From the NCBI RefSeq assembly GCF_024055715.1, contig NZ_JAMXMV010000002.1, forward strand, positions 372,001 to 436,000: a stretch of 64,000 bases of DNA. Direction: 5' to 3'. The notes beneath the pieces were generated by a model. The model saw only the letters and a list, made by a program, of their open reading frames with translations, had not been told where the DNA came from and did not search any database. The position numbers were made by a program, and so were the translations under genes. Positions 1 through 64,000 of the stretch are shown piece after piece; position 1 is the stretch's first letter, and each line of letters opens with the position of its first letter. Origin of the DNA: Actinoallomurus soli (lineage in GTDB: Bacteria; Actinomycetota; Actinomycetes; Streptosporangiales; Streptosporangiaceae).

Positions 1-16
1 CGTCGCCCACTCCTAG
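1..16 (+). CDS. C-terminal tail of an upstream gene (partial)
   Basis: The frame open from the window edge ends in a TAG at 14-16 (last residues V-A-H-S), two bases before the ATG of the first permease. By position this is probably the ATP-binding subunit of the metal ABC transporter, but too little is visible to identify it. Confidence 0.35.
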
Positions 17-18
17 CC

Positions 19-888
19 ATGTACCAGATCTTCATCGAACCGTTCCGGTTCCCCTTCATGGCCCGGGCGCTCGCCGAGCTGATGATCCTCGGGGCGCTGG
101 CCGGGACCGTCGGGGTGCTGATCCTCCTGCGCCGCCTGGCCTTCATGACCGACGCCCTCACCCACACCGTCTTCCCCGGCGTCGTCATCGGCTACCTGCT
201 GAGCGGTGAAGGGGGCATCTTCTGGGGCGCACTCATCGCCGGCGCCGCGACCGCGGTCCTGCTGACCCTGCTCACCCGCCACCGCGCCGTCACCGAAGAC
301 GCCGCGCTCGCGGTCCTGCTGACCACCTTCTTCGCCGTCGGCGTCGTCCTCGTCTCACGGGAATCCGGCTACACGGCGGACCTGACGGCGTTCCTGTTCG
401 GCCGGATCCTCACGGTCACCCCCGCCCAGCTGACCCAGACCCTCGCCGTGACCGCCCTGGTCATCGCCATGATGGTGATCCTGCGACGGCCGTTGCTCGC
501 CCGGTCGTTCGACCCGGAGGGCGCCCGGGCGAGCGGATACCGGATCGGTCTGCTCGACCTCGCCACCAACACGGTCGTCGCCCTGGTCGTCGTCGCCTCC
601 GTACGCGCCGTCGGAACCGTCCTGGTCATCGCGCTGCTCATCGTGCCCGCCGCCGCGGCCCGCGTGGTGTCGGACCGGCTCGCGCTCATCGTTCCGATCG
701 CCGCCGTCCTCGGCGCTTTCGCCGGCTGGGCCGGACTCGCCGTCAGCTACGACGCCTCCATCCACCACGGGCTGCGGCTGGCCTCCGGCGGCACCGTCGT
801 CCTCGTCCTCATCGCCGGCCACCTGGTCGCGCTCGCGGCGGCCGCGGTGATCCGGCGACGACCGCGCCCGGTACGGAGAGCGGCATGA
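19..888 (+). CDS. Metal ABC transporter permease, ABC-3 family (first of three)
   Basis: This is a 289-residue polytopic membrane protein of the ABC-3 (ZnuB/MntB-like) family, which moves Zn2+ or Mn2+ across the membrane with an ATPase and a binding lipoprotein. About eight hydrophobic segments are visible. Family hallmarks are the early L-R-R-L-A-F-M-T-D-A-L-T-H-T-V-F-P-G stretch at residues 37-54 and the late V-G-T-V-L-V-I-A-L-L-I-V-P-A-A-A-A-R stretch. The next permease overlaps it by four bases (ATGA), so the genes are translationally coupled. The ATPase and binding protein are presumably upstream, outside the window. The metal cannot be fixed from the permease alone; zinc is favoured because a zinc-free L32 gene lies nearby. 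Confidence 0.9.
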   Translation: MYQIFIEPFRFPFMARALAELMILGALAGTVGVLILLRRLAFMTDALTHTVFPGVVIGYLLSGEGGIFWGALIAGAATAVLLTLLTRHRAVTEDAALAVLLTTFFAVGVVLVSRESGYTADLTAFLFGRILTVTPAQLTQTLAVTALVIAMMVILRRPLLARSFDPEGARASGYRIGLLDLATNTVVALVVVASVRAVGTVLVIALLIVPAAAARVVSDRLALIVPIAAVLGAFAGWAGLAVSYDASIHHGLRLASGGTVVLVLIAGHLVALAAAAVIRRRPRPVRRAA

Positions 889-1760
889 CCGCCGTCGACC
901 GCGCGTTCCTCGAAGCCGTGCTCCTCGGCACGGTCGGCGGCCTGATCAGCGTGCAGATCCTGCTGCGGCGGCTGCCGTTCTTCACCCTCGCCATGACACA
1001 CGCGACCTTTCCGGGCGTCGTGCTGGCCGCCATCGCCGGAGCCGACCTGTACGCCGGCGGCGGGCTGTTCGGCGTGCTCGTCGTGCTGGGCGTCCTGGCC
1101 CTGTCCCGCCGCCCGGAGCAGGGCACGACCACGGCGATCGGGATCGTGCTGTCGGCCGGGTTCGCGCTCGGCGTCGTCCTGCTGTCGGCGCGCGACGGGT
1201 TCTCCAAGGACCTGACCGCCTACACGGTCGGGCAGATCCTCACCGTCGGCCCCGGCGACCTGACCGCCGTCGCGGTGGTCGGCGTCATCGTCCTGGCGCT
1301 CCTGTCCGTCGCGGGCCGGCAGCTCACGTTCCGGGCGTTCGACCCCGGCGGCTACGCCGCCGCCGGATACCGGCCGACCGTCATCGACATGGCACTCCTG
1401 CTCACCGTCGAGGCCGTCATCATCGTCGCCGTCCCCGCCGTCGGCGCGATCCTCGCCGTCGCCGTACTCGTCGCCCCGGCCGCCATCGCCCGCCTGTGGA
1501 CTCACAACGTCACCGCGATGACCGCCATCGCCGTGGCCGCGGGCATCGGCAGCGGGCTGGCCGGTGTCCTGATCTCCACCCGGTACGACGTCGCCACCGG
1601 AGGCACCATCACCGTCGTCACCGGAACCCTCTTCGCGCTGTCCTTGGCGGCGACCACGACCTGGACCGCCATCACCGGCTCACGACGAGGCCGCCGGCAG
1701 GCGGCGGATCGGCCCGCTTCGGCCGTCACCGGGCCGTCGCACCTCGAGGAGGTCGGATGA
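885..1760 (+). CDS. Metal ABC transporter permease, ABC-3 family (second of three)
   Basis: This 291-residue permease is a clear paralogue of its neighbour. It keeps the L-R-R-L-P-F-F-T-L-A-M-T-H-A-T-F-P-G loop, the F-D-P-G-G-Y-A-A-A-G-Y loop before the central helices and the P-A-V-G-A-I-L-A-V-A-V-L-V-A-P-A segment near the end. The ATG overlaps the preceding stop and its own stop overlaps the next ATG, so all three permeases are one translational unit. It may form a heterodimer with one of the other two. The C-terminal 30 residues are polar and cytoplasmic. Confidence 0.9.
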   Translation: MTAVDRAFLEAVLLGTVGGLISVQILLRRLPFFTLAMTHATFPGVVLAAIAGADLYAGGGLFGVLVVLGVLALSRRPEQGTTTAIGIVLSAGFALGVVLLSARDGFSKDLTAYTVGQILTVGPGDLTAVAVVGVIVLALLSVAGRQLTFRAFDPGGYAAAGYRPTVIDMALLLTVEAVIIVAVPAVGAILAVAVLVAPAAIARLWTHNVTAMTAIAVAAGIGSGLAGVLISTRYDVATGGTITVVTGTLFALSLAATTTWTAITGSRRGRRQAADRPASAVTGPSHLEEVG

Positions 1761-2581
1761 GCGCACTCACCGAGCGGGCGCTGGCCGAACTCCTCCTGAC
1801 CGGAGGGATCTGCGGCGTCCTCGGCGTCCAGGTCGTGCTGCGGCGCCTGGCGTTCTTCACCGAGACCCTCGGCCACGTCACCTTCCTCGGCGTCGTCACG
1901 GCCGCCGTCACGGGAACCGACATCACGATCGGTGCCGGGATCGCGGCGATGGGCGCGGTGGCGGTGATGGGCCGCGGCGGCGTCGCATCCCGACCGCATC
2001 ACCAGCGCTCCGGTGTCATGATCAGCGGCGCGCTCGCGCTCGGCGTCGTGCTGATCTCGACCCGGCCGGGCTTCGGCAAGGACCTGAGCGCCGCCCTCGT
2101 CGGATCTCCCCTCACCGCCGGAACCGGCGACATCACCGTGGCGGCGATCACCGCCGTCCTCGTCACCGGCACGCTCACGCTCGCGCACAAGGAACTGGTG
2201 CTCGCCGCATTCGACCCCGCCGTGACGCGGGCGCTCGGGTACCCCACCCGGCTCATCGACGGCGGCCTGCTGGCCCTTCTCGCGGTGACCGTGGTGACCG
2301 CCGTACCGGCCGTCGGCGCGACGCTCCCCCTGGCGCTGCTGGTCGGCCCCGCCGCCTCGGCCCTGCTGTGGACCCGCCGCATCATCCCCGCCACGCTCAT
2401 CGGCGGCCTGCTCGGCGCGGCCGCCGGCGCTGCCGGGCTGGCCCTGTCCCTGCACTACCGCGTCGCGACCGCCGCCGGCACCGCCGTCATCTGCGGTGCC
2501 CTGTTCATCGTCGCGGCCACCACCACCCTCGCCGGCCGCGCACGACAGACCCGACTTCACAGACCGGCCACAGGTCTGTGA
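1757..2581 (+). CDS. Metal ABC transporter permease, ABC-3 family (third of three)
   Basis: This is a 274-residue third ABC-3 paralogue. I start it at the ATG at 1757, which overlaps the previous stop as ATGA; the frame is open further upstream but only as the antisense-like shadow of gene two. It has the L-R-R-L-A-F-F-T-E-T-L-G-H-V-T-F-L-G loop, an F-D-P-A-V-T-R-A-L-G-Y loop and a P-A-V-G-A-T-L-P-L-A-L-L-V-G-P-A segment. The usual P-G after T-F is L-G here, and a polar R-P-H-H-Q-R-S stretch lies between helices, so it is the most divergent copy. It may be a specialised partner subunit. Confidence 0.87.
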   Translation: MSALTERALAELLLTGGICGVLGVQVVLRRLAFFTETLGHVTFLGVVTAAVTGTDITIGAGIAAMGAVAVMGRGGVASRPHHQRSGVMISGALALGVVLISTRPGFGKDLSAALVGSPLTAGTGDITVAAITAVLVTGTLTLAHKELVLAAFDPAVTRALGYPTRLIDGGLLALLAVTVVTAVPAVGATLPLALLVGPAASALLWTRRIIPATLIGGLLGAAAGAAGLALSLHYRVATAAGTAVICGALFIVAATTTLAGRARQTRLHRPATGL

Positions 2582-2654
2582 CGCCACCGCTACCTGACCC
2601 GACCATCCACCCGATCTACCGTCCAGGCGACCCATCGATCCGACAGGAGAACCC

Positions 2655-3041
2655 ATGTCGCTGACCGTGTCCCCCGAACTCCTCCAGGACGCCCAGCGCG
2701 GCGACGTCGACGACGCCGCGTTCGTCGACTGCATCCGCACGTCCCTGCCCTACGGCTGGCAGGTCGTCACCGGCCTCGTCGACCAGCTGCGGGACAACGG
2801 GGGCGAGTTCGCCGACAACCAGACGCCGCCGCCCGACGAGACCGCCCGCGGCCAGCTCCTGCGGATGATGGCCAGCGACGCCATGCGCGGCGCCCTGGAG
2901 AACCACTTCGGCGTGCGGCTGGCGTTCCAGAACTGCCACCGCGTCGCCGTCTTCCGCCCCGGCGCCGACCGCGCCTACCGGCAGTTCATCACTCCTCGCG
3001 CCCAGATCCTCAACCAGAAGCCCGAACTCGTCGACTGCTGA
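2655..3041 (+). CDS. SCO5389-family small protein
   Basis: This 128-residue soluble protein matches my recollection of the actinobacterial SCO5389 family. It has the conserved blocks F-V-D-C-I-R-T-S-L-P-Y, G-G-E-F-A-D-N-Q-T-P-P-P-D-E, A-R-G-Q-L-L-R and H-F-G-V-R-L-A-F-Q-N-C-H-R-V-A-V-F, and ends in D-C. The family has no established biochemical function that I know of. The ATG is preceded by an AGGAGAA ribosome-binding site. It sits 73 bases after the third permease, so it may be co-transcribed. A strong hairpin follows its stop. Confidence 0.85.
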   Translation: MSLTVSPELLQDAQRGDVDDAAFVDCIRTSLPYGWQVVTGLVDQLRDNGGEFADNQTPPPDETARGQLLRMMASDAMRGALENHFGVRLAFQNCHRVAVFRPGADRAYRQFITPRAQILNQKPELVDC

Positions 3042-3048
3042 GACCACG

Positions 3049-3080
3049 ACGGGCCGCCCGCCGAACGGCGGGCGGCCCGT
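3049..3080. terminator. Bidirectional terminator hairpin
   Basis: A perfect 14-bp stem (ACGGGCCGCCCGCC at 3049-3062 and its complement at 3067-3080) has a GAAC loop. It lies between the converging ends of the SCO5389-family gene and rpmF, so it can stop both transcripts. No U-tract follows, which is usual at this GC content. Confidence 0.85.
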
Positions 3081-3105
3081 CCCATGACACGTCCTCAGAG
3101 ATCGA

Positions 3106-3288
3106 TCACCGGCGCGCGTCGTCCTCGGGCGTGAGGACGCCGGTGGCGTAGACGCGTATGAGCCGGCGGGGGACGAGATGACGTCGCCCGTCGATGACGA
3201 TGGGGACCAGGTCGGGCCGCCGGGCCTTCCACTGGGAACGCCGGGATCGGGTGTTCGCCCGGGATGTACGCCGTTTGGGCACGGCCAT
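3106..3288 (-). CDS. rpmF: Ribosomal protein L32, zinc-independent (cysteine-free) form
   Basis: The 60-residue product begins [22 protein letters not shown], the unmistakable L32 N-terminus. The second half has no cysteines, whereas zinc-binding L32 carries two C-x-x-C pairs there. It is therefore the C-minus paralogue, which in actinobacteria is normally expressed under zinc limitation to replace the zinc form in ribosomes. A GAAAGGA ribosome-binding site precedes the ATG. Neighbouring metal ABC permeases fit a zinc-homeostasis context. I did not find a convincing Zur box in the short upstream region. Confidence 0.93.
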
Positions 3289-3429
3289 GAGCGTTTCCTT
3301 TCACGGGGTTGAGGGGCGTCAGGAGAGGCGGCGGGCGGCGCGTCGGCCGCCGAGCCGAGGATCGAGTCGGCCGACGTCCAGATCGACACCTCTATGGACG
3401 GAAGGTCCGGGCGTCAAGAAGCCGGCGCG

Positions 3430-3826
3430 GCTGGACCCAGGCGGAGCCGAGACCGGCCCCTACGCCGAACACGTCGACGAAATGGTCGTACAGCGGCTGC
3501 AGAGGCAGCAGACCCTGGAGCGGAAGGACCCTCCCCGAATTCTGCTCGTTTGCGATGAGGCGGCCGTCCGAAGGCCGATCGGCGGAACGAAGGCGTTCAC
3601 GGAGCAGCTCAGGCGGCTCGAAGAAATCGCGCAGCGTCCGAACGTCATCGTCCAGGTCGTGCCATCGACGACGGCGGCGTACGCCGGACTCGTGAGCCTG
3701 TTCACGGTCATGTCGTTCGATGACCGCCCCGATGTCGCTTACGTCGAGGGCCCCGATACAGGGCAGCTCATCGGCGTTGAGCTGGCCGTGGTGTCCGAGG
3801 GCGTGGGCGCGGGGGACGACGCGTAG
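3430..3826 (+). pseudogene. Remnant of an XRE/DUF5753 (Scr1-type) regulator
   Basis: The frame from about 3430 encodes the middle of a DUF5753 ligand or partner-binding domain: V-D-E-M-V-V-Q-R-L-Q-R-Q, L-V-C-D-E-A-A-V-R-R-P-I-G-G, R-P-N-V-I-V-Q-V-V-P and Y-V-E-G-P-D-T-G-Q-L-I. The helix-turn-helix and first half of DUF5753 are missing and the C-terminus departs from the family after G-Q-L-I, ending early at 3826. The family is normally about 280 residues; about 115 recognisable residues remain. No start codon with a ribosome-binding site fits. It is a decayed relative of the intact genes at 19801 and 21144. Confidence 0.75.
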
Positions 3827-3937
3827 CCCATGAGGACGCCCGGCGGCGGGGCCGCCGGGCGGGGCTTCCAGGCGGCCAGGCCCCAGCGGATCAGTTCGGT
3901 GTGCAGCGTGCAGGTGGCCCGGTTCGAATGGCGTTGA

Positions 3938-3969
3938 GTGTGGTGCCGGGGCGCGGCCCGGCACCACAC
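3938..3969. terminator. Terminator hairpin after the secreted glycosidase
   Basis: A perfect 13-bp stem (GTGTGGTGCCGGG at 3938-3950 pairing with 3957-3969) has a six-base loop. It lies 22 bases beyond the stop of the minus-strand glycosidase, so it probably ends the sugar operon. It would also block read-through from the DUF5753 relic side. Confidence 0.8.
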
Positions 3970-3990
3970 GTCGGTCGGGTGGGGTGGGAT

Positions 3991-5703
3991 CTAGCGGGCG
4001 GTGAGGGTCCACAGGTGGTCCGCGGTGCCGTTGTCCTCCCATTGGAGGACCTGGGCGCCGGAGGCGGTGCTCATGTTCGTCACACCGAGCAGGAGGCCGC
4101 TGTTGTGGTTGATGATCTTGTAGTGGCCGTTCCCGTCGGAGGCGAACTGCCACAGGTGGTCGGCGGTGCCGTTGTCTCCCCAGATCAGGGCGGTCCCGCC
4201 GTCGCTCGTGCTCATGTTCGTGATACCGAGGGCCAGCCCACTGGCCTTGTTGATGATCTTGTAGAGGCCGGAGCCGGCATCGACGAGGGTCCAGGTCTGG
4301 GTGCCGCTGGACGAGGGAGTGGCCTGGTCGACCAGGGTCCCCTGGGCGGTGCCGGAGTTCTGGGTGTCCAGCGCCAGGCCGCTGTTCACGTTCTTGATCT
4401 GGTAGGTGCCGGCCAGTGAGGTCGACCCTCCGCCGCTGCCCGGCGTGACCACCAGGTGGTACCCGTAATTGGCGTTCATGTTCGCGATGGGGACGGTGAT
4501 GGAGCCGTTGGTCACGGTGTAGTTCGACTCGGCCAGCGTGCTGGGTCCCGAGACCGCCACCGTGCGCCCGGGCGAGGGGGTGTACTCCACCTTCACGTGG
4601 ACGGTGCTTCCGAAGTTGCCGAGTCCGTTGATGGTCACGGCGCTGTCCCCGGAGCCGTGACCGACGATGACGCTGAGCTGGTTGCCGGCGCTGCCCAGTG
4701 CCGCGGCGCCGTCGATCCCGGTCTGTGCGGGCGGGGTGGTGACGACCATCTGGCCGCTCATGTCGGCGTACCACTTGTAGAGCCAGTACGCGCCGTTGGG
4801 CGAACCGCCCTGACCGGTGAGCAGATCCCCGAGCGCGCCGGACTGGTTCCAGAACGCCAGCTCGGCGTCGTGGATCCCCAGCCGCTCGAACTTGGCGATG
4901 TAGCCGACGAGGGGACCGGGGATGCCGACCTCGGACGGTGCGGCGTACTCCTCAATGGCGATCGGGCGGGGGCTGATGCCGAGGCTCTTCTCGATCGCGG
5001 TGACGTTGGCGACGTCACCGGCGATCTTGGCGGAGTTCGACAGCTCGTGCCAGGCCAGGATGTCCGGCACGGTGTTGGTCGCGACCGCGTTCTTGAGGAA
5101 GTTCTGCATGTCGCTGATGTTGTCCGAGAAGCTCGGGCCCTGGATCGGGGTCGTCGCGTCCTTGGACCGCACCTCGCGGTAGGTCTTGGTCCAGAAGTCC
5201 TCGAAGGTGCCGTTGGAGGACGACCAGGTGCCGTCCGCCTCGTTCCACAGCGCGTACGCGGCCAGGTTCGTGATCCCGGACGCCTTGACCTGGGCGATCT
5301 GCTGGTCGACGAGGCTGAACCAGTTGCTCCAGCTGAACTGGTACGGCCAGCCGGCGTAGAGGTCCGAGAGCCGGTCCACGACCTTCGCGCCCGCACGCGC
5401 CGCCTCCGGCGCCACCGTCAGGATGTCACCCGTCGGCTGCTGCTTGCCGCCCTGCGGCTTCTGCACGAACGTGTTCGGCTTGATCGGCTCGACCAGGCTG
5501 TCCGCCGGCGTCGAGGCGTTCGCCAGACCGTACAGCGAACCCGTCGCCACATGCGTCACCGGACGCAGGACCTGGTTCGCGTTGACCACCAGGGTCGTGG
5601 CGGCGTGCGCGGGGGTGGCGGCGAGGACGGCACCGGCCGCGGTGAGGGTCAGCGAGGTGAGGAGGGCGGCGGCTCTTCCGCCTCTGGTTCTGGTTGTTTT
5701 CAC
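3991..5703 (-). CDS. Secreted glycoside hydrolase with C-terminal ricin-type lectin domain
   Basis: I choose the GTG at 5703 (570 residues): it gives a textbook signal peptide (K-T-T-R-T-R-G-G-R then a hydrophobic core, cleavage after A-H-A). The catalytic part resembles a clan GH-A barrel. W-N-E (Glu155) looks like the acid/base and the I-E-E-Y pair (Glu251/252) the nucleophile, but I cannot assign a GH family. Residues 434-570 form a ricin-type beta-trefoil with repeated I-x-N-x-x-S-G-L-x-L and D-H-L-W motifs, presumably for carbohydrate binding. It is the last gene of the GH127/ABC-transporter operon, so it probably releases oligosaccharide outside the cell for import. Confidence 0.85.
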   Translation of the reverse strand: MKTTRTRGGRAAALLTSLTLTAAGAVLAATPAHAATTLVVNANQVLRPVTHVATGSLYGLANASTPADSLVEPIKPNTFVQKPQGGKQQPTGDILTVAPEAARAGAKVVDRLSDLYAGWPYQFSWSNWFSLVDQQIAQVKASGITNLAAYALWNEADGTWSSSNGTFEDFWTKTYREVRSKDATTPIQGPSFSDNISDMQNFLKNAVATNTVPDILAWHELSNSAKIAGDVANVTAIEKSLGISPRPIAIEEYAAPSEVGIPGPLVGYIAKFERLGIHDAELAFWNQSGALGDLLTGQGGSPNGAYWLYKWYADMSGQMVVTTPPAQTGIDGAAALGSAGNQLSVIVGHGSGDSAVTINGLGNFGSTVHVKVEYTPSPGRTVAVSGPSTLAESNYTVTNGSITVPIANMNANYGYHLVVTPGSGGGSTSLAGTYQIKNVNSGLALDTQNSGTAQGTLVDQATPSSSGTQTWTLVDAGSGLYKIINKASGLALGITNMSTSDGGTALIWGDNGTADHLWQFASDGNGHYKIINHNSGLLLGVTNMSTASGAQVLQWEDNGTADHLWTLTAR

Positions 5704-5847
5704 TTCGGGCTCTCTTGTTGAGTGAGGGGACTCGTGGGTGGGAGCGGCGAAGGCCTGCGAAGGTGCGGGTTCAGGCGGTGCGTGAGTGGACCGCGGGTCC
5801 GGGGGGCCGCGCGCACGGCCTGCCGTGGGCCGGAGGGACATGGGACC

Positions 5848-6678
5848 TCAGTCCTTGACGGCGCCGGCGGTGACACCGGCCGCGACGTAGCGCTGGGCGA
5901 GGACGAGGAGCAGTGCCGCGGGAATCGAGGCGACCACCGCGGTGGCCATGATGGCGTTCCACTCCTGGTTGTTGTTTCCGATGTAGCGATAGATGCCGAG
6001 GGTGATCGGGCGCAGCCGGCCGCCGGTGTCGAGGGTGTTGGCGAAGACGAAGTCGGACCAGGCCCACAGGAAGCTGAAGAGGGAGACGGTGACGAGGGCG
6101 TTGCGGCTGACCGGCAGGACGACGGACCAGAAGGTGCGGAGGGTTCCGGCGCCGTCGATGCCGGCGGCGGCCAGGAGCTCGTCGGGGATGCCGGACATGA
6201 ACGCCGTGAAGATCATCACCCCGAACGGCACGGCGATGGTGGAGTCGGCGACGATCAGGCCCCACCAGGTGTTCATCAGGCCGAGGTTGAGGAAGATGCC
6301 GTAGAAGCCCATGGCCATGACGATGCCGGGGATCATCTGGGCGATCAGGAGCACGATGCTCAGGGTTCCGCCGCCGCGGGGGCGCAGCTTGGCGAGCGCG
6401 TAGCCGGCCGGTGCCGCCGGCAGGAGGGTGAGGATCACGGTGCCCAGGCCGATGAGGAGGCTGGTGAGCAGGTAGGGCATCTGGTCGTTGAGGACGGCCT
6501 TGTACCCCTCGAAGGTGGGGTGGAGCGGGATGAGGTCCGGGGGGTCCTTGCGCATGTCCTGCTGGGGCGTCAGCGAGACGTTGAGCATCCAATAGACGGG
6601 GAAGAGCATGATCGCCGTCAGGACGACGCCGATGACGGTGGTGCGGACGCTGCGGCGGTGCCGGGTGGGGACGGTCAT
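5848..6678 (-). CDS. Carbohydrate ABC transporter permease, MalG-like
   Basis: This 276-residue inner-membrane permease belongs to the CUT1 family (MalG/LacG type). It has an N-terminal helix, the S-L-T-P-Q-Q-D-M loop and the ATPase-coupling EAA loop D-E-L-L-A-A-A-G-I-D-G-A-G. The ATG at 6678 overlaps the stop of the upstream MalF-like gene (ATGA), showing coupled translation. No ATPase gene is present in the cluster; CUT1 systems of actinomycetes commonly use a shared MsiK-type ATPase encoded elsewhere. Confidence 0.93.
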   Translation of the reverse strand: MTVPTRHRRSVRTTVIGVVLTAIMLFPVYWMLNVSLTPQQDMRKDPPDLIPLHPTFEGYKAVLNDQMPYLLTSLLIGLGTVILTLLPAAPAGYALAKLRPRGGGTLSIVLLIAQMIPGIVMAMGFYGIFLNLGLMNTWWGLIVADSTIAVPFGVMIFTAFMSGIPDELLAAAGIDGAGTLRTFWSVVLPVSRNALVTVSLFSFLWAWSDFVFANTLDTGGRLRPITLGIYRYIGNNNQEWNAIMATAVVASIPAALLLVLAQRYVAAGVTAGAVKD

Positions 6679-7652
6679 GATTCCTGGCTCCTCTGGACGC
6701 GGATGTAGAGCAGCCCGAAGACCAGGGCGATCAGGATGAGGATGTTGCCGACGGCGGCGCCGGGCCCGAACTGGGGCAGGAGGGAGCCGAATCCGAGCCG
6801 GTACGACCAGGTGGCGAGGGTGGAGGAGGAGTCCCCCGGACCGCCCTTGGTCATGATCCAGATGAGGTCGAAGACCTTGAGCGTGTAGACGAAGCCGAGG
6901 AGCAGCACGACCGCGGAGACGGGCCGCAGCAGCGGGAAGGTGATCCGGCGGAACACCTGCCAGGATCCGGCGCCGTCCAGCGCGGCCGCCTCGTACAGGT
7001 CGGCGGGGATGTTCTGCAGCCCGCTGTAGAGGATGACCAGGTTGAACGGGATGCCGATCCAGATGTTCGCGATGACGACCGAGGTCAGTGCCCAGTGGGG
7101 CGAGGTGAGCCAGTCGACCGGAGAGACGCCGATGAAGTGGAGGGCGTAGTTCAGCACGCCGGATTCGCTGTTCATCATCCACGCCCAGGTCGAGGAGGAG
7201 ACGATGAGCGGCAGCAGCCAGGGGATGAGGAAGAGCGCCCGCAGCAGCCCGGACAGGCGGAAGTTCCGGTTGAAGAAGACGGCCAGGGCCAGCCCCGCGC
7301 AGTACTGGACGGCGATGGAGACCAGCGTGAAGACGAAGGTGTTCCGTATCGCGGGCCAGAACGTGGGGTCGTGCAGGACCTGACCGAAGTTGTCCCATCC
7401 GGAGAACGGGGCCCCGCCGGCCACGAAGGAGCGCACCGTGTAGTGGTGCAGGCTCAGATCCAGGTTGCGGTAGAGGGGATAGAGGTAGAACCCGGCCAGA
7501 TAGACCACCAGCGGCAGCGTGAAGGCCCAGGCGGTCCACTGGTGCTTGCCACGCCGGCGCCGCCGGCCCTTGCCGGCGTCGGCCGGAGTGCTCACGGTCG
7601 CCCTGGACGCGGCCGGGGACCGCTGCGGGCGGTCGGCTCGGACGAGGGTCAT
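6675..7652 (-). CDS. Carbohydrate ABC transporter permease, MalF-like
   Basis: This is a 325-residue CUT1 permease with six predicted helices after a basic cytoplasmic N-terminus (G-K-G-R-R-R-R-R-G-K). The EAA loop reads Y-E-A-A-A-L-D-G-A-G-S-W-Q-V-F-R-R-I-T-F-P. It pairs with the MalG-like subunit encoded immediately downstream to form the import channel. A 172-base gap separates it from the binding-protein gene; the gap holds no ORF I trust and may contain an mRNA-stability structure. Confidence 0.93.
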   Translation of the reverse strand: MTLVRADRPQRSPAASRATVSTPADAGKGRRRRRGKHQWTAWAFTLPLVVYLAGFYLYPLYRNLDLSLHHYTVRSFVAGGAPFSGWDNFGQVLHDPTFWPAIRNTFVFTLVSIAVQYCAGLALAVFFNRNFRLSGLLRALFLIPWLLPLIVSSSTWAWMMNSESGVLNYALHFIGVSPVDWLTSPHWALTSVVIANIWIGIPFNLVILYSGLQNIPADLYEAAALDGAGSWQVFRRITFPLLRPVSAVVLLLGFVYTLKVFDLIWIMTKGGPGDSSSTLATWSYRLGFGSLLPQFGPGAAVGNILILIALVFGLLYIRVQRSQES

Positions 7653-7825
7653 GCGGGGCTCCTAGCTGCGGGGAACGGCGTCCAGGACGCTGTGCTGAGG
7701 ATGCGGAGACGTGGTCCGCGCGGCGTCACACCGGCCACATCTCGGAGTCGCTGGATTCTTCGCTGCCAGGACCGGCCCCGTTCGGGAGCGTCGGGGGCCG
7801 GCGCGGCGTCCGGCAGCCGTACGGG

Positions 7826-9073
7826 TCAGCCCTTGCGGCCGGCGGCGGCCTGGGCGGCGTCGAGGGCGGCCTGCGGGCTCTTGCCACCGGACAGCGCGGA
7901 CTGCACGGCGGTCCACATCTGCTGGGAGATGACCGGGTATTTCGTGCCCAGCCCGTTGCTGGTGCGGCCGCGGGCTGCGGCGACCGCCGAGACCCACGGC
8001 TTGAGGGCCGCGTTCTGCTGGACCTGTTGCTGCTGCACCGCGCTCGTGGGCGCGACGTAGGACAGGGTGGTGTCGGTGGCGAGCAGGTTGGTGGGGCTGA
8101 TCAGGCAGTTGACGATCTTCTTCGTCACGTCGTACCGGCCGGTGGCCTTCTGCACCGGCACGGTGACGAACTCACCGCCGGTCGGCGCGGGGGCGGAGCC
8201 GCCGTTCCGGGCCGGAATGTTGATGACGCCGTACGGGAAGCCGGCCTTGGCGGCGTTGGCGAGCTGCCAGGTGCCGTTCTCGCCGAAGGCGTACCTGCCG
8301 GTGGCGAACTCCTGCCAGCTGGTGGTCTGGGTGTTCTGCAGCACGTCGTTGGGGGCCAGGCCCTGGGAGACCCAGTCCTTCCACAGGGACAGCGCGGCGA
8401 CACCGTTCGGGTCGTTCAGCCTGGTCAGGTCACCGCCCGCCCCCCAGAACCAGGGCAGGAACTGGAAGCTGCCCTCCTCGGTGCCGATCGCGGAGAAGGT
8501 GATGCCCTTCTTCCCAGCGGTCTTGACCTTCTGCAGCGCCGCGGTGAGGGTGGCCCAGTCCTTGATGCCGGCCGGGTCGACGCCGGCGGTCTTGAGGATG
8601 TCCTTGTTGTAGTACAGGGCCAGGGTGTTGGCGCCGATCGGGACGCCGTAGGCGGAGCCGTCCATGACACCCGCGCCGAGGATGTTCTGCTGGATGGAGG
8701 AGGTGTTCAGGCCCAGGTCGCCGGTCTTGTTGAGGATCCCCGCCTGGACCAGGGTCGAGACGACGGGGTTGTCGACCAGCATGATGTCGGGGGCGTTGCC
8801 CTGCTGGGCGGCGAGCAGCGCCTTGTTGCCCAGGTCGGTGGTGTCCATGGCGGTGCGCTTGACGGTGACGCCGGCCTGGGTGCCGCAGCCGGCGACCCGC
8901 TTGCCCCACTCGGAGGAGGCGTCGAACTGCGGGTAGGGGTCCCAGAAGGTGTAGGTGCCCTTGGCGGAGCCGCCGGAGTCGTCACTGCCGCCGGCGGAGG
9001 AGCACGCCACGGCGGACGTGAGCGTGCCGGTGGCGAGCACGGCGGCGATGAGGGTGCGGCGCAGGTGTCTCAT
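7826..9073 (-). CDS. Sugar-binding lipoprotein of the ABC importer (SBP family 1)
   Basis: This 415-residue extracytoplasmic solute-binding protein has a lipoprotein signal: M-R-H-L-R-R-T-L-I followed by a hydrophobic segment and the lipobox S-A-V-A-C. The mature part contains the family-1 features F-W-D-P-Y, A-P-D-I-M-L-V-D-N-P, G-V-P-I-G-A-N-T-L-A-L-Y-Y-N-K-D and W-Q-E-F-A-T-G-R-Y-A-F-G-E-N-G-T-W. It delivers substrate to the two permeases encoded after it. Given the GH127 neighbour, the ligand is probably an arabinose-containing oligosaccharide; this is inference. Confidence 0.93.
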   Translation of the reverse strand: MRHLRRTLIAAVLATGTLTSAVACSSAGGSDDSGGSAKGTYTFWDPYPQFDASSEWGKRVAGCGTQAGVTVKRTAMDTTDLGNKALLAAQQGNAPDIMLVDNPVVSTLVQAGILNKTGDLGLNTSSIQQNILGAGVMDGSAYGVPIGANTLALYYNKDILKTAGVDPAGIKDWATLTAALQKVKTAGKKGITFSAIGTEEGSFQFLPWFWGAGGDLTRLNDPNGVAALSLWKDWVSQGLAPNDVLQNTQTTSWQEFATGRYAFGENGTWQLANAAKAGFPYGVINIPARNGGSAPAPTGGEFVTVPVQKATGRYDVTKKIVNCLISPTNLLATDTTLSYVAPTSAVQQQQVQQNAALKPWVSAVAAARGRTSNGLGTKYPVISQQMWTAVQSALSGGKSPQAALDAAQAAAGRKG

Positions 9074-9121
9074 GGTGACCTCGTAGTCGGTGGTCGTGTT
9101 CGAGCGAAGGGACGTTGCGGG

Positions 9122-11071
9122 CTAGGTGACGGGCAGCCAGACGCGCATGCTGCCGGTGGCGCGGTTGGCCCAGGCGTGGTAGGGCACGGCGGTCAGCTCG
9201 AGCGCGCTGCCCGTCGCCGGGGAGTCGGGGATGGCCTCCGGCCGGTACGGCCACCAGCCCACGTCGGGGATGCTTCGCCGGTAGCCGGCGCCGACCACGG
9301 TGACGACGCCGCCCAGCAGGTCGGGACGGTCCTTGGCCACGAGCGGGACGCCCGTGTCGAGCACCACGTCGTCCAGGCCGCCGCCGGGGTGGTCGACCTG
9401 CTCCAGGCAGTACACGAGAGGGCCGCGCTCGATCGCGACGCAGCCGCGGACCGCGTCCACCCGCGGATCGGCCCGCACCAGCCGCAGGGCCTGCTCCAGG
9501 GTGAAGACGATCGTGTCCCCGACGGCCCACTCCCGCGCGACGCGCAGCCAGCCGTCGTCGCCGACGACGTCGGCCACCGTGGTGCCGTCGGCATGCACCA
9601 GGGTGTACTCGGTGCACCATTGCGGCAGGCGCAGGGAGAGGGTCCAGGGAGTGCCGGGGCTCTCCTCGACGGTGACCGCGATGCGGCCGGTCCGCGGGTA
9701 CTCGGTGTCGACGCTCACGACGACCGGAGAACCGTCCGCTTCGCCCTGGAAACGCCCCGTGGCATATTGGTGGAGCTGGATGCCGCTGCCGTCGGTGGAG
9801 GCGAGATAGTGCTCCAGGCTGGCGAGCAGGCGCATCACGTTGGGCGGGCAGCAGGCGCAGCGGAACCACCGGGTGCGCCGCGAGGAGTGGTCCCCGCCGC
9901 CCCCGACGTAACCGTCGCGTACGGCGAGCGGGTTGACGTAGAGCCAGCTCTCGCCGTCCAGGGACATGCCGGCCAGGAAGCCGTTGAACAGCGTGCGCTC
10001 GACGAGGTCGCTGTACCGGGCCTCGCCGGTGAGCAGCGCCATCCGCCAGCTGAACTGGATCGAGGCGATGGCGGCGCAGGTCTCGCAGTAGGCGCGCTCG
10101 TTGGGCAGCTCGTAGGGGTCGCCGAAGTCCTCCTCGTCGTGATGGGCGCCGACGCCGCCGGTCAGGTGGGTCTTGGTGGCGGCCATCGCGTGCCAGAGCC
10201 GGGCCCCTGCTTCGGCGAGGGCCGGTTCCCCGGTCTCGGCGGCCAGGTCGGCGACGGCGGCCAGGAGGTAGAGCTGGCGCACCGCGTGACCTTCGACGTT
10301 CTGGGCCTCGCGGACGGGTACCCGGTCCTGGCAGTACGCCTCGTGGCCGTGGACACCGTGGCCGTGACGGTCCACGAAATAACCGGCGAGGTCCAGGTAG
10401 CGGGTCTCGCCCGTCTCCCGGTAGAGCTCGACCAAGGCCGTCTCCACCTCGGGATGGGCGTCGAAGCCGTCGATCGGCCGGCCGCTGCCCTCGGGGCCGA
10501 AGACGGCGTCGATGTGGTCGGCGAACTTCACCGCCACGGCCAGCAGCTCGGTACGTCCGGTGGAGCGGTGATGGGCGACGGCGGCCTGGATCAGGTGGCC
10601 CGCGCAGTACAGCTCATGCCCCCACCGGAGGTCGCTCCAGCGGCCCTCGCCCTTGCCCGACTGGAACCAGGTGTTGAGGTAGCCGTCCTCCGCCTGGGCG
10701 GCCGCCACCAGAGCGATGATCCGGTCGACCTCGGCGGTGAGGACCGTGGTGTCCCGGCCCGCCGCGGCGTCCTGGCCCAGCTGCCAGGAGGCGGCCTCCA
10801 GCCACTTGTAGACGTCGGTGTCCTGGAAGGGATAGTCACCTTCGAACGCGCCGGAACGGGTGCCCGCGACCAGGCGCAGGTTGTGGAGGTTGCCCGCGGA
10901 CTCCAGCAGCTCGATCCCCTGCGGGATGCACGCCTCCGCGTTGACCGTACGGCGGTCGTGCCAGAACCCCGCCGTCACCGTCGGCGCGGCCGCGGGACGC
11001 AGGACGGTCCGCGACCGCGGACCGAGCCGGATGGGGCCGGCCGCGGAGGGGGTGGAAGACGTGCGGGACAT
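9122..11071 (-). CDS. GH127 beta-L-arabinofuranosidase
   Basis: This 649-residue cytosolic enzyme (no signal peptide) matches family GH127, typified by bifidobacterial HypBA1, which removes beta-L-arabinofuranose from oligosaccharides. The family's unusual metal-cysteine site is present: Glu330 and Cys332 in C-E-T-C, and the Cys407-Cys408 pair in C-A-C-C-P-P-N, with spacing close to HypBA1's E338/C340/C417/C418. The N-terminal F-W-H-D-R-R and the (alpha/alpha)6 barrel region with W-L-E-A and Y-L-N-T-W-F also fit. A GGGGAG ribosome-binding site precedes the ATG. It heads the minus-strand operon and would process imported sugars. Confidence 0.92.
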   Translation of the reverse strand: MSRTSSTPSAAGPIRLGPRSRTVLRPAAAPTVTAGFWHDRRTVNAEACIPQGIELLESAGNLHNLRLVAGTRSGAFEGDYPFQDTDVYKWLEAASWQLGQDAAAGRDTTVLTAEVDRIIALVAAAQAEDGYLNTWFQSGKGEGRWSDLRWGHELYCAGHLIQAAVAHHRSTGRTELLAVAVKFADHIDAVFGPEGSGRPIDGFDAHPEVETALVELYRETGETRYLDLAGYFVDRHGHGVHGHEAYCQDRVPVREAQNVEGHAVRQLYLLAAVADLAAETGEPALAEAGARLWHAMAATKTHLTGGVGAHHDEEDFGDPYELPNERAYCETCAAIASIQFSWRMALLTGEARYSDLVERTLFNGFLAGMSLDGESWLYVNPLAVRDGYVGGGGDHSSRRTRWFRCACCPPNVMRLLASLEHYLASTDGSGIQLHQYATGRFQGEADGSPVVVSVDTEYPRTGRIAVTVEESPGTPWTLSLRLPQWCTEYTLVHADGTTVADVVGDDGWLRVAREWAVGDTIVFTLEQALRLVRADPRVDAVRGCVAIERGPLVYCLEQVDHPGGGLDDVVLDTGVPLVAKDRPDLLGGVVTVVGAGYRRSIPDVGWWPYRPEAIPDSPATGSALELTAVPYHAWANRATGSMRVWLPVT

Positions 11072-11135
11072 GGAACTCCCCGGATCTGTGCCTCACGGCG
11101 ATGACGACGACGCGGCTCTCCCGCAGGTGAGCAAA

Positions 11136-11220
11136 TGCGCAAACGTTTTTCTTGCCGGAAACATAAGGTTACCCATGGGATGCGTCAAGGGTGTTTGCAC
11201 GATGCTTTCTTGTTTGCGCA
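11136..11220. promoter_or_regulatory. Candidate LacI-family operator region
   Basis: The divergent intergenic region holds a CG-centred palindrome AAACGTTT at 11141-11148, embedded in TGCGCAAACG (11136-11145). The inverted partner GTTTGCGCA lies at 11212-11220, with a related GTTTGCAC at 11193-11200. LacI regulators bind CG-centred palindromes, so these are likely sites through which the adjacent repressor controls the operon and itself. Confidence 0.55.
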
Positions 11221-11251
11221 CGACTGGCCAATGAGCGGAAACGATGGCACT

Positions 11252-12310
11252 ATGACCTCACGGAATAGCGGAAGCAAAGGATTGCGCGTGGCGGAGTCGG
11301 GTCGAGCGACCACGAGAACCAGGGCCACACTCACCGATGTCGCCGCGCTGGCGGACGTGAGTGTGGGCACGGCGTCGAGGGCGCTCAGCGGCTCGGGCCG
11401 CATGCGCCCTGAGACCCGGCAGCGGGTCCTCGACGCGGCACAGACCCTCGGCTTCCGCCCCAACCAGCAGGCGCAGAGCCTGCATACCGGGCGCAGCTGG
11501 ACCGTCGGGCTGATGACCACCGACGGCATCGGCCGGTTCAGCACCCCGGTGCTCCTCGGCGCCGAGGACGCGCTCGGAGCGGGAAAGATCTCAGTCCTGC
11601 TCTGCGACACGCGCGGCGACCTGATCCGCGAACAGCACCACCTGCGCAACCTGATGGACCGCCGGGTCGACGGCATCATCGTCACCGGCCGCCGTACCGA
11701 CCCCCGGCCACCGCTCACCGGCGTCCACGATGACGTCCCCGTGGTCTACGCGCTCTCTCCGTCGACCGACCCCGCCGACATCTCCGTCGTCTCCGACGAC
11801 CACCAGGGCTGCGGGCTGGCCATCGACCACCTGATCTCCACCGGCCGCACCCGGATCGCGCACGTCACCGGCCCCGCCCACCACGCGGCGGCATCCGACC
11901 GGGCCCGCTTCACCCAAGAGTTCCTGGCCGAAGCCGGCCTCGAACTCGTCCTGGGCAAACCGCACTTCGGCGACTGGAGCGAGGCGTGGGGCCGGCGCTC
12001 CGCCCAGGCGGTCCTGCGCGCCGCGCCGGACACCGACGCCTTCTTTTGCGGCAACGACCAGATCGCCCGCGGCGTCACCGACACCCTGCGCGAGAGCGGC
12101 ATCGCGGTCCCCGACGACATCGCGGTCGTCGGCTACGACAACTGGGACACCATGGCGCTCGCCGCACGTCCCCCGCTGACCACCATCGACGTCGACCTGA
12201 GCGAGATCGGCCGCATCGCGGCCCTCCGGCTGCTCGACGCCATCGACGACAAGCCCTTCCCGGGCGTGCACTCGGTCCCCTGCCGATTGGTCGTACGCGA
12301 CTCCGCCTGA
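11252..12310 (+). CDS. LacI-family transcriptional repressor of the sugar locus
   Basis: With the ATG at 11252 the product has 352 residues, normal for LacI regulators. The N-terminal helix-turn-helix reads T-L-T-D-V-A-A-L-A-D-V-S-V-G-T-A-S-R-A-L-S, followed by the hinge helix region R-P-N-Q-Q-A-Q-S-L. A periplasmic-binding-protein-like sensor follows, with D-A-F-F-C-G-N-D-Q-I-A-R-G and V-V-G-Y-D-N-W near the end. A GTG at 11288 with its own GGAAG site is an alternative start. It is divergent from the GH127 operon and probably releases DNA on binding an arabinosyl sugar. Its stop is only three bases from the converging NACHT gene. Confidence 0.92.
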   Translation: MTSRNSGSKGLRVAESGRATTRTRATLTDVAALADVSVGTASRALSGSGRMRPETRQRVLDAAQTLGFRPNQQAQSLHTGRSWTVGLMTTDGIGRFSTPVLLGAEDALGAGKISVLLCDTRGDLIREQHHLRNLMDRRVDGIIVTGRRTDPRPPLTGVHDDVPVVYALSPSTDPADISVVSDDHQGCGLAIDHLISTGRTRIAHVTGPAHHAAASDRARFTQEFLAEAGLELVLGKPHFGDWSEAWGRRSAQAVLRAAPDTDAFFCGNDQIARGVTDTLRESGIAVPDDIAVVGYDNWDTMALAARPPLTTIDVDLSEIGRIAALRLLDAIDDKPFPGVHSVPCRLVVRDSA

Positions 12311-12313
12311 TGG

Positions 12314-14686
12314 TCAGGACAGGCCCGGTTGGGTGTGCGGCACCGTGTAATCGAGCACGATGTCCTCCCAGCGCAGGCCGGCCGTGCAGGTCTCATCGTC
12401 GGTACGGGTCAGGGTCAGCGCGATGCGTTTCGGCGGCTTGCCCGGAGGGTAGAGCGCATCGATGGGGACGCCGTGCTTGGGCGCGACGTTCAGGCGGCCG
12501 CTCGAAGGTGAGGCGACCGCGAAGGAGGCGGGGCAGCCGTCCTTGACGACGAAAGAGCCTCCAAGGCCGGTCAGACGGCCCCGGACGTCGGGAAAGTCGA
12601 TCCGGAACACGGTGTTCAACGTCGCTCCCGGTCGGACCGTCCAGTCCTGGTGACGCCTGTCCGGAACGCAGGCGGCCACCCCGCCCCCGCCCCCGCCGGT
12701 GTCGATGCAGCCGCCGCTGAGGGTGACCGCCTTGGGCTTTGCGCCCGACTCGTACACGAGCGTGGGACTCCCGGCGTTCTCGAACCAGAGCGTCGGTCCG
12801 ATGATCAGTAGCAGGCCGAGTCCTACACGGATCAATCCGAGGGGGAGGGCCAGGTCATCATCCTGGCCCTCGGCCGCGGAGACCTCCGCTTCGGTGTCGT
12901 CGTCCGCGGGACGGGCCGCGAGCCGGTCCTGGAGCCGTGCGTGGCGGAACTGGTAGACCGCGCCCGCTTGCCGGAGGACCCCGCGCTCGTGGGCGTCCTC
13001 GAGGAAGCCGGGGAGGTCGAACGGTAGGTGCCCGGTCACGGCCAGCAGCCGCCGGGATACGGCGAACGTCCCCCACGGAGTACGGAGCGCGCACGCGAGA
13101 GCGATGGAGAGGGTGAGGGCCAGCGACAAGGTCAGCTTGTACCCCGGGCTGATGTCTCCCGAGGGGAGCAGGAACACGGCCGTCGGCAGGCCCGCGGCGA
13201 GCCCGCCGAGCGCGACCGCCCAGGCGGTCGACCGGCGGCGCCGCCGCAGTGCGCCGCGCGGATCGGGCGCGGCGGACGCCGCTTCGGTCCGCGACGGGTC
13301 CGGGATCGGCAGCAGGCAGACGCCCGCCACGATCGCCAGCGTCGAGAACACCTCCGTGAGGAGGTCGCCCGTCCAGAGGAAGGAGTAGATCGCGGCCGGG
13401 ACGGCGTAGACCAGAGGAAGGAACCACCGCCAGACCGGAGAACTGACGTTCCACCACGACAGGTCGCGAGTGCGCCGGCTGTTCATGATCGTCGCCAGGT
13501 TGCCGAGGTGGCGGCGCGCCTTGGCGGGGCCGCGGCCCTTGTAGACGGTGGGGATCAGTTCGTCGAGGAGATGGTCTTCGACCTCTTTGCGGGCGTCGAA
13601 GGCGAGCAGCGCCTCCGGGTCGCGATCCCGGTAGACGGTGCGGGCGAGTCCGCACATCAAGGGCGTCTTGAATGCCGAGGCGAGGGGGCCGCGGGGAGCG
13701 GCGCGCATGGCGGCGGCGACGGCCTTCCAGCGGTCGGCGCCCGGCAGGCCCTGTGCTGCGAGGAAGGCGATGGCCTCCTCTACCTCGATCTCTCTGATCT
13801 CCACGACTGCGGCCCGGGACAGCGCTCTGCCGGACCGCTCGATCGTCTGCTGGTACTCATCCGCACGGCAGGTCAGCCACAGTGGGCCGCCTACGGCGAA
13901 GGCGTCGATCTTCTCCAGGGCCTCCTCACGGGCCTCGGACGCGATCTCGTCCAGGCCGTCGAGCACCGGCATGATCCGACGGCCCTGGACCAGGGTCTCA
14001 ATCGCGAGATCGTCAAGCTGGGGATGGTCGGTGGCGATCCTCTCGGCCATCCATTCGTCCAGATCATCCTGCGGGTTCCAGGAGGAGAGCGACACCAGTA
14101 CGGGCACGGGCTCGCCCTCCCGCAAGTCCGCCAGCAGGCCGAGCACCAGGAAGATCGAAAGCGCGGTCTTGCCCGCCCCCGGGGCACCGATGACCACCAG
14201 ATGCCGGTTCAGCGGCAGTTCCCGGAACCGCTGGGCGACCTGGGTCAGGTCTCCTTCGAGCCGCAGCCGGATCACGTGCCGGTTCCCGGTGATCGCTTGG
14301 GGGGACGACTGGACGGGCCTGCCGGTCGAGGACCACGCCACCGGCAGCGGCGCGGGATCGGCCAGCCCCCGCAGCGCCTTCTCCTTGAGCCACTGACCGC
14401 GGACCCGGTCGGCGAGCATGGTCCGGGCCTCGCCGATCTCTCGTACTCTGCCCTTGCCCCGGCGGTCATGGACGCGGTCGACGAACCCCACGACCCCCGA
14501 GAAGAGCGCCATGAACATGCCAATGATCGAGGAGAGCGAATCCGCGTCCGACAGTCCGACGATCGGAAAGACGACCACAAGGACGAGCCCGAACAGAATC
14601 CCGAAGATCGCGACAGCCCTGGCCACGATCGTCAATGTACGGCCAACCCGGCCGGGACACGGATGAATCGTCCGACTCCGGTCCAC
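12314..14686 (-). CDS. Membrane-associated NACHT-type STAND NTPase
   Basis: This 790-residue protein starts at a GTG. It has an N-terminal pair of hydrophobic segments (about residues 17-70), then a NACHT NTPase: Walker A G-A-P-G-A-G-K-T (Lys173), Walker B P-V-L-D-G-L-D-E (Asp243, Glu247) and the W-L-T-C-R-A-D-E-Y sensor motif. A winged-helix-like F-R-H-A-R-L-Q-D-R-L follows. More membrane segments lie around residues 425-545 and about 622-640. The last 150 residues have a G-G-G-G-G-G linker and a cysteine-containing globular domain with no assignment. NACHT proteins act as oligomerising switches, several in phage defence. No effector domain is recognisable, so the role is open. Confidence 0.83.
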   Translation of the reverse strand: MDRSRTIHPCPGRVGRTLTIVARAVAIFGILFGLVLVVVFPIVGLSDADSLSSIIGMFMALFSGVVGFVDRVHDRRGKGRVREIGEARTMLADRVRGQWLKEKALRGLADPAPLPVAWSSTGRPVQSSPQAITGNRHVIRLRLEGDLTQVAQRFRELPLNRHLVVIGAPGAGKTALSIFLVLGLLADLREGEPVPVLVSLSSWNPQDDLDEWMAERIATDHPQLDDLAIETLVQGRRIMPVLDGLDEIASEAREEALEKIDAFAVGGPLWLTCRADEYQQTIERSGRALSRAAVVEIREIEVEEAIAFLAAQGLPGADRWKAVAAAMRAAPRGPLASAFKTPLMCGLARTVYRDRDPEALLAFDARKEVEDHLLDELIPTVYKGRGPAKARRHLGNLATIMNSRRTRDLSWWNVSSPVWRWFLPLVYAVPAAIYSFLWTGDLLTEVFSTLAIVAGVCLLPIPDPSRTEAASAAPDPRGALRRRRRSTAWAVALGGLAAGLPTAVFLLPSGDISPGYKLTLSLALTLSIALACALRTPWGTFAVSRRLLAVTGHLPFDLPGFLEDAHERGVLRQAGAVYQFRHARLQDRLAARPADDDTEAEVSAAEGQDDDLALPLGLIRVGLGLLLIIGPTLWFENAGSPTLVYESGAKPKAVTLSGGCIDTGGGGGGVAACVPDRRHQDWTVRPGATLNTVFRIDFPDVRGRLTGLGGSFVVKDGCPASFAVASPSSGRLNVAPKHGVPIDALYPPGKPPKRIALTLTRTDDETCTAGLRWEDIVLDYTVPHTQPGLS

Positions 14687-14723
14687 GAGCCGGCTGCTCG
14701 GCTCCGTGCCGTCCGCTCTGGTC

Positions 14724-16385
14724 TCAGCCCGGGTTCAGCTCGGTGACCCGGCCGTCGCCGACGTGCAGACGGCGCGTGGTGTGCACGGCGTCGATCATCC
14801 GACGGTCGTGCGTCACCAGCAGCAGGGTGCCGGGATAGGAGTCGAGCGCGGACTCCAGCTGTTCGATCGCCGGCAGGTCGAGATGGTTGGTCGGCTCATC
14901 CAGAACGAGCAGGTTCACGCCCCGTGCCTGCAGCAACGCCAGGGCCGCCCGGGTGCGTTCCCCCGGGGACAACGTCGCCGCCGGGCGGGTCACGTGCGCG
15001 GCGCGCAGGCCGAACTTCGCCAGCAGCGTGCGGATCTCCGCCGGCGGCAACGCGGGGACCTCCGCGCCGAAGGCGTCCAGCAGGGCTCCCTCGCCGAGGA
15101 ACAGCGCTCGCGCCTGGTCGACCTCGCCGATGACCACGCCCGGGCCGAGCGCGGCGTGGCCCTCGGTGAGGGCGGCCCGGCCCAGCAGCGCCGCGAGGAG
15201 CGTCGACTTGCCCGCCCCGTTGGGTCCGATGATCGCGACCCGTTCCGCCCAGCCGATCTGCAGATCGACGGGGCCCAGGGTGAAGTCCCCGCGCCGCACC
15301 ACCGCGGCGCGCAGGGTCGCCACCACGGCACCGGCGCGTGGCGCGGCGGCGATCTCCATTCGCAGCTCCCACTCCTTGCGGGGCTCCTCGACCGCGTCGA
15401 GGCGTTCGAGCGCACGCTCGGTCTGGCGGACCTTGGCGGCCTGCTTCTCACTCGCGTCGGCGCGGAAGTTCCGGCCGACCTTGTCGTTGTCTCCTCCGTT
15501 GGCGCCCCGGGCCTTCTTCCTGGCGTTCCTGACACCCTTCGCGGCCCAGTCGCGTTGCGTCCGGCCCCGCTGCTCCAGCGCGGCGACCTTGCTCGCGTAC
15601 TCCTCGTAGTCGGCGCGGGCGTGCCTGCGGGCGACCTCACGCTCGGCCAGGTACGCGGCGTAACCACCGCCGTAGACGTTCACCTGCTGCTGGGCCAGGT
15701 CCAGCTCCACCACCCGGGTGACCGTACGGTCCAGGAACTCGCGGTCGTGGCTGACCAGCACGGTGCCGGCCCGCAGGCTCGTGACGAACCGCTCCAGCCG
15801 CTCCAGCCCGTCCAGATCCAGATCGTTGGTGGGCTCGTCGAGCAGGAAGATGTCATAGCGGCTGAGCAGCAGCGACGCCATTCCCGCGCGGGCCGCCTGC
15901 CCGCCGGACAGCGAGGTCATCGCCTGATCGAGGCCGGCCGCCAGTCCGAGCTCGGCGGCCACCTCCCCGGCCCGGTCTTCGAGATCGGCGCCGCCGAGGG
16001 CCAGCCACCGTTCCAAGGCGGAGGCGTAGTCGTCCTCGGCCCCCTCGCGCCCGCCGACGAGGCCCTCGGTCGCGGCGTCCAGCTCCCGCTGAGCCCGCGC
16101 CACCCCGGTACGCCGGGCGAGGAAGTCGATCACCGTCTCGCCGTCGCGCCGCTCCGGCTCCTGCGGCAGGTAGCCGACGGCCGCCGACGTCGGGCTGAGC
16201 ATCACGGAACCGGCCTCGGGGGTGAGCAGCCCGCCAAGGGTCCGCAGCAGGGTGGACTTCCCCGCGCCGTTGACCCCGACCAGCCCGACGACCTCTCCCG
16301 TGGAGACGACCAGGTCGAGCCCGGAGAACAGGACACGGTCACCGTGCCCGGCGGCGAGATCCTTCGCGACAAGGGTTGCTGTCAT
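14724..16385 (-). CDS. ABC-F family ATPase (ribosome-associated)
   Basis: This 553-residue protein has two ABC domains and no membrane segments, the ABC-F layout. Domain one has G-V-N-G-A-G-K-S-T (Lys43) and L-S-G-G-Q with L-L-D-E-P-T-N-D-L-D. Domain two has G-P-N-G-A-G-K-S-T, L-S-P-G-E-R-T-R and L-V-L-D-E-P-T-N-H-L-D. A charged linker (R-N-A-R-K-K-A-R and A-S-E-K-Q-A-A-K) lies between them, the region that reaches into the ribosomal E site or towards the peptidyl-transferase centre. Members either rescue translation or protect against ribosome-targeting antibiotics. Which applies here cannot be decided; no attenuator ORF is evident in the 88-base leader. Confidence 0.9.
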   Translation of the reverse strand: MTATLVAKDLAAGHGDRVLFSGLDLVVSTGEVVGLVGVNGAGKSTLLRTLGGLLTPEAGSVMLSPTSAAVGYLPQEPERRDGETVIDFLARRTGVARAQRELDAATEGLVGGREGAEDDYASALERWLALGGADLEDRAGEVAAELGLAAGLDQAMTSLSGGQAARAGMASLLLSRYDIFLLDEPTNDLDLDGLERLERFVTSLRAGTVLVSHDREFLDRTVTRVVELDLAQQQVNVYGGGYAAYLAEREVARRHARADYEEYASKVAALEQRGRTQRDWAAKGVRNARKKARGANGGDNDKVGRNFRADASEKQAAKVRQTERALERLDAVEEPRKEWELRMEIAAAPRAGAVVATLRAAVVRRGDFTLGPVDLQIGWAERVAIIGPNGAGKSTLLAALLGRAALTEGHAALGPGVVIGEVDQARALFLGEGALLDAFGAEVPALPPAEIRTLLAKFGLRAAHVTRPAATLSPGERTRAALALLQARGVNLLVLDEPTNHLDLPAIEQLESALDSYPGTLLLVTHDRRMIDAVHTTRRLHVGDGRVTELNPG

Positions 16386-16473
16386 AGAACGCCAACGCTA
16401 TCCGCCGCGACTCGTCGTTCCTTCGCCCCCAGTCGGGTGTATATCGTCCGAAGAGTCTGCCGAGGAGGCCAGG

Positions 16474-17220
16474 GTGACCGTGTCAGCGGAACTCGCCGAG
16501 ATCCACCAGTGGTGGGTGCAACGATCCGGCCTCGCGGGGCCGGCGACGGCCTTCCGGATCGCCGGCAGCGTCTATGACCAGGTCGGCCCCGCCGGTATCG
16601 ACAACCCGTACTGGGAGCTCGTCCGGCAACTGCCATCGGTGCGCGAAGCCGGGCAGGGCATCTGTCCCGACGGTTTCGCCCGCGGGCTTCCCGTCGGGCA
16701 TCACCTGCTGACCAAGCGCTACGCATGGGCGATCCCCTCACCCGGCGACATCGCCTGGCTCGCCCAGGTCCTGGGCGGCCGGGGCCTGATCGAGATCGGT
16801 GCGGGCTCGGGCTACTGGGCGTGGCAGGCGGAGCAGGCCGGCATCGACGCCATCGCCTACGAGCCCGTCAGTTCCTCCGCCAACGCCTACACCGACGGCA
16901 CCGAGTACTCCGCCGTCCGGAGAGGTGGCCCCACCGCCGCCCGGCACCACCCCGACCGGGCCCTGCTGCTGTGCTGGCCGTCTCACGGCGACCCGTGGGC
17001 GGGCGAGGCACTCCACGCCTACGCCGGCGACCTGCTGATCTACATCGGGCAGGGTCCGGGCGGCCGCTGCGCCGATGACGAATTCTTCCGGCTCCTCGCC
17101 AGGGAGTGGACGCCGATCGGTTCGAGCGTCCACCACGTCACCTGGCGGCACACCTACAGCACGATGACGGCCTATCGCCGCAGAGCCACGGCCCGCAGCG
17201 CCGGCCCTCTCACAGCTTGA
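16474..17220 (+). CDS. SAM-dependent methyltransferase-like protein
   Basis: I start at the GTG at 16474 (248 residues), which has a GAGGAGG ribosome-binding site; upstream codons overlap the antisense ABC-F gene. The middle carries a Rossmann motif I, L-I-E-I-G-A-G-S-G-Y-W-A-W-Q, with an acidic motif II (A-Y-E-P). The later W-P-S-H-G-D-P-W-A and Y-I-G-Q-G-P-G-G-R strands complete the fold. The substrate is unknown. It diverges from the ABC-F gene and converges with a small Tudor-like gene, overlapping it tail to tail by 11 bases. Confidence 0.72.
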   Translation: MTVSAELAEIHQWWVQRSGLAGPATAFRIAGSVYDQVGPAGIDNPYWELVRQLPSVREAGQGICPDGFARGLPVGHHLLTKRYAWAIPSPGDIAWLAQVLGGRGLIEIGAGSGYWAWQAEQAGIDAIAYEPVSSSANAYTDGTEYSAVRRGGPTAARHHPDRALLLCWPSHGDPWAGEALHAYAGDLLIYIGQGPGGRCADDEFFRLLAREWTPIGSSVHHVTWRHTYSTMTAYRRRATARSAGPLTA

Positions 17221-17434
17221 AGAGCTTGGCGTACGGCGCCGGGATCCGTTCCGTCTGCGAACCGAAGTCCACGCTCACGGCGACGCCGTCCTCGACGGCG
17301 GTGACCACACCGAGTCCGTACCGGTCATGGCTCACCTTGTCCCGCACGGCGAACTCCTCGACCGGCGTGACGGGCGGGGCCTTGAAGGGACTGGTGGGCA
17401 GGTGACGCCGGGTGGCGGCGCGGGCGCGTCTCAT
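17210..17434 (-). CDS. Small protein resembling the UvrD/PcrA C-terminal Tudor domain
   Basis: This is a 74-residue product from the ATG at 17434 (a GTG or earlier ATG could add six residues). The segment F-A-V-R-D-K-V-S-H-D-R-Y-G-L-G-V-V-T-A-V-E followed by a V-D-F-G-S strand looks like the SH3/Tudor-like domain that ends UvrD/PcrA helicases and mediates RNA-polymerase contact. It stands alone here. Its role is unknown; binding RNA polymerase or nucleic acid is only a guess from the fold. Its stop overlaps the converging methyltransferase-like gene. Confidence 0.7.
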   Translation of the reverse strand: MRRARAATRRHLPTSPFKAPPVTPVEEFAVRDKVSHDRYGLGVVTAVEDGVAVSVDFGSQTERIPAPYAKLFKL

Positions 17435-17847
17435 CACGCAACAGTAGGCCATCCTGACCGCACCGTGCTCGGCACGGGGCCGTGCCGGCCTGTGACCGGA
17501 GGAGTATGCTCGATCGTGACCGATGAGCTTCCGCGTCGCCAGTCGGGCCGACGCCTCATCGACGACTCACTAGCGCGGCCTTCAGTCACAGGCCAAGGCA
17601 GGTCGGCGATCACTACGCCTCGTACCCCCGCATGTCGTTCCATGACGACGGTGCGGCGGCGCCGCGCTCCATCGACCGAGCCGGCCGCCGAGCGGGCTCG
17701 TCCCTTCGCCGTGATCTAGGCATTCCCAGCGCGGTCGGCGCGTTACCTGCTGAGGAACCCGTTCTCCAGCGGAGACGGAACGCGCCTCGACATCCATGCT
17801 CACCGCGGCCGCACTCGGCCGCGTCATCTCGAACCGGAGACTCACCG
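17435..17847. other. Intergenic region with no supported gene
   Basis: These 413 bases contain open frames on both strands, but none has a plausible ribosome-binding site together with a recognisable product. I see no strong hairpin. A promoter for the STAS gene must lie here, but I could not identify its boxes with confidence. Confidence 0.5.
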
Positions 17848-18228
17848 ATGCATCACAGCACCGTCCGCGCCAGGCTCTTCAGCCGGCGCCTACCCGGCCG
17901 TACCGTCATAGCGATCCGCGGAGAACTCGACATCGCGACCACCCCGGCGCTCCGCACCCGGATCCTCACCATCCTCGCGGACACCACCACGCCGGTCATC
18001 ATCGACCTGTCCGCCGTATCCTTCTGCGACGCCTCCGGCCTGGCCCTGCTCGTCGGCACCCAGCGCCGTGCGCGGTTGCACGGGCTCGCCGTGACCCTCG
18101 CCGCGCCCCGTCCGAACGTGACCAAGTTGCTGCGCATCACCGGCCTCGACCACGCCTTCGACGTCCGTCCGACTCTCGCCGACGCCCGGTTCGGCCACGC
18201 GCGTACAGGTCAGTGCGTCGCGGCGTGA
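17848..18228 (+). CDS. STAS-domain anti-sigma factor antagonist
   Basis: The ATG at 17848 gives 126 residues, the normal size for SpoIIAA/BldG/RsbV-like proteins. The core reads I-R-G-E-L-D-I-A-T-T-P-A-L, V-I-I-D-L-S-A-V-S-F-C-D-A-S-G-L-A-L-L-V, then L-L-R-I-T-G-L-D. The D-A-S-G motif contains the serine that the partner anti-sigma kinase phosphorylates. Unphosphorylated protein sequesters that kinase and frees a sigma factor. No anti-sigma gene is adjacent, so the partner is encoded elsewhere. Confidence 0.9.
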   Translation: MHHSTVRARLFSRRLPGRTVIAIRGELDIATTPALRTRILTILADTTTPVIIDLSAVSFCDASGLALLVGTQRRARLHGLAVTLAAPRPNVTKLLRITGLDHAFDVRPTLADARFGHARTGQCVAA

Positions 18229-18421
18229 CCCTGGCTCACGCCTGACCGTTCCAGGGGCGAGAAGCCGCCACTCGCGGGCAGCGAGCCGCGGACAGGGGTA
18301 TGGGGACGGGCGAGGCCTCTTCGTTCGCGCCGATGGCGCATGGCGGAGGCCGTCTCAGGTATGAAGATCATCGCTGCCGATCGGTCGGCAGCGTTCACGT
18401 CATTCTCTTCGGGGGGATCGA

Positions 18422-19399
18422 GTGCCGTTCACATCCGGGCCCAAAACGACGTCCGAGCTGCTCACCGAGCTCGAACCGGTCGTCGCCGCCGAGCTCGACC
18501 GTCATCTGGCCACGGCGAAGGAATGGTTCCCGCATCAGTACGTGCCGTGGAGCCGGGGCCGTGACTTCGACGGTCCGCTGGACGGCGAACCATGGTCGCC
18601 CGAGGACTCCACGGTCTCGCCCGCGGCGCGGGAGGCGCTGATCGTCAACCTCCTCACCGAGGACAATCTGCCGGGCTACCACCGCGAGATCTCCACGATC
18701 TTCGGCCGGGACGGCGCGTGGGGCACCTGGGTGGACCGCTGGACGGCCGAGGAGAACCGCCACGGCATCGTCATCCGTGACTACCTCACCGTCACCCGGG
18801 CCGTGGATCCGGTCGCGCTCGAACGGGCCCGCATGACGCACATGCAGAGCGGTTACCAGGCCGACCACGGCGACAAGATGCTCCACGGCCTCGCCTACGT
18901 CTCGTTTCAGGAACTGGCGACGCGCGTCTCTCACCGCAACACCGGCAGGGCCTCGGGCGACCCGGTATGCGAGCGGCTCCTGGCGCGAGTGGCCGCCGAT
19001 GAGAACCTCCACATGCTCTTCTACCGCAACCTGCTCGCCGCGGCCTTCGAACTGTCCCCCGACGAGACGATGCGCGCCGTCACCGACGTCGTGACGAACT
19101 TCCAGATGCCCGGCCACACCATCGACGGCTTCCTCCGTAAATCCGTCGCCATCGCCAACGCGGGAATCTACGACCTGCGCGTCCACCTCGACGACGTCCT
19201 GTCCCCGGTCCTGCGGCAGTGGCGGGTCTTCGAGCTCGAAGGTCTGGGCGCCGACGGGGACAAGGCCCGCCAGGAACTGTCGGACTTCCTGGAACGGCTG
19301 GAGACGACGGCGACCCGATTCACCGAACGCCGTGCCGAACGCCGGGCGCGGCCGGCCGGCGCGCCGGCCGATGAGCGGTCGCGCTCGTCGGCGCGCTGA
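18422..19399 (+). CDS. Acyl-[acyl-carrier-protein] desaturase (diiron)
   Basis: This 325-residue protein, from a GTG with a GGGGG ribosome-binding site, belongs to the stearoyl-ACP desaturase (FAB2/DesA) family. These soluble four-helix-bundle diiron enzymes introduce a double bond into acyl-ACP. The two iron-binding E-x-x-H motifs are E-E-N-R-H-G (Glu111/His114) and D-E-N-L-H-M (Glu194/His197), each in a long helix. G-H-T-I-D-G-F follows, as in mycobacterial DesA proteins. The arginine-rich C-terminal 25 residues are low complexity. It appears monocistronic and would adjust membrane-lipid unsaturation. Confidence 0.92.
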   Translation: MPFTSGPKTTSELLTELEPVVAAELDRHLATAKEWFPHQYVPWSRGRDFDGPLDGEPWSPEDSTVSPAAREALIVNLLTEDNLPGYHREISTIFGRDGAWGTWVDRWTAEENRHGIVIRDYLTVTRAVDPVALERARMTHMQSGYQADHGDKMLHGLAYVSFQELATRVSHRNTGRASGDPVCERLLARVAADENLHMLFYRNLLAAAFELSPDETMRAVTDVVTNFQMPGHTIDGFLRKSVAIANAGIYDLRVHLDDVLSPVLRQWRVFELEGLGADGDKARQELSDFLERLETTATRFTERRAERRARPAGAPADERSRSSAR

Positions 19400-19434
19400 C
19401 CAGGCGATGATCTCCTAGCCTGACATCCCGCTCT

Positions 19435-19451
19435 GAGGGGCTCGGCCCCTC
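19435..19451 (+). terminator. Short hairpin after the desaturase gene
   Basis: GAGGGGC at 19435-19441 pairs with GCCCCTC at 19445-19451 around a three-base loop, 36 bases after the stop. The 7-bp stem is all but one G-C, so it is a plausible weak terminator. Confidence 0.5.
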
Positions 19452-19565
19452 GGCGGCGCCGCGCCCGCTGCGGCGGTCGGTGCGGCGACCAGTACGACGA
19501 CCAGGGGCTCCTCCCACCATCGGACTCACCGGACGGCAGCAGGCCGCCGGTGAAGGGAGTGGGCC

Positions 19566-19757
19566 ATGTGTGACGAGCCGACCACCACGGGACCGGACGG
19601 CGCCGGCGACCCCGGGTCGAACACGGCGAACGCCCGCGGCGCGGGCGAGGTGCGGAGGTCGCGGGATCGTTCCGGGCCGCGGCTGCTGATCGCCGCCGCC
19701 GCCTGGGAGGCGTTCCTGGCGCTGGTGCGCAAGGGCATCAATGAGCTCTTGAAGTGA
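19566..19757 (+). CDS. Small protein with the C-terminal half of DUF397
   Basis: This 63-residue ORF starts at an ATG with an AAGGGAG ribosome-binding site. Its second half (R-D-R-S-G-P-R-L-L-I then A-W-E-A-F-L-A-L-V-R) aligns in memory with the end of DUF397, normally R-D-S-K-D-P-x-G-P-x-L-x-F followed by W-x-x-F-L-x-x-V. The usual N-terminal block W-R-K-S-S-Y-S-G is absent and replaced by an acidic, glycine-rich sequence. DUF397 proteins are Scr2-type partners of DUF5753 regulators. This one faces the XRE/DUF5753 gene at 19801 tail to tail instead of following it. It may be a degenerate or specialised partner. Confidence 0.6.
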   Translation: MCDEPTTTGPDGAGDPGSNTANARGAGEVRRSRDRSGPRLLIAAAAWEAFLALVRKGINELLK

Positions 19758-19800
19758 GAATGCGGCGTTTCCGCGTCCGCGAGGGCGCGGGAACGTCCTC

Positions 19801-20625
19801 TCAGTCGTTCTCCGCGAGCCGCTTGAGGAGGGTGATGGAGTCCTCCGGGGACAGGGCGCGCTCGCGGGCCTGGGTGAAGGCCGCGCGGTACCGGCCGATC
19901 TCCTCGGCCGTCTCGATGAACTCGTTCCGGTTGAGCAGCTCGACGGCGACGATCGAGGGGTCCTCGCCGGAGAACTCGAAGATCTGGAAGGGGAAGCCCA
20001 TCGCCTGGTGCGGTCCCGCGTCGAACGCGAGGATGCGGACCGTCACGTGTTCCTGGACCGCCGCTCTCAGCAGGCGGTTGTACTGCTCGACCATGAGCGC
20101 CCGACTGCCGATGATCCGTCGCAGGCAGGACTCGTCGAGCACGAGGTCCACGCGCGGCGGCTCCGGCCGTACCAGGATCTCCTGCCGCTCCATGCGCAGG
20201 TCCAGCCGGCGGCGCATCTGGTCGAGCGGGACGTCGTTCCACGAGTCCATCAGGGCGTGGGCGTAGTCGCGGGTCTGCAGCAGGCCGGCCACGAGATTCG
20301 TCTCGTAGATCGAGATGGCGACGGCCTCGTCCTCCAGGCTGAGGAGGGTCTCCATACCCTCTTCCACCACGTCGGAATAGTGGACCCACCAGCCCTTGCT
20401 GCGCGCCTGGCGCACCATCTGCAAGAGCACTTCCCGGCGCTCGTCGGTGACCTGGTAGAGGTCGAGGAGGTCTCTGGCGTCCTGAATCCGCACGGCGACC
20501 TGGGCGTTCTCGATGCGGCTCACCTTCGCCGGGGAGCATTCGAGGTATTCGGCGACCTCGTCCAGCGTACGGCGGGAGGCGGCTCGCAGCCGTTGCAGCT
20601 CAGCGGCCAGCCTGCGGCGTCGCAT
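19801..20625 (-). CDS. XRE-family regulator with DUF5753 (Scr1-type)
   Basis: I start at the ATG at 20625 (274 residues) because AGGAG lies seven bases upstream; in-frame starts at 20652 and 20664 have poorer sites. The N-terminus is an XRE helix-turn-helix (T-L-D-E-V-A-E-Y-L-E-C-S-P-A-K-V-S-R-I-E-N). The rest is DUF5753: W-W-V-H-Y-S-D-V-V-E, Y-E-T-N-L-V-A-G-L-L-Q-T, R-M-E-R-Q-E-I-L and V-L-D-E-S-C-L-R-R. Such proteins are transcription factors that neutralise or are modulated by a small DUF397 protein and control development or antibiotic genes. A half-DUF397 gene faces it. Confidence 0.92.
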   Translation of the reverse strand: MRRRRLAAELQRLRAASRRTLDEVAEYLECSPAKVSRIENAQVAVRIQDARDLLDLYQVTDERREVLLQMVRQARSKGWWVHYSDVVEEGMETLLSLEDEAVAISIYETNLVAGLLQTRDYAHALMDSWNDVPLDQMRRRLDLRMERQEILVRPEPPRVDLVLDESCLRRIIGSRALMVEQYNRLLRAAVQEHVTVRILAFDAGPHQAMGFPFQIFEFSGEDPSIVAVELLNRNEFIETAEEIGRYRAAFTQARERALSPEDSITLLKRLAEND

Positions 20626-21143
20626 CACGGGGCTCCTGCCACCTGCGGTCATCGGACCATCCATCCGTCGTCATTACCGGACCGGCCGAAGATCAATTAT
20701 GACTACCGCCGAGTACGTCTGATGCGGTGAGCATATCCGTGCACCTTCCTTCCTGCAATTTGCAGTTTGCATCGCCTCTGGTCGGACGAGGGATCGGGAC
20801 AGCACCAGCCCCTGGCGGGGATAAGCGCCCGTCCCCAGTCCCCGCCCCAGGCCGGCCCACCCCCGAACCCGGGGATTGACCGGCGACAGCGGCGAGAGCA
20901 ACGCTTTCCCCCTGTCATCACCGGCCGATCGCCCGCGCCCATCGATTCCGCTACCGCTTCCCATCCGTCGCCCGGGGGTGACGCTCCGGAGCCTCTCCCG
21001 GCGAAACGACCGGAGGCTCCCGATCCGTTCCTACATGTTGCAACTTTCGCAAAGAGAAGTGCATACTTCGACATGCTGAGCGTAAGATGCTCGACCGTCC
21101 CGCCGGAAGAGGGCCGGAGGGCCGATGGACGGGGGTCCACGTG
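20626..21143. promoter_or_regulatory. Divergent control region with TTGCA-type dyads
   Basis: This 518-base region separates the two divergent XRE/DUF5753 genes and holds no supported gene. Near the first gene is TGCAATTTGCA (20754-20764, a 5-1-5 inverted repeat) followed directly by a further TTTGCA. Near the second are GTTGCAAC (21037-21044) and GCAA (21049-21052). The shared TTGCA half-site suggests both regulators read a common or related operator. Most of the remainder is GC-rich with no further signal. Confidence 0.5.
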
Positions 21144-21980
21144 GTGAACTCGTACGCCCGGAGGCGGGAGATGGGCGCGGTCCTGCGCGAACACCGTCTC
21201 GCCGCAGAGGTCGAGATCCGCTCGGCCGCCGAGCACCTCGACTGCTCGCCCGCCCGGGTGACGCGGATCGAGGACGGGCTGGCGGCCCTGCGCGTGGCGG
21301 AGGCCCGCGACCTGCTCGACCTCTATCGGGTGCCCGCCGCGGAGCGGGACGGTCTCCTCCAGGCGGCACAGGAGACGGCAGGACGGAACTGGTGGTATCC
21401 GTACGCCGATCTCGTCGATGACGCCTTCGAGACCCTTCTGATCCTGGAGGACGAGGCGCACTGCGTCCGCACCCACCAGCCGAACCTCGTGCCGGGCCTG
21501 CTGCAGACCTACCGGTACGGCTGGGAGCTGATGAGCACCCTGAGCGACCTGCCGCTCGGAGAGGTGGAGCGACGCATGCGGTTGCGGGCCGCCCGGCAAC
21601 GGGTGTTGCTGCGTGACCATCCGCCCAGGCTGGCCGTCGTGCTGGACGAGGCGGCTCTGCGCCGGCCGGTCGGCGGGCCGGACGTGATGCGGCTGCAGTA
21701 CGAGCGCCTCATCGAGGTGGCCACCATGCCGACGACCACTTTGCAGGTGCTGCCGCTGAACGCCGGGCCGCATCGGGCGATGGGATTCGCCTTCCACATC
21801 TTCGAGCTCGACGGGGACGGCGCTCGGATCATGCAGCTGGAGTTCCTCGACCACGAGCGTTTCACCGAGGACGCCGACGAGGTCGCCCGCTACGCGGAGG
21901 CGTACGAGGCGGCGTCGCGGCGAGCGCTGGACCGGGAGCGCTCCCTGGACTTCCTGCGCGCGCTGGCCGGAAGAGGCTGA
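21144..21980 (+). CDS. XRE-family regulator with DUF5753 (second copy)
   Basis: From the GTG at 21144 (GGGGG eight bases upstream; an adjacent GTG at 21141 is possible) the product has 278 residues. The helix-turn-helix contains I-R-S-A-A-E-H-L-D-C-S-P-A-R-V-T-R-I-E-D. DUF5753 follows with W-W-Y-P-Y-A-D-L-V-D, Q-P-N-L-V-P-G-L-L-Q-T, R-A-A-R-Q-R-V-L and V-L-D-E-A-A-L-R-R-P-V-G-G. The second half is closely similar to the copy at 19801 (L-N-A-G-P-H-R-A-M-G-F against F-D-A-G-P-H-Q-A-M-G-F), so the pair look like a diverged duplication. A half-DUF397 gene lies downstream on the opposite strand. Confidence 0.92.
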   Translation: MNSYARRREMGAVLREHRLAAEVEIRSAAEHLDCSPARVTRIEDGLAALRVAEARDLLDLYRVPAAERDGLLQAAQETAGRNWWYPYADLVDDAFETLLILEDEAHCVRTHQPNLVPGLLQTYRYGWELMSTLSDLPLGEVERRMRLRAARQRVLLRDHPPRLAVVLDEAALRRPVGGPDVMRLQYERLIEVATMPTTTLQVLPLNAGPHRAMGFAFHIFELDGDGARIMQLEFLDHERFTEDADEVARYAEAYEAASRRALDRERSLDFLRALAGRG

Positions 21981-22056
21981 CGTGGGCCGGCCGACGGGGC
22001 GTTCTCAGGATCGGCCGCGTCGTCGTGCGCGGGGAGGCCGCGGCGGGGCGGCCGGA

Positions 22057-22137
22057 GACGGGCGAGGGTGCGATCCGCGGATCATTCGATACGGGCGAGG
22101 GCACCGTATCGGACCGTCCGGGCACCCTCGCCCCGTC
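22057..22137. terminator. Nested multi-stem structure, probable bidirectional terminator
   Basis: An outer stem GGGCGAGGGTGC (22060-22071) pairs perfectly with 22122-22133 and extends by GAC/GTC across one bulged C. Inside it sit a perfect 12-bp palindrome GATCCGCGGATC (22072-22083) and a second stem CGATACGG (22087-22094) with CCGTATCG (22104-22111). The element lies between the converging ends of the XRE gene and the DUF397 gene. It could fold as a three-way junction. Confidence 0.7.
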
Positions 22138-22146
22138 TTCGAGGGG

Positions 22147-22344
22147 TCAGGCGCCCTTGGTGCCGTCCGCCGCACCGGCCACGAGGGCGCGGGACGTGCG
22201 CGGAGCACGCGCCGGCCCCGCGGCGCCGGACCCGGCCCCACGCGCCGGCGCGGCGCCGGTGAAGGCGGCGACCTCGACGCACTGGTTGTTCGCGGCACCG
22301 GAGTAGGTGCTCTTACGGAACGCCATCCGGGGGTTCTCGTTCAT
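22147..22344 (-). CDS. Small protein with the N-terminal half of DUF397
   Basis: This 65-residue product starts at an ATG with a very good GGGAGGAG ribosome-binding site. It begins M-N-E-N-P-R-M-A-F-R-K-S-T-Y-S-G-A-A-N-N, and the following Q-C-V-E-V-A completes the conserved first half of DUF397 (W-R-K-S-S-Y-S-G...C-V-E-V-A). The second half, normally R-D-S-K-D-P-G-P-x-L with the W-x-x-F helix, is replaced by an alanine/glycine/arginine-rich tail, suggesting a frameshift or recombination. It converges on the XRE/DUF5753 gene at 21144, its likely partner. Confidence 0.75.
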   Translation of the reverse strand: MNENPRMAFRKSTYSGAANNQCVEVAAFTGAAPARGAGSGAAGPARAPRTSRALVAGAADGTKGA

Positions 22345-22517
22345 CGGGTTCTCCTCCCGCTCCGTCGGCGGTGTCGGATCACCGCCGCCGGATCACACGG
22401 TCCGATCCCCCACTGGGCGTCCCGCTGGGTCGCCGCCTGGTCGGCCGACCGGCCGCCCACCTGGTCGCGGCCCTCCTCGGCGCCAGGCGACAACGACGAC
22501 GAATCGGAGCACACGGC

Positions 22518-23687
22518 ATGACCGACCGGCTTTCAGTCCCGTCCGAAGCGGCGCCGTTCCGGCTCCTCGGGCCCATCGCGGCGTACGCGCCGGGCACCGG
22601 CGACCCGATCGATCTCGGCCCCGACCACGAGCAGTGCCTCCTGGTCGTCCTGCTGGCGGCCGGTGGCAAGTCGGTGCCCCGGGATCGCCTGATCAAGGCC
22701 GTGTGGGACGACACGCCGCCGGAGGACCCCACCGACGCCATCTGGCGTCTCGTCTCCCGGTTGCGCCGCCGCCTGCAGGACGCCGGTCTCACCGACGTCC
22801 TCAAGCGCACCGGCGCGACGTACCGGCTGGAGGTGCCGCCCGAGCAGGTGGACCTGCACCGCTTCCGCGCGATGTCCGCGCAGGCGCGCCGGCTGCTCGG
22901 TCATGACGACCACCGCGCCGGGGAGCTGCTGGAGGAGGCGCTCGGACTGCACCGGGGCGTCCCGCTGGCCGGCCTGAAGGGCACCTGGATCGACGCCTAC
23001 CGGCACACCATCACCGAGGAGTACCACATGGCGGAGATCGCCCTGTACGAGCTGGCCATCCGGCTCGGCAAGTCGCGGGACGTCGTGCCCGCACTCACCA
23101 ACCTCCTGCACGAGCGGCCGGACGACGAGTCGGTCGCCTGGCTGACCATGCACGCCCTCTACCGCTCGGGCCGGCAGGGTGACGCGCTCGCCGTCTACCG
23201 GGAGATCACCGAGCACCTGGACCGGACACTCGCCGTACCGAGCCTCGCGGCACTGGCCGACCTGCACCAGCGCATGCTGGCGAGCGATCCCGGCCTGATG
23301 ACCGCCGATGCGGTCGCGATCCCCTTCGGCCGGTCCGGAGCGCCCAGGGCCCTGCCCGCCGGCGACGGCCCGGCCGCCGGCGGGACCGACGCCGGCGGAG
23401 CCGGCCCGGAGGGGACCGGCGCGGAGGGGACCGGCGCGGAGGGGACCGGCGCGGAGGGGACCGGCGCGGAGGGGACCGGCGCGGAGGGGACCGGCGCGGA
23501 GGGGACCGGCGCGGAGGGGACCGGCGGGGCCGGCGCCGACGACGCCCGGGAGCCGAAGGACACCGCCCGTACGGAGCAGGAGGAGCCGCGGCGCGGCACC
23601 TCGGTCACGGCCCAGGAGGTCGGGAACGTCGCCGTCTTCGAAGCGCCGGTCACGGTCCGTGAGGGCTTCAACTTCACCGCCTCCTGA
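22518..23687 (+). CDS. SARP-like regulator (OmpR-type DNA-binding + BTAD) with C-terminal beta-prone motif
   Basis: The ATG at 22518 gives 389 residues. Residues about 15-95 look like the SARP winged helix (F-R-L-L-G-P-I, V-P-R-D-R-L-I-K-A-V-W, W-R-L-V-S-R-L-R-R-R-L). The all-helical BTAD follows to about residue 260 (V-D-L-H-R-F-R, A-L-G-L-H-R-G-V-P-L-A-G-L, R-S-G-R-Q-G-D-A-L-A-V-Y-R). Residues 298-337 are eight E-G-T-G-A pentapeptides, a flexible linker. The last 22 residues (368-389) carry V-G-N-V-A-V-F, V-T-V and G-F-N-F, a motif repeated in the next gene's product. It has no NB-ARC domain of its own, unlike AfsR. It is the first gene of an eight-gene operon and probably activates it or a distant target. 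Confidence 0.85.
   Translation: MTDRLSVPSEAAPFRLLGPIAAYAPGTGDPIDLGPDHEQCLLVVLLAAGGKSVPRDRLIKAVWDDTPPEDPTDAIWRLVSRLRRRLQDAGLTDVLKRTGATYRLEVPPEQVDLHRFRAMSAQARRLLGHDDHRAGELLEEALGLHRGVPLAGLKGTWIDAYRHTITEEYHMAEIALYELAIRLGKSRDVVPALTNLLHERPDDESVAWLTMHALYRSGRQGDALAVYREITEHLDRTLAVPSLAALADLHQRMLASDPGLMTADAVAIPFGRSGAPRALPAGDGPAAGGTDAGGAGPEGTGAEGTGAEGTGAEGTGAEGTGAEGTGAEGTGAEGTGGAGADDAREPKDTARTEQEEPRRGTSVTAQEVGNVAVFEAPVTVREGFNFTAS
23409..23528 (+). repeat. 15-bp tandem repeat, seven perfect copies plus one variant
   Basis: The unit GAGGGGACCGGCGCG is repeated seven times without a mismatch and an eighth copy ends GGG. It encodes E-G-T-G-A repeats in the linker of the SARP-like protein. Each gain or loss keeps the frame, so the linker length can vary by slippage. 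Confidence 0.95.
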
Positions 23688-23745
23688 CGCCGCGCCCTCC
23701 GCGGCCCGTCTCCTCTCCCGAACCGCGAGCACGAACGGAACCCTC

Positions 23746-26118
23746 ATGACCAGACCCTCCGACGGCGATCCCGCGGATCCGCCCGGACGCCCCGTACCTC
23801 CGCGCGGCGCCGGCGGCCGCCCCGCCGGCCGGGACCACCCGGCGGGCGGGAAAGGCGCCGGCGGCCCCGCGATTCCTCCCGGGCGCCGCCCGGCGTCCGA
23901 CCCGCCCCGCGCCGACACTCCCCACGCCGACGAGGACCCGCCCGCGGACGCCGCTGCGCCGGCCGCTCCGGAGGAGGAGCCCGAGCCGTCCGTCGACGAC
24001 CAGCTGCGGGCGCTCGGAGAGCACGGCGCCGACGACACCGACCTGCAGGACGCGATCCAGGCCAAGCTGATCGCCGAGCGGGTGGCGTCGCGCCTGCAAC
24101 GCGACCCGTCGGGCATGCGGATCGGCAACCTCGCGCTGTTCAACGGCAGCGTGACCGTCGGCAGCGGCTTCCACTTCAGCGCGCCGGACGGGTCGCCCGC
24201 CGCCGGGGCCCGCGGGGTACGCCGCGTCGACGCCGCACGTCTCGCCGCGCAGGTCGAGAGGTATCTGCGTCCGCCGCGCTTCGATGACGCCCTGGACCGT
24301 CTGTGGCAGCACCGTCTGCTCGTCCTCGCGGCGCGGCAGGGGACGGGCCGGCAGACCGCGGCGCTGAACCTCCTCGCCGAGGTCCTGGCGATGAGCGGTG
24401 ACGGAGGAGCAGAAGACGGATCCTGCTTCCACGTGACCGACATCGAGGCGGTCGCCGACACGGACTGGAAGCCGCCGACGGAGGGCTGCGGTTACGTCGT
24501 CCTGCTCGACGGCGTCATGAGCGCCTCCACGATGTGGACCGCCGAGGCGATCGACGAACACTGGCTCGCGGCCAAGGCCGACCGGCTGCGGGAGGCCCGC
24601 AGCTTCATGGTCGTGGTGACGGGTCCACCCCGTGGCGCGCTGGTCGAGGCGTCCGCGCGCAGCCTCCACGTCGTCACGTCGCTCGGCGACGTCGACCTGC
24701 TCGCCGTCGTCGAACGCCACGCGCTCGGCCCGGCTCCGGACGCCGGTGCGAAGGCGGCGCTGCGCCGGCGGCTGGCCGAGTCGAACGCCCTCACCCTGCT
24801 GACCGAGGAGCGTCCGGAGCCGCAGGTCGCCATCCAGGTGGCGACGGCCGTCCGCGACGACGAGGACCTGGCGCGGACGGTCACGGCGCTGCGCGATCCG
24901 ACGGGTCAGGTGCACGCCTGGTTCGGTCAGCACCGCGACGTGGAGAGCATCTGCATGGCGATCGCCGCGGCGGTCCTGGAGGACGGCCACTATCTCGCGT
25001 TCTCCGACGCGGCGGTGCGGTTGTACGAGGCGCTGACCCCGACGACCGGAGCCCCGCCCGACCTGCGGTTCTGGGAACAGCTCAGCGCGGGCCACCCCTG
25101 GATCGAAGTGGTGACGGGCGACGGCCCCGCACCGCCGCGGGTACGGTTCCGCAACCCGCTCGTGCAGCAGGCGGTCCTCGCCTACGTGTGGACGAACCTC
25201 GACGGCCGGCGGCCCGCGCTGCTGGACTGGCTGCGCGATCTCGTCACCGACCGGAACATCGGCGTACGCGCCCGCGCGGCCGTCGCGGCGGGAGTGATCG
25301 CCTGGTGCGACCACGGCCATGCCGTCCGCCGGTACCTGCGCTCCTGGGCGCTCGACCGTTCCTGGGCGTTGCGTCAGGGAGCGGCCACCGCGCTGGCGGT
25401 CATGGGGGCCGACCCCGGCCTGACCGCGGCGACGTGGCGTCTTCTGGAGTCGTGGGCGCACGAGGACGAGACGGAGGCCGGGCGGCGTCTGGCCGCGACC
25501 GCGGTCACCGCGGTCGGCGGCCATCTGGGCGGCGCACAGCCGGAGCGGGCGCTGCGGCTGATCCGCCAGGCCCTCGACGGGGAGGGCTTCGACACGCTCC
25601 TCCCGGCGGCCCTCAGCCTCGCCCGGCTGGTCGAACTCGGCCGTACGACCGAGGTCCTGAACGCGCTGCTGGAGTGGTCGGAGCCGCAGGACTCCTCTCC
25701 GCTGGTGGCCAAGGCCCTGGGCATCTTCGCCACCGTGACCTGCGAGCCGCCGACGACGGTGGCGGATGAGGACGCCGGTCTGGTGCGGTGGAGGTCGCCC
25801 GGCGACGGACCACCGCCGCTCCTGCTCGCGCAGGCCCGCGACCACCTGCCACAGCTCGCCGAACTGTGGGCGCGCGCGCTGGCCCGCAAGCCCGCCCAGA
25901 CCTACGCCCTCGAGAAACTGCGGGACTGCCTGGAGGCGTACGCCGACCACGATCCCGCGATCCGGCGGAATCTGACGGCCGTGCTGGCCGAGGTCGCCAC
26001 CCGCCCCGGGCGGCATCGGGAGCGGCTGGCCTGGCACCTCGGCGAATGGGCCCGCGACGACGACCGTCCTTCGTCGTCCGCCGCCCACCTCCGCGACGCC
26101 CTCGCGCGGACGCGCTGA
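23746..26118 (+). CDS. STAND-like protein with degenerate P-loop and HEAT-like C-terminus
   Basis: This is a 790-residue protein from the ATG at 23746. Residues 1-85 are proline/glycine-rich disorder. Residues 126-147 carry I-G-N-L-A-L-F, V-T-V and G-F-H-F, matching the C-terminus of the preceding protein. A STAND-like core follows: L-L-V-L-A-A-R-Q-G-T-G-R-Q-T (190s-204) resembles Walker A but has Arg202 for lysine and Gln203 for Ser/Thr. Y-V-V-L-L-D-G (250-256) resembles Walker B. From about residue 480 the sequence is helical and HEAT-like (R-A-R-A-A-V-A-A-G-V, L-R-Q-G-A-A-T-A-L-A-V-M-G). Nucleotide binding may be weak or lost. I infer a scaffold or sensor that partners the SARP-like protein. 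Confidence 0.7.
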   Translation: MTRPSDGDPADPPGRPVPPRGAGGRPAGRDHPAGGKGAGGPAIPPGRRPASDPPRADTPHADEDPPADAAAPAAPEEEPEPSVDDQLRALGEHGADDTDLQDAIQAKLIAERVASRLQRDPSGMRIGNLALFNGSVTVGSGFHFSAPDGSPAAGARGVRRVDAARLAAQVERYLRPPRFDDALDRLWQHRLLVLAARQGTGRQTAALNLLAEVLAMSGDGGAEDGSCFHVTDIEAVADTDWKPPTEGCGYVVLLDGVMSASTMWTAEAIDEHWLAAKADRLREARSFMVVVTGPPRGALVEASARSLHVVTSLGDVDLLAVVERHALGPAPDAGAKAALRRRLAESNALTLLTEERPEPQVAIQVATAVRDDEDLARTVTALRDPTGQVHAWFGQHRDVESICMAIAAAVLEDGHYLAFSDAAVRLYEALTPTTGAPPDLRFWEQLSAGHPWIEVVTGDGPAPPRVRFRNPLVQQAVLAYVWTNLDGRRPALLDWLRDLVTDRNIGVRARAAVAAGVIAWCDHGHAVRRYLRSWALDRSWALRQGAATALAVMGADPGLTAATWRLLESWAHEDETEAGRRLAATAVTAVGGHLGGAQPERALRLIRQALDGEGFDTLLPAALSLARLVELGRTTEVLNALLEWSEPQDSSPLVAKALGIFATVTCEPPTTVADEDAGLVRWRSPGDGPPPLLLAQARDHLPQLAELWARALARKPAQTYALEKLRDCLEAYADHDPAIRRNLTAVLAEVATRPGRHRERLAWHLGEWARDDDRPSSSAAHLRDALARTR

Positions 26119-26152
26119 GCACCCCCACGAAACCTCGACGAGAGGCAGATCG

Positions 26153-27358
26153 ATGACGACATACGACCCGATAGTCGAGATACGCGCTCTGCGGTCCCTC
26201 CGGCTGCTCAGCCCGTTGCGGCCGCCCGAGCCGGGCCGCGCGCTCGTCCTGGTGCCGCGCTCGGGCGAGCCGCAGGCGATCCACCACGGTGGATCGGTGC
26301 CCTCCGCCTGGGGCGGGAAATACCAGTCGTCCTACCTGGTCGACATGACCGAGCACTGGCTCAAGATCGAGCTCTCGCTGCTCAGCAAGGACCCCAGCTT
26401 CGCGTTCCGGGGCTCCGTCGGGCTGCTCGCCGGCGTCAACGACCCGATCGAGGTGGTCGCACGCGGGATCCGCGACGTCGGCCGTGCGCTGGAGGACCAC
26501 ACCAGGTGGCTGCTCCGGCAGGTGTCGCGCGACTACGACATCGCGCAGTTCCACGACGCCGAACGCGCGCTGAACGTCGCGGTGCGCGGCTTCACCGGCG
26601 ACTCCGCGATCCGGCTGCGCGACGTCACGGTCGAGCTGCAGGTGGACGACGATGAGGTCGTCGCGAGCGGGCGGGCGTACCGCGACGCCGAACGGGACGC
26701 CCGGTTGAGCGACCGGCGCCGGGACCGGCACCTGGCGATACTGCGCCGCGACGGTGTGGAGGCGCTCCTGGCCGAGATCTTCGAGAGGGAGGGACCCCAG
26801 GCCGTCCTGGACCGGATCGCGGCCGCGGAGGACGCCGAACGCGAGGAGCTCATGCGGGCCTGGCAGACGGTCCTGAACAACTCCGACGTCGAGCCGTTCG
26901 ACATGGTGGAGGCCCAGCGCACCGTACTGCGGCGCTGGATGGAGGGGCCCAGCGCGCCGTTCGGAGGCACCCGGTCGGGCCGCCTGCGCGGCACGATCCC
27001 CGCCGCCTCCGCGCCTCCCGAGCTGGAGTCCGGAGCGCGGCCCGACGACGACCGGGACGGCGTTCCAGGCCGGGACGGCGTCGCGGGCCGGGACGGTCGT
27101 CGGGCGGCCGAGCACGGCGGCGCGACGGGCCGTGGCGGCACGCTGCACGGCGAACGGGCGAGCGGCCGGCCGGGGCCGTCGGAGGGACCACCGGAGGACG
27201 AGCCGGACGGTGGCGCCGACCGGCGTGTCCCGCACGGCGCCGCGCCGGGAGAGCCGCCGCCGAAACCGGGCGGCGGCGCGACCGGCGGCCCGCGGCAGAC
27301 GAGCCGGATACGGGGGGCGCGTCCGGCGCGCCACCCCGGTGAGGGACGTCGCCCATGA
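26153..27358 (+). CDS. SPFH/Band-7-like protein with disordered tail
   Basis: This is a 401-residue protein. Residues about 50-185 (S-L-L-S-K-D-P-S-F-A-F-R-G-S-V, N-D-P-I-E-V-V, R-G-I-R-D-V, R-D-Y-D-I, L-R-D-V-T-V-E-L) follow the pattern of an SPFH/Band-7 domain: a strand-rich part, then a D-P pair, then a helix carrying the A-L-N motif. A charged helical region to about 265 could oligomerise as in stomatins. The last 120 residues are low-complexity R/G/P/E. There is no N-terminal membrane helix. The assignment is by pattern only. Its stop overlaps the PP2C start (ATGA), so it is translated with the phosphorylation genes. Confidence 0.55.
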   Translation: MTTYDPIVEIRALRSLRLLSPLRPPEPGRALVLVPRSGEPQAIHHGGSVPSAWGGKYQSSYLVDMTEHWLKIELSLLSKDPSFAFRGSVGLLAGVNDPIEVVARGIRDVGRALEDHTRWLLRQVSRDYDIAQFHDAERALNVAVRGFTGDSAIRLRDVTVELQVDDDEVVASGRAYRDAERDARLSDRRRDRHLAILRRDGVEALLAEIFEREGPQAVLDRIAAAEDAEREELMRAWQTVLNNSDVEPFDMVEAQRTVLRRWMEGPSAPFGGTRSGRLRGTIPAASAPPELESGARPDDDRDGVPGRDGVAGRDGRRAAEHGGATGRGGTLHGERASGRPGPSEGPPEDEPDGGADRRVPHGAAPGEPPPKPGGGATGGPRQTSRIRGARPARHPGEGRRP

Positions 27359-28383
27359 ACGTCGACGCGACCAGCTGGCATGGAGGGGCCGTCTGGACCC
27401 ACCGGAGCGATGCGGTGCTGGCCGTCGCGGTGTGGACGGAGAGACGCCCGGGATACGGCGAGGACGCCGAGCCGTTGTTCGCCCATCACCTGCCGACCGC
27501 CCAGGGCGTCACCGGAGTGTTCGACGGAGCGGCCGGGGCCGGGGCGTCGGCGGCGTACGAACCGGGTGACGGCACCGTCCGCAACGGTGCCTGGGTGGGG
27601 TCGCGGACCGCGCGGGCCGCCGTGGAGTCCTGGTTCCGTGGCCACGTCGAACACGGCACCGCCCCCGACGCCGAGTCCCTGCGCCGCCGGGCGGACGAGT
27701 TCCTCACCTCGATGCGGCCGTCCAGCCGGAGCAAGATCATCGGAACCGTACGGAAGGACCTGCCGACGACCATGGCGGTGGCCCAGTACGAGCTCCGTCA
27801 GGGCCAGGCGCACTGCCGCGCGCTCTGGGCGGGCGACTCACGGGTGTACGCGCTGACGCCCCGCGCCGGGCTCCAGGCGCTGACCCGCGATCACACGGCG
27901 GAGACCGACGCGCTGGAACAACTGCGCCAGGATCCGCCGATGACCAACCTGCTCAGCGCGGGACGGCCGTTCGAGGTGGACGTCAACACCCTGACCGTCG
28001 GCCTGCCGTGCGTGCTCGTCACCGCGACCGACGGATTCTTCGGATACGTTCCCGCGCCCGCGTACTTCGAATGGCACCTGCTCGACACGCTCGGCCAGGC
28101 CCATGACGAGGGGAACTGGGGCCTGCTTCTGGCCCGCCGGGTGATGGGGTACACCGCCGACGACGCCTCGCTCAGCGTCGTCGCCCTGGGCTTCCACGAC
28201 TTCGCGCACCTGCGCGAGAGCTTCAGCGTCCGCGCGAACGACGTCCACATCAAGTACGTCGCGGCCGGACCACCGCCCGACCACGACCCGGCGGCCGTAC
28301 GGGCCTGGCAGACGCAGACCTGGCACGCCTACCGGGAGCTGTACGAGAAGCGGATGCCCGCGTACACGGAGGTGCGCGCGTGA
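27355..28383 (+). CDS. PP2C-type protein phosphatase
   Basis: This 342-residue protein has PP2C metal-site motifs in order: G-Y-G-E-D (Glu36, Asp37, like the usual N-Q/E-D), G-V-F-D-G-A-A-G (Asp57-Gly58), a T-T-M-A-V-A strand, W-A-G-D-S-R-V-Y, L-T-R-D-H-T, L-V-T-A-T-D-G-F-F and D-D-A-S-L-S-V-V. Such Mn2+/Mg2+-dependent enzymes remove phosphate from Ser/Thr. The start overlaps the SPFH-like gene and the stop overlaps the kinase start, so phosphatase and kinase are made together and probably act on the same target, such as the vWA protein or membrane zinc-ribbon protein of this operon. Confidence 0.88.
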   Translation: MNVDATSWHGGAVWTHRSDAVLAVAVWTERRPGYGEDAEPLFAHHLPTAQGVTGVFDGAAGAGASAAYEPGDGTVRNGAWVGSRTARAAVESWFRGHVEHGTAPDAESLRRRADEFLTSMRPSSRSKIIGTVRKDLPTTMAVAQYELRQGQAHCRALWAGDSRVYALTPRAGLQALTRDHTAETDALEQLRQDPPMTNLLSAGRPFEVDVNTLTVGLPCVLVTATDGFFGYVPAPAYFEWHLLDTLGQAHDEGNWGLLLARRVMGYTADDASLSVVALGFHDFAHLRESFSVRANDVHIKYVAAGPPPDHDPAAVRAWQTQTWHAYRELYEKRMPAYTEVRA

Positions 28384-29576
28384 AGAGACGCGGCGACGAG
28401 GTCGGGGGCTACCGCCTGCTGACCGACCCCACCAACGAGGGCGGGGCGAACTGCATGTGGGCGTTCGCCGAGAAGGACGGCCGGCAGTACTTCATCAAGC
28501 GCTTCCTGGAGCCGAAACGCCCCAAGGATGGTTCGCCGGCGAACGCCACCGCCCGGAAGCTGATGCTCGAGGAGTGCGAGGAGTTCGAGGAGCGGCACCG
28601 CTCGATCATGGAACGCCTGTCGCACGACATGAGCGGTGGCGGCAACCTCGTCCTGGCCGTGGACCTCTTCCACGAGGGGTGCACCTATTACAAGGTCACC
28701 GAGCGGATCGAGACGTCCAGCCTCGAACACCCCGAGCGGCTCGGCTCCCGGGAGAAGGCCATCCTTCTGCGCACTCTCGCGCTGAGCGTGCAGCTGCTGC
28801 ACGGCATCGACGTCGTCCACGGTGACCTCAAACCCGACAACGTCCTCGTCCAGAAGAAGCCCGGCAGTCCGTTCCACGTCGCCAAGCTCATCGACTTCGA
28901 CGACTCCTTCATCTCCGGCCGGCCACCGGCCCGCGAGGTCATCGGCGGGGATCAGTTCTTCGGCGCACCGGAATGGCGGCGTTACGTCCAGGGGGACGAG
29001 AGCGTGCAGCCGGAGCACCTGACCACGGCCACCGACGTCTTCGCGCTGGGCCTGATGATCCACTATTACCTCACCGGCGCCCTGCCCGGCCACGACGACC
29101 GTTTCCAGTTCCCCGCCGACGCGGTCACGGCCGGTGAGGCGCTGCGCATCGATCCGCGGATCGGCCCGGTGATGACCGACATGGTGCGCGCGATGACGGC
29201 GCGCGCCCCCGGAGCCCGCCCGGACGTCGCCGCGCTGCTGGCCGCCCTGAAGGACACCGACGTCTGCGACCTCCGGAGTCCGGCGCCCACCGCCGAGGCC
29301 CCGGCGGCCCGTCCCTCGGCGGGGAGCGCCCGGCCGGCGGGCAGCCGGGTGAAGAAGAACCTGTTCGGCAGGATTCGCGGCACGCCGGGCGGCCCAGGCG
29401 GCACCGACGGCCCCGACAGCCCCGAGGGCACCGAGGGCACCGACAGCGCGGAGACGACCGGGAGAACCGAACCGGCGGACCCGGACAGGCCCACCGTCTC
29501 CCGGGTGCGCATCAACCTGCCGCCGCCGGTGGACCCCGGCGGCCGATCCCCCAGAACGAGAGGAGAACGGCGATGA
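28380..29576 (+). CDS. Ser/Thr protein kinase
   Basis: This 398-residue kinase starts at a GTG overlapping the phosphatase stop. It has the ATP lysine in Y-F-I-K-R-F (Lys40), the catalytic loop V-H-G-D-L-K-P-D-N (Asp149) and a metal loop I-D-F-D-D (Asp172) with aspartate in place of the usual DFG glycine. G-A-P-E-W is the APE motif and D-V-F-A-L-G-L the F-helix. The long insert after the lysine is rich in E and K. The last 110 residues are disordered (T-E-G-T-D-S, P-P-P-V-D-P-G-G) and no transmembrane helix is present, so it is cytoplasmic, unlike PknB-type kinases. With PP2C and vWA it forms a TerY-P-like triad. Confidence 0.92.
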   Translation: MKRRGDEVGGYRLLTDPTNEGGANCMWAFAEKDGRQYFIKRFLEPKRPKDGSPANATARKLMLEECEEFEERHRSIMERLSHDMSGGGNLVLAVDLFHEGCTYYKVTERIETSSLEHPERLGSREKAILLRTLALSVQLLHGIDVVHGDLKPDNVLVQKKPGSPFHVAKLIDFDDSFISGRPPAREVIGGDQFFGAPEWRRYVQGDESVQPEHLTTATDVFALGLMIHYYLTGALPGHDDRFQFPADAVTAGEALRIDPRIGPVMTDMVRAMTARAPGARPDVAALLAALKDTDVCDLRSPAPTAEAPAARPSAGSARPAGSRVKKNLFGRIRGTPGGPGGTDGPDSPEGTEGTDSAETTGRTEPADPDRPTVSRVRINLPPPVDPGGRSPRTRGERR

Positions 29577-30280
29577 CGTCCAATGGCCAATATCAGGGGA
29601 GCCTGCAGTACGCGGTCGACATCGTGATGTGCATCGACGTCACCGGGAGCATGCACCCGGTGCTGGGCAACGTGAAGAAGAGCGCCCTGCTCTTCCGCGA
29701 CCGGCTCGAGTCCGTCATGCACGAGAAGGGGAAGGAGATCAGCCGGCTTCGCCTCAAGGTCATCGCCTTCCGCGACTTCGCGGACTACGCCGACGACGCC
29801 ATCGAGCAGACGGACTTCCTCGTCTTCCCCGAGCAGGCTGCGGTGTTCGACGACTTCGTCGGGCGGCTGGAGGCCGATGGCGGCGGCGACGCTCCGGAGT
29901 CCGGCCTGGAGGCCCTCGCCCTGGCCATCAACGCCGACTGGGAGCGAGGGCTGGACCGCCGACGGCATGTCATCGTCATGTTCACCGACGCGCCGGCGCA
30001 CCCGCTGGGCAGCCCGGCCTCGACCGCCGCCCACACCTACCCGCCGAACATCCCGCGCAGCATGGACGAGCTCTCCGCCCAGTGGGGATACGGACGCAGC
30101 CAGACGGCGGTCATGGACAACGCCGCCAAACGTCTCGTCCTCTTCGCGCCGGACATCTCCCCGTGGACGGAGATCTCCGAGGAGTGGAGCCTCGCCATGC
30201 ACTTCCCTTCCAAGGCGGGGCACGGCCTCGAGGAGTTCGAGATGGACGAGATCATCAACACGATTGCGTACAGCCTGTGA
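29573..30280 (+). CDS. von Willebrand factor A domain protein (TerY-like)
   Basis: This 235-residue protein is essentially one vWA domain. The metal-ion-dependent adhesion site is intact: I-D-V-T-G-S-M (Asp22, Thr24, Ser26), a conserved G-G-G-D-A-P-E-S-G loop supplying the threonine-equivalent region, and I-V-M-F-T-D-A-P-A-H. It begins with an overlap on the kinase stop. vWA proteins of this kind, accompanied by a PP2C phosphatase and a kinase, were described as TerY-P triads in tellurium-resistance-type stress systems. It probably binds a partner in a phosphorylation-dependent way. Confidence 0.9.
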   Translation: MTSNGQYQGSLQYAVDIVMCIDVTGSMHPVLGNVKKSALLFRDRLESVMHEKGKEISRLRLKVIAFRDFADYADDAIEQTDFLVFPEQAAVFDDFVGRLEADGGGDAPESGLEALALAINADWERGLDRRRHVIVMFTDAPAHPLGSPASTAAHTYPPNIPRSMDELSAQWGYGRSQTAVMDNAAKRLVLFAPDISPWTEISEEWSLAMHFPSKAGHGLEEFEMDEIINTIAYSL

Positions 30281-31683
30281 CACCGCGCTGGATCAATCGG
30301 GGCCGCCACGAGAGCGTCCGTCCCGGGTCCACCGCACCGGAGCACCGCCGCGGGGGTGGGATGCCGCCACCGCCCGGAATGCGGATCGACTGCGGGAACG
30401 CCCTTCTTGTGCTGTCCGACGGCCACCTGACCATCGACTGGGGACGGTTCGGAATGCTGAGCCTCCCGGCGGCCTGGTGCGGGGACGCGCAGGTGCTCTT
30501 CGCGGCGGGGGAACTGCAGTTCAGCTGCCGCTTCACCGCACCGACGAGTATCTCGGGATCGCCGGACCTCGTCACGTTCCGGCTGTCCGTGCCGGCCGAA
30601 CACGGGGGGACCGCCTTCCAGATCGCCCAGGCGCTACGCGAAGCCGGCTCCGCGGCCTCGGATCCGCCGGACCGGTGGGAGGCGTCTCCGCCTGCGGCGT
30701 CCGACGGCGTGCCGCCGGCGGACGGTCCATCCTGGGCCGGCCACGCGCCCGGATCCACCCGAGAGCCGTCGCACGTACGGGAGCCTCAACGCCATGCCGA
30801 CGGCCGATGGGAGCCTGAGGAGAGCAGGCCGGCCGATCCGGCCGACCTCCCGGTCCAGTCGCCCACCGCCCCGGCGCCGCAAGGCCAGGCGTACGGAGCA
30901 CCGGAAGGCCGGGCGTACGGGGCGCCGGAAGGCCGGGCGTACGGGGCGCCGGAAGGCCGGGCGTACGGAGCACCGGAAGGCCGGGCGTACGGAGCACCGG
31001 AAGGCCGGGCGTACGGAGCACCGGGATCCTTCGGCGGGGCGCCGGGCGGATCGCCGATCTCCCCCGGCACGCCCGAGGACGTGTACGGGCATCCGCGGGA
31101 GGCGGCGTCCGACCGGCTGGGCACGGCCGGGCCGGTGGCTCCGACCGGCGGACTCGAGGGACGTGGTGGGATGCACCCGCCCCGTGACGCGCCTTCGGCG
31201 GATGCGGGCGCACCCGGGCTCTGGCACGGCATCGATACGTCCCCGCCGGCGGACGAGCCCTGGGGGCCGGCCGAACCGGTCCAACCCGCCCCGCCGGCCT
31301 CGCTGATCGAGTCGGTACGGCCCGCCGAGTCGGTACGCCCGGTCGAGTCGGTGCGGACACGGGAGCGGGGAGGAACCCATCCGTTGTTCGATCCCGGTCG
31401 AGCCGACCGGCCTTCGCCGCTGGAGGGGACGCCGGGGCAGGCGATGTTCTCCGGCCGGACGGCGTCCGAGGCGCCACCGCTGTTCCCGGCATCGTCCGCT
31501 GACCGGCCCTCGGCGGACCCGTCCGGCGTCCGCACGGTGACGACCGCACCGGAGAACGATCAGTGGGTCGGCTTCCGCCCCGGGCCGGACACCGAGCGCC
31601 TGATCGCCCGGCTGCCGCAGCGGGAGAGGCCCGGCGCGGCGGACGACGCACCGGGTGAGGAGAGGAGGTCGCGGCATGGCTGA
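30277..31683 (+). CDS. Repeat-rich protein with a conserved N-terminal domain, function unknown
   Basis: The GTG at 30277 overlaps the vWA stop (GTGA), giving 468 residues. Residues about 28-125 form a compact, strand-rich domain (M-R-I-D-C-G-N-A-L-L-V-L, L-T-I-D-W-G-R-F-G-M-L-S-L, F-R-L-S-V-P-A-E) that I cannot name. Residues 202-249 are six 8-residue repeats of E-G-R-A-Y-G-A-P. The rest is proline/serine-rich disorder, ending with a short W-V-G-F-R-P-G-P-D-T-E-R-L motif. It may be a kinase substrate or scaffold in this operon. The next gene's ATG lies inside its 3' end. Confidence 0.65.
   Translation: MTPRWINRGRHESVRPGSTAPEHRRGGGMPPPPGMRIDCGNALLVLSDGHLTIDWGRFGMLSLPAAWCGDAQVLFAAGELQFSCRFTAPTSISGSPDLVTFRLSVPAEHGGTAFQIAQALREAGSAASDPPDRWEASPPAASDGVPPADGPSWAGHAPGSTREPSHVREPQRHADGRWEPEESRPADPADLPVQSPTAPAPQGQAYGAPEGRAYGAPEGRAYGAPEGRAYGAPEGRAYGAPEGRAYGAPGSFGGAPGGSPISPGTPEDVYGHPREAASDRLGTAGPVAPTGGLEGRGGMHPPRDAPSADAGAPGLWHGIDTSPPADEPWGPAEPVQPAPPASLIESVRPAESVRPVESVRTRERGGTHPLFDPGRADRPSPLEGTPGQAMFSGRTASEAPPLFPASSADRPSADPSGVRTVTTAPENDQWVGFRPGPDTERLIARLPQRERPGAADDAPGEERRSRHG
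30880..31023 (+). repeat. 24-bp tandem repeat, six copies
   Basis: Six head-to-tail 24-base units encode Q/E-G-Q/R-A-Y-G-A-P. The first copy is slightly divergent and two copies differ by synonymous changes (GGGGCG for GGAGCA). The period keeps the reading frame, so copy number can change without breaking the protein. Confidence 0.93.
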
Positions 31684-32785
31684 TGTGACCTGGCGCTGCT
31701 CGTCCTGCGAGACCTACAACGACGCGAACGCCGGCGTGTGCATGGTCTGCGACACGCAGCGCGGCCGGTCGCCGGCGGACGGCGATTCGGGGCCGACCTG
31801 GCGGTGCCGGCAGTGCGACGTGTGGAACGAGGCGGACCGGAACTCCTGCCAGGGCTGTGACACGAAACGGACCCTCGCCACCGAGCCGCTGCCCGGCAGG
31901 CCGGCGCCGGGCCCCAATGCCCGGGGACGGGTTCGCGGTCCCTCATGGAACCTCGTTGATCCATCGGCCGTTTCCACGCCGCCGGTTCCGCCGGTTCCGG
32001 CCGAGCCGCCCGGGACCGGGGCCGCCACCGGCTGGACCCGGTCACCGGGCGCCGACGCGGATGCCGGCCTGCCGCATGAGTTCCCCCCGGTCAAGCCCTA
32101 CTTCCCCGGGTCCGGTACCCCCTATCCCATCACGCGGCCGCCGGGCGGCCGGAAGTCGTCCAAGACGCTGGTGGGCATGGTGACCGCCGCCGTGATCGTC
32201 GTGGTGGTCCTGATCGCCGCCCTCTCGGCCCGCGGATCCGGTGGCCCGAGCGGCGGCCCGACGGGCACCCCCACGGAGACCAGCGGCAGCCCGAGTACCG
32301 GCGGCAACGACGCCTCCCCGGTCGGCGACTCCGGCACCGGGGAGGAGCAGGCGAGTACGGTCGACGCACTGCTGTCCCGCAGTTCCACGACCCGTTCGAA
32401 TCTGCGCACCGCCATCGACGGCATCCTCGACTGCTCCGACGTGGACGGCGGGGTCTCGACGCTCCGGAGTATCACGGACGATCGACGGTCCGAGCTCGCC
32501 GACGCCCGTGGTCTGTCGGTCGATGGGATCGACGGCGGTACCGAGATGAAGGACAAGCTCGTGCAGGCGCTCAAGGACTCCCTGGCCGCGGACGAGGCGT
32601 TCCTGTCCTGGGCCGAGGACACGCAGACGAACGGCTGCGACGGCAATGCCGACGTGACGAGCGACTATCGCCGGGGAGAAAGCGCCTCCTCCGCGGCCGG
32701 GGACGACAAGACGGCGTTCATCGGACTCTGGAACCCGATCGCCGACCGGTACCACCTCGACCGGCGAACGCCCGACGACGTGTGA
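31676..32785 (+). CDS. Membrane protein with two RanBP2-type zinc ribbons
   Basis: The ATG at 31676 has a GAGGAGG ribosome-binding site and gives 369 residues. Two cytoplasmic zinc ribbons open the protein: W6 with C8/C11/C22/C25 and W42 with C44/C47/C58/C61, each C-x2-C-x10-C-x2-C. A proline-rich linker, one transmembrane helix (about 164-183) and an exterior domain of about 150 residues with two cysteines follow. The exterior domain is helical (D-A-L-L-S-R-S-S, R-S-E-L-A-D-A-R-G) and unassigned. It is the last gene of the operon and could carry the kinase/phosphatase output to the membrane or sense an outside signal. Confidence 0.8.
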   Translation: MADVTWRCSSCETYNDANAGVCMVCDTQRGRSPADGDSGPTWRCRQCDVWNEADRNSCQGCDTKRTLATEPLPGRPAPGPNARGRVRGPSWNLVDPSAVSTPPVPPVPAEPPGTGAATGWTRSPGADADAGLPHEFPPVKPYFPGSGTPYPITRPPGGRKSSKTLVGMVTAAVIVVVVLIAALSARGSGGPSGGPTGTPTETSGSPSTGGNDASPVGDSGTGEEQASTVDALLSRSSTTRSNLRTAIDGILDCSDVDGGVSTLRSITDDRRSELADARGLSVDGIDGGTEMKDKLVQALKDSLAADEAFLSWAEDTQTNGCDGNADVTSDYRRGESASSAAGDDKTAFIGLWNPIADRYHLDRRTPDDV

Positions 32786-32794
32786 ACGCCGCAC

Positions 32795-32893
32795 CGCCCG
32801 GCGCCCGGCGCCCAGCGCCCGGCGCCCAGCGCCCGGCGCCCGGGATCCGGCGCCCGGGATCCGGTGCCCGGGATCCGGTGGCCAGGGTCCGGT
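32795..32893. repeat. GC-only short tandem repeats between operons
   Basis: After the zinc-ribbon gene comes a run of G-C-G-C-C-C-type units of about 10 bases, then three 14-base copies of GCCCGGGATCCGG plus one base (32838-32879), then degenerate copies. The units contain the palindrome CCCGGGATCC and would fold on themselves. The run may act as a terminator or be a slippage product. Confidence 0.75.
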
Positions 32894-32954
32894 GCCCCGC
32901 GTCCGCGGTCCGGCGGGAGGTGCCGGGAACGTCTGCGGTGCCGGGGATCCGGTT

Positions 32955-32973
32955 CGCATATGCCGGCGATATG
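32955..32973. promoter_or_regulatory. Direct-repeat operator upstream of the response regulator
   Basis: CGCATATG (32955-32962) and GCGATATG (32966-32973) share ATATG spaced exactly 11 bases apart, the usual spacing of OmpR/PhoB half-sites. Reading the other strand gives CATATCGC, similar to the repeats at 34818. It lies 24 bases before the start codon, so self-regulation is likely. Confidence 0.55.
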
Positions 32974-32996
32974 TCGTCCTGCCTAGGCTTCAGGGC

Positions 32997-33704
32997 ATGC
33001 GCGTGCTGATCGTGGAGGACGAGCCCTACCTGGCCGAAGCCGTCCGTGACGGTCTCCGGCTGGAGGCGATCGCCGCCGACATCGCCGGCGACGGCGACAC
33101 CGCCCTGGAGCTGCTCGGCGTCAACTCCTACGACCTGGCGGTCCTCGACCGTGACATCCCCGGTCCCTCCGGCGACGAGGTCGCCCGGCGAATCGTCGCC
33201 TCCGGCAGGGGCATCCCGATCCTCATGCTCACCGCCGCCGACCGGATCGACGACAAGGCCTCCGGGTTCGCCCTCGGCGCCGACGACTACCTCACGAAAC
33301 CGTTCGAGCTCCGGGAGCTCGTCATGCGGCTGCGGGCGCTCGACCGCAGGCGCGCGCACGCCCGGCCCCCGGTCAGCGAGATCGCGGGCCTGCGGCTGGA
33401 CCCCTTCCGTCGGGAGGTCTTCCGCGACGGACGCTACGTCGCGCTCACCCGCAAGCAGTTCGCCGTGCTCGAAGTCCTGGTCGCCGCCGAAGGCGGTGTC
33501 GTCAGCGCCGAAGAGTTGTTGGAGCGGGCCTGGGACGCCAACGCCGACCCCTTCACCAACGCGGTCCGCATCACCGTCTCCGCCCTGCGCAAACGACTCG
33601 GCGAACCCTGGCTCATCGCCACGGTGCCCGGCGTCGGCTACCGGATCGACACCGGAGTCGACCGCGGGGTGGACACCACCCGCCCTGGCGGCACCCATGC
33701 ATAG
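32997..33704 (+). CDS. OmpR-family response regulator
   Basis: This is a 235-residue regulator from the ATG at 32997. The receiver has the acidic pair in V-E-D-E-P, the phosphoacceptor in A-V-L-D-R-D-I-P-G, the conserved T of M-L-T-A-A and the K of L-T-K-P-F. The C-terminal winged helix contains L-T-R-K-Q-F-A-V-L-E and V-R-I-T-V-S-A-L-R-K-R-L with V-P-G-V-G-Y-R. The cognate kinase overlaps it by eight bases. It probably controlled the MacB-like exporter downstream, which is now broken. Confidence 0.95.
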   Translation: MRVLIVEDEPYLAEAVRDGLRLEAIAADIAGDGDTALELLGVNSYDLAVLDRDIPGPSGDEVARRIVASGRGIPILMLTAADRIDDKASGFALGADDYLTKPFELRELVMRLRALDRRRAHARPPVSEIAGLRLDPFRREVFRDGRYVALTRKQFAVLEVLVAAEGGVVSAEELLERAWDANADPFTNAVRITVSALRKRLGEPWLIATVPGVGYRIDTGVDRGVDTTRPGGTHA

Positions 33705-34812
33705 ACGCCCAGGATTCAGCGCCCGCCTGAAACTCACCATCAGCTACGCCGGATTCCTCCTCCTCGCCGGCGCTCTCCTGCTGGCGGTGCTCTGGGTGTT
33801 CGTGCTGCGCCACGTGCCCGACACCGACCCCGAATCCATCCGGAAGAAGTTCGGCGGCGTGATCATTGTGAGCACCAGCCGCACCGAACTCCTGCGCGGC
33901 TTCGCCCCCGCCGCGGCCACCACACTGGCCTTCCTCCTGGTGTTCGGCCTCCTGGGAGGATGGATCCTCGCCGGCCGGATGCTCGCACCACTCACCCGGA
34001 TCGCGGACGCGGCCCGGATGGCCTCGAACGGATCACTGTCCCACCGGATCCGGCTGGAAGGCCCCGAAGACGAATTCCGCGAACTCGCCGACGTGTTCGA
34101 CACCATGCTCGAAGAACTCGAATCCCATGTCGCCGAGCAGCAACGATTCGCCGCGAACGCCTCCCACGAACTGCGCACCCCGCTGGCGATCTCCCGGACA
34201 CTCCTCGACGCCGCCCGCAACGACACCACGCGGGACCAGGGCGAACTCCTCGAACGCCTCCACACCGTCAACACCCGGGCGATCGACCTCACCGAGGCCC
34301 TCCTGCTGCTCAGCCGTGCCGACCGCAGGAGCTTCACCCGCGAGCCCGTCGACCTGTCCCTGATCGCCGAAGAAGTCGCCGAAACGCTGCTGCCCCTCGC
34401 CGAGAAGCGGCAGATCACCCTCGACGTCACCGGTGAGCAGGCCCGAACCGTCGGCTCCGCGGCACTGCTCCTGCGGATGGTGACGAACCTCGTTCAGAAC
34501 GCCATCGTCCACAATCTGCCCACCGGCGGCACCGTGACCGTCCACACCGAAGCGCGGCACGACGCGAGCGTGCTGCGGGTCGAGAACACCGGCCATCGGG
34601 TGCCGGCGGACGTGGTACCGACCCTCACCGAGCCCTTCCAACGCGGAACCGAACGCGTCCGCAGCGACGAGCATGCCGGCGTCGGCCTCGGGCTGGCCAT
34701 CGTGCACAGCATCGTCCGCGCACACGACGGGACCCTCGACCTCACGCCCCGCCCCACCGGCGGTCTCCTCGTCACGATCCGGCTTCCCGGAATGAGCCCG
34801 AGCAACGACTGA
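33697..34812 (+). CDS. Sensor histidine kinase
   Basis: This 371-residue kinase starts at the ATG at 33697. Two transmembrane helices (about 14-37 and 68-91) bracket a short exterior loop of about 30 residues, so it may sense within the membrane. A HAMP domain follows (M-L-A-P-L-T-R-I-A-D-A-A), then the H-box A-S-H-E-L-R-T-P-L-A with the phosphorylated histidine, the N-box N-L-V-Q-N-A-I and the G-box V-G-L-G-L-A-I-V. It is complete and paired with the response regulator. Short-loop kinases of this type often respond to envelope-active antibiotics together with a neighbouring ABC exporter. Confidence 0.95.
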   Translation: MHRRPGFSARLKLTISYAGFLLLAGALLLAVLWVFVLRHVPDTDPESIRKKFGGVIIVSTSRTELLRGFAPAAATTLAFLLVFGLLGGWILAGRMLAPLTRIADAARMASNGSLSHRIRLEGPEDEFRELADVFDTMLEELESHVAEQQRFAANASHELRTPLAISRTLLDAARNDTTRDQGELLERLHTVNTRAIDLTEALLLLSRADRRSFTREPVDLSLIAEEVAETLLPLAEKRQITLDVTGEQARTVGSAALLLRMVTNLVQNAIVHNLPTGGTVTVHTEARHDASVLRVENTGHRVPADVVPTLTEPFQRGTERVRSDEHAGVGLGLAIVHSIVRAHDGTLDLTPRPTGGLLVTIRLPGMSPSND

Positions 34813-34814
34813 CC

Positions 34815-34849
34815 GGCGTATCGCGGGCGTATCGAAAATCGCATACGCC
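34815..34849 (+). promoter_or_regulatory. Response-regulator operator in front of the decayed exporter genes
   Basis: GTATCG occurs at 34818-34823 and again at 34829-34834, an exact 11-base spacing. GGCGTAT at 34815-34821 is also mirrored by ATACGCC at 34843-34849. The half-site resembles the one before the response-regulator gene. This is a likely OmpR-type binding site and promoter for the following genes. Confidence 0.6.
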
Positions 34850-34880
34850 GCCGCAACGGTCTCCCGTCTTCAGCAGAGGC

Positions 34881-35072
34881 ATGGACCAGATGACCAAGGC
34901 CTCTGCGTTGCTGGCCGCCGCGGCCCTCGCCCTGATCGCCGCGGGATGCGGCGGCTCCGGCGCCTCGAAATCGAGCACGTCCCGTTCCACCGCGAACTCC
35001 ACCCGCCGGTTGCACGTCCTCGACGGGCGGATCGTCGCCGACAGCGCGGCACCTGCGAGGGAGGGCGTATGA
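34881..35072 (+). pseudogene. In-frame fusion remnant: lipoprotein start joined to an ABC-ATPase end
   Basis: The 63-codon frame starts as a lipoprotein signal (A-L-A-L-I-A-A-G-C-G-G lipobox), as expected for the membrane-fusion protein of a MacB-like exporter. After about residue 40 it changes to R-R-L-H-V-L-D-G-R-I-V-A-D, which is how the ATPase subunits of these exporters end. The order fusion protein - ATPase - permease is standard, so a single deletion appears to have removed most of the first and nearly all of the second gene, joining them in frame near 35000. The stop still overlaps the permease ATG. Confidence 0.72.
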
Positions 35073-35899
35073 GGCCGTCCGACCAGCTGCGCGTGGCCGG
35101 TACCGGGATCCGGGCGCGCCGACCGCGGGCCGCCCTGTCCGCGCTCGGGATAGCGATCGGCACGGCGGCGATCGTGGCGGTGCTCGGCCTGTCCGCGTCC
35201 TCGCAGGCCGGGCTCCTGGCTGAGATCGACCGGCTCGGCGCGAACCTGCTGACCGCGAACACCGGCCAGTCGTTCAGCGGCGGGGCGGCACGGCTCCCGG
35301 TCGCCGCACCGCAACGGATCTCTCACCTGCCCGATGTCGAGCACGTGGCGCACGCCGCCGCCATCGAGAACACGAACGTGTACCGCAGCCCGCTGATCCC
35401 GGTGGTCGACACCAACGCCCTGAAGGTACGGGCCGCCGGCCTCAACCTCCCCGAAGTGATCGGAACCGGCATGGCGCAGGGCCGCTGGCTGAACCCGGCG
35501 ACCGAACGCGAGCCGGTCACGGTGCTCGGCGCGCTCGCCGCGCAGCGTCTCGGGATCGATCGCGTCCTTCCGGGCGAACGGATCTGGCTGAAGAACCAGT
35601 GGTTCTACGTCGCCGGCATCCTGCAGCCCGCGACGCTGTCGACCGACATCGACGCCAGTGCCCTGATCGGCTACCCGGCCGCGGAGCGCTATCTCGGCTA
35701 CGTGACCGTCGACGAAGGCAGGGCGGTGGCCGGACCTGCGACGACGGTGTACGTGACCAAGGGCTGGGCGGTGGTCGTCCCGGTCCAGGCGTGGGCCGGC
35801 GGGATCGGCGCCGCTATCGTGATCGGCGCGATCGCCGGCCTGCTGCCGGCCCTCCGAGCCGCCCGCCTATCCCCCACCGAGACGCTGTGTACGCTCTGA
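35069..35899 (+). pseudogene. MacB/FtsX-type ABC permease with internal deletion
   Basis: The 276-codon frame begins like a MacB-family permease (R-A-A-L-S-A-L-G-I-A-I-G-T-A-A-I-V-A-V). It continues through the exterior domain to P-A-T-T-V-Y-V at about 35750, then jumps to T-K-G-W-A-V-V and the last helix with L-P-A-L-R-A-A-R-L-S-P-T. The family is normally near 400 residues with four helices; the second and third helices (R-R-S-E-I-G-L-R-R-A-L-G-A-T region) are missing. Without them the transporter cannot form. The short V-Y repeat around the joint suggests deletion through microhomology. Confidence 0.75.
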
Positions 35900-35968
35900 G
35901 CGCCCGACGGCACTCGGGCACCGCGCCGTACTCGACGACCATCGGCACGCCGGCCCGACGGGGACGCG

Positions 35969-37171
35969 TCACTCCGGAGCATGGGTGGTCGGGCCGGCGG
36001 TGCGCCGGATGGCGAGGGCGATCGCGCCCATGAGCTCGGCCCGGTTCTCCAGGGTCCCGGTCGTCACGGTCACGGCCCGCGCCACTCCCGGCTGGGCGTA
36101 GCGTGCGATCGCCTCGCGGATGCCGTCGGCGAGCGCGCCGTCCGGCCGGCTGAGCTCGCCGCCCACGATGACCACCTCGGGGTTGAGCAGGTTGCACAGG
36201 TCGGCCAGCGACCGGCCGATGGTACGTCCGGCGTCGCCGACGACGCGGGCGGCTCCGGAGTCGCCCGCCTCAAGCAGCCGGGCCACGTCGGCGGTCGTGA
36301 GCGGATCGGCGTGCATCGGCTGCAGGGCGGCGATGATGTGCGGGGTCGAGACCAGGGTCTCCAGGCACCCGCGGCTGCCGCATCGGCACAGCAGCCCGTT
36401 CGCCTCGACCTGCACGTGGCCCAGTTCGCCCGCGTAGCCGCTGGCACCCCGGTACAGACGCCCGTCGAAGATCAGCCCGGCGCCGACACCCGTCGAGACC
36501 TTGACGAACACCAGGTCGAGTACGCCGACGCCCGCCCCATAGGTCATCTCGCCGAGGGCGCCGAGGTTGACGGCGTTCTCCGGGAGCACCGGCCGGCGGA
36601 CGCGCTCTTCGAGGCCGTCGGCCGGGTCCAGGTCGACCCATCCGGGCAGGATGTTGTTGACCATCACCCGTCCGGTGTGCCGGTCGAGCGGGGCGGGCAG
36701 GCCGACGACGACGTTGCGCACGTCCTCTCTCGGGTGACCGATTTCGCGCAGTATCGCGCTGAATTCGCCGGCGGCGGTGTCGAGGGCCGTGCCCACGGAG
36801 TTGTCCACCGCGAGCCGCACGTGCCGCTCGGCGATGACGTCGCCGGACAACGTCGCCGCGGCCACACGGAGGTCGCCGTGGCCGAAGGCCATGCCGACGA
36901 CCAGGCCCGCCGACTCGGTCAGCGCCAGCCGGGCCGGCGGGCGACCCGGCCCCGTCCTCGTCCGCGTCTCTCCGGCCGCAGGGAGTTCTCGCAGGGTGCC
37001 GTCGTCGATGAGCCGCGCGACCAGGGCGGCCACCGTCGCGCGCGACAGCTCGGTGATCCGCTCGACGTCCGCCCGGGTGACCGCCCCGTGCTCACGCACC
37101 GCCGCGACCACACGGTCGAGGTTGTACGCGCGGTGCGACCTGGGCCTGGACCGCGGCCTCGCCGGACTCAT
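35969..37171 (-). CDS. ROK-family transcriptional repressor
   Basis: I start at the ATG at 37171 (400 residues) because GGGAGGA lies just upstream. The N-terminal winged helix (G-A-V-T-R-A-D-V-E-R-I-T-E-L-S-R-A-T-V) is followed by a ROK sugar-kinase-like domain with G-L-P-A-P-L-D, V-S-T-G-V-G-A-G-L-I and G-E-L-G-H. The zinc motif C-R-C-G-S-R-G-C-L-E is intact. ROK repressors sense sugars. It diverges from the secreted glycosidase at 37346 and probably represses it through the dyad inside that promoter. Confidence 0.93.
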   Translation of the reverse strand: MSPARPRSRPRSHRAYNLDRVVAAVREHGAVTRADVERITELSRATVAALVARLIDDGTLRELPAAGETRTRTGPGRPPARLALTESAGLVVGMAFGHGDLRVAAATLSGDVIAERHVRLAVDNSVGTALDTAAGEFSAILREIGHPREDVRNVVVGLPAPLDRHTGRVMVNNILPGWVDLDPADGLEERVRRPVLPENAVNLGALGEMTYGAGVGVLDLVFVKVSTGVGAGLIFDGRLYRGASGYAGELGHVQVEANGLLCRCGSRGCLETLVSTPHIIAALQPMHADPLTTADVARLLEAGDSGAARVVGDAGRTIGRSLADLCNLLNPEVVIVGGELSRPDGALADGIREAIARYAQPGVARAVTVTTGTLENRAELMGAIALAIRRTAGPTTHAPE

Positions 37172-37252
37172 CAGTGTCCTCCCGGCATGCGGCTTCGCGA
37201 ATTCTGCCGTCTTCTCCACATAATAAGGCCGATTTCGGCACTTTCAATGCTA

Positions 37253-37281
37253 TTGACACCGCAAAACTGGTGTTTTAACTT
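37253..37281 (+). promoter_or_regulatory. Promoter with embedded operator for the secreted glycosidase
   Basis: TTGACA (37253-37258) and TAACTT (37276-37281) are separated by 17 bases, a good housekeeping promoter. Within the spacer lies AAAAC-TGGT-GTTTT (37263-37276), a perfect 5-4-5 dyad, and ACACC/GGTGT (37256-37273). A repressor bound there would block polymerase. The AT-rich patch stands out from its surroundings. Confidence 0.7.
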
Positions 37282-37345
37282 CGCGGAAATCCCTCATATG
37301 CGCGCAGCCGAGGGCCGCAGAACTCTGACCCGATGAGGAGGGTCC

Positions 37346-39889
37346 ATGAGGAAGCCGGCGCGGAGATCGTTTCGGCGTATCGCGGTCGCAGGCGCGCTCG
37401 CCGCCATCCTTCCGATGAGCCTGGCGCTCACCATCGAACCGGCCGGCGCCGCGACGGGCACCACGGTCGCGGTGCACACCGACGGCGGTTACACCATCGA
37501 CACCGGCGGGCCGCGCTACCACTTCGGCGGTTCGGTCGGCGCCCCGGTGAGCGACATCAGGAACACCACGGGCCGGGACGGCGTCGGCGCCTACCACGAG
37601 GTCGATTTCGGCTACTCGATCGGCGGAGTGGCGCGGACCAGCGGCATCCGGACCTACGACAGCGCTCCGGTGGTGCTCTTCAGCACCACGTACCGGCAGG
37701 CGGCGGCCAACGCCTATCCGTTCCCCGCACTGTCGGCCCGGCCCGCACTGCCGCACCACGAGACCTTCTCCGGCTGCTTCGCGGGACGCCGGTTCGACGC
37801 CTCGGGCGACCCGGGCTTCAGCCCGTACCTGGCGTTCGACGCCTCCGGCAGCGGATACCTGCTCTCTCCCGCGTCGAACTTCACGACCGCCGTCACGAAG
37901 TACGACGCGAGCGGCGCGCTGACCAGCGGCGTCTCTGCGGGTATCGCCAGTCTGCCGTCCGGGTTCACCCAGAAGACCGCACTCGTGTACGGGAACGGCG
38001 TCAACCAGGTCTACGACACCTGGGGCCGTGCCCTGACCGGCCTGTCCGGCAAGCACCGGCCGTCGCAGGACGCGACGAACACACTCGCCAAGCTGGGCTA
38101 CTGGACCGACAACGGCGCGACCTACTACTACAAGTACGACACGAGCCTCGGTTACGCGGGCACGCTGCGGGCGGTCCGCGACGACTGGAAGGCCAAGGGC
38201 CTGCCGATGGGGAACCTGCAACTGGACAGCTGGTTCTACCCCAAGGGCCCGGACGCGGTCTGGAACGACTCCCGGGGTGAGTACCGCTACGAGGCGGATT
38301 CCACGCTGTTCCCGGACGGTCTCGGGGCGTTCCAGAAGAGCGTCGGCGTGCCACTGATCACCCATGCCCGGTGGATCGATCCGTCCAGCCCGTACCACCA
38401 GGAGTACACGATGTCCGGGAGCGTGATCACCGACCCGGCATTCTGGAACGACCGGATGAAGTACCTCAAATCGTCCGGAGTCGACACCTTCGAGCAGGAC
38501 TGGCTGTGCTCGAACGCCCAGCCCGACTTCAACCTCACCGACCGCGCCGCGTTCCTCGACAACATGGCCAAGGCCGCGGCGGCCAACGGCCTCGACATCC
38601 AGTACTGCATGCCGCTGCCACAGGACTACCTGCAGAGCACGCTGTACGACGACGTGACCAACGCCCGGGTCTCGAACGACCGGTTCGAGCGGTCCAAGTG
38701 GGACGAGTTCCTCTACACCTCACGCCTGGCCGGCGCGCTCGGCGTGTGGCCCTGGGCCGACGTGGCGATGAGCACGGAGACCCAGAACCTACTGCTGCAG
38801 AACCTGTCCGCCGGACCGGTCGGCGTGGGCGACCCGATCGGGAAGGAGAGCACCGACAACCTGAACAAGGTGGCCGAGGCGGACGGCACGATCGTCAAGC
38901 CGGACACTCCGATCGTCCCCGACGACGCCATGTACGTCCGCGACGCCGCCGACCCGAGCGGCGCCATGGTCGCGACGACCGGCAGCCGGCACGGCTCGCT
39001 GACCGCCGGCTATGTCTTCTCCTACGCCCGCGCCATTCCGGCGCCGAAGCCGGACGCGACCTACGAGGCCGAGGGCGCCACCCTGTCCGGGCCCACGGTG
39101 GCCACCGATCACGCCGGCTACACCGGCAGCGGATTCGCCGACTACCAGCACGACTCCGGCGACTACGTGCAGTGGGACGTCGACGTGCCGGCCGACGGCA
39201 CGTACACGCTGCTGTTCCGGTACGCCAACGGCGGCACCGGCGACCGGCCGCTCGCGGTCGCGGTGGACGGCGGCGCGGCCTCCGCTCAGCCGTTCACCAC
39301 GACCGGCGGCTGGGACACGTGGTCGGTCCAGCCGGTCGTGGTCGATCTGTCCGCCGGCCGGCACACCGTACGGGCGACCGCGACGGGAGCGAACGGCCCG
39401 AACATCGACAACCTCGGCGTCAGCGCCGGCAGAGTCACCCTTCCGACGACGGAGGACGCCCCCTTCCGGCCCGCCGACCTCGGCGTCACCGGCAAGGCGT
39501 ACGTGTACGACTACTTCACCGGCACCGGCACGCCGGTCGACGGCGACGCTCCCTACACCGCCCATGTGACCCGCGACGGGTCCTACTTCCAGGTGGTCCC
39601 GATGGGCAGGTCGGGCATCGCCTTCCTCGGCGACGCGGGCAAGTTCGTCTCCCTGGGCAAGCAGCGGATCCGGTCGCTGTCCGACGACGGCGCGGTCCAC
39701 GCCACGGTCGCGTTCGCCCCCGGAGACGGCCCGGTCACGCTGCACGGGTACTCCCCGACCCCCGTGTCGGTCTCCGCGTCCGGCGGCAGCGCCGGTCAGG
39801 TCGGCTACGACAGCGCCACGCACCTGTTCTCGGTACGCGTCAGCCCCGGCCGCGGCGCCACTGTGGTGGTGGCCCTGACCCGGCGATGA
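37346..39889 (+). CDS. Secreted glycosidase (GH31/GH36-like barrel) with CBM35-like module
   Basis: This 847-residue protein has a signal peptide (R-K-P-A-R-R-S-F-R-R then hydrophobic core, cleavage near A-G-A-A). The N-terminal part is beta-rich. A barrel follows with L-Q-L-D-S-W-F-Y-P-K-G and T-F-E-Q-D-W-L, where Asp385 is the probable nucleophile in the pattern of clan GH-D/GH31 alpha-glycosidases. Residues 573 to about 700 resemble CBM35 (Y-E-A-E-G-A-T-L-S-G, G-Y-T-G-S-G-F, Y-V-Q-W-D-V-D-V-P). The C-terminal 150 residues form a beta domain. The exact family and substrate are not clear. The divergent ROK gene is its likely regulator. Confidence 0.8.
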   Translation: MRKPARRSFRRIAVAGALAAILPMSLALTIEPAGAATGTTVAVHTDGGYTIDTGGPRYHFGGSVGAPVSDIRNTTGRDGVGAYHEVDFGYSIGGVARTSGIRTYDSAPVVLFSTTYRQAAANAYPFPALSARPALPHHETFSGCFAGRRFDASGDPGFSPYLAFDASGSGYLLSPASNFTTAVTKYDASGALTSGVSAGIASLPSGFTQKTALVYGNGVNQVYDTWGRALTGLSGKHRPSQDATNTLAKLGYWTDNGATYYYKYDTSLGYAGTLRAVRDDWKAKGLPMGNLQLDSWFYPKGPDAVWNDSRGEYRYEADSTLFPDGLGAFQKSVGVPLITHARWIDPSSPYHQEYTMSGSVITDPAFWNDRMKYLKSSGVDTFEQDWLCSNAQPDFNLTDRAAFLDNMAKAAAANGLDIQYCMPLPQDYLQSTLYDDVTNARVSNDRFERSKWDEFLYTSRLAGALGVWPWADVAMSTETQNLLLQNLSAGPVGVGDPIGKESTDNLNKVAEADGTIVKPDTPIVPDDAMYVRDAADPSGAMVATTGSRHGSLTAGYVFSYARAIPAPKPDATYEAEGATLSGPTVATDHAGYTGSGFADYQHDSGDYVQWDVDVPADGTYTLLFRYANGGTGDRPLAVAVDGGAASAQPFTTTGGWDTWSVQPVVVDLSAGRHTVRATATGANGPNIDNLGVSAGRVTLPTTEDAPFRPADLGVTGKAYVYDYFTGTGTPVDGDAPYTAHVTRDGSYFQVVPMGRSGIAFLGDAGKFVSLGKQRIRSLSDDGAVHATVAFAPGDGPVTLHGYSPTPVSVSASGGSAGQVGYDSATHLFSVRVSPGRGATVVVALTRR

Positions 39890-39895
39890 CGCCAC

Positions 39896-39937
39896 GGCCG
39901 GTCTCCTCTCCTGCTGTCCGGGGAGAGGAGACCGGCC
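39896..39937. terminator. Bidirectional terminator hairpin
   Basis: GGCCGGTCTCCTCTCC (39896-39911) pairs perfectly over 16 bp with 39922-39937, with a 10-base loop. It separates the converging glycosidase and XRE genes, and its right arm touches the XRE stop codon. Confidence 0.88.
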
Positions 39938-40845
39938 TAATGCGCCTTGTCTCGCGCGTCTGTGCCGGTGTCCTGGTCGGCGGGTTCGAGGGCGTGCCGG
40001 CCGCCGAGCATGTCGAGGAGGACCATGGCGTCGTGGTCGGGGCTCGCGACGTCGGCGTAGTAGACGACGAGGCGGTGACCGGGGGTGCCCTCGAGGTGCA
40101 TGGACTGGTAGCCGAGGGTCAGGTCACCGACCCGTGGGTGCTGGAAGTGCTTGGTGCCGGGGCGATGGGCGCGGACGTCGTAGCGCTCCCACAGGCGGGC
40201 GAAGTCCGGGCTCTTCAGGAGGAGCTCGCCGACGAGGTGGGCCAGGTCGGGGGCATCGGAGTCGGTGCCGGCCAGGGCGCGTAGGCGTGCGACGCAGCCG
40301 CGGATCTGGGTGTCCCAGTCGGTGAACAGGTCGCGGGCGGCGGGGTGGAGGAAGTAGTAGCGGGCCAGGTTGCGCTGCTTGACCGGCCAGTCGTCGATGC
40401 CCGCGTAAAGGTGCAGGCCGCCGGGGTTGGCGGCGAGCACGTCCAGGGTGCGGCTCAGGACGTAGGCCGGGCTCGGCCGTAGGTTCTCCAGCAGGAGTTC
40501 GACACCCGGGCGTACCGCGCGGCTGGGCGCGGTGGGCGGCGCGGGGGCGTTTCGGGCGGCCCGGGCGGCCAGCCGGCGCAGGTGCTCGTGTTCGTCCTCC
40601 TCAAGGCGCAGCGCGCGGGCGAGGGAGTCGATGACGGCGGGGCTGGGACGCGTCTCCTTGCCGCGCTCCAGGCGGGTGTAGTAGTCGATGCTGACCCCGG
40701 CGAGGGTGGCGAGTTCTTCGCGGCGCAGTCCCGGGGTGCGGCGAAGCCCCGGGCCGGGCGGAAGGCCGACCTGCCGGGGAGTGATCTGGGTCCGGCGGGC
40801 GCGCAGGAACCCCGCCAGGTCGTTGCCGTGCTGATCAGGGCTCAT
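39937..40845 (-). CDS. XRE-family regulator with MmyB-like ligand-binding domain (copy A)
   Basis: The ATG at 40845 gives 302 residues. The helix-turn-helix is G-L-R-R-E-E-L-A-T-L-A-G-V-S-I-D-Y-Y-T-R-L-E-R-G. The C-terminal MmyB-like (PAS-related) domain has P-A-Y-V-L-S-R-T-L-D-V-L-A-A-N, N-L-A-R-Y-Y-F-L-H-P-A-A-R-D-L-F-T-D-W and H-P-R-V-G-D-L-T-L-G-Y. Such regulators control adjacent oxidoreductases, possibly after binding a fatty acid-like ligand. It diverges from an aldo/keto reductase, exactly as the homologous pair at 52320/53398. Confidence 0.93.
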   Translation of the reverse strand: MSPDQHGNDLAGFLRARRTQITPRQVGLPPGPGLRRTPGLRREELATLAGVSIDYYTRLERGKETRPSPAVIDSLARALRLEEDEHEHLRRLAARAARNAPAPPTAPSRAVRPGVELLLENLRPSPAYVLSRTLDVLAANPGGLHLYAGIDDWPVKQRNLARYYFLHPAARDLFTDWDTQIRGCVARLRALAGTDSDAPDLAHLVGELLLKSPDFARLWERYDVRAHRPGTKHFQHPRVGDLTLGYQSMHLEGTPGHRLVVYYADVASPDHDAMVLLDMLGGRHALEPADQDTGTDARDKAH

Positions 40846-41071
40846 GGGAACAGTCCGCCTTTCCGTTAACCGGGTCAAGGTTGCCGTGAGGGGCCGTGTC
40901 GCTCCCCGGCACGCCGCCCCCGGTACGCCGCTCCCCCGCACCGCGCGGCCTGCCGCCGTACCGCCCGGGGCGCGACAGTGGAACAGCCGCGGGGGAGCGT
41001 CGCTCCAGCGGCTTCCGTACACGGGCTGTGACCCGACAGCCCACCGGTCCGACACGAAGGAAGAACACGGC

Positions 41072-42046
41072 ATGCGCAACACCACCCTGGGCGCCGACGG
41101 GCCGCAGGTCGGCGTCATCGGCCTGGGCGCCATGGGAATGAGCTTCGCCTACGACATGGCCGCCCCGCGCGACGAGGCGACCTCCGTCTCCGTCATCCAC
41201 CAGGCCCTCGACCTGGGCATGACCTTGATCGACACCGCCGACGTCTACGGCCCCTACACCAACGAGGAACTCCTCGGCCGGGCCCTGGCCGGCCGACGTG
41301 ACCGTGCGGTGATCGCCACCAAGGTCGGCATGGAGGCCATCGACCCCACCGGCGGGCCCGGCGGCTCCCCGCTGGTCAGGCCCAATGGCCGGCCCGGGCA
41401 TGTCCGTGCCGCCATCGACGGCAGCCTGCGCCGCCTGGGCACCGACCATGTCGACCTCTACCAGCTCCACCGCGTCGACCCCGAAGTCCCGATCGAGGAG
41501 ACCTGGGGTGCCATGGCCGAGGCCGTCACGGCCGGCAAGGTCCGCCACCTGGGCCTGTCCGAGGTCGGCGTCGAGCAGATCCGGCGGGCCCAGGCCGTGC
41601 ACCCGGTCACCACCGTGCAGTCCGAGTTCTCCCTGTGGAGCCGTGACGTCCAGGCCGAGGTCCTGCCCTACTGCGCACAGCAGGGCATCGGCCTCCTGCC
41701 GTACTCGCCCCTGGGCCGCGGCTTCCTCGCCGGCCGCTTCGCCTCCTTCGACGAACTGCCGCAGAAGGACCAGCGCCGGCGTCTGCCGCGCTTCCAGCAG
41801 GACAACCTGCGCGCCAACCTCGACATCGCGGCCAAGGTCCGCGAGGTCGCCGACCGGATCGGCGTCACCCCCGCGCAGGTCGCCCTCGCCTGGCTCGTCG
41901 CCCAGGGCCCGCACGTCGTCCCCATTCCCGGCACCAAGACCCCGGCGTACCTCGCCGACAACGCGGGCGCGGCGGACGTCCGGCTGTCTCCGGCCGACCT
42001 CGCCGAGCTCGACGCCATCCCGGCCCCCGTCGGCGCCCGGTACTGA
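41072..42046 (+). CDS. Aldo/keto reductase (copy A)
   Basis: This is a 324-residue NADPH-dependent oxidoreductase from the ATG at 41072 (GAAGGAAG ribosome-binding site). The tetrad is visible: Asp in L-I-D-T-A-D-V-Y-G with Tyr in the same block, Lys in I-A-T-K-V-G and His in Y-Q-L-H-R-V-D. The NADP-binding end has P-Y-S-P-L-G-R-G-F and I-P-G-T-K-T. It resembles the YghZ/Tas-like AKR13 group. The physiological carbonyl substrate is unknown. Divergent MmyB-type regulator copy A is its likely controller. Confidence 0.93.
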   Translation: MRNTTLGADGPQVGVIGLGAMGMSFAYDMAAPRDEATSVSVIHQALDLGMTLIDTADVYGPYTNEELLGRALAGRRDRAVIATKVGMEAIDPTGGPGGSPLVRPNGRPGHVRAAIDGSLRRLGTDHVDLYQLHRVDPEVPIEETWGAMAEAVTAGKVRHLGLSEVGVEQIRRAQAVHPVTTVQSEFSLWSRDVQAEVLPYCAQQGIGLLPYSPLGRGFLAGRFASFDELPQKDQRRRLPRFQQDNLRANLDIAAKVREVADRIGVTPAQVALAWLVAQGPHVVPIPGTKTPAYLADNAGAADVRLSPADLAELDAIPAPVGARY

Positions 42047-42144
42047 CCGGCCCACCGCCGGCGCCGACCGGGGACGGCCACGCGGTCGCGACGGTGTCGC
42101 GGCACCCGCGGTGGGACCGCCCGCGATCACCCGGCGCTCTCGTT

Positions 42145-42951
42145 TCAGCGCGCCGGGGTGGTTCGCCGGTACCGCTCGGCGGGGCGGGAGGCCGACAGGT
42201 TGCCGCTCAGCGCCTGGCGCGCGCCCTGGTACGCGTCCCACAGTTCGACGTCGGGCAGCGCCGGGATGGTCACGAACTCGCCGTCGTCCAGCCCGGCGAG
42301 CGCGGCGTCGACCAGGTCGTCGACCGTCATCACCCACTCCTGCGGCAGGTTCTCCACCGGGTTGCCGGCGATCTGCCAGAAGTCCGTCGCGATGGCACCG
42401 GGCAGCACGACCTGCACCCGCAGGCCCTTCTCGCCCAGTTCGTGGCGCAGCGACTGGCTCAGCGCGAGCACGAACGCCTTGGAAGCGCCATAGACGCCGT
42501 TGAGCAGTTCGGGGACGATGGCGACGATCGAGCCGATGTTGATCACGGTGCCGCCGCCCCGGGACACCGCACCCGGCGCGAACGCGTAGGTGAGCCGGGT
42601 CAGCGCGGTCACGTTGAGAGTGATCATGGATTCCATGGCGTCGACGTCCGAGTCGACCAGCGGTGCCACCGCGCCGAAGCCGGCGTTGTTCACCAGCACC
42701 GAGATGTCCTCGTTCGACCGCAGGACCTGCTCGACGCGGAGCAGGTCCTCGGCGCGCGCGAGGTCCGCGGTCAGCACCTCCACCGAGCGGCCGGTCTCAC
42801 GCGTGATCCGCTCGGCCACGGCCTCCAGCCGCTCGCGATTGCGAGCCACCAGGATCAGGTCGTGACCGCGCCGGGCCAGCCGGTCGGCGTACGCCGCGCC
42901 GATGCCGGAGGAGGCACCGGTGATCAGGGCGGTTCCCACCGTTTCATTCAT
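42145..42951 (-). CDS. Short-chain dehydrogenase/reductase
   Basis: I start at the ATG at 42951 (268 residues); the longer frame would need a TTG. Classical SDR motifs are present: T-G-A-S-S-G-I-G for the cofactor, L-V-N-N-A-G-F-G, N-I-G-S-I as the catalytic serine and Y-G-A-S-K as the catalytic tyrosine/lysine. R-N-R-E-R near the second strand favours NADP(H). It is not obviously operonic with the downstream minus-strand NTF2-like gene, although both lie on the same strand 97 bases apart. Confidence 0.92.
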   Translation of the reverse strand: MNETVGTALITGASSGIGAAYADRLARRGHDLILVARNRERLEAVAERITRETGRSVEVLTADLARAEDLLRVEQVLRSNEDISVLVNNAGFGAVAPLVDSDVDAMESMITLNVTALTRLTYAFAPGAVSRGGGTVINIGSIVAIVPELLNGVYGASKAFVLALSQSLRHELGEKGLRVQVVLPGAIATDFWQIAGNPVENLPQEWVMTVDDLVDAALAGLDDGEFVTIPALPDVELWDAYQGARQALSGNLSASRPAERYRRTTPAR

Positions 42952-43048
42952 TTCTGTCGTCGTTCCTTCCAAGCACAGCGGTGACGCGGCCGGACGGCGG
43001 GAGAGGCCGCCCGGCCGATGAGGAGATCAGGACCGGGACCGGTGCCGC

Positions 43049-43420
43049 CTAGTCGAGGCGGGAGACCTGATAGTGGGCGATGAGCCAGTCGTCTCCCGAG
43101 CGCTTCAGCACCACGGCGAGCTTGACGCTCAGCGTCGGCCGGTCGGTGAAGGAGAAGTCGACGGCCGCGTAGCCGAGCACGATGTCGTCGGCAAGGCGCC
43201 GGCTCTCCAGGATGCGGTACGCGGGCGACAGTCCCAGCGGCTGGGAGTCGTAGTAGTCGGCGACGCCCTGTCGTCCGACGCTGTAGGGATGCAGCCCCTG
43301 GAAGATCGCGTCCTCGGTGAAGGAGGAGGCGACCCGATCCGGCTGATGGCCGTCGACGGCCGCCTTCCACTGATCGAGGACGCTGCGCAGGATCTCTTCG
43401 GTGTCCGTCGTGTCATGCAT
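43049..43420 (-). CDS. NTF2-like / SgcJ-EcaC family small protein
   Basis: This 123-residue protein starts at the ATG at 43420 (a GTG codon precedes it) with an AGGAG ribosome-binding site. It has the cone-shaped NTF2/SnoaL-like pattern: a helix D-Q-W-K-A-A-V-D-G-H-Q-P-D, F-T-E-D-A-I-F-Q-G, G-R-Q-G-V-A-D-Y-Y and a terminal sheet W-L-I-A-H-Y-Q-V-S. The SgcJ/EcaC group is often called an oxidoreductase but the activity is uncertain. It sits just downstream of the TetR-controlled SDR gene on the same strand, 63 bases away, so it is probably co-transcribed with it. Confidence 0.82.
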   Translation of the reverse strand: MHDTTDTEEILRSVLDQWKAAVDGHQPDRVASSFTEDAIFQGLHPYSVGRQGVADYYDSQPLGLSPAYRILESRRLADDIVLGYAAVDFSFTDRPTLSVKLAVVLKRSGDDWLIAHYQVSRLD

Positions 43421-43483
43421 CACGGTTCTCCTGTCCAGTGGAGGGAAAGCGGGATCGCGGCCGCCGGCGCCGGGACGGGGTCT

Positions 43484-44191
43484 TCAGTGACCCGCGCTCA
43501 TGCCGCCGTCGACGTGGAGGATCTCCCCGGTGACGAACGGGGCGTTCTCCAAGTAGATCACCGCGTCCGCGACGTCGCTCTCCTCGCCCATCCGGCCGAC
43601 GGGGTGCAGGGCGGCGAGGAACTCGTGGGTCTCCTCCGGGTGCATGGGCGTCTTGATGGTGCCCGGCGAGACGGCGTTGACGCGGATGCCGCGGGTGGCG
43701 TACTCGACGGCGAGCGACTTGGTGGCGGACTGCAGCCCGCCCTTGCTCAGCGAGGCCAGTACGGAGGGCACCCGGGAGTCCGCGTTGTCGACCAGGCTGG
43801 TGGTGATGGTGACGACGTGACCGCTCCCCTGAGCGAGCATCTGCTCGACGGCCAGTTGGGTGATGTGGAAGAAGCCGTCGAGGTTCACGCTCTTCACGGC
43901 GGCGTAGTCGTCCCGCGTGTAGTCGGTGAACGGCTTGGCGACGAAGATCCCTGCGTTGTTGACCAGCGTGTCGACGCGGCCGAAGCGCTCCTTGGCGGCG
44001 GCGATGACGCGCTCGGCGGTCGCCGGGTCGGCGATGTCGCCCTGAACGGTCACGACGTCCGGGTCGCCGGAGGGGGCGATCGTACGGGAGGTGGCGACGA
44101 CGGCGTAGCCGAGTTTGCGGTAGGCGTCGACGATGGCGGCGCCGAGGCCCTGGGACGCACCGGTGACGACCGCGACCTTCTGAGAACTCAT
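43484..44191 (-). CDS. SDR-family oxidoreductase lacking the catalytic tyrosine
   Basis: This 235-residue SDR has the cofactor motif T-G-A-S-Q-G-L-G, the L-V-N-N-A-G motif and a C-terminal G-E-I-L-H-V-D-G-G segment. The active-site region reads I-T-T-S-L, then V-L-A-S-L-S-K-G-G: the lysine is present, but the position four before it (Y in Y-x-x-x-K) is alanine. I recall a subfamily with this A-S-L-x-K-G form, so it may be functional with another chemistry. A CGACCGGTCG operator lies 50 bases upstream, identical to one before the TetR gene, so it is probably the TetR target. Confidence 0.88.
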   Translation of the reverse strand: MSSQKVAVVTGASQGLGAAIVDAYRKLGYAVVATSRTIAPSGDPDVVTVQGDIADPATAERVIAAAKERFGRVDTLVNNAGIFVAKPFTDYTRDDYAAVKSVNLDGFFHITQLAVEQMLAQGSGHVVTITTSLVDNADSRVPSVLASLSKGGLQSATKSLAVEYATRGIRVNAVSPGTIKTPMHPEETHEFLAALHPVGRMGEESDVADAVIYLENAPFVTGEILHVDGGMSAGH

Positions 44192-44240
44192 GATGACCTG
44201 CTCCGAGATGAGTGAGGATTCCGCGACCGGAGGTACTAGC

Positions 44241-44254
44241 CGACCGGTCGACTA
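44241..44254. promoter_or_regulatory. TetR operator, site 1 (SDR promoter)
   Basis: CGACCGGTCG (44241-44250) is a perfect 10-bp palindrome followed by ACTA. The same 14 bases recur at 45086-45099 in front of the tetR-type gene. It lies in the leader of the minus-strand SDR operon. Confidence 0.8.
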
Positions 44255-44451
44255 TTTATCTAGTCACTCGGCGGACAGAAGACAACCGCCAGGGGCACGC
44301 GGGCCGGGACCGGCTTCCTCCCAACTGATAGGCGTTTCCTCCCAGTGCAGGTCAGCGCGGCGACCGCCGTCGGTCGCCCAACCGCCAGAGGGGTACGCGG
44401 CGACGTTGGTCCGGTAGTCGTAGAACAGGTGGCGAGGGTGGGAGCCTGGTG

Positions 44452-45072
44452 TCAGGCGCCGGCCGGCGTGTCCTCGCCGGCGTGGGCGCCGAGGAGGGCC
44501 AGGCAGTTGGTCCACAGGGCGCTCAGCGGCGCGGTGTCGTTGTAGAGCTTGGCGAAGAGCACTTGGCCTTCGAGCTGGGCGACGATCGATCGGGCGGCCT
44601 GGTGGGTGTCGGCGACGGTCACGTCGCCGCGGTCGAGGGCCTCGGCGATGACGGCGGCGACCAGGTCCACCTGGGCCTCGAAGATCTGCTGCAGGCGGTC
44701 GCGGACGGCCTGGGTGTGGGCGCTCATCTCCAGGGTGAGGTTGCCGAACAGGCAGCCGGCGACGATGCCGCAGCTCCGCTGACCGGCGCGCTGCAACTCC
44801 TCGGTGTGCTCGAACAACCGCTGCAGCCGCCGCAGCGGCTCGCCCTCGCCGTTCAGAATGCGGGTCCAGTCCCGCAGCTGGGCGGTCCAGCGCTCGTCGA
44901 TCACGGCCAGGGCGAGCGCCTCTTTGGACTCGAAGAAGTAGTAGAAGCTGCCCTTGGGCACGCCTGCGGCCTTGCAGATCTCCGCCACGCCCAGCGCCGA
45001 GTAGCCCCGCAGCTCGACGAGGGACTGCGCGACCGTCAAGATCTTCTGCCTCGCATCACTGTTCCGCCCCAC
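44452..45072 (-). CDS. TetR-family repressor
   Basis: This 206-residue regulator has the N-terminal helix-turn-helix I-L-T-V-A-Q-S-L-V, A-L-G-V-A-E-I-C-K-A-A-G-V-P-K-G-S-F-Y-Y-F-F. The C-terminal ligand domain has a C-G-I-V-A-G-C-L-F-G-N-L-T-L-E block, as in the AcuR/YxaF-like group that responds to reactive electrophiles. Identical palindromes in its own leader and before the downstream SDR operon indicate autoregulation plus control of that operon. Confidence 0.93.
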   Translation of the reverse strand: MGRNSDARQKILTVAQSLVELRGYSALGVAEICKAAGVPKGSFYYFFESKEALALAVIDERWTAQLRDWTRILNGEGEPLRRLQRLFEHTEELQRAGQRSCGIVAGCLFGNLTLEMSAHTQAVRDRLQQIFEAQVDLVAAVIAEALDRGDVTVADTHQAARSIVAQLEGQVLFAKLYNDTAPLSALWTNCLALLGAHAGEDTPAGA

Positions 45073-45085
45073 ATCGTCAACTGTA

Positions 45086-45099
45086 CGACCGGTCGACTA
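45086..45099. promoter_or_regulatory. TetR operator, site 2 (autoregulation)
   Basis: CGACCGGTCGACTA lies 14 bases upstream of the minus-strand TetR start and is identical to the 14 bases at 44241. It also lies 18 bases beyond the hydrolase stop. Confidence 0.8.
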
Positions 45100-45116
45100 A
45101 TCGCCACCCCGGAGCA

Positions 45117-46055
45117 TCACGCGGCGATGGACGCACTCCTGTCCGTCGCGTCGAGGAACAGTCTCAGCAGCGCGGAGATCGTACGGGGGGCGTCCTCCAG
45201 GCTGTAGTGCCCCACGCCCGGGAGTTCGCTGACGAGGCCGTGAGGGAAGGCGGCACGGAACAGGGGAAGGAATCGCGCGCCGTCGAGCGTCCGGTCCTCC
45301 GCCCCCCAGATGGCCAGCGCCGGGATCGTCGCCAGGAGTTCCCGCGCGCCGGCCGTCGGGGGTTCGAAGACGTGCGCGCCCAGGGCGAAGCCCTTGGCCC
45401 AGCCGAGGGCCCCGAGGGTCTCGGCCCGCGTCGGGAAGGCGGCCGCGTAGGCACGGATCCACGTGGGAGTGATGATCGTGCCGTCCTGGAAGCCGTTGAG
45501 CTTCAACGTGCTGAGGATGTTGTACCCCAGTGCGCCGAGCACGTCGTCGAGGGTCCCGTCCTCCTGGGCCCGCATGATCCACTGGAACCACGGGGCCTGG
45601 GACGCGTTGGCGGCGAGAACCGCTCCCAGCTCCGGCTGGCCGAAGGGGGTCGGCCCGTTGACGCCGACCACCCGGGAGATCAGCTCGGGGTGCCGCGAGA
45701 GCAGCCCCATCCCGACCGGGCCGCCGAAATCGTGCATGACCAGGGTGATGTCACGCAGCCTCAGATCGAGGACGAGCGCCTCGAGGTTGTCGATGTGATC
45801 CTGCAGCCAGTAGGTGCGGTCGGCCGGGGTCTCGCTCTTGCCGAAGCCCATGTGGTCGGGCACCACGACCCGGTGTGCGCCCGAGAACTCCGTGATCAGG
45901 TGTCGGAAGAGGTAGCCCCAGGTGGGCTCGCCGTGCAGGCACAGGAGCACCGGCCCGGCGCCCTCGTCCACGTAGTGCATGCGGAAGCCGGGAGCGGTGC
46001 TGAAGTGCGGCGGGAACGGGAAGGTGCCGTCGAAGGTCTCGTGGGCGCCGATCAT
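45117..46055 (-). CDS. Alpha/beta hydrolase, haloalkane-dehalogenase-like
   Basis: This 312-residue hydrolase has L-H-G-E-P-T-W for the oxyanion region and an aspartate nucleophile elbow, V-M-H-D-F-G-G-P-V-G. That is the mark of the haloalkane dehalogenase/epoxide hydrolase branch rather than esterases. W-G-A-E-D-R offers the acid and G-V-G-H-Y-S the histidine. The halide-stabilising tryptophan next to the nucleophile is not evident (Phe follows Asp), so dehalogenation is uncertain. It diverges from an HxlR regulator across a long dyad and may be its target. Confidence 0.85.
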   Translation of the reverse strand: MIGAHETFDGTFPFPPHFSTAPGFRMHYVDEGAGPVLLCLHGEPTWGYLFRHLITEFSGAHRVVVPDHMGFGKSETPADRTYWLQDHIDNLEALVLDLRLRDITLVMHDFGGPVGMGLLSRHPELISRVVGVNGPTPFGQPELGAVLAANASQAPWFQWIMRAQEDGTLDDVLGALGYNILSTLKLNGFQDGTIITPTWIRAYAAAFPTRAETLGALGWAKGFALGAHVFEPPTAGARELLATIPALAIWGAEDRTLDGARFLPLFRAAFPHGLVSELPGVGHYSLEDAPRTISALLRLFLDATDRSASIAA

Positions 46056-46103
46056 CGGGACAGTGGCTCCTCGGGTCGTGGTTCTCTGAGGGCAGGGCGA
46101 ACT

Positions 46104-46141
46104 GGTTTCGAATCAAAACCTACTAGTCTTGATTTGAAACC
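46104..46141. promoter_or_regulatory. Long dyad operator between hydrolase and HxlR genes
   Basis: GGTTTCGAATCAA (46104-46116) is mirrored by TTGATTTGAAACC (46129-46141) with one mismatch, around a 12-base centre containing ACTAGT. It overlaps the only AT-rich patch between the divergent genes, so it probably covers both promoters and binds the HxlR protein. Confidence 0.8.
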
Positions 46142-46167
46142 GGCAACTGCGCGGAGGAGGGTTTCGA

Positions 46168-46614
46168 GTGGCCCGTATGCGGACGGCGCCGTGTCCCGTG
46201 ATGCGGACGGTGGACCTCGTCGGCGACAAGTGGACGCTGCTGATCCTGCGCGACGCCTTCGACGGGCTGCGGCGGTTCAGCCAGTTCCAGCGCAGCCTGG
46301 GCATCGCGAAGAACATCCTCAGCGATCGCCTCGCCGCCCTCGTGGCGTCCGGGATCATGCGCACCGAACCGGCCTCGGACGGGACGAGCTACCACGCGTA
46401 CGTGCTGACCGAGAAGGGGCTGGAGCTCTTCGATCTGATCGTCACCCTCCGGCAGTGGGGAGAGCGCAACGCGTTCGAATCCGGCGAGGAGTACCGGACG
46501 CTGATCGACGAGACGACGGGCGAACCGCTGGCCCGCGTCACCTACGTACGGCCGGACGGACGTCCTCTGCGCCGCGGTGAGACCCGGCTCGGCGACTTCC
46601 GCTCCATGGATTGA
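46168..46614 (+). CDS. HxlR-family transcriptional regulator
   Basis: This 148-residue regulator starts at a GTG with a GGAGGAGG ribosome-binding site. The winged helix shows the HxlR signature: C-P-V at the N-terminus, G-D-K-W-T-L-L-I-L-R-D, R-R-F-S-Q-F-Q-R-S-L-G-I-A-K-N-I-L-S-D-R-L and a Y-V-L-T-E-K-G wing. The conserved early cysteine may sense thiol-reactive compounds. Its last 77 bases overlap the end of the converging MFS gene. Confidence 0.93.
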   Translation: MARMRTAPCPVMRTVDLVGDKWTLLILRDAFDGLRRFSQFQRSLGIAKNILSDRLAALVASGIMRTEPASDGTSYHAYVLTEKGLELFDLIVTLRQWGERNAFESGEEYRTLIDETTGEPLARVTYVRPDGRPLRRGETRLGDFRSMD

Positions 46615-47839
46615 CGCGCTCCCTCCCGAGCGAGTCGTGCCGGCGGATCAGTGCGGCGGCGAGCAGCGTCGCCACGGCGAGGGTTCCCCACAGGGCCGGG
46701 GAGCCGTGCGCGGCGAGGACCGTGATGACCGCCGGGGACACGGCGAGGCCGAGGCCCGTGGAGAGCTGGAAGCGGGCGAGGGCCCGCCCCGCGAAGCGCG
46801 GCGGGGCGATGGCCGCCACCAGCGGGGTCGCCGCCCCGGTGTAGATGATCTCGCCGAGAGTGCACGGCACCGACACCGCGGCGACGGCCGGGGCGGCCCA
46901 GCCGCCGCCCAACGTGGCGGCGCCGAGGAATCCGACGTACGACGCGGCTAGGACGAGACCCGCGACGACCAGGGCGGTCCGCCGCGAGAGCACCGCCATC
47001 CGCACGGTCACCGGCACCTGGAGTGTGACGACCAGCACCGTGTTGGCGATGAAGACGCCCGCGGCCCACATGGGGGAGGCGTGCAGCCGTGTCACCAGGA
47101 CCAGCGGGAGCGCGATCTCGGGCACGTTGAGGCAGAAGGCGTACACGACGTTGGCCGCCAGCAGCGCGCGCAGCCGCGGCGCGGGCTCGTCCTCCCCATT
47201 GCCGGCGGGCCGGACCGCCGGATTCGCACGGACGCGCACCGACCATGCCAGGACCGCCGCGCCGAGGTAGGTCAGCGCGGTGCCGCCCGCCAGCGCGCGT
47301 AGGGCCGTGGTCCCGCCCGCCAGACCCGCGGTGGCCACCAGCGCGCCCACTCCCAGGCCCGCGTTGCGCACCGAGCGGCCGGCCGCGAGGGCCGCGTCCC
47401 GTTCCCGGCCGTGCGCCACCGTGGTGACGAGAGCGGGGTGGGTCGTGGAGAACGCCTGGTTGCCGATGCCGAGGAAGAGCGCCGCGGCGGTGAACAGCCC
47501 GACATCGCCCGTCGGTGCGGCCAGCAGCAGCACCGAACCGATGACCCGCACCAGCATCGAGGCCGCCACGGCCGTACTGCGCGCGCCCCGGTCCAGCCAC
47601 CGGCCGACGGCGGGCGTGCAGGCCAGGCCCGCGACCACCCCTGCCGTCAGCGCCGCCCCGGCGAGCGGCACGGGCAGCCTCAGCACGGCGACCCCGTAGA
47701 GCACCAGGAAAGGCCGCAGCAGGCCGGTGCCGAGCGCGTCCACGGCCACCGCGACGGCGTAGCGCGCACCGCCGAAGGCGCGCACGAGGTCCAGCGCACG
47801 GATCTGCCGGGGCCGCCGGACTCGGTCGGAGATCGTCAT
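46538..47839 (-). CDS. Major facilitator superfamily transporter
   Basis: This 433-residue, about 12-helix transporter starts at the ATG at 47839 (a GTG at 47848 is possible). It has an N-terminal G-T-G-L-L-R-P-F-L segment, the inter-helix loop G-R-W-L-D-R-G-A-R and the R-S-V-R-N-A-G-L-G-V-G-A-L motif-C-like helix of drug/proton antiporters. A polar tail of about 40 residues follows. It diverges from the DUF5937/ArsR regulator across a perfect dyad, so it is probably the regulated efflux pump. Its 3' end overlaps the HxlR gene by 77 bases. Confidence 0.9.
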   Translation of the reverse strand: MTISDRVRRPRQIRALDLVRAFGGARYAVAVAVDALGTGLLRPFLVLYGVAVLRLPVPLAGAALTAGVVAGLACTPAVGRWLDRGARSTAVAASMLVRVIGSVLLLAAPTGDVGLFTAAALFLGIGNQAFSTTHPALVTTVAHGRERDAALAAGRSVRNAGLGVGALVATAGLAGGTTALRALAGGTALTYLGAAVLAWSVRVRANPAVRPAGNGEDEPAPRLRALLAANVVYAFCLNVPEIALPLVLVTRLHASPMWAAGVFIANTVLVVTLQVPVTVRMAVLSRRTALVVAGLVLAASYVGFLGAATLGGGWAAPAVAAVSVPCTLGEIIYTGAATPLVAAIAPPRFAGRALARFQLSTGLGLAVSPAVITVLAAHGSPALWGTLAVATLLAAALIRRHDSLGRERVNPWSGSRRAGSHRGAEDVRPAVRR

Positions 47840-47876
47840 GGCGCCCACCGTGCGTTCGCCGCCTCGGCCGCGTCAC

Positions 47877-47903
47877 GCCGGTTGACGGATCGCGTCAACC
47901 GGC
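47877..47903. promoter_or_regulatory. Perfect dyad operator between MFS and ArsR-type genes
   Basis: GCCGGTTGACG (47877-47887) and CGTCAACCGGC (47893-47903) form an 11-5-11 perfect inverted repeat in the 100-base divergent region. It is a typical ArsR-type operator and should control both directions. Confidence 0.82.
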
Positions 47904-47939
47904 GCGCCGGCCCGTGGGCCGGCCGGTGATGATGGACCG

Positions 47940-49025
47940 GTGACGCTTCGCATCGACATCACCGGCCTGCCGCCCGAACGGCTGCTCTTCACCGTCTCCC
48001 CGCTGGCCGAGCTGACGGCGATGCTGCACGTACTGGCCGCTCCGGAGCACCATCCGCGCCTCGCGGACTGGGCCGCGGGCGTGCGGGCCGGGCTGCGGCC
48101 CGAACTCGCGGAGCGCCTGCACGAGTCCGACTTCCTCTGGGCCTCCTCCCGCGCCGACTTCCTGCTCCCCGCCCGGCCCCGTACGTCCCTCGCCGAGGAA
48201 CTGGACGACGTCGACCGGATCGACGACGAGACGTACGTGACCTCGGCGCTCGTCACCACCTGCGGCAGCAACCGCGTCTCCTTCACCGGACCGTCCCCGC
48301 TGGCCGACACGACCACGCGCGACCGCGCCCTGAACCAGGCTCAGGCCCGCGGCCCGCAGCAGGAGGCCTTCGCGGAGCGGCTGCTCGCCGACCCGTCCAC
48401 GGTACGGACACGTGTGCGCGAGACACTCGAGCAGTGCGCCGAGGCATTCTTCGACGCGGCCTGGCCGGGCGTCCGGCCACGGCTGGCGGCCGACGCACGG
48501 GTGAAGATGGATCTCGTCCGGCACGCGGGACTCGGCACGGCGCTCTCGTCGGTGTCCACCGCCCTCACGCTCGCTCCGGACGGCAACCGCATCCTGCTCG
48601 ACAAACTGCAGGACAACGCCACCAGCGGCCGCGATTCCGGGGTCACCTTCATCCCCAGCGCCTTCGGCCGCCCGCATCTCGTCACCGTCCACGCGCCGGG
48701 CTGGCAGCCCGTGGTGCAGTACCCCATCGCCGAGCCCGGCGCGGGTGAGCCGGTCCCCCTGGAGACACTGGAAGCGCGGCTGGAGGCACTCGCGCACCCC
48801 GTGCGCCTACGGCTGGTCAGGACCCTGGCCCGCAGCCCCCGGACCACCGGCGAGCTGGCCCACGCCTGGGCGCTGACGCCGCCGGAGGTCTCGCGCCACC
48901 TCGCCATCCTGCGACGCGCCGGGCTCCTCACCGCCCACCGTCGCGGCCGCTACGTCCACTACGCCCTGGACCGCTCCGTGCTGGCGGCCCTGGGCACCGA
49001 CCTGTTCTCCGCCGTCCTGCGCTGA
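47940..49025 (+). CDS. ArsR-type regulator with N-terminal DUF5937-like domain
   Basis: This 361-residue protein starts at a GTG. The C-terminal 90 residues are an ArsR winged helix: R-L-E-A-L-A-H-P-V-R-L-R-L-V-R-T-L, T-T-G-E-L-A-H-A-W, V-S-R-H-L-A-I-L-R-R-A-G-L-L and G-R-Y-V-H-Y-A-L. The N-terminal 260 residues resemble DUF5937 (I-D-I-T-G-L, P-L-A-E-L-T-A-M-L-H-V-L), probably a ligand-binding or dimerisation module. It lacks the arsenic-type cysteine pair in the helix-turn-helix, so the signal is not a simple metal. It probably controls the divergent MFS pump. Confidence 0.88.
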   Translation: MTLRIDITGLPPERLLFTVSPLAELTAMLHVLAAPEHHPRLADWAAGVRAGLRPELAERLHESDFLWASSRADFLLPARPRTSLAEELDDVDRIDDETYVTSALVTTCGSNRVSFTGPSPLADTTTRDRALNQAQARGPQQEAFAERLLADPSTVRTRVRETLEQCAEAFFDAAWPGVRPRLAADARVKMDLVRHAGLGTALSSVSTALTLAPDGNRILLDKLQDNATSGRDSGVTFIPSAFGRPHLVTVHAPGWQPVVQYPIAEPGAGEPVPLETLEARLEALAHPVRLRLVRTLARSPRTTGELAHAWALTPPEVSRHLAILRRAGLLTAHRRGRYVHYALDRSVLAALGTDLFSAVLR

Positions 49026-49114
49026 GCCCGTGACTCGACGAGGACACGCATCGCCGGGCCGCTTACGTCGCACGTTCTCCGCTTCCCCCCGATGGGAGGT
49101 GCGGGTCCGCCTCC

Positions 49115-49711
49115 CTACAGGGCGTAGACCTGCCCGGTCTGGGCGCCCTCGACGGAACGGATGTACGCCTGAGCCACATCGGCGAGATCCACCGACGCCA
49201 TGCCCGGGAAGTGGTCGCCGTAGTCGGCGAGGCTCTCGGTGAAGACCGTGGGACTGACCGCGTTGACGCGCTGCGGGGCGATCTCGATCGCGGCGGCGCG
49301 CACGAACGCCTCCACCGCGCCGTTGGCCATGGAGGCCGCGCTTCCGGTGGGGATCGGCTCGCGGGCCAGCACGCCCGTGATCAAGGTGAAGGAGCCGCGC
49401 GACGCGATGCGCGGGACGCCTTGACGTACCAGGTCGATCTGGCCGAGCACCTTGCCACGGAAAGCGGCCACGTAGTCGTCGGGCTCCATCGCGACCACCG
49501 GCTTGTACGGCACGTCGCCGGCGGCGCTGACCACCGCGTCCACCCGGCCGGCCCGATCGTACAGTTCGGTGACCTGCGCGGGGTCGGTGATGTCGTAGCG
49601 CAGGTCGCCGCCGCCGCGTCCCACGGTCAGGACCTCGTGGCCGCGACCGGCCAGGGCCTTGTGCACGGCCGTGCCGAGCGTGCCGGTGGCGCCGATGAGG
49701 AGGATCTTCAT
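49115..49711 (-). CDS. Short-chain dehydrogenase (short form)
   Basis: The ATG at 49711 gives 198 residues, shorter than classical SDRs. The cofactor motif is G-A-T-G-T-L-G at residues 7-13, then G-D-L-R-Y-D-I-T-D, S-A-A-G-D, and the catalytic region I-T-G-V-L followed by S-A-A-S-M-A-N-G-A. The usual tyrosine is replaced, as in several YwnB/CsgA-like short SDRs. It diverges from a LysR-type gene and is its probable target. Confidence 0.88.
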   Translation of the reverse strand: MKILLIGATGTLGTAVHKALAGRGHEVLTVGRGGGDLRYDITDPAQVTELYDRAGRVDAVVSAAGDVPYKPVVAMEPDDYVAAFRGKVLGQIDLVRQGVPRIASRGSFTLITGVLAREPIPTGSAASMANGAVEAFVRAAAIEIAPQRVNAVSPTVFTESLADYGDHFPGMASVDLADVAQAYIRSVEGAQTGQVYAL

Positions 49712-49746
49712 GGTCGGGACGCTATGTCCGGTCGGTGGCCGGAGGG

Positions 49747-49768
49747 AAATGCCTTCTCGGGAGCATTT
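49747..49768. promoter_or_regulatory. LysR-type binding box
   Basis: AAATGC (49747-49752) and GCATTT (49763-49768) form a dyad with a 10-base gap; ATGC-N10-GCAT contains the T-N11-A pattern of LysR boxes. It sits between the divergent SDR and LysR genes, 13 bases before the LysR start. Confidence 0.68.
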
Positions 49769-49781
49769 ATGCTCTGCGGTC

Positions 49782-50648
49782 ATGAATGTGGAGCTGCGGC
49801 ACCTGCGGGCGCTGGCCGCGATCGGCGACGAGGGCACCATCACCGGTGCCGCCGCCGTGCTGCACATCAGCCAGCCCGCGCTCTCGCGCACCCTGGAGCA
49901 ACTGGAGAGCCGTCTCGGCGTACGTCTGGTGGACCGCACCACCCGCAGCCTGGCCCTCACCGAGGCCGGTCGGCGGCTGCACGAGCGAGCCCACCGGATC
50001 CTCCATCAGCTGGAGGACGCGCTGACGGAGGCCGCGGCGGGGGCGCGGCCGCTGCGGATCGGTTTCCCCTGGGCCGCGCTCGGCGCGCGTACCGTGCCGC
50101 TGCTGCGCGGTTGGCGTGAGGAACACCCCGACACTCCGCTGGAGGTCCACCGCTGTGACGACCCGGAGGCCGCGCTGCGCCGCGGGGAGATCGACGCGGC
50201 GCTCCTGCGCACCGCGCCCGCCCCGGACGCCGGACTGGAGGTGCGGTCGCTCTACCGGGAGCGGCGCCTGGCCGCCGTACCCGAAGACGACCCGCTCGCC
50301 CGGCACCCGTCCGTACGCCTGACCGATCTCACCGACCGGGCGGTGGTGCTCTGCGCCACCGCCGCGACCACGACCGGCCTCTGGTCCGACGTGCGGCGCC
50401 CCCGCACGTTCGAGGTGGCCAACGTCGACGAATGGCTGACCGTCATCGCCACGGGGGACGCGATCGGCGTCACCGCCGAAGCCACCGCCCACAGCCATCC
50501 ACACCCCGGCGTCCGCTATCTGCCTCTCTCCGACGCGCCTCCGGTGGTGGTCCGCCTGGCGTGGCCGCGTCCTCCCACGCATCCGGCGACCCTCGCCCTC
50601 CTCGACCACCTCCGGCGCATGGCCGGCGCCGAGAATCCCGGGTCATAG
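49782..50648 (+). CDS. LysR-family transcriptional regulator
   Basis: This 288-residue regulator has the LysR helix-turn-helix at the N-terminus: L-R-H-L-R-A-L-A-A-I-G-D-E-G-T-I-T-G-A-A-A, L-H-I-S-Q-P-A-L-S-R-T-L-E-Q-L-E and L-F-like V-R-L-V-D-R-T-T-R. The effector domain (R-I-G-F-P-W-A-A-L, D-A-A-L-L-R-T-A-P, V-A-N-V-D-E-W-L) follows. It is divergent from the short SDR gene, the standard arrangement for autoregulated LysR circuits. Confidence 0.94.
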   Translation: MNVELRHLRALAAIGDEGTITGAAAVLHISQPALSRTLEQLESRLGVRLVDRTTRSLALTEAGRRLHERAHRILHQLEDALTEAAAGARPLRIGFPWAALGARTVPLLRGWREEHPDTPLEVHRCDDPEAALRRGEIDAALLRTAPAPDAGLEVRSLYRERRLAAVPEDDPLARHPSVRLTDLTDRAVVLCATAATTTGLWSDVRRPRTFEVANVDEWLTVIATGDAIGVTAEATAHSHPHPGVRYLPLSDAPPVVVRLAWPRPPTHPATLALLDHLRRMAGAENPGS

Positions 50649-50670
50649 CCACCGCCGGCGACACGCGGAG

Positions 50671-50702
50671 CCGGCGGGAGGACGATGACTCTCTCCCGCC
50701 GG
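50671..50702. terminator. Terminator hairpin between converging genes
   Basis: CCGGCGGGAG (50671-50680) pairs with CTCCCGCCGG (50693-50702) around a 12-base loop. It lies between the LysR stop and the stop of the minus-strand WGR protein. Confidence 0.72.
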
Positions 50703-50713
50703 TCACTCGCGTT

Positions 50714-52177
50714 TCAGGCGAGACGGTGGATGTCGCCGTACGCGCGGTAGAAACCGCCGCGACCCGCCTCGCGCACCTCGCTGACGACGTAACGGGCACC
50801 GTGCTCGCGGATCCCCTTCGGGAACTGGACCCGCCAGCTCCGGTCGTATCCGGGAGAGACCACGCGGACCCGAAGGTGGCCGTGCTCCTCGAAGCACTCC
50901 ACGATGACGCCCCCGTTGCTGTCGGCGACGACGTCGACGGTGGTCGACGGGGTGACCGTCTCGACGGCGGCCGGCGCCTTGACGTCGACGACGTCGGGGA
51001 CCGAGCCCTGCTCCGCCGACCTGATGGCCTCCTCGCTCGCGTCGACGCAGGCCAGTGAGCCGTTCGTGGTCACGATGTACAGGCGCTGATCGTGGTACTG
51101 CATGGAGTAGGCGGCGCCGCAGCCGGTGCCGAGCTTCCACAGGCGGGTGCCCGCCTCGTCGAAGCAGTAGATCGATGCCTGGTTGTCCCCCGCGAAGACG
51201 TACCGGCCGTCCTCCGCGGTCGCGCAGGAGAAGACCGGCGCGTCGCAGTGGTAGGTCCGCTCCCGGCCGCCGTCCTTGCGCAGCCGCACCACCGTACGCG
51301 TCGCGGTCCCCGCATAGACCGTCGACCGCTCCTGCCAGCCGAAGAGCACCGACCCGGTGGACTGGTGCCACAGCTCCTCGCCGGTGCGCCAGTCATAGCT
51401 GGTGACGCCCCCACTGTGACCGTGGTGGACGGCGGCGTCGTCACAGCGCACCATCCAGCCCGCCGTCCCGCGGCCCTGCCTCCGCCAGAGGAATTCGTCC
51501 TCGTGGTCGATCGCGACGACGCCACCGCCGGAGTCGGACACGCCGAGGACGCCGTCGTGAATGTCGAGCCAGTAGATGTCGATGCTCGGGGAGATCTGGT
51601 ACGCCAGCCTGGGCACCTTTCCGGACAGGTCATAGACGTTGCCGTCGTCGCAGCCCGCGTACAGCCAGGCGTCGTCGGCCACCATGCACTTCACGCCGTC
51701 CGGCAGCCGTACCTGCTGCACCACCTGGGCGTCATGCGTCAGCGAGGTGATCAGACCGGCCTCGTTGCCCACCATGCAGACCCGGTCGTCGATGAAGATC
51801 CCGAACGCGGCGGAGCCCGAGTCGTAACGCCACAGGACCGGCGCCCGCCGTGTCACCGCGCGGCCGACGGGGGCCGATGCGCCATCGACATGGGCGCTCA
51901 TCACATGGCCGCGGGAGAAGCCCCGCTTCTTCCGGGCACCGCGTACGGCGGGGGCGTAGCCCTTACGGACCTTTTCCCCGATCTTCTTCGCGGCCATCTC
52001 CTTCGCCCGTGTCCCGTCCGGGAACGTGCTGGTCTTGCGCTGCCCGGTGTCACCGATCCGGCCGTACCGGATGGTCATCGTCGCGCCGTCGACCGTGACC
52101 TCATAGAACTTGTGCGCTCCCCCGCCCTCTTCGGAGAGTTCGAGGTAGGTGGTCTCTGGGGTCGTTTCCACGGACAT
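50714..52177 (-). CDS. WGR-domain protein with PQQ/WD-like beta-propeller
   Basis: I start at the ATG at 52177 (GGAAGG ribosome-binding site; 487 residues). Residues about 8-75 are a WGR domain (Y-L-E-L-S-E-E, K-F-Y-E-V, M-T-I-R-Y-G-R-I-G-D-T-G-Q), best known from PARP proteins and MolR-type regulators, where it binds nucleic acid or partners. Residues about 115-400 form a seven-blade-like propeller with repeated A-x-D-x-G-x-V/I-x-C-F/V-D units (Y-A-G-C-D-D-G-N-V-Y-D-L, F-A-G-D-N-Q-A-S-I-Y-C-F-D). A 70-residue basic C-terminal domain follows. No catalytic domain is present; the function is unknown. Confidence 0.8.
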   Translation of the reverse strand: MSVETTPETTYLELSEEGGGAHKFYEVTVDGATMTIRYGRIGDTGQRKTSTFPDGTRAKEMAAKKIGEKVRKGYAPAVRGARKKRGFSRGHVMSAHVDGASAPVGRAVTRRAPVLWRYDSGSAAFGIFIDDRVCMVGNEAGLITSLTHDAQVVQQVRLPDGVKCMVADDAWLYAGCDDGNVYDLSGKVPRLAYQISPSIDIYWLDIHDGVLGVSDSGGGVVAIDHEDEFLWRRQGRGTAGWMVRCDDAAVHHGHSGGVTSYDWRTGEELWHQSTGSVLFGWQERSTVYAGTATRTVVRLRKDGGRERTYHCDAPVFSCATAEDGRYVFAGDNQASIYCFDEAGTRLWKLGTGCGAAYSMQYHDQRLYIVTTNGSLACVDASEEAIRSAEQGSVPDVVDVKAPAAVETVTPSTTVDVVADSNGGVIVECFEEHGHLRVRVVSPGYDRSWRVQFPKGIREHGARYVVSEVREAGRGGFYRAYGDIHRLA

Positions 52178-52319
52178 CGGGCCTTCCAAAGAGGACTCGG
52201 GACACGAAAATGCGAGAAGGCGGATATAGACGTCGCCTTCCGCGTCGACATCCCGAACCGTATGCGCCGGGTACGACAATTCGCCGTTATTTCAGCAGTC
52301 CCGGATACCCCTGGGCCCG

Positions 52320-53216
52320 TCAGGGGTGGGGGTCGTTGTGGAGGTCGGGGGTGGGGGCGGGCTGGTCCTGGGTGGCGGCCCAGGTGGCCAGGAGGCGGAG
52401 GTTGTCGGCGCTCGGGGTGTCGGGCGCGGCGGTGTAAATGATCAGGGTGAGGCCCGGGTCGGAGGTCAGGGTCATGGCCTCGAAGTGGAGTTCGAGGTCG
52501 CCGACGGCGGGGTGGTGGATCCTCTTGACGCCGGTGCGGTGGTGGCGGACGTTGTGGTCGGCCCAACGTCGGCGGAAGACCTCGCTGCGGGTGGACAACT
52601 CCCCGATGAGGTCGGTGAGGGCCTTGTCGTAGGGGTTGCGTCCGGCTGCGGCGCGGAGGATCGCGGCGATGTCGTCGGCGGCCTTGTCCCAGTCGGTGAA
52701 GAACTCGCGGGCGGCCGGGTCGAGGTAGATGAAGCGGGCGGTGTTGGCCGGGCGCCGGGGGTCGGCCAGGACCGGTGCGTACAGGGCGCGGGCCAGGCGG
52801 TTGGTGGCCACCAGGTCGTGTCGGTCGTCGCGGATCCAGGCGGGAGCGTCGATGGCGTCCAGCATGTGCTGGAGGGCGGGCCGCAGCCGCCGCGCGGGCG
52901 CCTTGCGGCGGGCGGCGGAGGGCGCGGAGGGCGCGGAGGCGCGCCGGGCCAGGTCGAACAGGTGCTCGCGTTCGGAGTCGTCGAGTTGCAGGGCGCGGGC
53001 GACGCCTTCCAGGACGCCGTCGGAGGCGCCGGACAGGTTGCCGCGCTCCAGCCGTACGTAGTAGTCGACCGAGACGCCGGCCAGCATCGCGACCTCCTCG
53101 CGGCGCAGGCCCTTGACCCGGCGGTTGCCTCCGTAGGCCGGCAGGCCCGCCTGCTCGGGGGTGATGCGGGCCCGGCGGGAGGCGAGGAAGTCCTGGATCT
53201 CGGCGCGGTCGTCCAT
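52320..53216 (-). CDS. XRE-family regulator with MmyB-like ligand-binding domain (copy B)
   Basis: The ATG at 53216 gives 298 residues. The helix-turn-helix is [24 protein letters not shown], and the MmyB-like domain has [30 protein letters not shown] and [11 protein letters not shown]. It is a paralogue of copy A at 39937, and like it diverges from an aldo/keto reductase. Confidence 0.93.
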
Positions 53217-53250
53217 GGACACCACGGTATGCGGGGGCGGCGCGGTGAAG

Positions 53251-53269
53251 CAGGTACTGGGATTACCTG
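53251..53269. promoter_or_regulatory. Dyad in the divergent XRE/aldo-keto reductase region (copy B)
   Basis: CAGGTA (53251-53256) and TACCTG (53264-53269) form a perfect dyad with a seven-base spacer. It is the clearest operator candidate for regulator copy B. The equivalent region of copy A has AACC-N7-GGTT at 40868-40882, the same spacing but a different half-site. Confidence 0.6.
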
Positions 53270-53397
53270 GAACGACAGACACTGCCGCCGCAGGTCAGAG
53301 GGCCGTTTCCTGGGGAAGGGTCGTGTCGGCGACCCGGGCCGCCCCGACCGCTCCGCGGCACCGCGACGGCATCCCTGAGGATGAACGGAGAAGAACC

Positions 53398-54369
<972 letters not shown>

Positions 54370-54438
54370 GGACCTGACGGTCCGTCCCCGCGTCGTCTCG
54401 CCCCCACTTCCCCCGATCACGACAGACAGGAGCTGCCC

Positions 54439-55455
54439 ATGCGCGGCACGATCATTCACGGCCCTCGCGACATCCGCTTCGAGGAGCGCGCCGACCCGGT
54501 GATCGTCGACCCGACCGACGCCATCGTCCGTACCGTCGCGACCTGTGTGTGCGGCTCGGACCTGTGGCGCTACCGCGGCGTCCAGGAGGTGCCACAGCCC
54601 ACGCCCATCGGCCATGAGTACGTCGGCGTCGTGGAGGAGGTCGGCTCCGCGGTGACGTCGGTACGGCCCGGGCAGTTCGTCGTCGGCGGGTTCCTCACCA
54701 GCGACGGCACCTGCCCGATCTGCCGGGCCGGGGCGCACGCCAACTGTGAGCGCCGCACCGGCTACGACGGCTGCCAGGCCGAGCTCATCCGCGTCCAGAA
54801 CGCCGACGGCACCCTGCTCGCCACCCCGGAGCAGCCGGCCGACGATCTCGTGCCCGGGCTGCTGACCCTCTCCGACGTCATGTGCACGGGCTGGCACGCC
54901 GCGGTCTGCGCGGACGTGCGGCCCGGCGGCACCGTGGTGGTGGTCGGCGACGGCGCGGTCGGCCTCTGCGGTGTCCTCGCGGCGTCCGAGCTCGACGCCG
55001 AGCGGGTCATCGTGATGAGCCGCCACCCGGACCGGCAGGCGGTCGCCCGCGAATTCGGAGCCACGGACGTCGTCGCCGAGCGCGGTGACGCCGGTGTCGA
55101 AGCGGTCATGGAGCTCACCGGCGGCATCGGCGCCGACTCCGTCCTCGAGTGCGTCGGCACCCAGGACTCCGTGGTGCAGGCGCTCCGCTCGGCCCGCCCC
55201 GGCGGCATGGTCGGCTGGGTCGGCGTCCCCCATGTCACCGACCTCCCGCAGGAGCACATGTTCTGGAAGAACGTCGGCCTGCGCGGCGGTCCCGCCCCGG
55301 TGCGGGCCTACCTGCCGGACCTGCTCGAGCGGGTCTGGGAGCGCCGCATCGAACCGGGAAGGGTCTTCGACCTCACCCTGCCGCTGGAGAAGGTGGCCGA
55401 GGCGTACGCCGCGATGGACGAGCGCCGGGCCATCAAGGTTCTGCTGCAGCCCTGA
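54439..55455 (+). CDS. Zinc-dependent alcohol dehydrogenase (MDR family)
   Basis: This 338-residue medium-chain dehydrogenase has catalytic zinc ligands C-V-C-G-S-D and P-I-G-H-E-Y. The structural-zinc lobe reads C-P-I-C-R-A-G-A-H-A-N-C, with three cysteines rather than the classical four. The Rossmann motif is V-V-G-D-G-A-V-G-L, and the following M-S-R-H-P-D-R strand favours NADP(H). It has a good GACAGGAGC ribosome-binding site. It probably works with the upstream aldo/keto reductase in detoxification or catabolism of an alcohol/aldehyde. Confidence 0.92.
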   Translation: MRGTIIHGPRDIRFEERADPVIVDPTDAIVRTVATCVCGSDLWRYRGVQEVPQPTPIGHEYVGVVEEVGSAVTSVRPGQFVVGGFLTSDGTCPICRAGAHANCERRTGYDGCQAELIRVQNADGTLLATPEQPADDLVPGLLTLSDVMCTGWHAAVCADVRPGGTVVVVGDGAVGLCGVLAASELDAERVIVMSRHPDRQAVAREFGATDVVAERGDAGVEAVMELTGGIGADSVLECVGTQDSVVQALRSARPGGMVGWVGVPHVTDLPQEHMFWKNVGLRGGPAPVRAYLPDLLERVWERRIEPGRVFDLTLPLEKVAEAYAAMDERRAIKVLLQP

Positions 55456-55461
55456 CATCCG

Positions 55462-55528
55462 CGGGCGTCCGCTCAGGTCACCGAGGTGACGGTCCAGGGC
55501 GCTCGCGCCGCTCGGCGGCGGACGCCCG
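55462..55528. other. Inverted repeat across a gene end
   Basis: CGGGCGTCCGC (55462-55472) is mirrored exactly by GCGGACGCCCG (55518-55528), and between them GTCACC-GA-GGTGAC (55477-55490) forms a second dyad. The structure starts in the gap between two converging genes and extends into the last codons of the membrane-protein gene. It could stop transcription from the alcohol dehydrogenase. Confidence 0.4.
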
Positions 55529-56752
55529 TCCCAGGCGGGCGAAGGCGCGGGACAGCGTCGTCAGGTAGGTCACCTCGTTCCGCAGCAGGGGCGCGGTCGG
55601 CACCGTCGCGAGGTCCTCCGTGAGGACCGCCCCCGTCGTCGTGGCGGGGAGGTCCTCGCCGGCGTGCTCCGGGAGCACACCGTCGCGCTCCGGGAGCACG
55701 CCGTCGGCGCCCGCCGCCGTCGCCCGGCTGCGCAGGGCGGTCGCGATGAGGCGCGCCTGGATCGCCGCTTCGGCCGCCTCGGCCGTCCGTCCTCCGGCCT
55801 CGCTCGCATCGGCGCTCTGCTGCCTGAGCCGCGGATCCGCGTAGCGTTCCAGGAAGACCAGACCGTCCCGGATCTCGATGATGCGCCGGTAGAGCCGGTG
55901 CTCGACGTTGTGCAGCGCGGGCTGTTGCCGCTTGAGCTCGGGCATCTGCGCGGTCAGCGCGCGCCAGAGCGGCCGCAGACGCGCCAGCGCCCACAGTTGC
56001 GCGGCGGTGCGCCAGGGCCTGGTCGCCCAGGGCCCCCATCCGCTGATGGTCGACCCGGCCAGGATCAGCGCCACCGCGACGACTCCCAGCAGCGACGGCG
56101 CCGCGCTCCCGCCGCCCGGCGGCATCGGCATGGACCAGAAGCGTATGAGGACGGTGACGACCGCGTACGCGACGTACGCCAGCCCGCAGAAGTTGCCGAG
56201 CACCAGGAGACGCATGCCCAGCCGGAGGTACGGCTGCCGGGTGTGGCCGACGCACCGCCGGCCCAGGCGGAGCATGTCGATCAGCATGGCGGCGTCGTAC
56301 GCGAGATAGGCCAGGAAGAATCCGGCGACGCCGGGCCTGTTCCCGTACATCGCGATGAAATGGAAATGGCTGTCGTCCAGGGAGCCGTCCCCGAGCAGTG
56401 AGACCCCCATGACGATGATGACGACGCCCGCCGTCGTGACGCGCGCCCGGATCCTGGGCGCCGGAGCGCCGGGGCGCCCGGTCACGTAGGTGACCAGGAT
56501 CCAGTAGGCGCACGTGGCGACGGTGAGGAGGCTGAAGGCGAGCCAGCGGCCCAGGCCGGGCACGTCGGCGGCCCGGTCGATGACGGGCCGGACCCGCTGC
56601 GACATCGCCACGACCCCCAGGCTGAGAGCCGCGAGGTAGATGCCGTTGACGAGGCGCTGGGGCGACCGGCGGTTCCGGACGAGGTTGTGGAACGCGCACA
56701 GGGCCATGCCCCAGATGACGGCGACGGCCACCCAGTAGGGGAGTTCGCTCAC
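55478..56752 (-). CDS. MAB_1171c-family membrane protein
   Basis: This 424-residue protein has about seven transmembrane helices in the first 235 residues (for example Y-W-V-A-V-A-V-I-W-G-M-A-L, G-V-V-I-I-V-M-G-V-S-L-L-G). A long cytoplasmic helical part follows with the conserved blocks W-x-L-A-R-L-R-P-L-W-R-A-L and N-V-E-H-R-L-Y-R-R-I-I-E-I-R-D-G, which I recognise as typical of the MAB_1171c putative transporter family. In actinomycetes this family commonly sits beside an XRE regulator and an ImmA/IrrE peptidase, as it does here, 745 bases away. Transport has not been shown for the family as far as I know. Confidence 0.8.
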   Translation of the reverse strand: MSELPYWVAVAVIWGMALCAFHNLVRNRRSPQRLVNGIYLAALSLGVVAMSQRVRPVIDRAADVPGLGRWLAFSLLTVATCAYWILVTYVTGRPGAPAPRIRARVTTAGVVIIVMGVSLLGDGSLDDSHFHFIAMYGNRPGVAGFFLAYLAYDAAMLIDMLRLGRRCVGHTRQPYLRLGMRLLVLGNFCGLAYVAYAVVTVLIRFWSMPMPPGGGSAAPSLLGVVAVALILAGSTISGWGPWATRPWRTAAQLWALARLRPLWRALTAQMPELKRQQPALHNVEHRLYRRIIEIRDGLVFLERYADPRLRQQSADASEAGGRTAEAAEAAIQARLIATALRSRATAAGADGVLPERDGVLPEHAGEDLPATTTGAVLTEDLATVPTAPLLRNEVTYLTTLSRAFARLGRASAAERRERPGPSPR

Positions 56753-57029
56753 CTAGTACCGCATCCAGCAAGGTTCGCATTGGTGGCGGCGGTGTGGAGG
56801 CGTTCGGTCGATGGCGTGCTCATTCCTCCGGGTGAGTGCGATGTCAGATGACCTGGTTCGTGTCATCGTCGTGGTTCGGGATGGTCCGGTGACCCGGCTG
56901 GGCTGGTGTTTTCCGGGGCCAGGTTCTGTCGTAGGCACCTGCTGTAATCACCTCATGTCTCGACGTGTCGATCCTGGAGCCCCTCGGGTGGTGGTGCGCA
57001 CCGCCCGAGTCGGCCTTCGCGTCACGTCC

Positions 57030-57490
57030 GCGCAGCGGCGGCGGTGCTTCGGGTTCCGCTGCTTGAAGGACAAGGCCGAGCAGGCCGGGATCGGTGTCGA
57101 GCTGGTCGACGAACGTGGGTCGTCTTCGACCTGCCCGGTCTGTGGGCGGCGGGTCCCAAACCCGCCGGCCGCCGGTTCCGTTGCATGCACTGTGGTTTCA
57201 GCGGGCACCGCGACCTGGTCGGCGGCGCCAACATCGCCCATCACGCGATGGGCGGACCCATCACCACCAGCCCGAAGAAGAGCTCGTTCCCGGTGGTGAT
57301 CACGCACCGTCGAGCCGGACGGCACCTGCCCGGTGCCGGACCGGCACGACGTGACCCCCGACGACGCCCCCATCACGGCACCGCCAAAGGGTCCCCTGGC
57401 CGGCCGAGGCCCGCCCCACCACCGGTGGGGAGTCGCTCGCCTACAGCGAGGATCAACCAACACGGTCATAACCCGACCGACGTTGCTTGA
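57030..57490 (+). pseudogene. C-terminal relic of an IS200/IS605-type TnpB
   Basis: From about 57060 one frame reads L-K-D-K-A-E-Q-A-G-I-G-V-E-L-V-D-E-R-G and T-C-P-V-C-G-R-R-V-P. Then the neighbouring frame continues K-P-A-G-R-R-F-R-C-M-H-C-G-F-S-G-H-R-D-L-V and G-G-A-N-I-A. Together these are the zinc ribbon (C-x2-C...C-x2-C) and the last RuvC aspartate of TnpB. The frame breaks at GTCCCAAA (57153-57160), consistent with loss of one C. The whole N-terminal two-thirds is missing. It lies between the MAB_1171c and ImmA/IrrE genes. Bases 56753-57029 hold nothing else I recognise. Confidence 0.78.
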
Positions 57491-57497
57491 CACGGCA

Positions 57498-58094
57498 CTA
57501 GGCATCCCCCGGGGTCCCCCAGACACGCTCGATGTTGCGGAGGACCGCGGCGATCTCACCGGGTGGCTCCGGGGCCTGCGGCAGCGCGTCGACCTCGGAG
57601 GTGAAGACCCGGGGCGCCAGCACGAGATCGGCGAACGTCTCCGCCTCGTTCTCCGCACGTGTGGCGTGCGCGATCCGGCCGAACACCCGGTCGACCACGC
57701 TCGGGTCCAGGTTCGGCGCGAGGAGGCGGGCGAGGTCGCTCGCTTCCAACCCGCCCTCCTGGTGGTCGAACGCGAGGTGGCCCAGCTCGTGCAGCACGAT
57801 GTGGCACTGGTGCAGGGGCGAGGTGGAGCGTGTGTATAACACGTAGTCGGTCGGTCCCGCGCTTATCGACAGACCGCACAGGACCTGGGGGGTCGAGGGA
57901 AGAGGAATCAGCTGGATAGGGCGTCCGCGATGCCGCCCCAATTGCTCCGTGAGGGCGGCGATACTGAAAGGAGTCGGTATCACGCCCGCGGCTTCCAGTT
58001 CCCTGATCAGCTCACTGCATCGTTGACGGATGTCACGGCCGGCCCTTGACCGCTGACGTCTTCCCACCACCGGACCTCTCAAGCCACTGATCAT
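57498..58094 (-). CDS. ImmA/IrrE-family metallopeptidase
   Basis: This 198-residue protein has the zinc-peptidase helix V-L-H-E-L-G-H-L-A-F (H-E-L-G-H at 102-106) and a downstream acidic helix, N-E-A-E-T-F-A-D, that supplies the third ligand. ImmA/IrrE peptidases cleave or displace a partner XRE repressor in response to stress. The XRE gene upstream on the same strand (58375) is the likely substrate. The N-terminal 45 residues are basic and helical. The 280-base gap to the XRE gene is AT-richer than its surroundings and contains a CTGAC-N7-GTCAG dyad at 58119-58135, a possible binding site. Confidence 0.87.
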   Translation of the reverse strand: MISGLRGPVVGRRQRSRAGRDIRQRCSELIRELEAAGVIPTPFSIAALTEQLGRHRGRPIQLIPLPSTPQVLCGLSISAGPTDYVLYTRSTSPLHQCHIVLHELGHLAFDHQEGGLEASDLARLLAPNLDPSVVDRVFGRIAHATRAENEAETFADLVLAPRVFTSEVDALPQAPEPPGEIAAVLRNIERVWGTPGDA

Positions 58095-58374
58095 CGGCCT
58101 TTTGCCAGCGCTTGTCCGCTGACTGACCGAGTCAGGATCATCATAGCCTTGACTCAGGTTCCGAGTAAGGACGCTTTTTATGAACGTTGAAGGAACAACT
58201 ATTCAGAACGTCGCCACGGGGTCCGGTGTTCTACAGAGCGGATCCGAAGAGAAACGGCATGTAGCTACGGTTCTCTAGAAACCACCAAGCAGTCGAAATA
58301 AGCCACGAACAGCCCGCTAGCTACACTTAGCACCCGCCAAGTCGCACCGCGTGGATACGTCCGCGCCGAGGACG

Positions 58375-58911
58375 CTACGACTCCCCTTCCCCCTGGCCGT
58401 CACGCCGGTCGCCGTCGGGGGCGGCGGGCCGCGGGCCGGTGGCATCGCGCGCCGGGCGAGGCCGGCCGTGGCTGGCCTCCAGGGCCGCGGTGCTCTGGAT
58501 GACCTGGGCCACCACCTGCACGGCCTCCGGGGACAGGCCGGCCAGGGCCCGCAGGTGGGCACGGCGGATCCCCGAGTCACGCAGGAGCGCGAGCGTCTCC
58601 AGTTCGTCGCCGACGGCCTGGGAGACCTCGTCGTCGAAGAAGTAACCCGGATCGACACCGAAAAACGCCGCGAGTCCCTCGATGACCCGTTTGGTGGGGT
58701 TATCGGCCTTACCCGTGCGCAGCTTCCACAGAGTCGTCGGATTGACACGCTCACCCGTGCGCGCGGCGATCCCGTCGGCGACCTCTTTATAGGAGTACGG
58801 GCCGCGTCCAGCCGGATACAGGGTGTTGAACAGGTGATCGATTTTGGCGGCGAGGTCGACGGAGCCCCGCTCCGTCGCACCATCCCCGGCGGATCCGCCG
58901 TTACGGGTCAC
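58375..58911 (-). CDS. XRE-family regulator paired with ImmA/IrrE peptidase
   Basis: This 178-residue regulator starts at a GTG with an excellent AAGGAGGGG ribosome-binding site. The helix-turn-helix contains Y-S-Y-K-E-V-A-D-G-I-A-A-R-T-G-E-R-V-N-P-T-T-L-W-K-L-R-T-G-K-A-D-N-P-T, followed by L-A-A-F-F-G-V-D-P-G-Y-F, a pattern seen in EspR-like or nucleoid-type XRE proteins. A helical segment follows (L-R-A-L-A-G-L-S-P-E-A-V-Q-V-V-A-Q-V-I). The C-terminal 30 residues are disordered and could be the cleavage target. It leads the triad with the peptidase and the membrane protein. Confidence 0.9.
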   Translation of the reverse strand: MTRNGGSAGDGATERGSVDLAAKIDHLFNTLYPAGRGPYSYKEVADGIAARTGERVNPTTLWKLRTGKADNPTKRVIEGLAAFFGVDPGYFFDDEVSQAVGDELETLALLRDSGIRRAHLRALAGLSPEAVQVVAQVIQSTAALEASHGRPRPARDATGPRPAAPDGDRRDGQGEGES

Positions 58912-59004
58912 AGTCCCCTCCTTCCGGGATCCATACGCTGAGCGACCACGACAAGCCGATATGTGCGGATAAATCTACGGGCCATCTCGGCCAACCGAAA
59001 ACTG

Positions 59005-59033
59005 TTGACACAGCTTGATCCGCTTTCTACTCT
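59005..59033 (+). promoter_or_regulatory. Vegetative-type promoter
   Basis: TTGACA (59005-59010) and TACTCT (59028-59033) are spaced by 17 bases. Transcription would start near 59040, about 70 bases before a small ORF with a ribosome-binding site and upstream of the AfsR-like gene. Confidence 0.6.
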
Positions 59034-59107
59034 CACAGCAACTGGGGGCGTTGCTCTTAATCAACGACTATGGGTGACGGAGCGACGCGAAGCAACAAGG
59101 GGCGGCG

Positions 59108-59332
59108 ATGGCTAGCGGCCGAAGTCTGCAAGAACTCCGTCAAGTCCCGTGTCCTACGGCGCTGGCCTGCGCGGGCGGTGACACACCCGCACTCCGGTCG
59201 CCGGGCACGCTCGGGGGCGTGAGGACCGGCGAGAGCACCGGGGAGGGGCGCCCACCGGCCCTCGCGCCGGCGGAACGACCCGCGGCCGCGGGCGGCGACC
59301 GTCCGCCGGTGGCCGAGTTCGGCCCGCCATAA
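59108..59332 (+). CDS. Possible small protein, unrecognised
   Basis: This is a 74-residue ORF with an AAGGGG ribosome-binding site and a good promoter 75 bases upstream. The product is rich in G, P, A and R, with two cysteines in R-Q-V-P-C-P-T-A-L-A-C-A-G-G-D. It matches nothing I know and the composition is near that of random high-GC sequence, so it may not be expressed. From 59333 to 59566 I see nothing beyond the leader of the AfsR-like gene. Confidence 0.3.
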   Translation: MASGRSLQELRQVPCPTALACAGGDTPALRSPGTLGGVRTGESTGEGRPPALAPAERPAAAGGDRPPVAEFGPP

Positions 59333-59566
59333 AGCACGCCCGTCCGCCGGTTCGACCCTTCGCACGACACCACGACCGCGGGCCGCCGTCCCGTTGACCG
59401 CCCGAACGACGCGCATCGGGCGAGCACGAGGTGACGCTTCATGTCCGCCGTGTCATAGGAACGCGCCAAAAGGCGGCGTTCTCCTCACACCCCCGCCATG
59501 ACGTGGCCGCCGAGTCTCTTTGACATGCGCTCGGCCGCCCGTAGTTCCCTTGGAAGGGAAACTGAC

Positions 59567-61294
59567 ATGGAGTTCCGCATCCTCGGGCCCATCCGAGTGA
59601 CCGACGGCGACCACGAGGAGGCGTTGCGCGGCGCGAAGCAGCGGACCGTGCTCGCCACGCTCCTGCTGGCCGGCGGCCGGGTCGTGTCGGACGAGCAGCT
59701 CACCGAGCGGCTCTGGGACTGGCACCGGCCCGCCACCGCGAGCGCGCAGATCTACACCTACGTCTCGCGCCTCCGCAAGCTTTTAAGAGGTGAGCTGGTC
59801 ATCAACCGGCTCACCACGGGCTACCAGATGAACATCGACGACCTGGACTGCGACCACGTCCGGTTCGAGGAGCTCTCGCAGGCGGGCGCGGAGGCCCTCC
59901 GGGACGGCCGGTACACCGAGGCCGCCGCCGTCCTGCGGCGGGCACTGGGGTTGTGGCGGGGCCGTGCCCTCGAAGACGCCACCGCCCGCCTCATCGAGAT
60001 GGAGGGCCCCCGGCTCCAGGAGGCCCGGATGACCGCCCTGGAGGCGCGGATCGAGGCCGACCTGGCCCTGGGTCGGCACCGGCAGCTCACCGCGGAGCTG
60101 ACCGGGCTGGTCGCCTCGAACCCGTTGCGCGAACGCCTCAGGGCCCAGCTGATGACGGCCCTGTACCGCTGTGACCGGCAGGCGGAGGCGGTCGCGGCGT
60201 ACCACGAGGGCCGCACATTGCTGGTCGAGGAGCTCGGCGTCGACCCCGGCCGGGAGCTGACGGAGACCTACCAGCAGTTGCTGACCGGCGCGCTGGCCCT
60301 GCCGAGGGCCGGGGCCTGGTCGGGCGTCACCCCCGCGATGCTCCCCCGCGACCTCGGGGACTTCACCGGACGCGAGCCGGAGCGGGCCTCGATCGCCGCC
60401 TGGCTCCGCGCGAAGTCCCCGGAACCGATCGTGATCACCGGCATGCCCGGCATCGGCAAGACGATGCTGGCCGTCCACGCCGCCCACGCGGACGCGACGA
60501 GCTTCCCCGACGGCCACCTGTTCGCCGAGCTGCACTCGCCGGCCGATCAGCCCCGCCGTCTCGAGGAGGTGCTCGGCGGATTCCTCGTCGCCCTGGGCAC
60601 CCCGCCGCAGATGCTGCCCACCGGGCTCGACTGGCGGATCCAGCTCTATCGCAGCCTGCTGGCCACCAAGCGGATGCTGATCGTCCTCGACGACGCGGAG
60701 ACGCTGGAGCAGGTCCAGCCGTTCCTGCCGACCAGCGGTCCCAGCGCCGCGATCATCACCACGCAGACGCCCGCGGCGGCGCCGCCCGGGTCCCGCGTGC
60801 TCAACCTGGACCCGCTGGCGCCCCATCAGGCGCGCGAGCTGCTCGGCGCCATCGTGGGCGAACGGCGGCTCCAGGCCGAACAGCAGGCCACCGGCCAGGT
60901 CCTCCGCTACTGCGGCGGCATGCCCATGGCGCTGCGAATAGCCGGAGCGCGGCTGGTCGCCAATCCGGGTTGGCGGGTGGCCGACCTTGCCGACCGCCTC
61001 CATCCGGCGGACCGCCGCATGGACGAACTGCACGCCGGGGACCTGGACCTCCGCCAGCGTCTTCAGCGCGGCTACTCACGTCTGGACGTCGCGCACCAGG
61101 CCGTCATGCGCCGACTCGGACAGAGCGGGACCACCGTCCGCGACGAGTACATCGCGGTGGACGTCGCGCAGATCCTCGACGAACTGACCGAACGCGGCCT
61201 GCTGAACGCCGCCGGGCCCCGGTACCGGATGCACGCGCTGATGTACCTCTGGGCCAACGGCCTGGGCGACCCCGTCGGGGAGCTCTCGTCCTGA
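59567..61294 (+). CDS. AfsR/SARP-family regulator with NB-ARC domain
   Basis: The ATG at 59567 (GGAAGGGAA ribosome-binding site) gives 575 residues. Residues 1-90 are the SARP winged helix (M-E-F-R-I-L-G-P-I, L-T-E-R-L-W, Y-V-S-R-L-R-K-L-L). Residues 95-250 are the BTAD (F-E-E-L, A-L-G-L-W-R-G-R-A-L, Y-R-C-D-R-Q-A-E-A-V-A-A-Y). The NB-ARC follows with G-M-P-G-I-G-K-T (Lys298), M-L-I-V-L-D-D-A and G-G-M-P-M-A-L-R-I-A-G. The TPR region of full AfsR is absent. SARPs activate antibiotic clusters; convergence on the PAL-like gene suggests cluster-specific control. Confidence 0.9.
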   Translation: MEFRILGPIRVTDGDHEEALRGAKQRTVLATLLLAGGRVVSDEQLTERLWDWHRPATASAQIYTYVSRLRKLLRGELVINRLTTGYQMNIDDLDCDHVRFEELSQAGAEALRDGRYTEAAAVLRRALGLWRGRALEDATARLIEMEGPRLQEARMTALEARIEADLALGRHRQLTAELTGLVASNPLRERLRAQLMTALYRCDRQAEAVAAYHEGRTLLVEELGVDPGRELTETYQQLLTGALALPRAGAWSGVTPAMLPRDLGDFTGREPERASIAAWLRAKSPEPIVITGMPGIGKTMLAVHAAHADATSFPDGHLFAELHSPADQPRRLEEVLGGFLVALGTPPQMLPTGLDWRIQLYRSLLATKRMLIVLDDAETLEQVQPFLPTSGPSAAIITTQTPAAAPPGSRVLNLDPLAPHQARELLGAIVGERRLQAEQQATGQVLRYCGGMPMALRIAGARLVANPGWRVADLADRLHPADRRMDELHAGDLDLRQRLQRGYSRLDVAHQAVMRRLGQSGTTVRDEYIAVDVAQILDELTERGLLNAAGPRYRMHALMYLWANGLGDPVGELSS

Positions 61295-61319
61295 GAATCC
61301 CCGGCGGGGCCGCCCGCCC

Positions 61320-61362
61320 GTCCCCTCCCGGCCGGTCCGCTGAGGGCCGGCCGGGAGGGGAC
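61320..61362. terminator. Strong bidirectional terminator
   Basis: A 16-bp perfect stem (61320-61335 with 61347-61362, core TCCCCTCCCGGCCGG) has an 11-base loop. It separates the converging AfsR-like and ammonia-lyase genes. Confidence 0.88.
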
Positions 61363-61389
61363 TCGGCGCGTGCCCGTGGGCACCCGCCG

Positions 61390-62994
61390 TCACCGCCCGG
61401 AGAGGGCCTCCGCGAAGGGGGCCGGCTCGGCCAGCACCTGCCGTAGGGTGCCCGACGTCACCAGCTCCGCGACCCGTGCCACGTCGCCCCGCAGCGGCCG
61501 GTCGCCGTCGATGTGCGGAGACACCTCGCGTACGAGCCCGCGTGCGGCGTGCACCGCCGGGTTGACGATCTCGTCACCGCGCAGGTCCGCGGCCTGCGAC
61601 AGCGCCAGCAGGTGGATGGCGGCGACCTGCTGGGCCAGCGCGAGCACGGTACGGGCGTCACGGGCGGCGATGGTGCCCATGCTCACCTTGTCCTGGTTGT
61701 GCGCCTCGGTGGAGCGCGAGAAGGAGGTGGCCGGCATCGTGTTCTTCAGCGCCTCGGCGGCCAGCGACGAGGCCGCGATCTGCATTCCCTTGAAGCCGTG
61801 GTGCAGACCCGCCTCGTGGCTGTCGGGCGCGACGGCGGGGATGAGGTTCGGGGTCAGGCCGTTGTTGAACTTCTCGTCGACCACCAGTTCCAGCTGCCGG
61901 TCCAGCAGGTCGGCGACGCTGGCGACCGCGGTCTTGAGCGCGTCCATGGCCTGGCCCACGTGCCCGCCGTAGAAGTTGCCGCCGTTGCGGACCGCGCCCT
62001 CGGCGACGTCGAACAGCGGGTTGTCGTTCGAGGAGTTGACCTCCACGGTCACCCAGCGCGCGGCCCACTCGACGGTGTCGCGGAGCACCCCGATGACGTG
62101 AGGGGCGCACCGGATCGAGTAGCGGTCCTGAATGGGGTCGTCGAGCTCGCGGAAGCCGTCCTCGGACATGTGCGCGGCCTCGGGGCCCTGGGCGTTGGCG
62201 CCGCCGAGCAACCGCCGGATCGTACGGGCGCTGGCGATCACGCCGTCGTGCGGCTTCTGCTCGAACAGGAACGCGGCGAAGTGACCGGGATTGCCGCGCA
62301 GGACCGACGACGCCATGGCCGTGCACAGGTCGGCGGCGTAGGCCAGCTCGGCCGCGCCGTGCAGCGCGAGGGCGGCGAAGCCGGACATGAACGAGGTGCC
62401 GTTGACCAGGCCCAGGCCCTCCTTCGCGCCGAGGGTGAGGGCCTCGATCCCCACCTCGGCCAGCGCCTCGGCGGCCGGGCGCTCGACGCCGTGGTGCAGG
62501 ACCGTACCCTCGCCGGTGAGCAGCGCGGCGATGTAGCTGAGCGGCACCAGGTCACCGCTGGCGCCGACCGAGCCCTGCTCGGGGATGAGCGGCAGGATGT
62601 CGTGATTGAGGCATTCCAGCAGGTTCGCGGCGCACTGGGGACGGACGCCGGAGTGGCCGCGCGCCAGGCAGTTCGCCCGTACGAGCATGGTCGCGCGGGC
62701 GACGTCCGGCGCGGCGTACGTGCCCACGCCGCACCCGAGGAAGCGGATCAGGTTCCGTTGCAGTTCCTCGACCTTGGCCGTGCCGATCTGCCGGGTGTTG
62801 CTGTCCCCGAACCCGGACGTCACGCCGTAGATGGGGATGTCCGTCTCGATGAGCTTGGTCTTCAGCTCGTCCGACAGCTGCATCCGGCGAGCGGCCTCAT
62901 CGGCCAGCTCCAGGTGAACCGTGCCGGGGTGCCGCGCCACCGCGACGATGTCCGCGAGGGTCAGGCTATGGCCGTCGATCAGCAGACTTGTCAC
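61390..62994 (-). CDS. Aromatic amino acid ammonia-lyase, probably phenylalanine-type
   Basis: This 534-residue MIO enzyme starts at a GTG. The prosthetic group forms from Ala145-Ser146-Gly147 in G-S-V-G-A-S-G-D-L. Tyr56 in I-Y-G-V-T-S-G-F-G is the catalytic tyrosine and N-G-T-S-F a further active-site block. The specificity pair reads N-L-I-R-F-L (Phe85-Leu86), as in plant PAL, where histidine ammonia-lyase has S-H and tyrosine lyase H-L. So trans-cinnamate from L-phenylalanine is favoured; an aminomutase is possible. The stop of the acyl-CoA ligase shares its first base with this GTG (TAGTG), so the two are translationally coupled. Confidence 0.88.
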   Translation of the reverse strand: MTSLLIDGHSLTLADIVAVARHPGTVHLELADEAARRMQLSDELKTKLIETDIPIYGVTSGFGDSNTRQIGTAKVEELQRNLIRFLGCGVGTYAAPDVARATMLVRANCLARGHSGVRPQCAANLLECLNHDILPLIPEQGSVGASGDLVPLSYIAALLTGEGTVLHHGVERPAAEALAEVGIEALTLGAKEGLGLVNGTSFMSGFAALALHGAAELAYAADLCTAMASSVLRGNPGHFAAFLFEQKPHDGVIASARTIRRLLGGANAQGPEAAHMSEDGFRELDDPIQDRYSIRCAPHVIGVLRDTVEWAARWVTVEVNSSNDNPLFDVAEGAVRNGGNFYGGHVGQAMDALKTAVASVADLLDRQLELVVDEKFNNGLTPNLIPAVAPDSHEAGLHHGFKGMQIAASSLAAEALKNTMPATSFSRSTEAHNQDKVSMGTIAARDARTVLALAQQVAAIHLLALSQAADLRGDEIVNPAVHAARGLVREVSPHIDGDRPLRGDVARVAELVTSGTLRQVLAEPAPFAEALSGR

Positions 62995-64000
62995 TAGCTC
63001 CTACCTTTCTCCATGAGATTTCGCGTGCCGTTCCCGGATCTCCCGGTCACCAGCGCCCGGAGCGCAGCCCTGTCGATCTTTCCGCTGGCGTTGCGGGGCA
63101 GGGCTTCGAGATGGACGACCCCGGTCGGCAGCTTGAAGCGCGCCAGGCGCTCGGAGGTGAAGGCCCGGACGGCGTCGAGAGTGGGCGGCTCGCCCCCGTG
63201 GCACAGCACCGCCACCGGCGTCTGGCCCCACCGCGGATCGGGGACGCCGACCACGGCGACGTCCCGTACGCCGGGGAACTCGGCGAGCACCCGCTCGATC
63301 TCGGCCGGCGAGACGTTCTCACCGCCGCTGATGATCAGGTCCTTGAGCCGGTCGACGATGTAGCAGAGCCCCTGCTCGTCGAGGAAGCCCAGGTCGCCGG
63401 TGGAGAACCAGCCGTCGGCGTCGATGGCCGCGGAGGTGGCCTCCGGGTCGTTCCAGTACCCGCGCATGACGTTCGGGCCGCGGACGCACAGCTCACCGGG
63501 CATGCCCGGGTCGGTGACCGGCAGCCCGGTCCGCGGCGACAGCACGCGGACCTCGGAGTACGGCATGGCGAAGCCGGCCGAGGCCGGGTGGGTCCGGACC
63601 AGGTGGGGCGGCAGGTAGGTGGCGAACGGGGCGGTCTCGGTGAGGCCCCAGGCCTGTTGCAACGCCACGCCGTGCTCGGCGTACTCGGCGACGAGCGCCG
63701 GCGGCACCGGCGCGCCCGCCACGACCGCCGCGCGCAGCGAGGACAGGTCCGTACGGGCGAAGTCCTCCGACCGCAGCATCGCCGCGAACATGACCGGCAC
63801 CATGAACGTGCTCGCGATCCGGTACCGCGCCACGTCCTGGAGGCACCGCTGCGGATCGAAGGCACGGCGGAGGACGACCGGGCCGCCGCGGGTGAGGGTG
63901 CCGAGCGTGAAGGCGTTCAGGCCGCCGATGTGGAAGAGCGGCGCCACGGCGAGGGTGGCCGCGCGCGGGCGGATGTCGATCGCGGCCTGCACGTTGACCT
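62994..64000 (-). CDS. Acyl-CoA ligase (4-coumarate/cinnamate-CoA ligase-like), N-terminus outside window
   Basis: The frame is open to the window edge, so this is the C-terminal part (about 335 residues) of an AMP-forming adenylating enzyme. Visible core motifs are L-Q-Q-A-W-G-L-T-E-T, G-E-L-C-V-R-G-P-N-V-M-R-G-Y-W, W-F-S-T-G-D-L-G, V-D-R-L-K-D-L-I-I-S-G-G-E-N-V and the catalytic lysine in N-A-S-G-K-I-D-R. Coupling to the ammonia-lyase suggests it activates the cinnamate formed there to cinnamoyl-CoA. A general fatty-acyl-CoA ligase remains possible. Confidence 0.88.
   Translation of the reverse strand, partial: VNVQAAIDIRPRAATLAVAPLFHIGGLNAFTLGTLTRGGPVVLRRAFDPQRCLQDVARYRIASTFMVPVMFAAMLRSEDFARTDLSSLRAAVVAGAPVPPALVAEYAEHGVALQQAWGLTETAPFATYLPPHLVRTHPASAGFAMPYSEVRVLSPRTGLPVTDPGMPGELCVRGPNVMRGYWNDPEATSAAIDADGWFSTGDLGFLDEQGLCYIVDRLKDLIISGGENVSPAEIERVLAEFPGVRDVAVVGVPDPRWGQTPVAVLCHGGEPPTLDAVRAFTSERLARFKLPTGVVHLEALPRNASGKIDRAALRALVTGRSGNGTRNLMEKGRS

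Follow-up and report, generated by a model that had tools for sequence, protein, structure and literature searches.

Two adjacent genes with a common motif

How could a transcription activator be controlled by an NTPase that is encoded as a separate chain in the neighboring gene? This question is raised by a gene pair in the window, the whole stretch of 64,000 nucleotides of the Actinoallomurus soli genome analyzed here. The SARP and NTPase genes adjoin on one strand, with the SARP stop at 23687 and the NTPase start at 23746, and contain the following features.

22518..23687, + strand: SARP-type transcription activator, 389 aa, putative effector of the pair (Trans_reg_C at residues 37-90 and BTAD at 111-254, above cut-off)
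23409..23513, + strand: seven in-frame 15-bp repeats (Glu-Gly-Thr-Gly-Ala) in the SARP linker (sequence, regular expression)
23607..23681, + strand: shared motif, SARP C-terminus, residues 364-388 (shuffles, BLASTP, genome profile search)
23746..26118, + strand: STAND-like NTPase with HEAT-like C-terminal part, 790 aa, putative sensor of the pair (nSTAND3 E 0.005 and HEAT_2 E 0.001, both below cut-off; family alignment)
24109..24183, + strand: shared motif ahead of the NTPase part, residues 122-146 (shuffles, BLASTP, genome profile search)
24328..24357, + strand: P-loop-like stretch, GTGR, with Arg for the usual Lys (family alignment, sequence pattern)

The upstream protein has both parts of a SARP, an OmpR-type DNA-binding domain and a BTAD, each over the cut-off. 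Its residues 364-388 resemble NTPase residues 122-146, with a BLASTP E-value of 3e-4 for the full proteins. The gapless alignment of SARP residues 368-389 with NTPase residues 126-147, as reported in the first-pass annotation, was reproduced, with 11 identical and 5 conservative positions among 22 and a BLOSUM62 sum of 60. When the SARP tail (60 residues) was compared with the NTPase N-terminus (200 residues), the local score was reached by one of 5000 shuffles; for the whole proteins, it was reached by 2 of 3000, and by 4 of 3000 if the residues were shuffled within 20-residue windows.

A two-row profile of the motif, searched against the host genome, gave two matches at about 1e-14, the SARP and NTPase genes themselves, followed by a match at E 1.28. 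The motif is private to these two genes in the host genome, where no other match falls below E 1. A degenerate DNA pattern of the motif, searched over the genome_contigs collection, occurred in 10 stretches, none of them labeled as actinobacterial, and these were taken as chance. The exact motif pattern looks private, in agreement with fast motif turnover, although this alone is no proof.

Is the motif a part of a larger domain? In the SARP it lies outside any larger globular domain: a low-complexity linker precedes it, and residues 257-389 have pLDDT values below 50 in the structure predicted from a two-row alignment (mean pLDDT 52.7). In the NTPase, the motif is N-terminal to the region alignable among relatives, and the single-sequence model (mean pLDDT 43.9) is too poor to place it in a fold.

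The NTPase and its relatives

The designation of the NTPase as STAND-like is the weak point of the first-pass annotation: the nSTAND3 match is faint and below the curated cut-off, and neither NB-ARC nor NACHT matches at E-values up to 1. Against solved structures, the NTPase profile found HEAT-type and weak ATPase matches only (best E 0.0008), and PADLOC gave no match for the NTPase at E up to 0.1.

With the full-length NTPase, no relative was found in 7 other genomes of the genus, in 20 relatives, in plasmids at E 0.01 or, by peptide patterns, in the genome_contigs collection. The NTPase core alone found relatives in 4 of 30 other family genomes, and the NTPase profile in 21 of 30 other genomes. 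The early misses were therefore due in part to low sensitivity.

Pairing of the motifs across 36 loci

If the resemblance matters, does it recur in the relatives? We scored the tail of the upstream gene product against the NTPase N-terminus at 36 loci with NTPase relatives. The partner was at first chosen by coding score and then, by a rule changed after the first scores had been seen, as the closest ORF whose coding score exceeded a low threshold. This change gave L079 its TIR gene, moved L034 to another non-matching ORF and took L082 off its cyclase-like gene; L082 was thus scored with the rule-chosen ORF (a miss, score 20), while its cyclase-like ORF farther upstream, scoring 54, was counted for class only. 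Left out were L087, a near copy of L083 with its NTPase broken by an annotated IS701 transposase; L085, L086 and L088, which match without the N-terminal part; six weak profile-search places with E above 1e-5; the weak, partial plasmid hits H65-H70; and the plasmid hits H78, H82 and H84.

The summed cognate score over the 36 loci was 1712, as compared to a maximum of 1180 in 100,000 partner permutations (0/100,000). The 27 loci added once the idea had been formed gave 1247 against a permutation maximum of 965, and the 20 class III cyclase-like loci alone gave 1131 against 843. The remaining partners are TIR (5 loci), SARP (4) and others (7). The five TIR loci alone showed no cognate excess (13,322 of 100,000 permutations), and the SARP loci alone reached 4,050 of 100,000, close to the lowest value attainable with four loci; at one SARP locus, L032, another locus gives the tail a higher score than its own NTPase does. 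Two controls were flat: one compared the NTPase C-terminus with the gene that follows it (n=31), and the other used a segment from within the effector (n=36).

The motif sequence differs from locus to locus, while the match between upstream tail and NTPase N-terminus persists in many, a result that reaches further than the check suggested in the first-pass annotation. A similar motif of 20-40 residues thus stands at the effector C-terminus and the receptor N-terminus, both in the window pair and family-wide. The expectation of the first-pass annotation that homologous operons carry the motif in both partners was borne out for a part of them: the cognate partner was the best of 36 at 18 of the 36 loci, and among the other 18 are loci with weaker matches, loci that share a motif class and at least four (L034, L037, L070 and L071) where no partner is credible.

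These results bear on two rival explanations. A chance likeness of two low-complexity stretches could draw on the low-complexity flanks in both proteins and on the shuffles, by which the pair alone is not overwhelming; the family-wide cognate excess with flat controls, together with the privacy of the motif in the genome, makes it exceedingly improbable. The second explanation, a functionless remnant of recent duplication or gene conversion, fits the somewhat raised codon sharing: identical motif residues share the codon in 174 of 279 cases, as compared to 147 expected. However, the codons differ at the other 105, and at 5 of the 11 identical residues in the window pair (4.2 expected), and the pattern recurs over loci where the NTPases are just 22-29% identical to that of the window. 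The motifs are therefore not fresh copies, and we regard such a remnant as very improbable, while the same-codon excess leaves room for some gene conversion.

A natural exchange of the effector

The genes downstream of the pair, all on the + strand, are listed below.

26153..27358, + strand: third gene, 401 aa (no Pfam match; 18 of 36 loci have a homologue, and the model was built from 7 of them)
27355..28383, + strand: PP2C-like protein (weak NCBIfam PP2C matches, E 0.007-0.012)
28380..29576, + strand: serine/threonine kinase (Pkinase E 1e-16)
29573..30280, + strand: vWA protein (VWA_4 E 9e-9)
31655..32785, + strand: zinc-ribbon protein, likely with a membrane helix (zinc-ribbon matches below cut-off; helix from sequence)

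The orthologous operon at L062 keeps the NTPase (41%), the third gene, the PP2C-like, kinase and vWA genes and part of the zinc-ribbon gene. The L062 NTPase keeps the motif class, and the place of the SARP is taken by an unrelated upstream protein that carries a motif version of its own. The tail of this protein matches the L062 NTPase motif (8 of 5000 shuffles), and in the family test the match is modest (score 27, rank 4 of 36). The protein may resemble BELL. The operon common to the window and L062 thereby represents a natural effector swap.

The third gene raises another explanation, in which both motifs would serve as tags to which one and the same third protein of the operon docks, and would resemble each other for this reason. 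One site could read both tags, and the third gene is present in half of the loci. It was not detected in the other 18 of 36 (some copies may be too divergent or lie outside the fetched stretch), and the reader protein would need to change with each motif class, so that we consider this explanation improbable. A search with the third gene gave a single match, at E 0.6.

Proposed mechanism

According to the analysis, the sensor may switch its partner on through assembly of one tag with the other. We consider it probable that the two genes encode a sensor and its effector, linked through a homotypic motif, where the NTPase motifs would seed an amyloid-like state that recruits the SARP. Four elements of this proposal are observed: the two proteins have a matched motif, the motif is found nowhere else in the genome, it varies together with its partner from locus to locus, and one locus has another effector. 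The trigger, the oligomerization, the recruitment, the amyloid nature and the targets are parts that we infer, as follows.

First, a trigger would be sensed by the STAND-like NTPase with its HEAT-like repeats, and the NTPase would then oligomerize. The Arg for Lys in its P-loop-like stretch counts against the proposal. The downstream kinase, PP2C-like and vWA proteins would perhaps tune the NTPase, a step that is the more conjectural as the three genes were found together in the window and L062 only, among the loci searched. Second, the N-terminal NTPase motifs would form a cross-beta (amyloid-like) seed, which would recruit and template the matching C-terminal motif of the SARP. Finally, the templating would gather SARP molecules, and the target genes would be switched on, because the SARP domain binds the promoter as a dimer; a SARP dimer on the promoter is described in the available part of PMC10936776.

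Could the motifs pair without forming amyloid? In a small assembly, by beta-strand exchange or as a short beta-helix, the NTPase would hold or cluster the SARP without templated growth, and all of the sequence evidence suits any like-with-like pairing. The composition of the motifs argues otherwise: in the 21 best pairs, the residues N, I, Y, F, Q and G are abundant, with Asn enriched 4.8-fold. Moreover, a short Gly/Asn-rich motif, a free C-terminus and many unrelated motif sequences correspond to what the accessible accounts describe for amyloid signaling. We therefore judge such an assembly unlikely, although it is the most serious competitor of amyloid-like templating.

A broader proposal is more tentative: amyloid templating from a dedicated NTPase may switch on a transcription activator within a large actinobacterial family, which would combine one HEAT-type NTPase chassis with ever-changing matched motifs and with outputs that can replace one another (a SARP, TIR, a class III cyclase next to a Crp-like regulator and perhaps a pore-former). 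The same wiring as in amyloid signaling would lead here to a transcription activator and, in the relatives, to cyclase-like genes beside Crp-like regulators, and templating by such motifs may govern second messengers as well as gene expression. If true, the templated state could provide a prion-like memory of gene expression. The matched motifs supply ready-made natural pairs in which specificity controls are built in, and the role of motif-coupled bacterial sensors becomes directly testable.

Comparison with known systems

In the BASS1-10 systems, as described in the consulted portions of PMC7889193, PMC8086366 and PMC12261475, an effector and a receptor of the NLR/STAND type are encoded by adjacent genes, the former ending and the latter beginning with a similar motif of 20-40 residues; there are several unrelated motif families, and the effectors are BELL domain proteins and, less often, others, TIR among them. 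The window pair and its relatives are alike in gene adjacency, motif placement, unrelated motif families and TIR effectors, as far as these portions go. In contrast, the window receptor is faintly STAND-like with HEAT-like repeats and has no NB-ARC or NACHT match, and the partners are mostly cyclase-like, with a SARP instead of a BELL effector in the window. Bacterial amyloid signaling is tied, in the accounts available, to putative cell-death or defense effectors. Judged by its sequence, the window pair has the genetic layout of bacterial amyloid signaling, but its receptor appears to belong to another family and its putative effector is a transcription factor.

A homotypic adaptor between sensor and effector is also the common point with the effector-associated-domain systems, according to the available parts of PMC7159879 and PMC8195603; the adaptor in the window would be a short motif, in place of their folded domain. 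In the latter, cNMP cyclases and TIR are coupled through adaptors, and an HTH domain in TRADD-N systems points to a transcriptional response; the former describes genes for a kinase, PP2C and vWA as direct neighbors. The GAP1-N2 theme is partly present in the window, where kinase, PP2C (a weak match) and stand-alone vWA genes are adjacent. Among the 20 window proteins scanned with Pfam, there was no match to a GAP1-N2 protein or GTPase, save a weak double-GTPase match in an ABC-type protein.

Is the pair a split AfsR? The window does contain the single-chain version, placed at 59567 by the first-pass annotation.

59498..61294, + strand: AfsR-like single-chain SARP, for comparison, no relative of the NTPase (BTAD and NB-ARC)

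Descent was rejected, since the best E-value between the NTPase and this protein is 1.1. The SARP and the NTPase are on separate ORFs, and the comparison with this protein gave no homology to the AfsR NOD. "Split AfsR" is thus an analogy only, because the NTPase shows no relation to the STAND part of AfsR. Of the idea that a homotypic motif replaces the covalent link of AfsR, the arrangement stands, with the motif at the effector C-terminus and before the NTPase in adjacent genes, and the descent from AfsR does not. The available part of PMC10936776 describes the NOD and TPR parts as inhibiting AfsR. By this account, the window pair resembles the AfsR-type large SARPs in having a SARP output beside an NTPase, and differs in its two chains, its HEAT-like instead of TPR part and a link that would be non-covalent.

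Pycsar-like cyclase systems differ from the window pair, which has a SARP output and no cyclase. Among the relatives, a class III cyclase-like gene lies near a gene annotated as a Pycsar effector at L083 and L087, with homologues at L081 and L082.

Architecture of the SARP and the adjacent NTPase

The genes concerned are arranged as follows.

12314-14686 (-), a protein of 790 aa that matches NACHT weakly (E 1e-5, below cut-off)
19801-20664 (-) and 21087-21980 (+), two HTH/DUF5753 regulators in divergent orientation, immediately before the SARP gene
22518-23687 (+), SARP (389 aa), DNA-binding domain and BTAD, the latter ending at residue 254
23746-26118 (+), NTPase (790 aa)
26153-27358 (+), third gene (401 aa), no known family
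27355-30280, PP2C-like, kinase and vWA genes, with a zinc-ribbon protein gene further on

Beyond residue 254, the SARP continues into a linker that is rich in Gly, Ala, Thr and Glu and contains an in-frame repeat, and it ends in the motif at its extreme C-terminus; residues 257-389 have pLDDT values below 50 in a low-depth structure model. The repeat is a 15-bp unit present seven times in frame (23409-23513), and slippage there could vary the number of units, altering the linker length while leaving the frame intact. From its N-terminus, the NTPase runs through a Pro/Ala-rich stretch, the motif and a P-loop-like GTGR; its C-terminal part is HEAT-like. The first-pass annotation had called it STAND-like, a resemblance that we recover only faintly (nSTAND3, E 0.005, below cut-off).

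The motif itself stands as first described, with 11 identical and 5 conservative positions out of 22. BLASTP aligns SARP residues 364-388 with NTPase residues 122-146 at E 3e-4. The score of the two terminal regions was reached in 1 of 5000 shuffles, and whole-protein shuffles reached the motif score in 2/3000 and 4/3000 cases. In the host genome, a two-row motif profile places the SARP and NTPase at about E 1e-14, and the next place at E 1.28. Scored on a simple aggregation scale, the two motifs rank 8th of 368 and 10th of 769 sequence windows.

Matched motifs across NTPase loci

The full-length NTPase query found no relative in seven genomes of the genus or in 20 relatives, while the NTPase core gave matches in 4 of 30 further genomes from the family. 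In all four, the product of the gene directly upstream carried at its end a motif similar to the N-terminus of the NTPase, and each of these motif sequences differed from that of the window. A profile built from eight NTPases (A3) matched in 21 of 30 further genomes sampled from the order and listed 31 places, 25 of them at E <= 1.1e-19; two of these 25 were already in the set and 23 were newly added. Further named cases came from plasmid records. The NTPase frame is broken mid-gene at L032, by an assembly error or as a pseudogene. The host genome holds a second pair (L058; contig C33, 430000-442000), a cyclase-like gene and an NTPase, with its own matched motif, different from that of the window, and a Crp-like gene close by.

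For the 36 loci whose NTPases possess their N-terminal part, we took as partner, following a fixed rule, the nearest same-strand coding-like ORF upstream, and compared its last 45 residues with the stretch preceding the NTPase. The cognate scores summed to 1712, as compared to a maximum of 1180 in 100,000 permutations of the partners, and averaged 47.6 versus 25.4 for non-cognate pairs. The cognate partner ranked first of 36 at 18 loci, and 18 of the 36 cognates exceeded the 99th percentile of non-cognate scores. Among the thirteen non-cognate scores of at least 46.5, several join look-alike motifs (e.g., L032/L033, L030/L061 and L074/L077). Two controls were flat: the NTPase C-terminus against the next gene (23.5 versus 23.4; n=31) and a segment from inside the effector compared with the NTPase N-terminus (22.0 versus 22.1; n=36). 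Coupling of the window pair through the matched motifs is well supported. The results for subsets are listed below.

Cognate pairing in subsets of the loci
Added after the idea arose (n=27): cognate sum 1247, permutation maximum 965
Cyclase-like (n=20): cognate sum 1131, permutation maximum 843
Discovery loci (n=9): 3/100,000 permutations
SARP (n=4): 4,050/100,000 permutations
TIR (n=5): no cognate excess, 13,322/100,000 permutations

In the 21 pairs with scores of 42 or more, the codons agree at 174 of 279 identical residues, where codon usage predicts 147; in the window pair they agree at 6 of 11 (6.8 predicted). The motif pairs are therefore not fresh copies. Against a background that includes untrimmed ORF starts, motif residues are enriched in Asn (4.8-fold), Ile, Tyr, Phe, Gln and Gly, and depleted in Leu, Trp, Pro, Arg and Glu.

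The upstream effectors

Without their last 30 residues, the 36 upstream proteins (L082 being entered with its cyclase-like ORF) form groups of 20, 5, 4 and 2, plus five singles. The group of 20 is cyclase-like: a profile of 13 members hits class III cyclases of known structure, with 3mr7 as the best match (E 1e-7), and a Pfam scan of five members gave no match in any. A Crp/Fnr-like gene lies within the stretch analysed at 18 of the 20; at the other two, L063 and L073, this stretch is truncated by a contig end. A gene annotated as a Pycsar effector is present at L083 and L087 as well. On these Streptomyces plasmids it is followed consecutively by the Crp/Fnr regulator, the cyclase-like gene and the NTPase, and at L087 an annotated IS701 transposase lies inside the NTPase match.

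The group of five consists of TIR proteins, assigned by annotation (L035), by Pfam (L075 and L080) or by cluster membership only (L076 and L079). The tails of L075, L076, L079 and L080 contain several Gly/Asn-rich segments outside the region used for the comparison, and these may be repeats of the motif unit. The group of four contains the SARPs of the window, L032, L033 and L072. The partners at L062, L066 and L084 match no known family, and a credible upstream partner is absent at L034, L037, L070 and L071.

L062 is the orthologous operon with another effector. Its NTPase, third gene, PP2C-like, kinase and vWA proteins are 41%, 42%, 46%, 57% and 68% identical to those of the window, and the zinc-ribbon gene is partly present; one TGA occurs within the NTPase match. 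The NTPase motif belongs to the window class (score 77 against the window NTPase motif), while the upstream protein gives no match with the SARP at E 1e-3. By sequence inspection, this protein has a hydrophobic helix; it is reminiscent of BELL effectors. The similarity between its tail and the NTPase motif of the same locus was reached in 8/5000 shuffles, as compared to 108/5000 for the SARP motif and 380/5000 for the NTPase motif of the window; in the 36-locus test, this pair scored only 27 and ranked 4th of 36.

Relation to known systems

In the available parts of PMC7889193, PMC12261475 and PMC8086366, bacterial amyloid signalling pairs a motif at the C-terminus of a BELL-type effector with one at the N-terminus of an adjacent NLR, the rarer effectors being CHAT and TIR domains. 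The gene and motif layout is the same here; however, as far as those parts extend, the receptor family is another one, cyclase-like partners are common and a SARP is a partner. Judged from sequence, an amyloid nature of the motifs is the leading reading. Among the matches listed, no title or abstract opening paired amyloid signalling with cyclases, or with SARP or transcription effectors. cNMP cyclases and TIR domains tied to sensors via homotypic folded adaptors, and HTH outputs in some adaptor-coupled systems, are already described in the accessible portion of PMC8195603.

The pair had also been proposed to be a split AfsR. This descent is not borne out, as the NTPase is not detectably related to the single-chain AfsR-like protein of the window (59498-61294). 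In AfsR, according to PMC10936776, the NOD and TPR parts inhibit, ATP binding releases, and the SARP domain occupies the promoter as a dimer. By analogy, clustering of the SARP by a separate NTPase would plausibly be a two-chain counterpart.

The PP2C-like/kinase/vWA module recurs elsewhere, and such a neighbourhood is described in PMC7159879. On a Herpetosiphon plasmid (L023), the vWA and PP2C-like proteins are 44% and 31% identical to those of the window, with a kinase gene adjoining.
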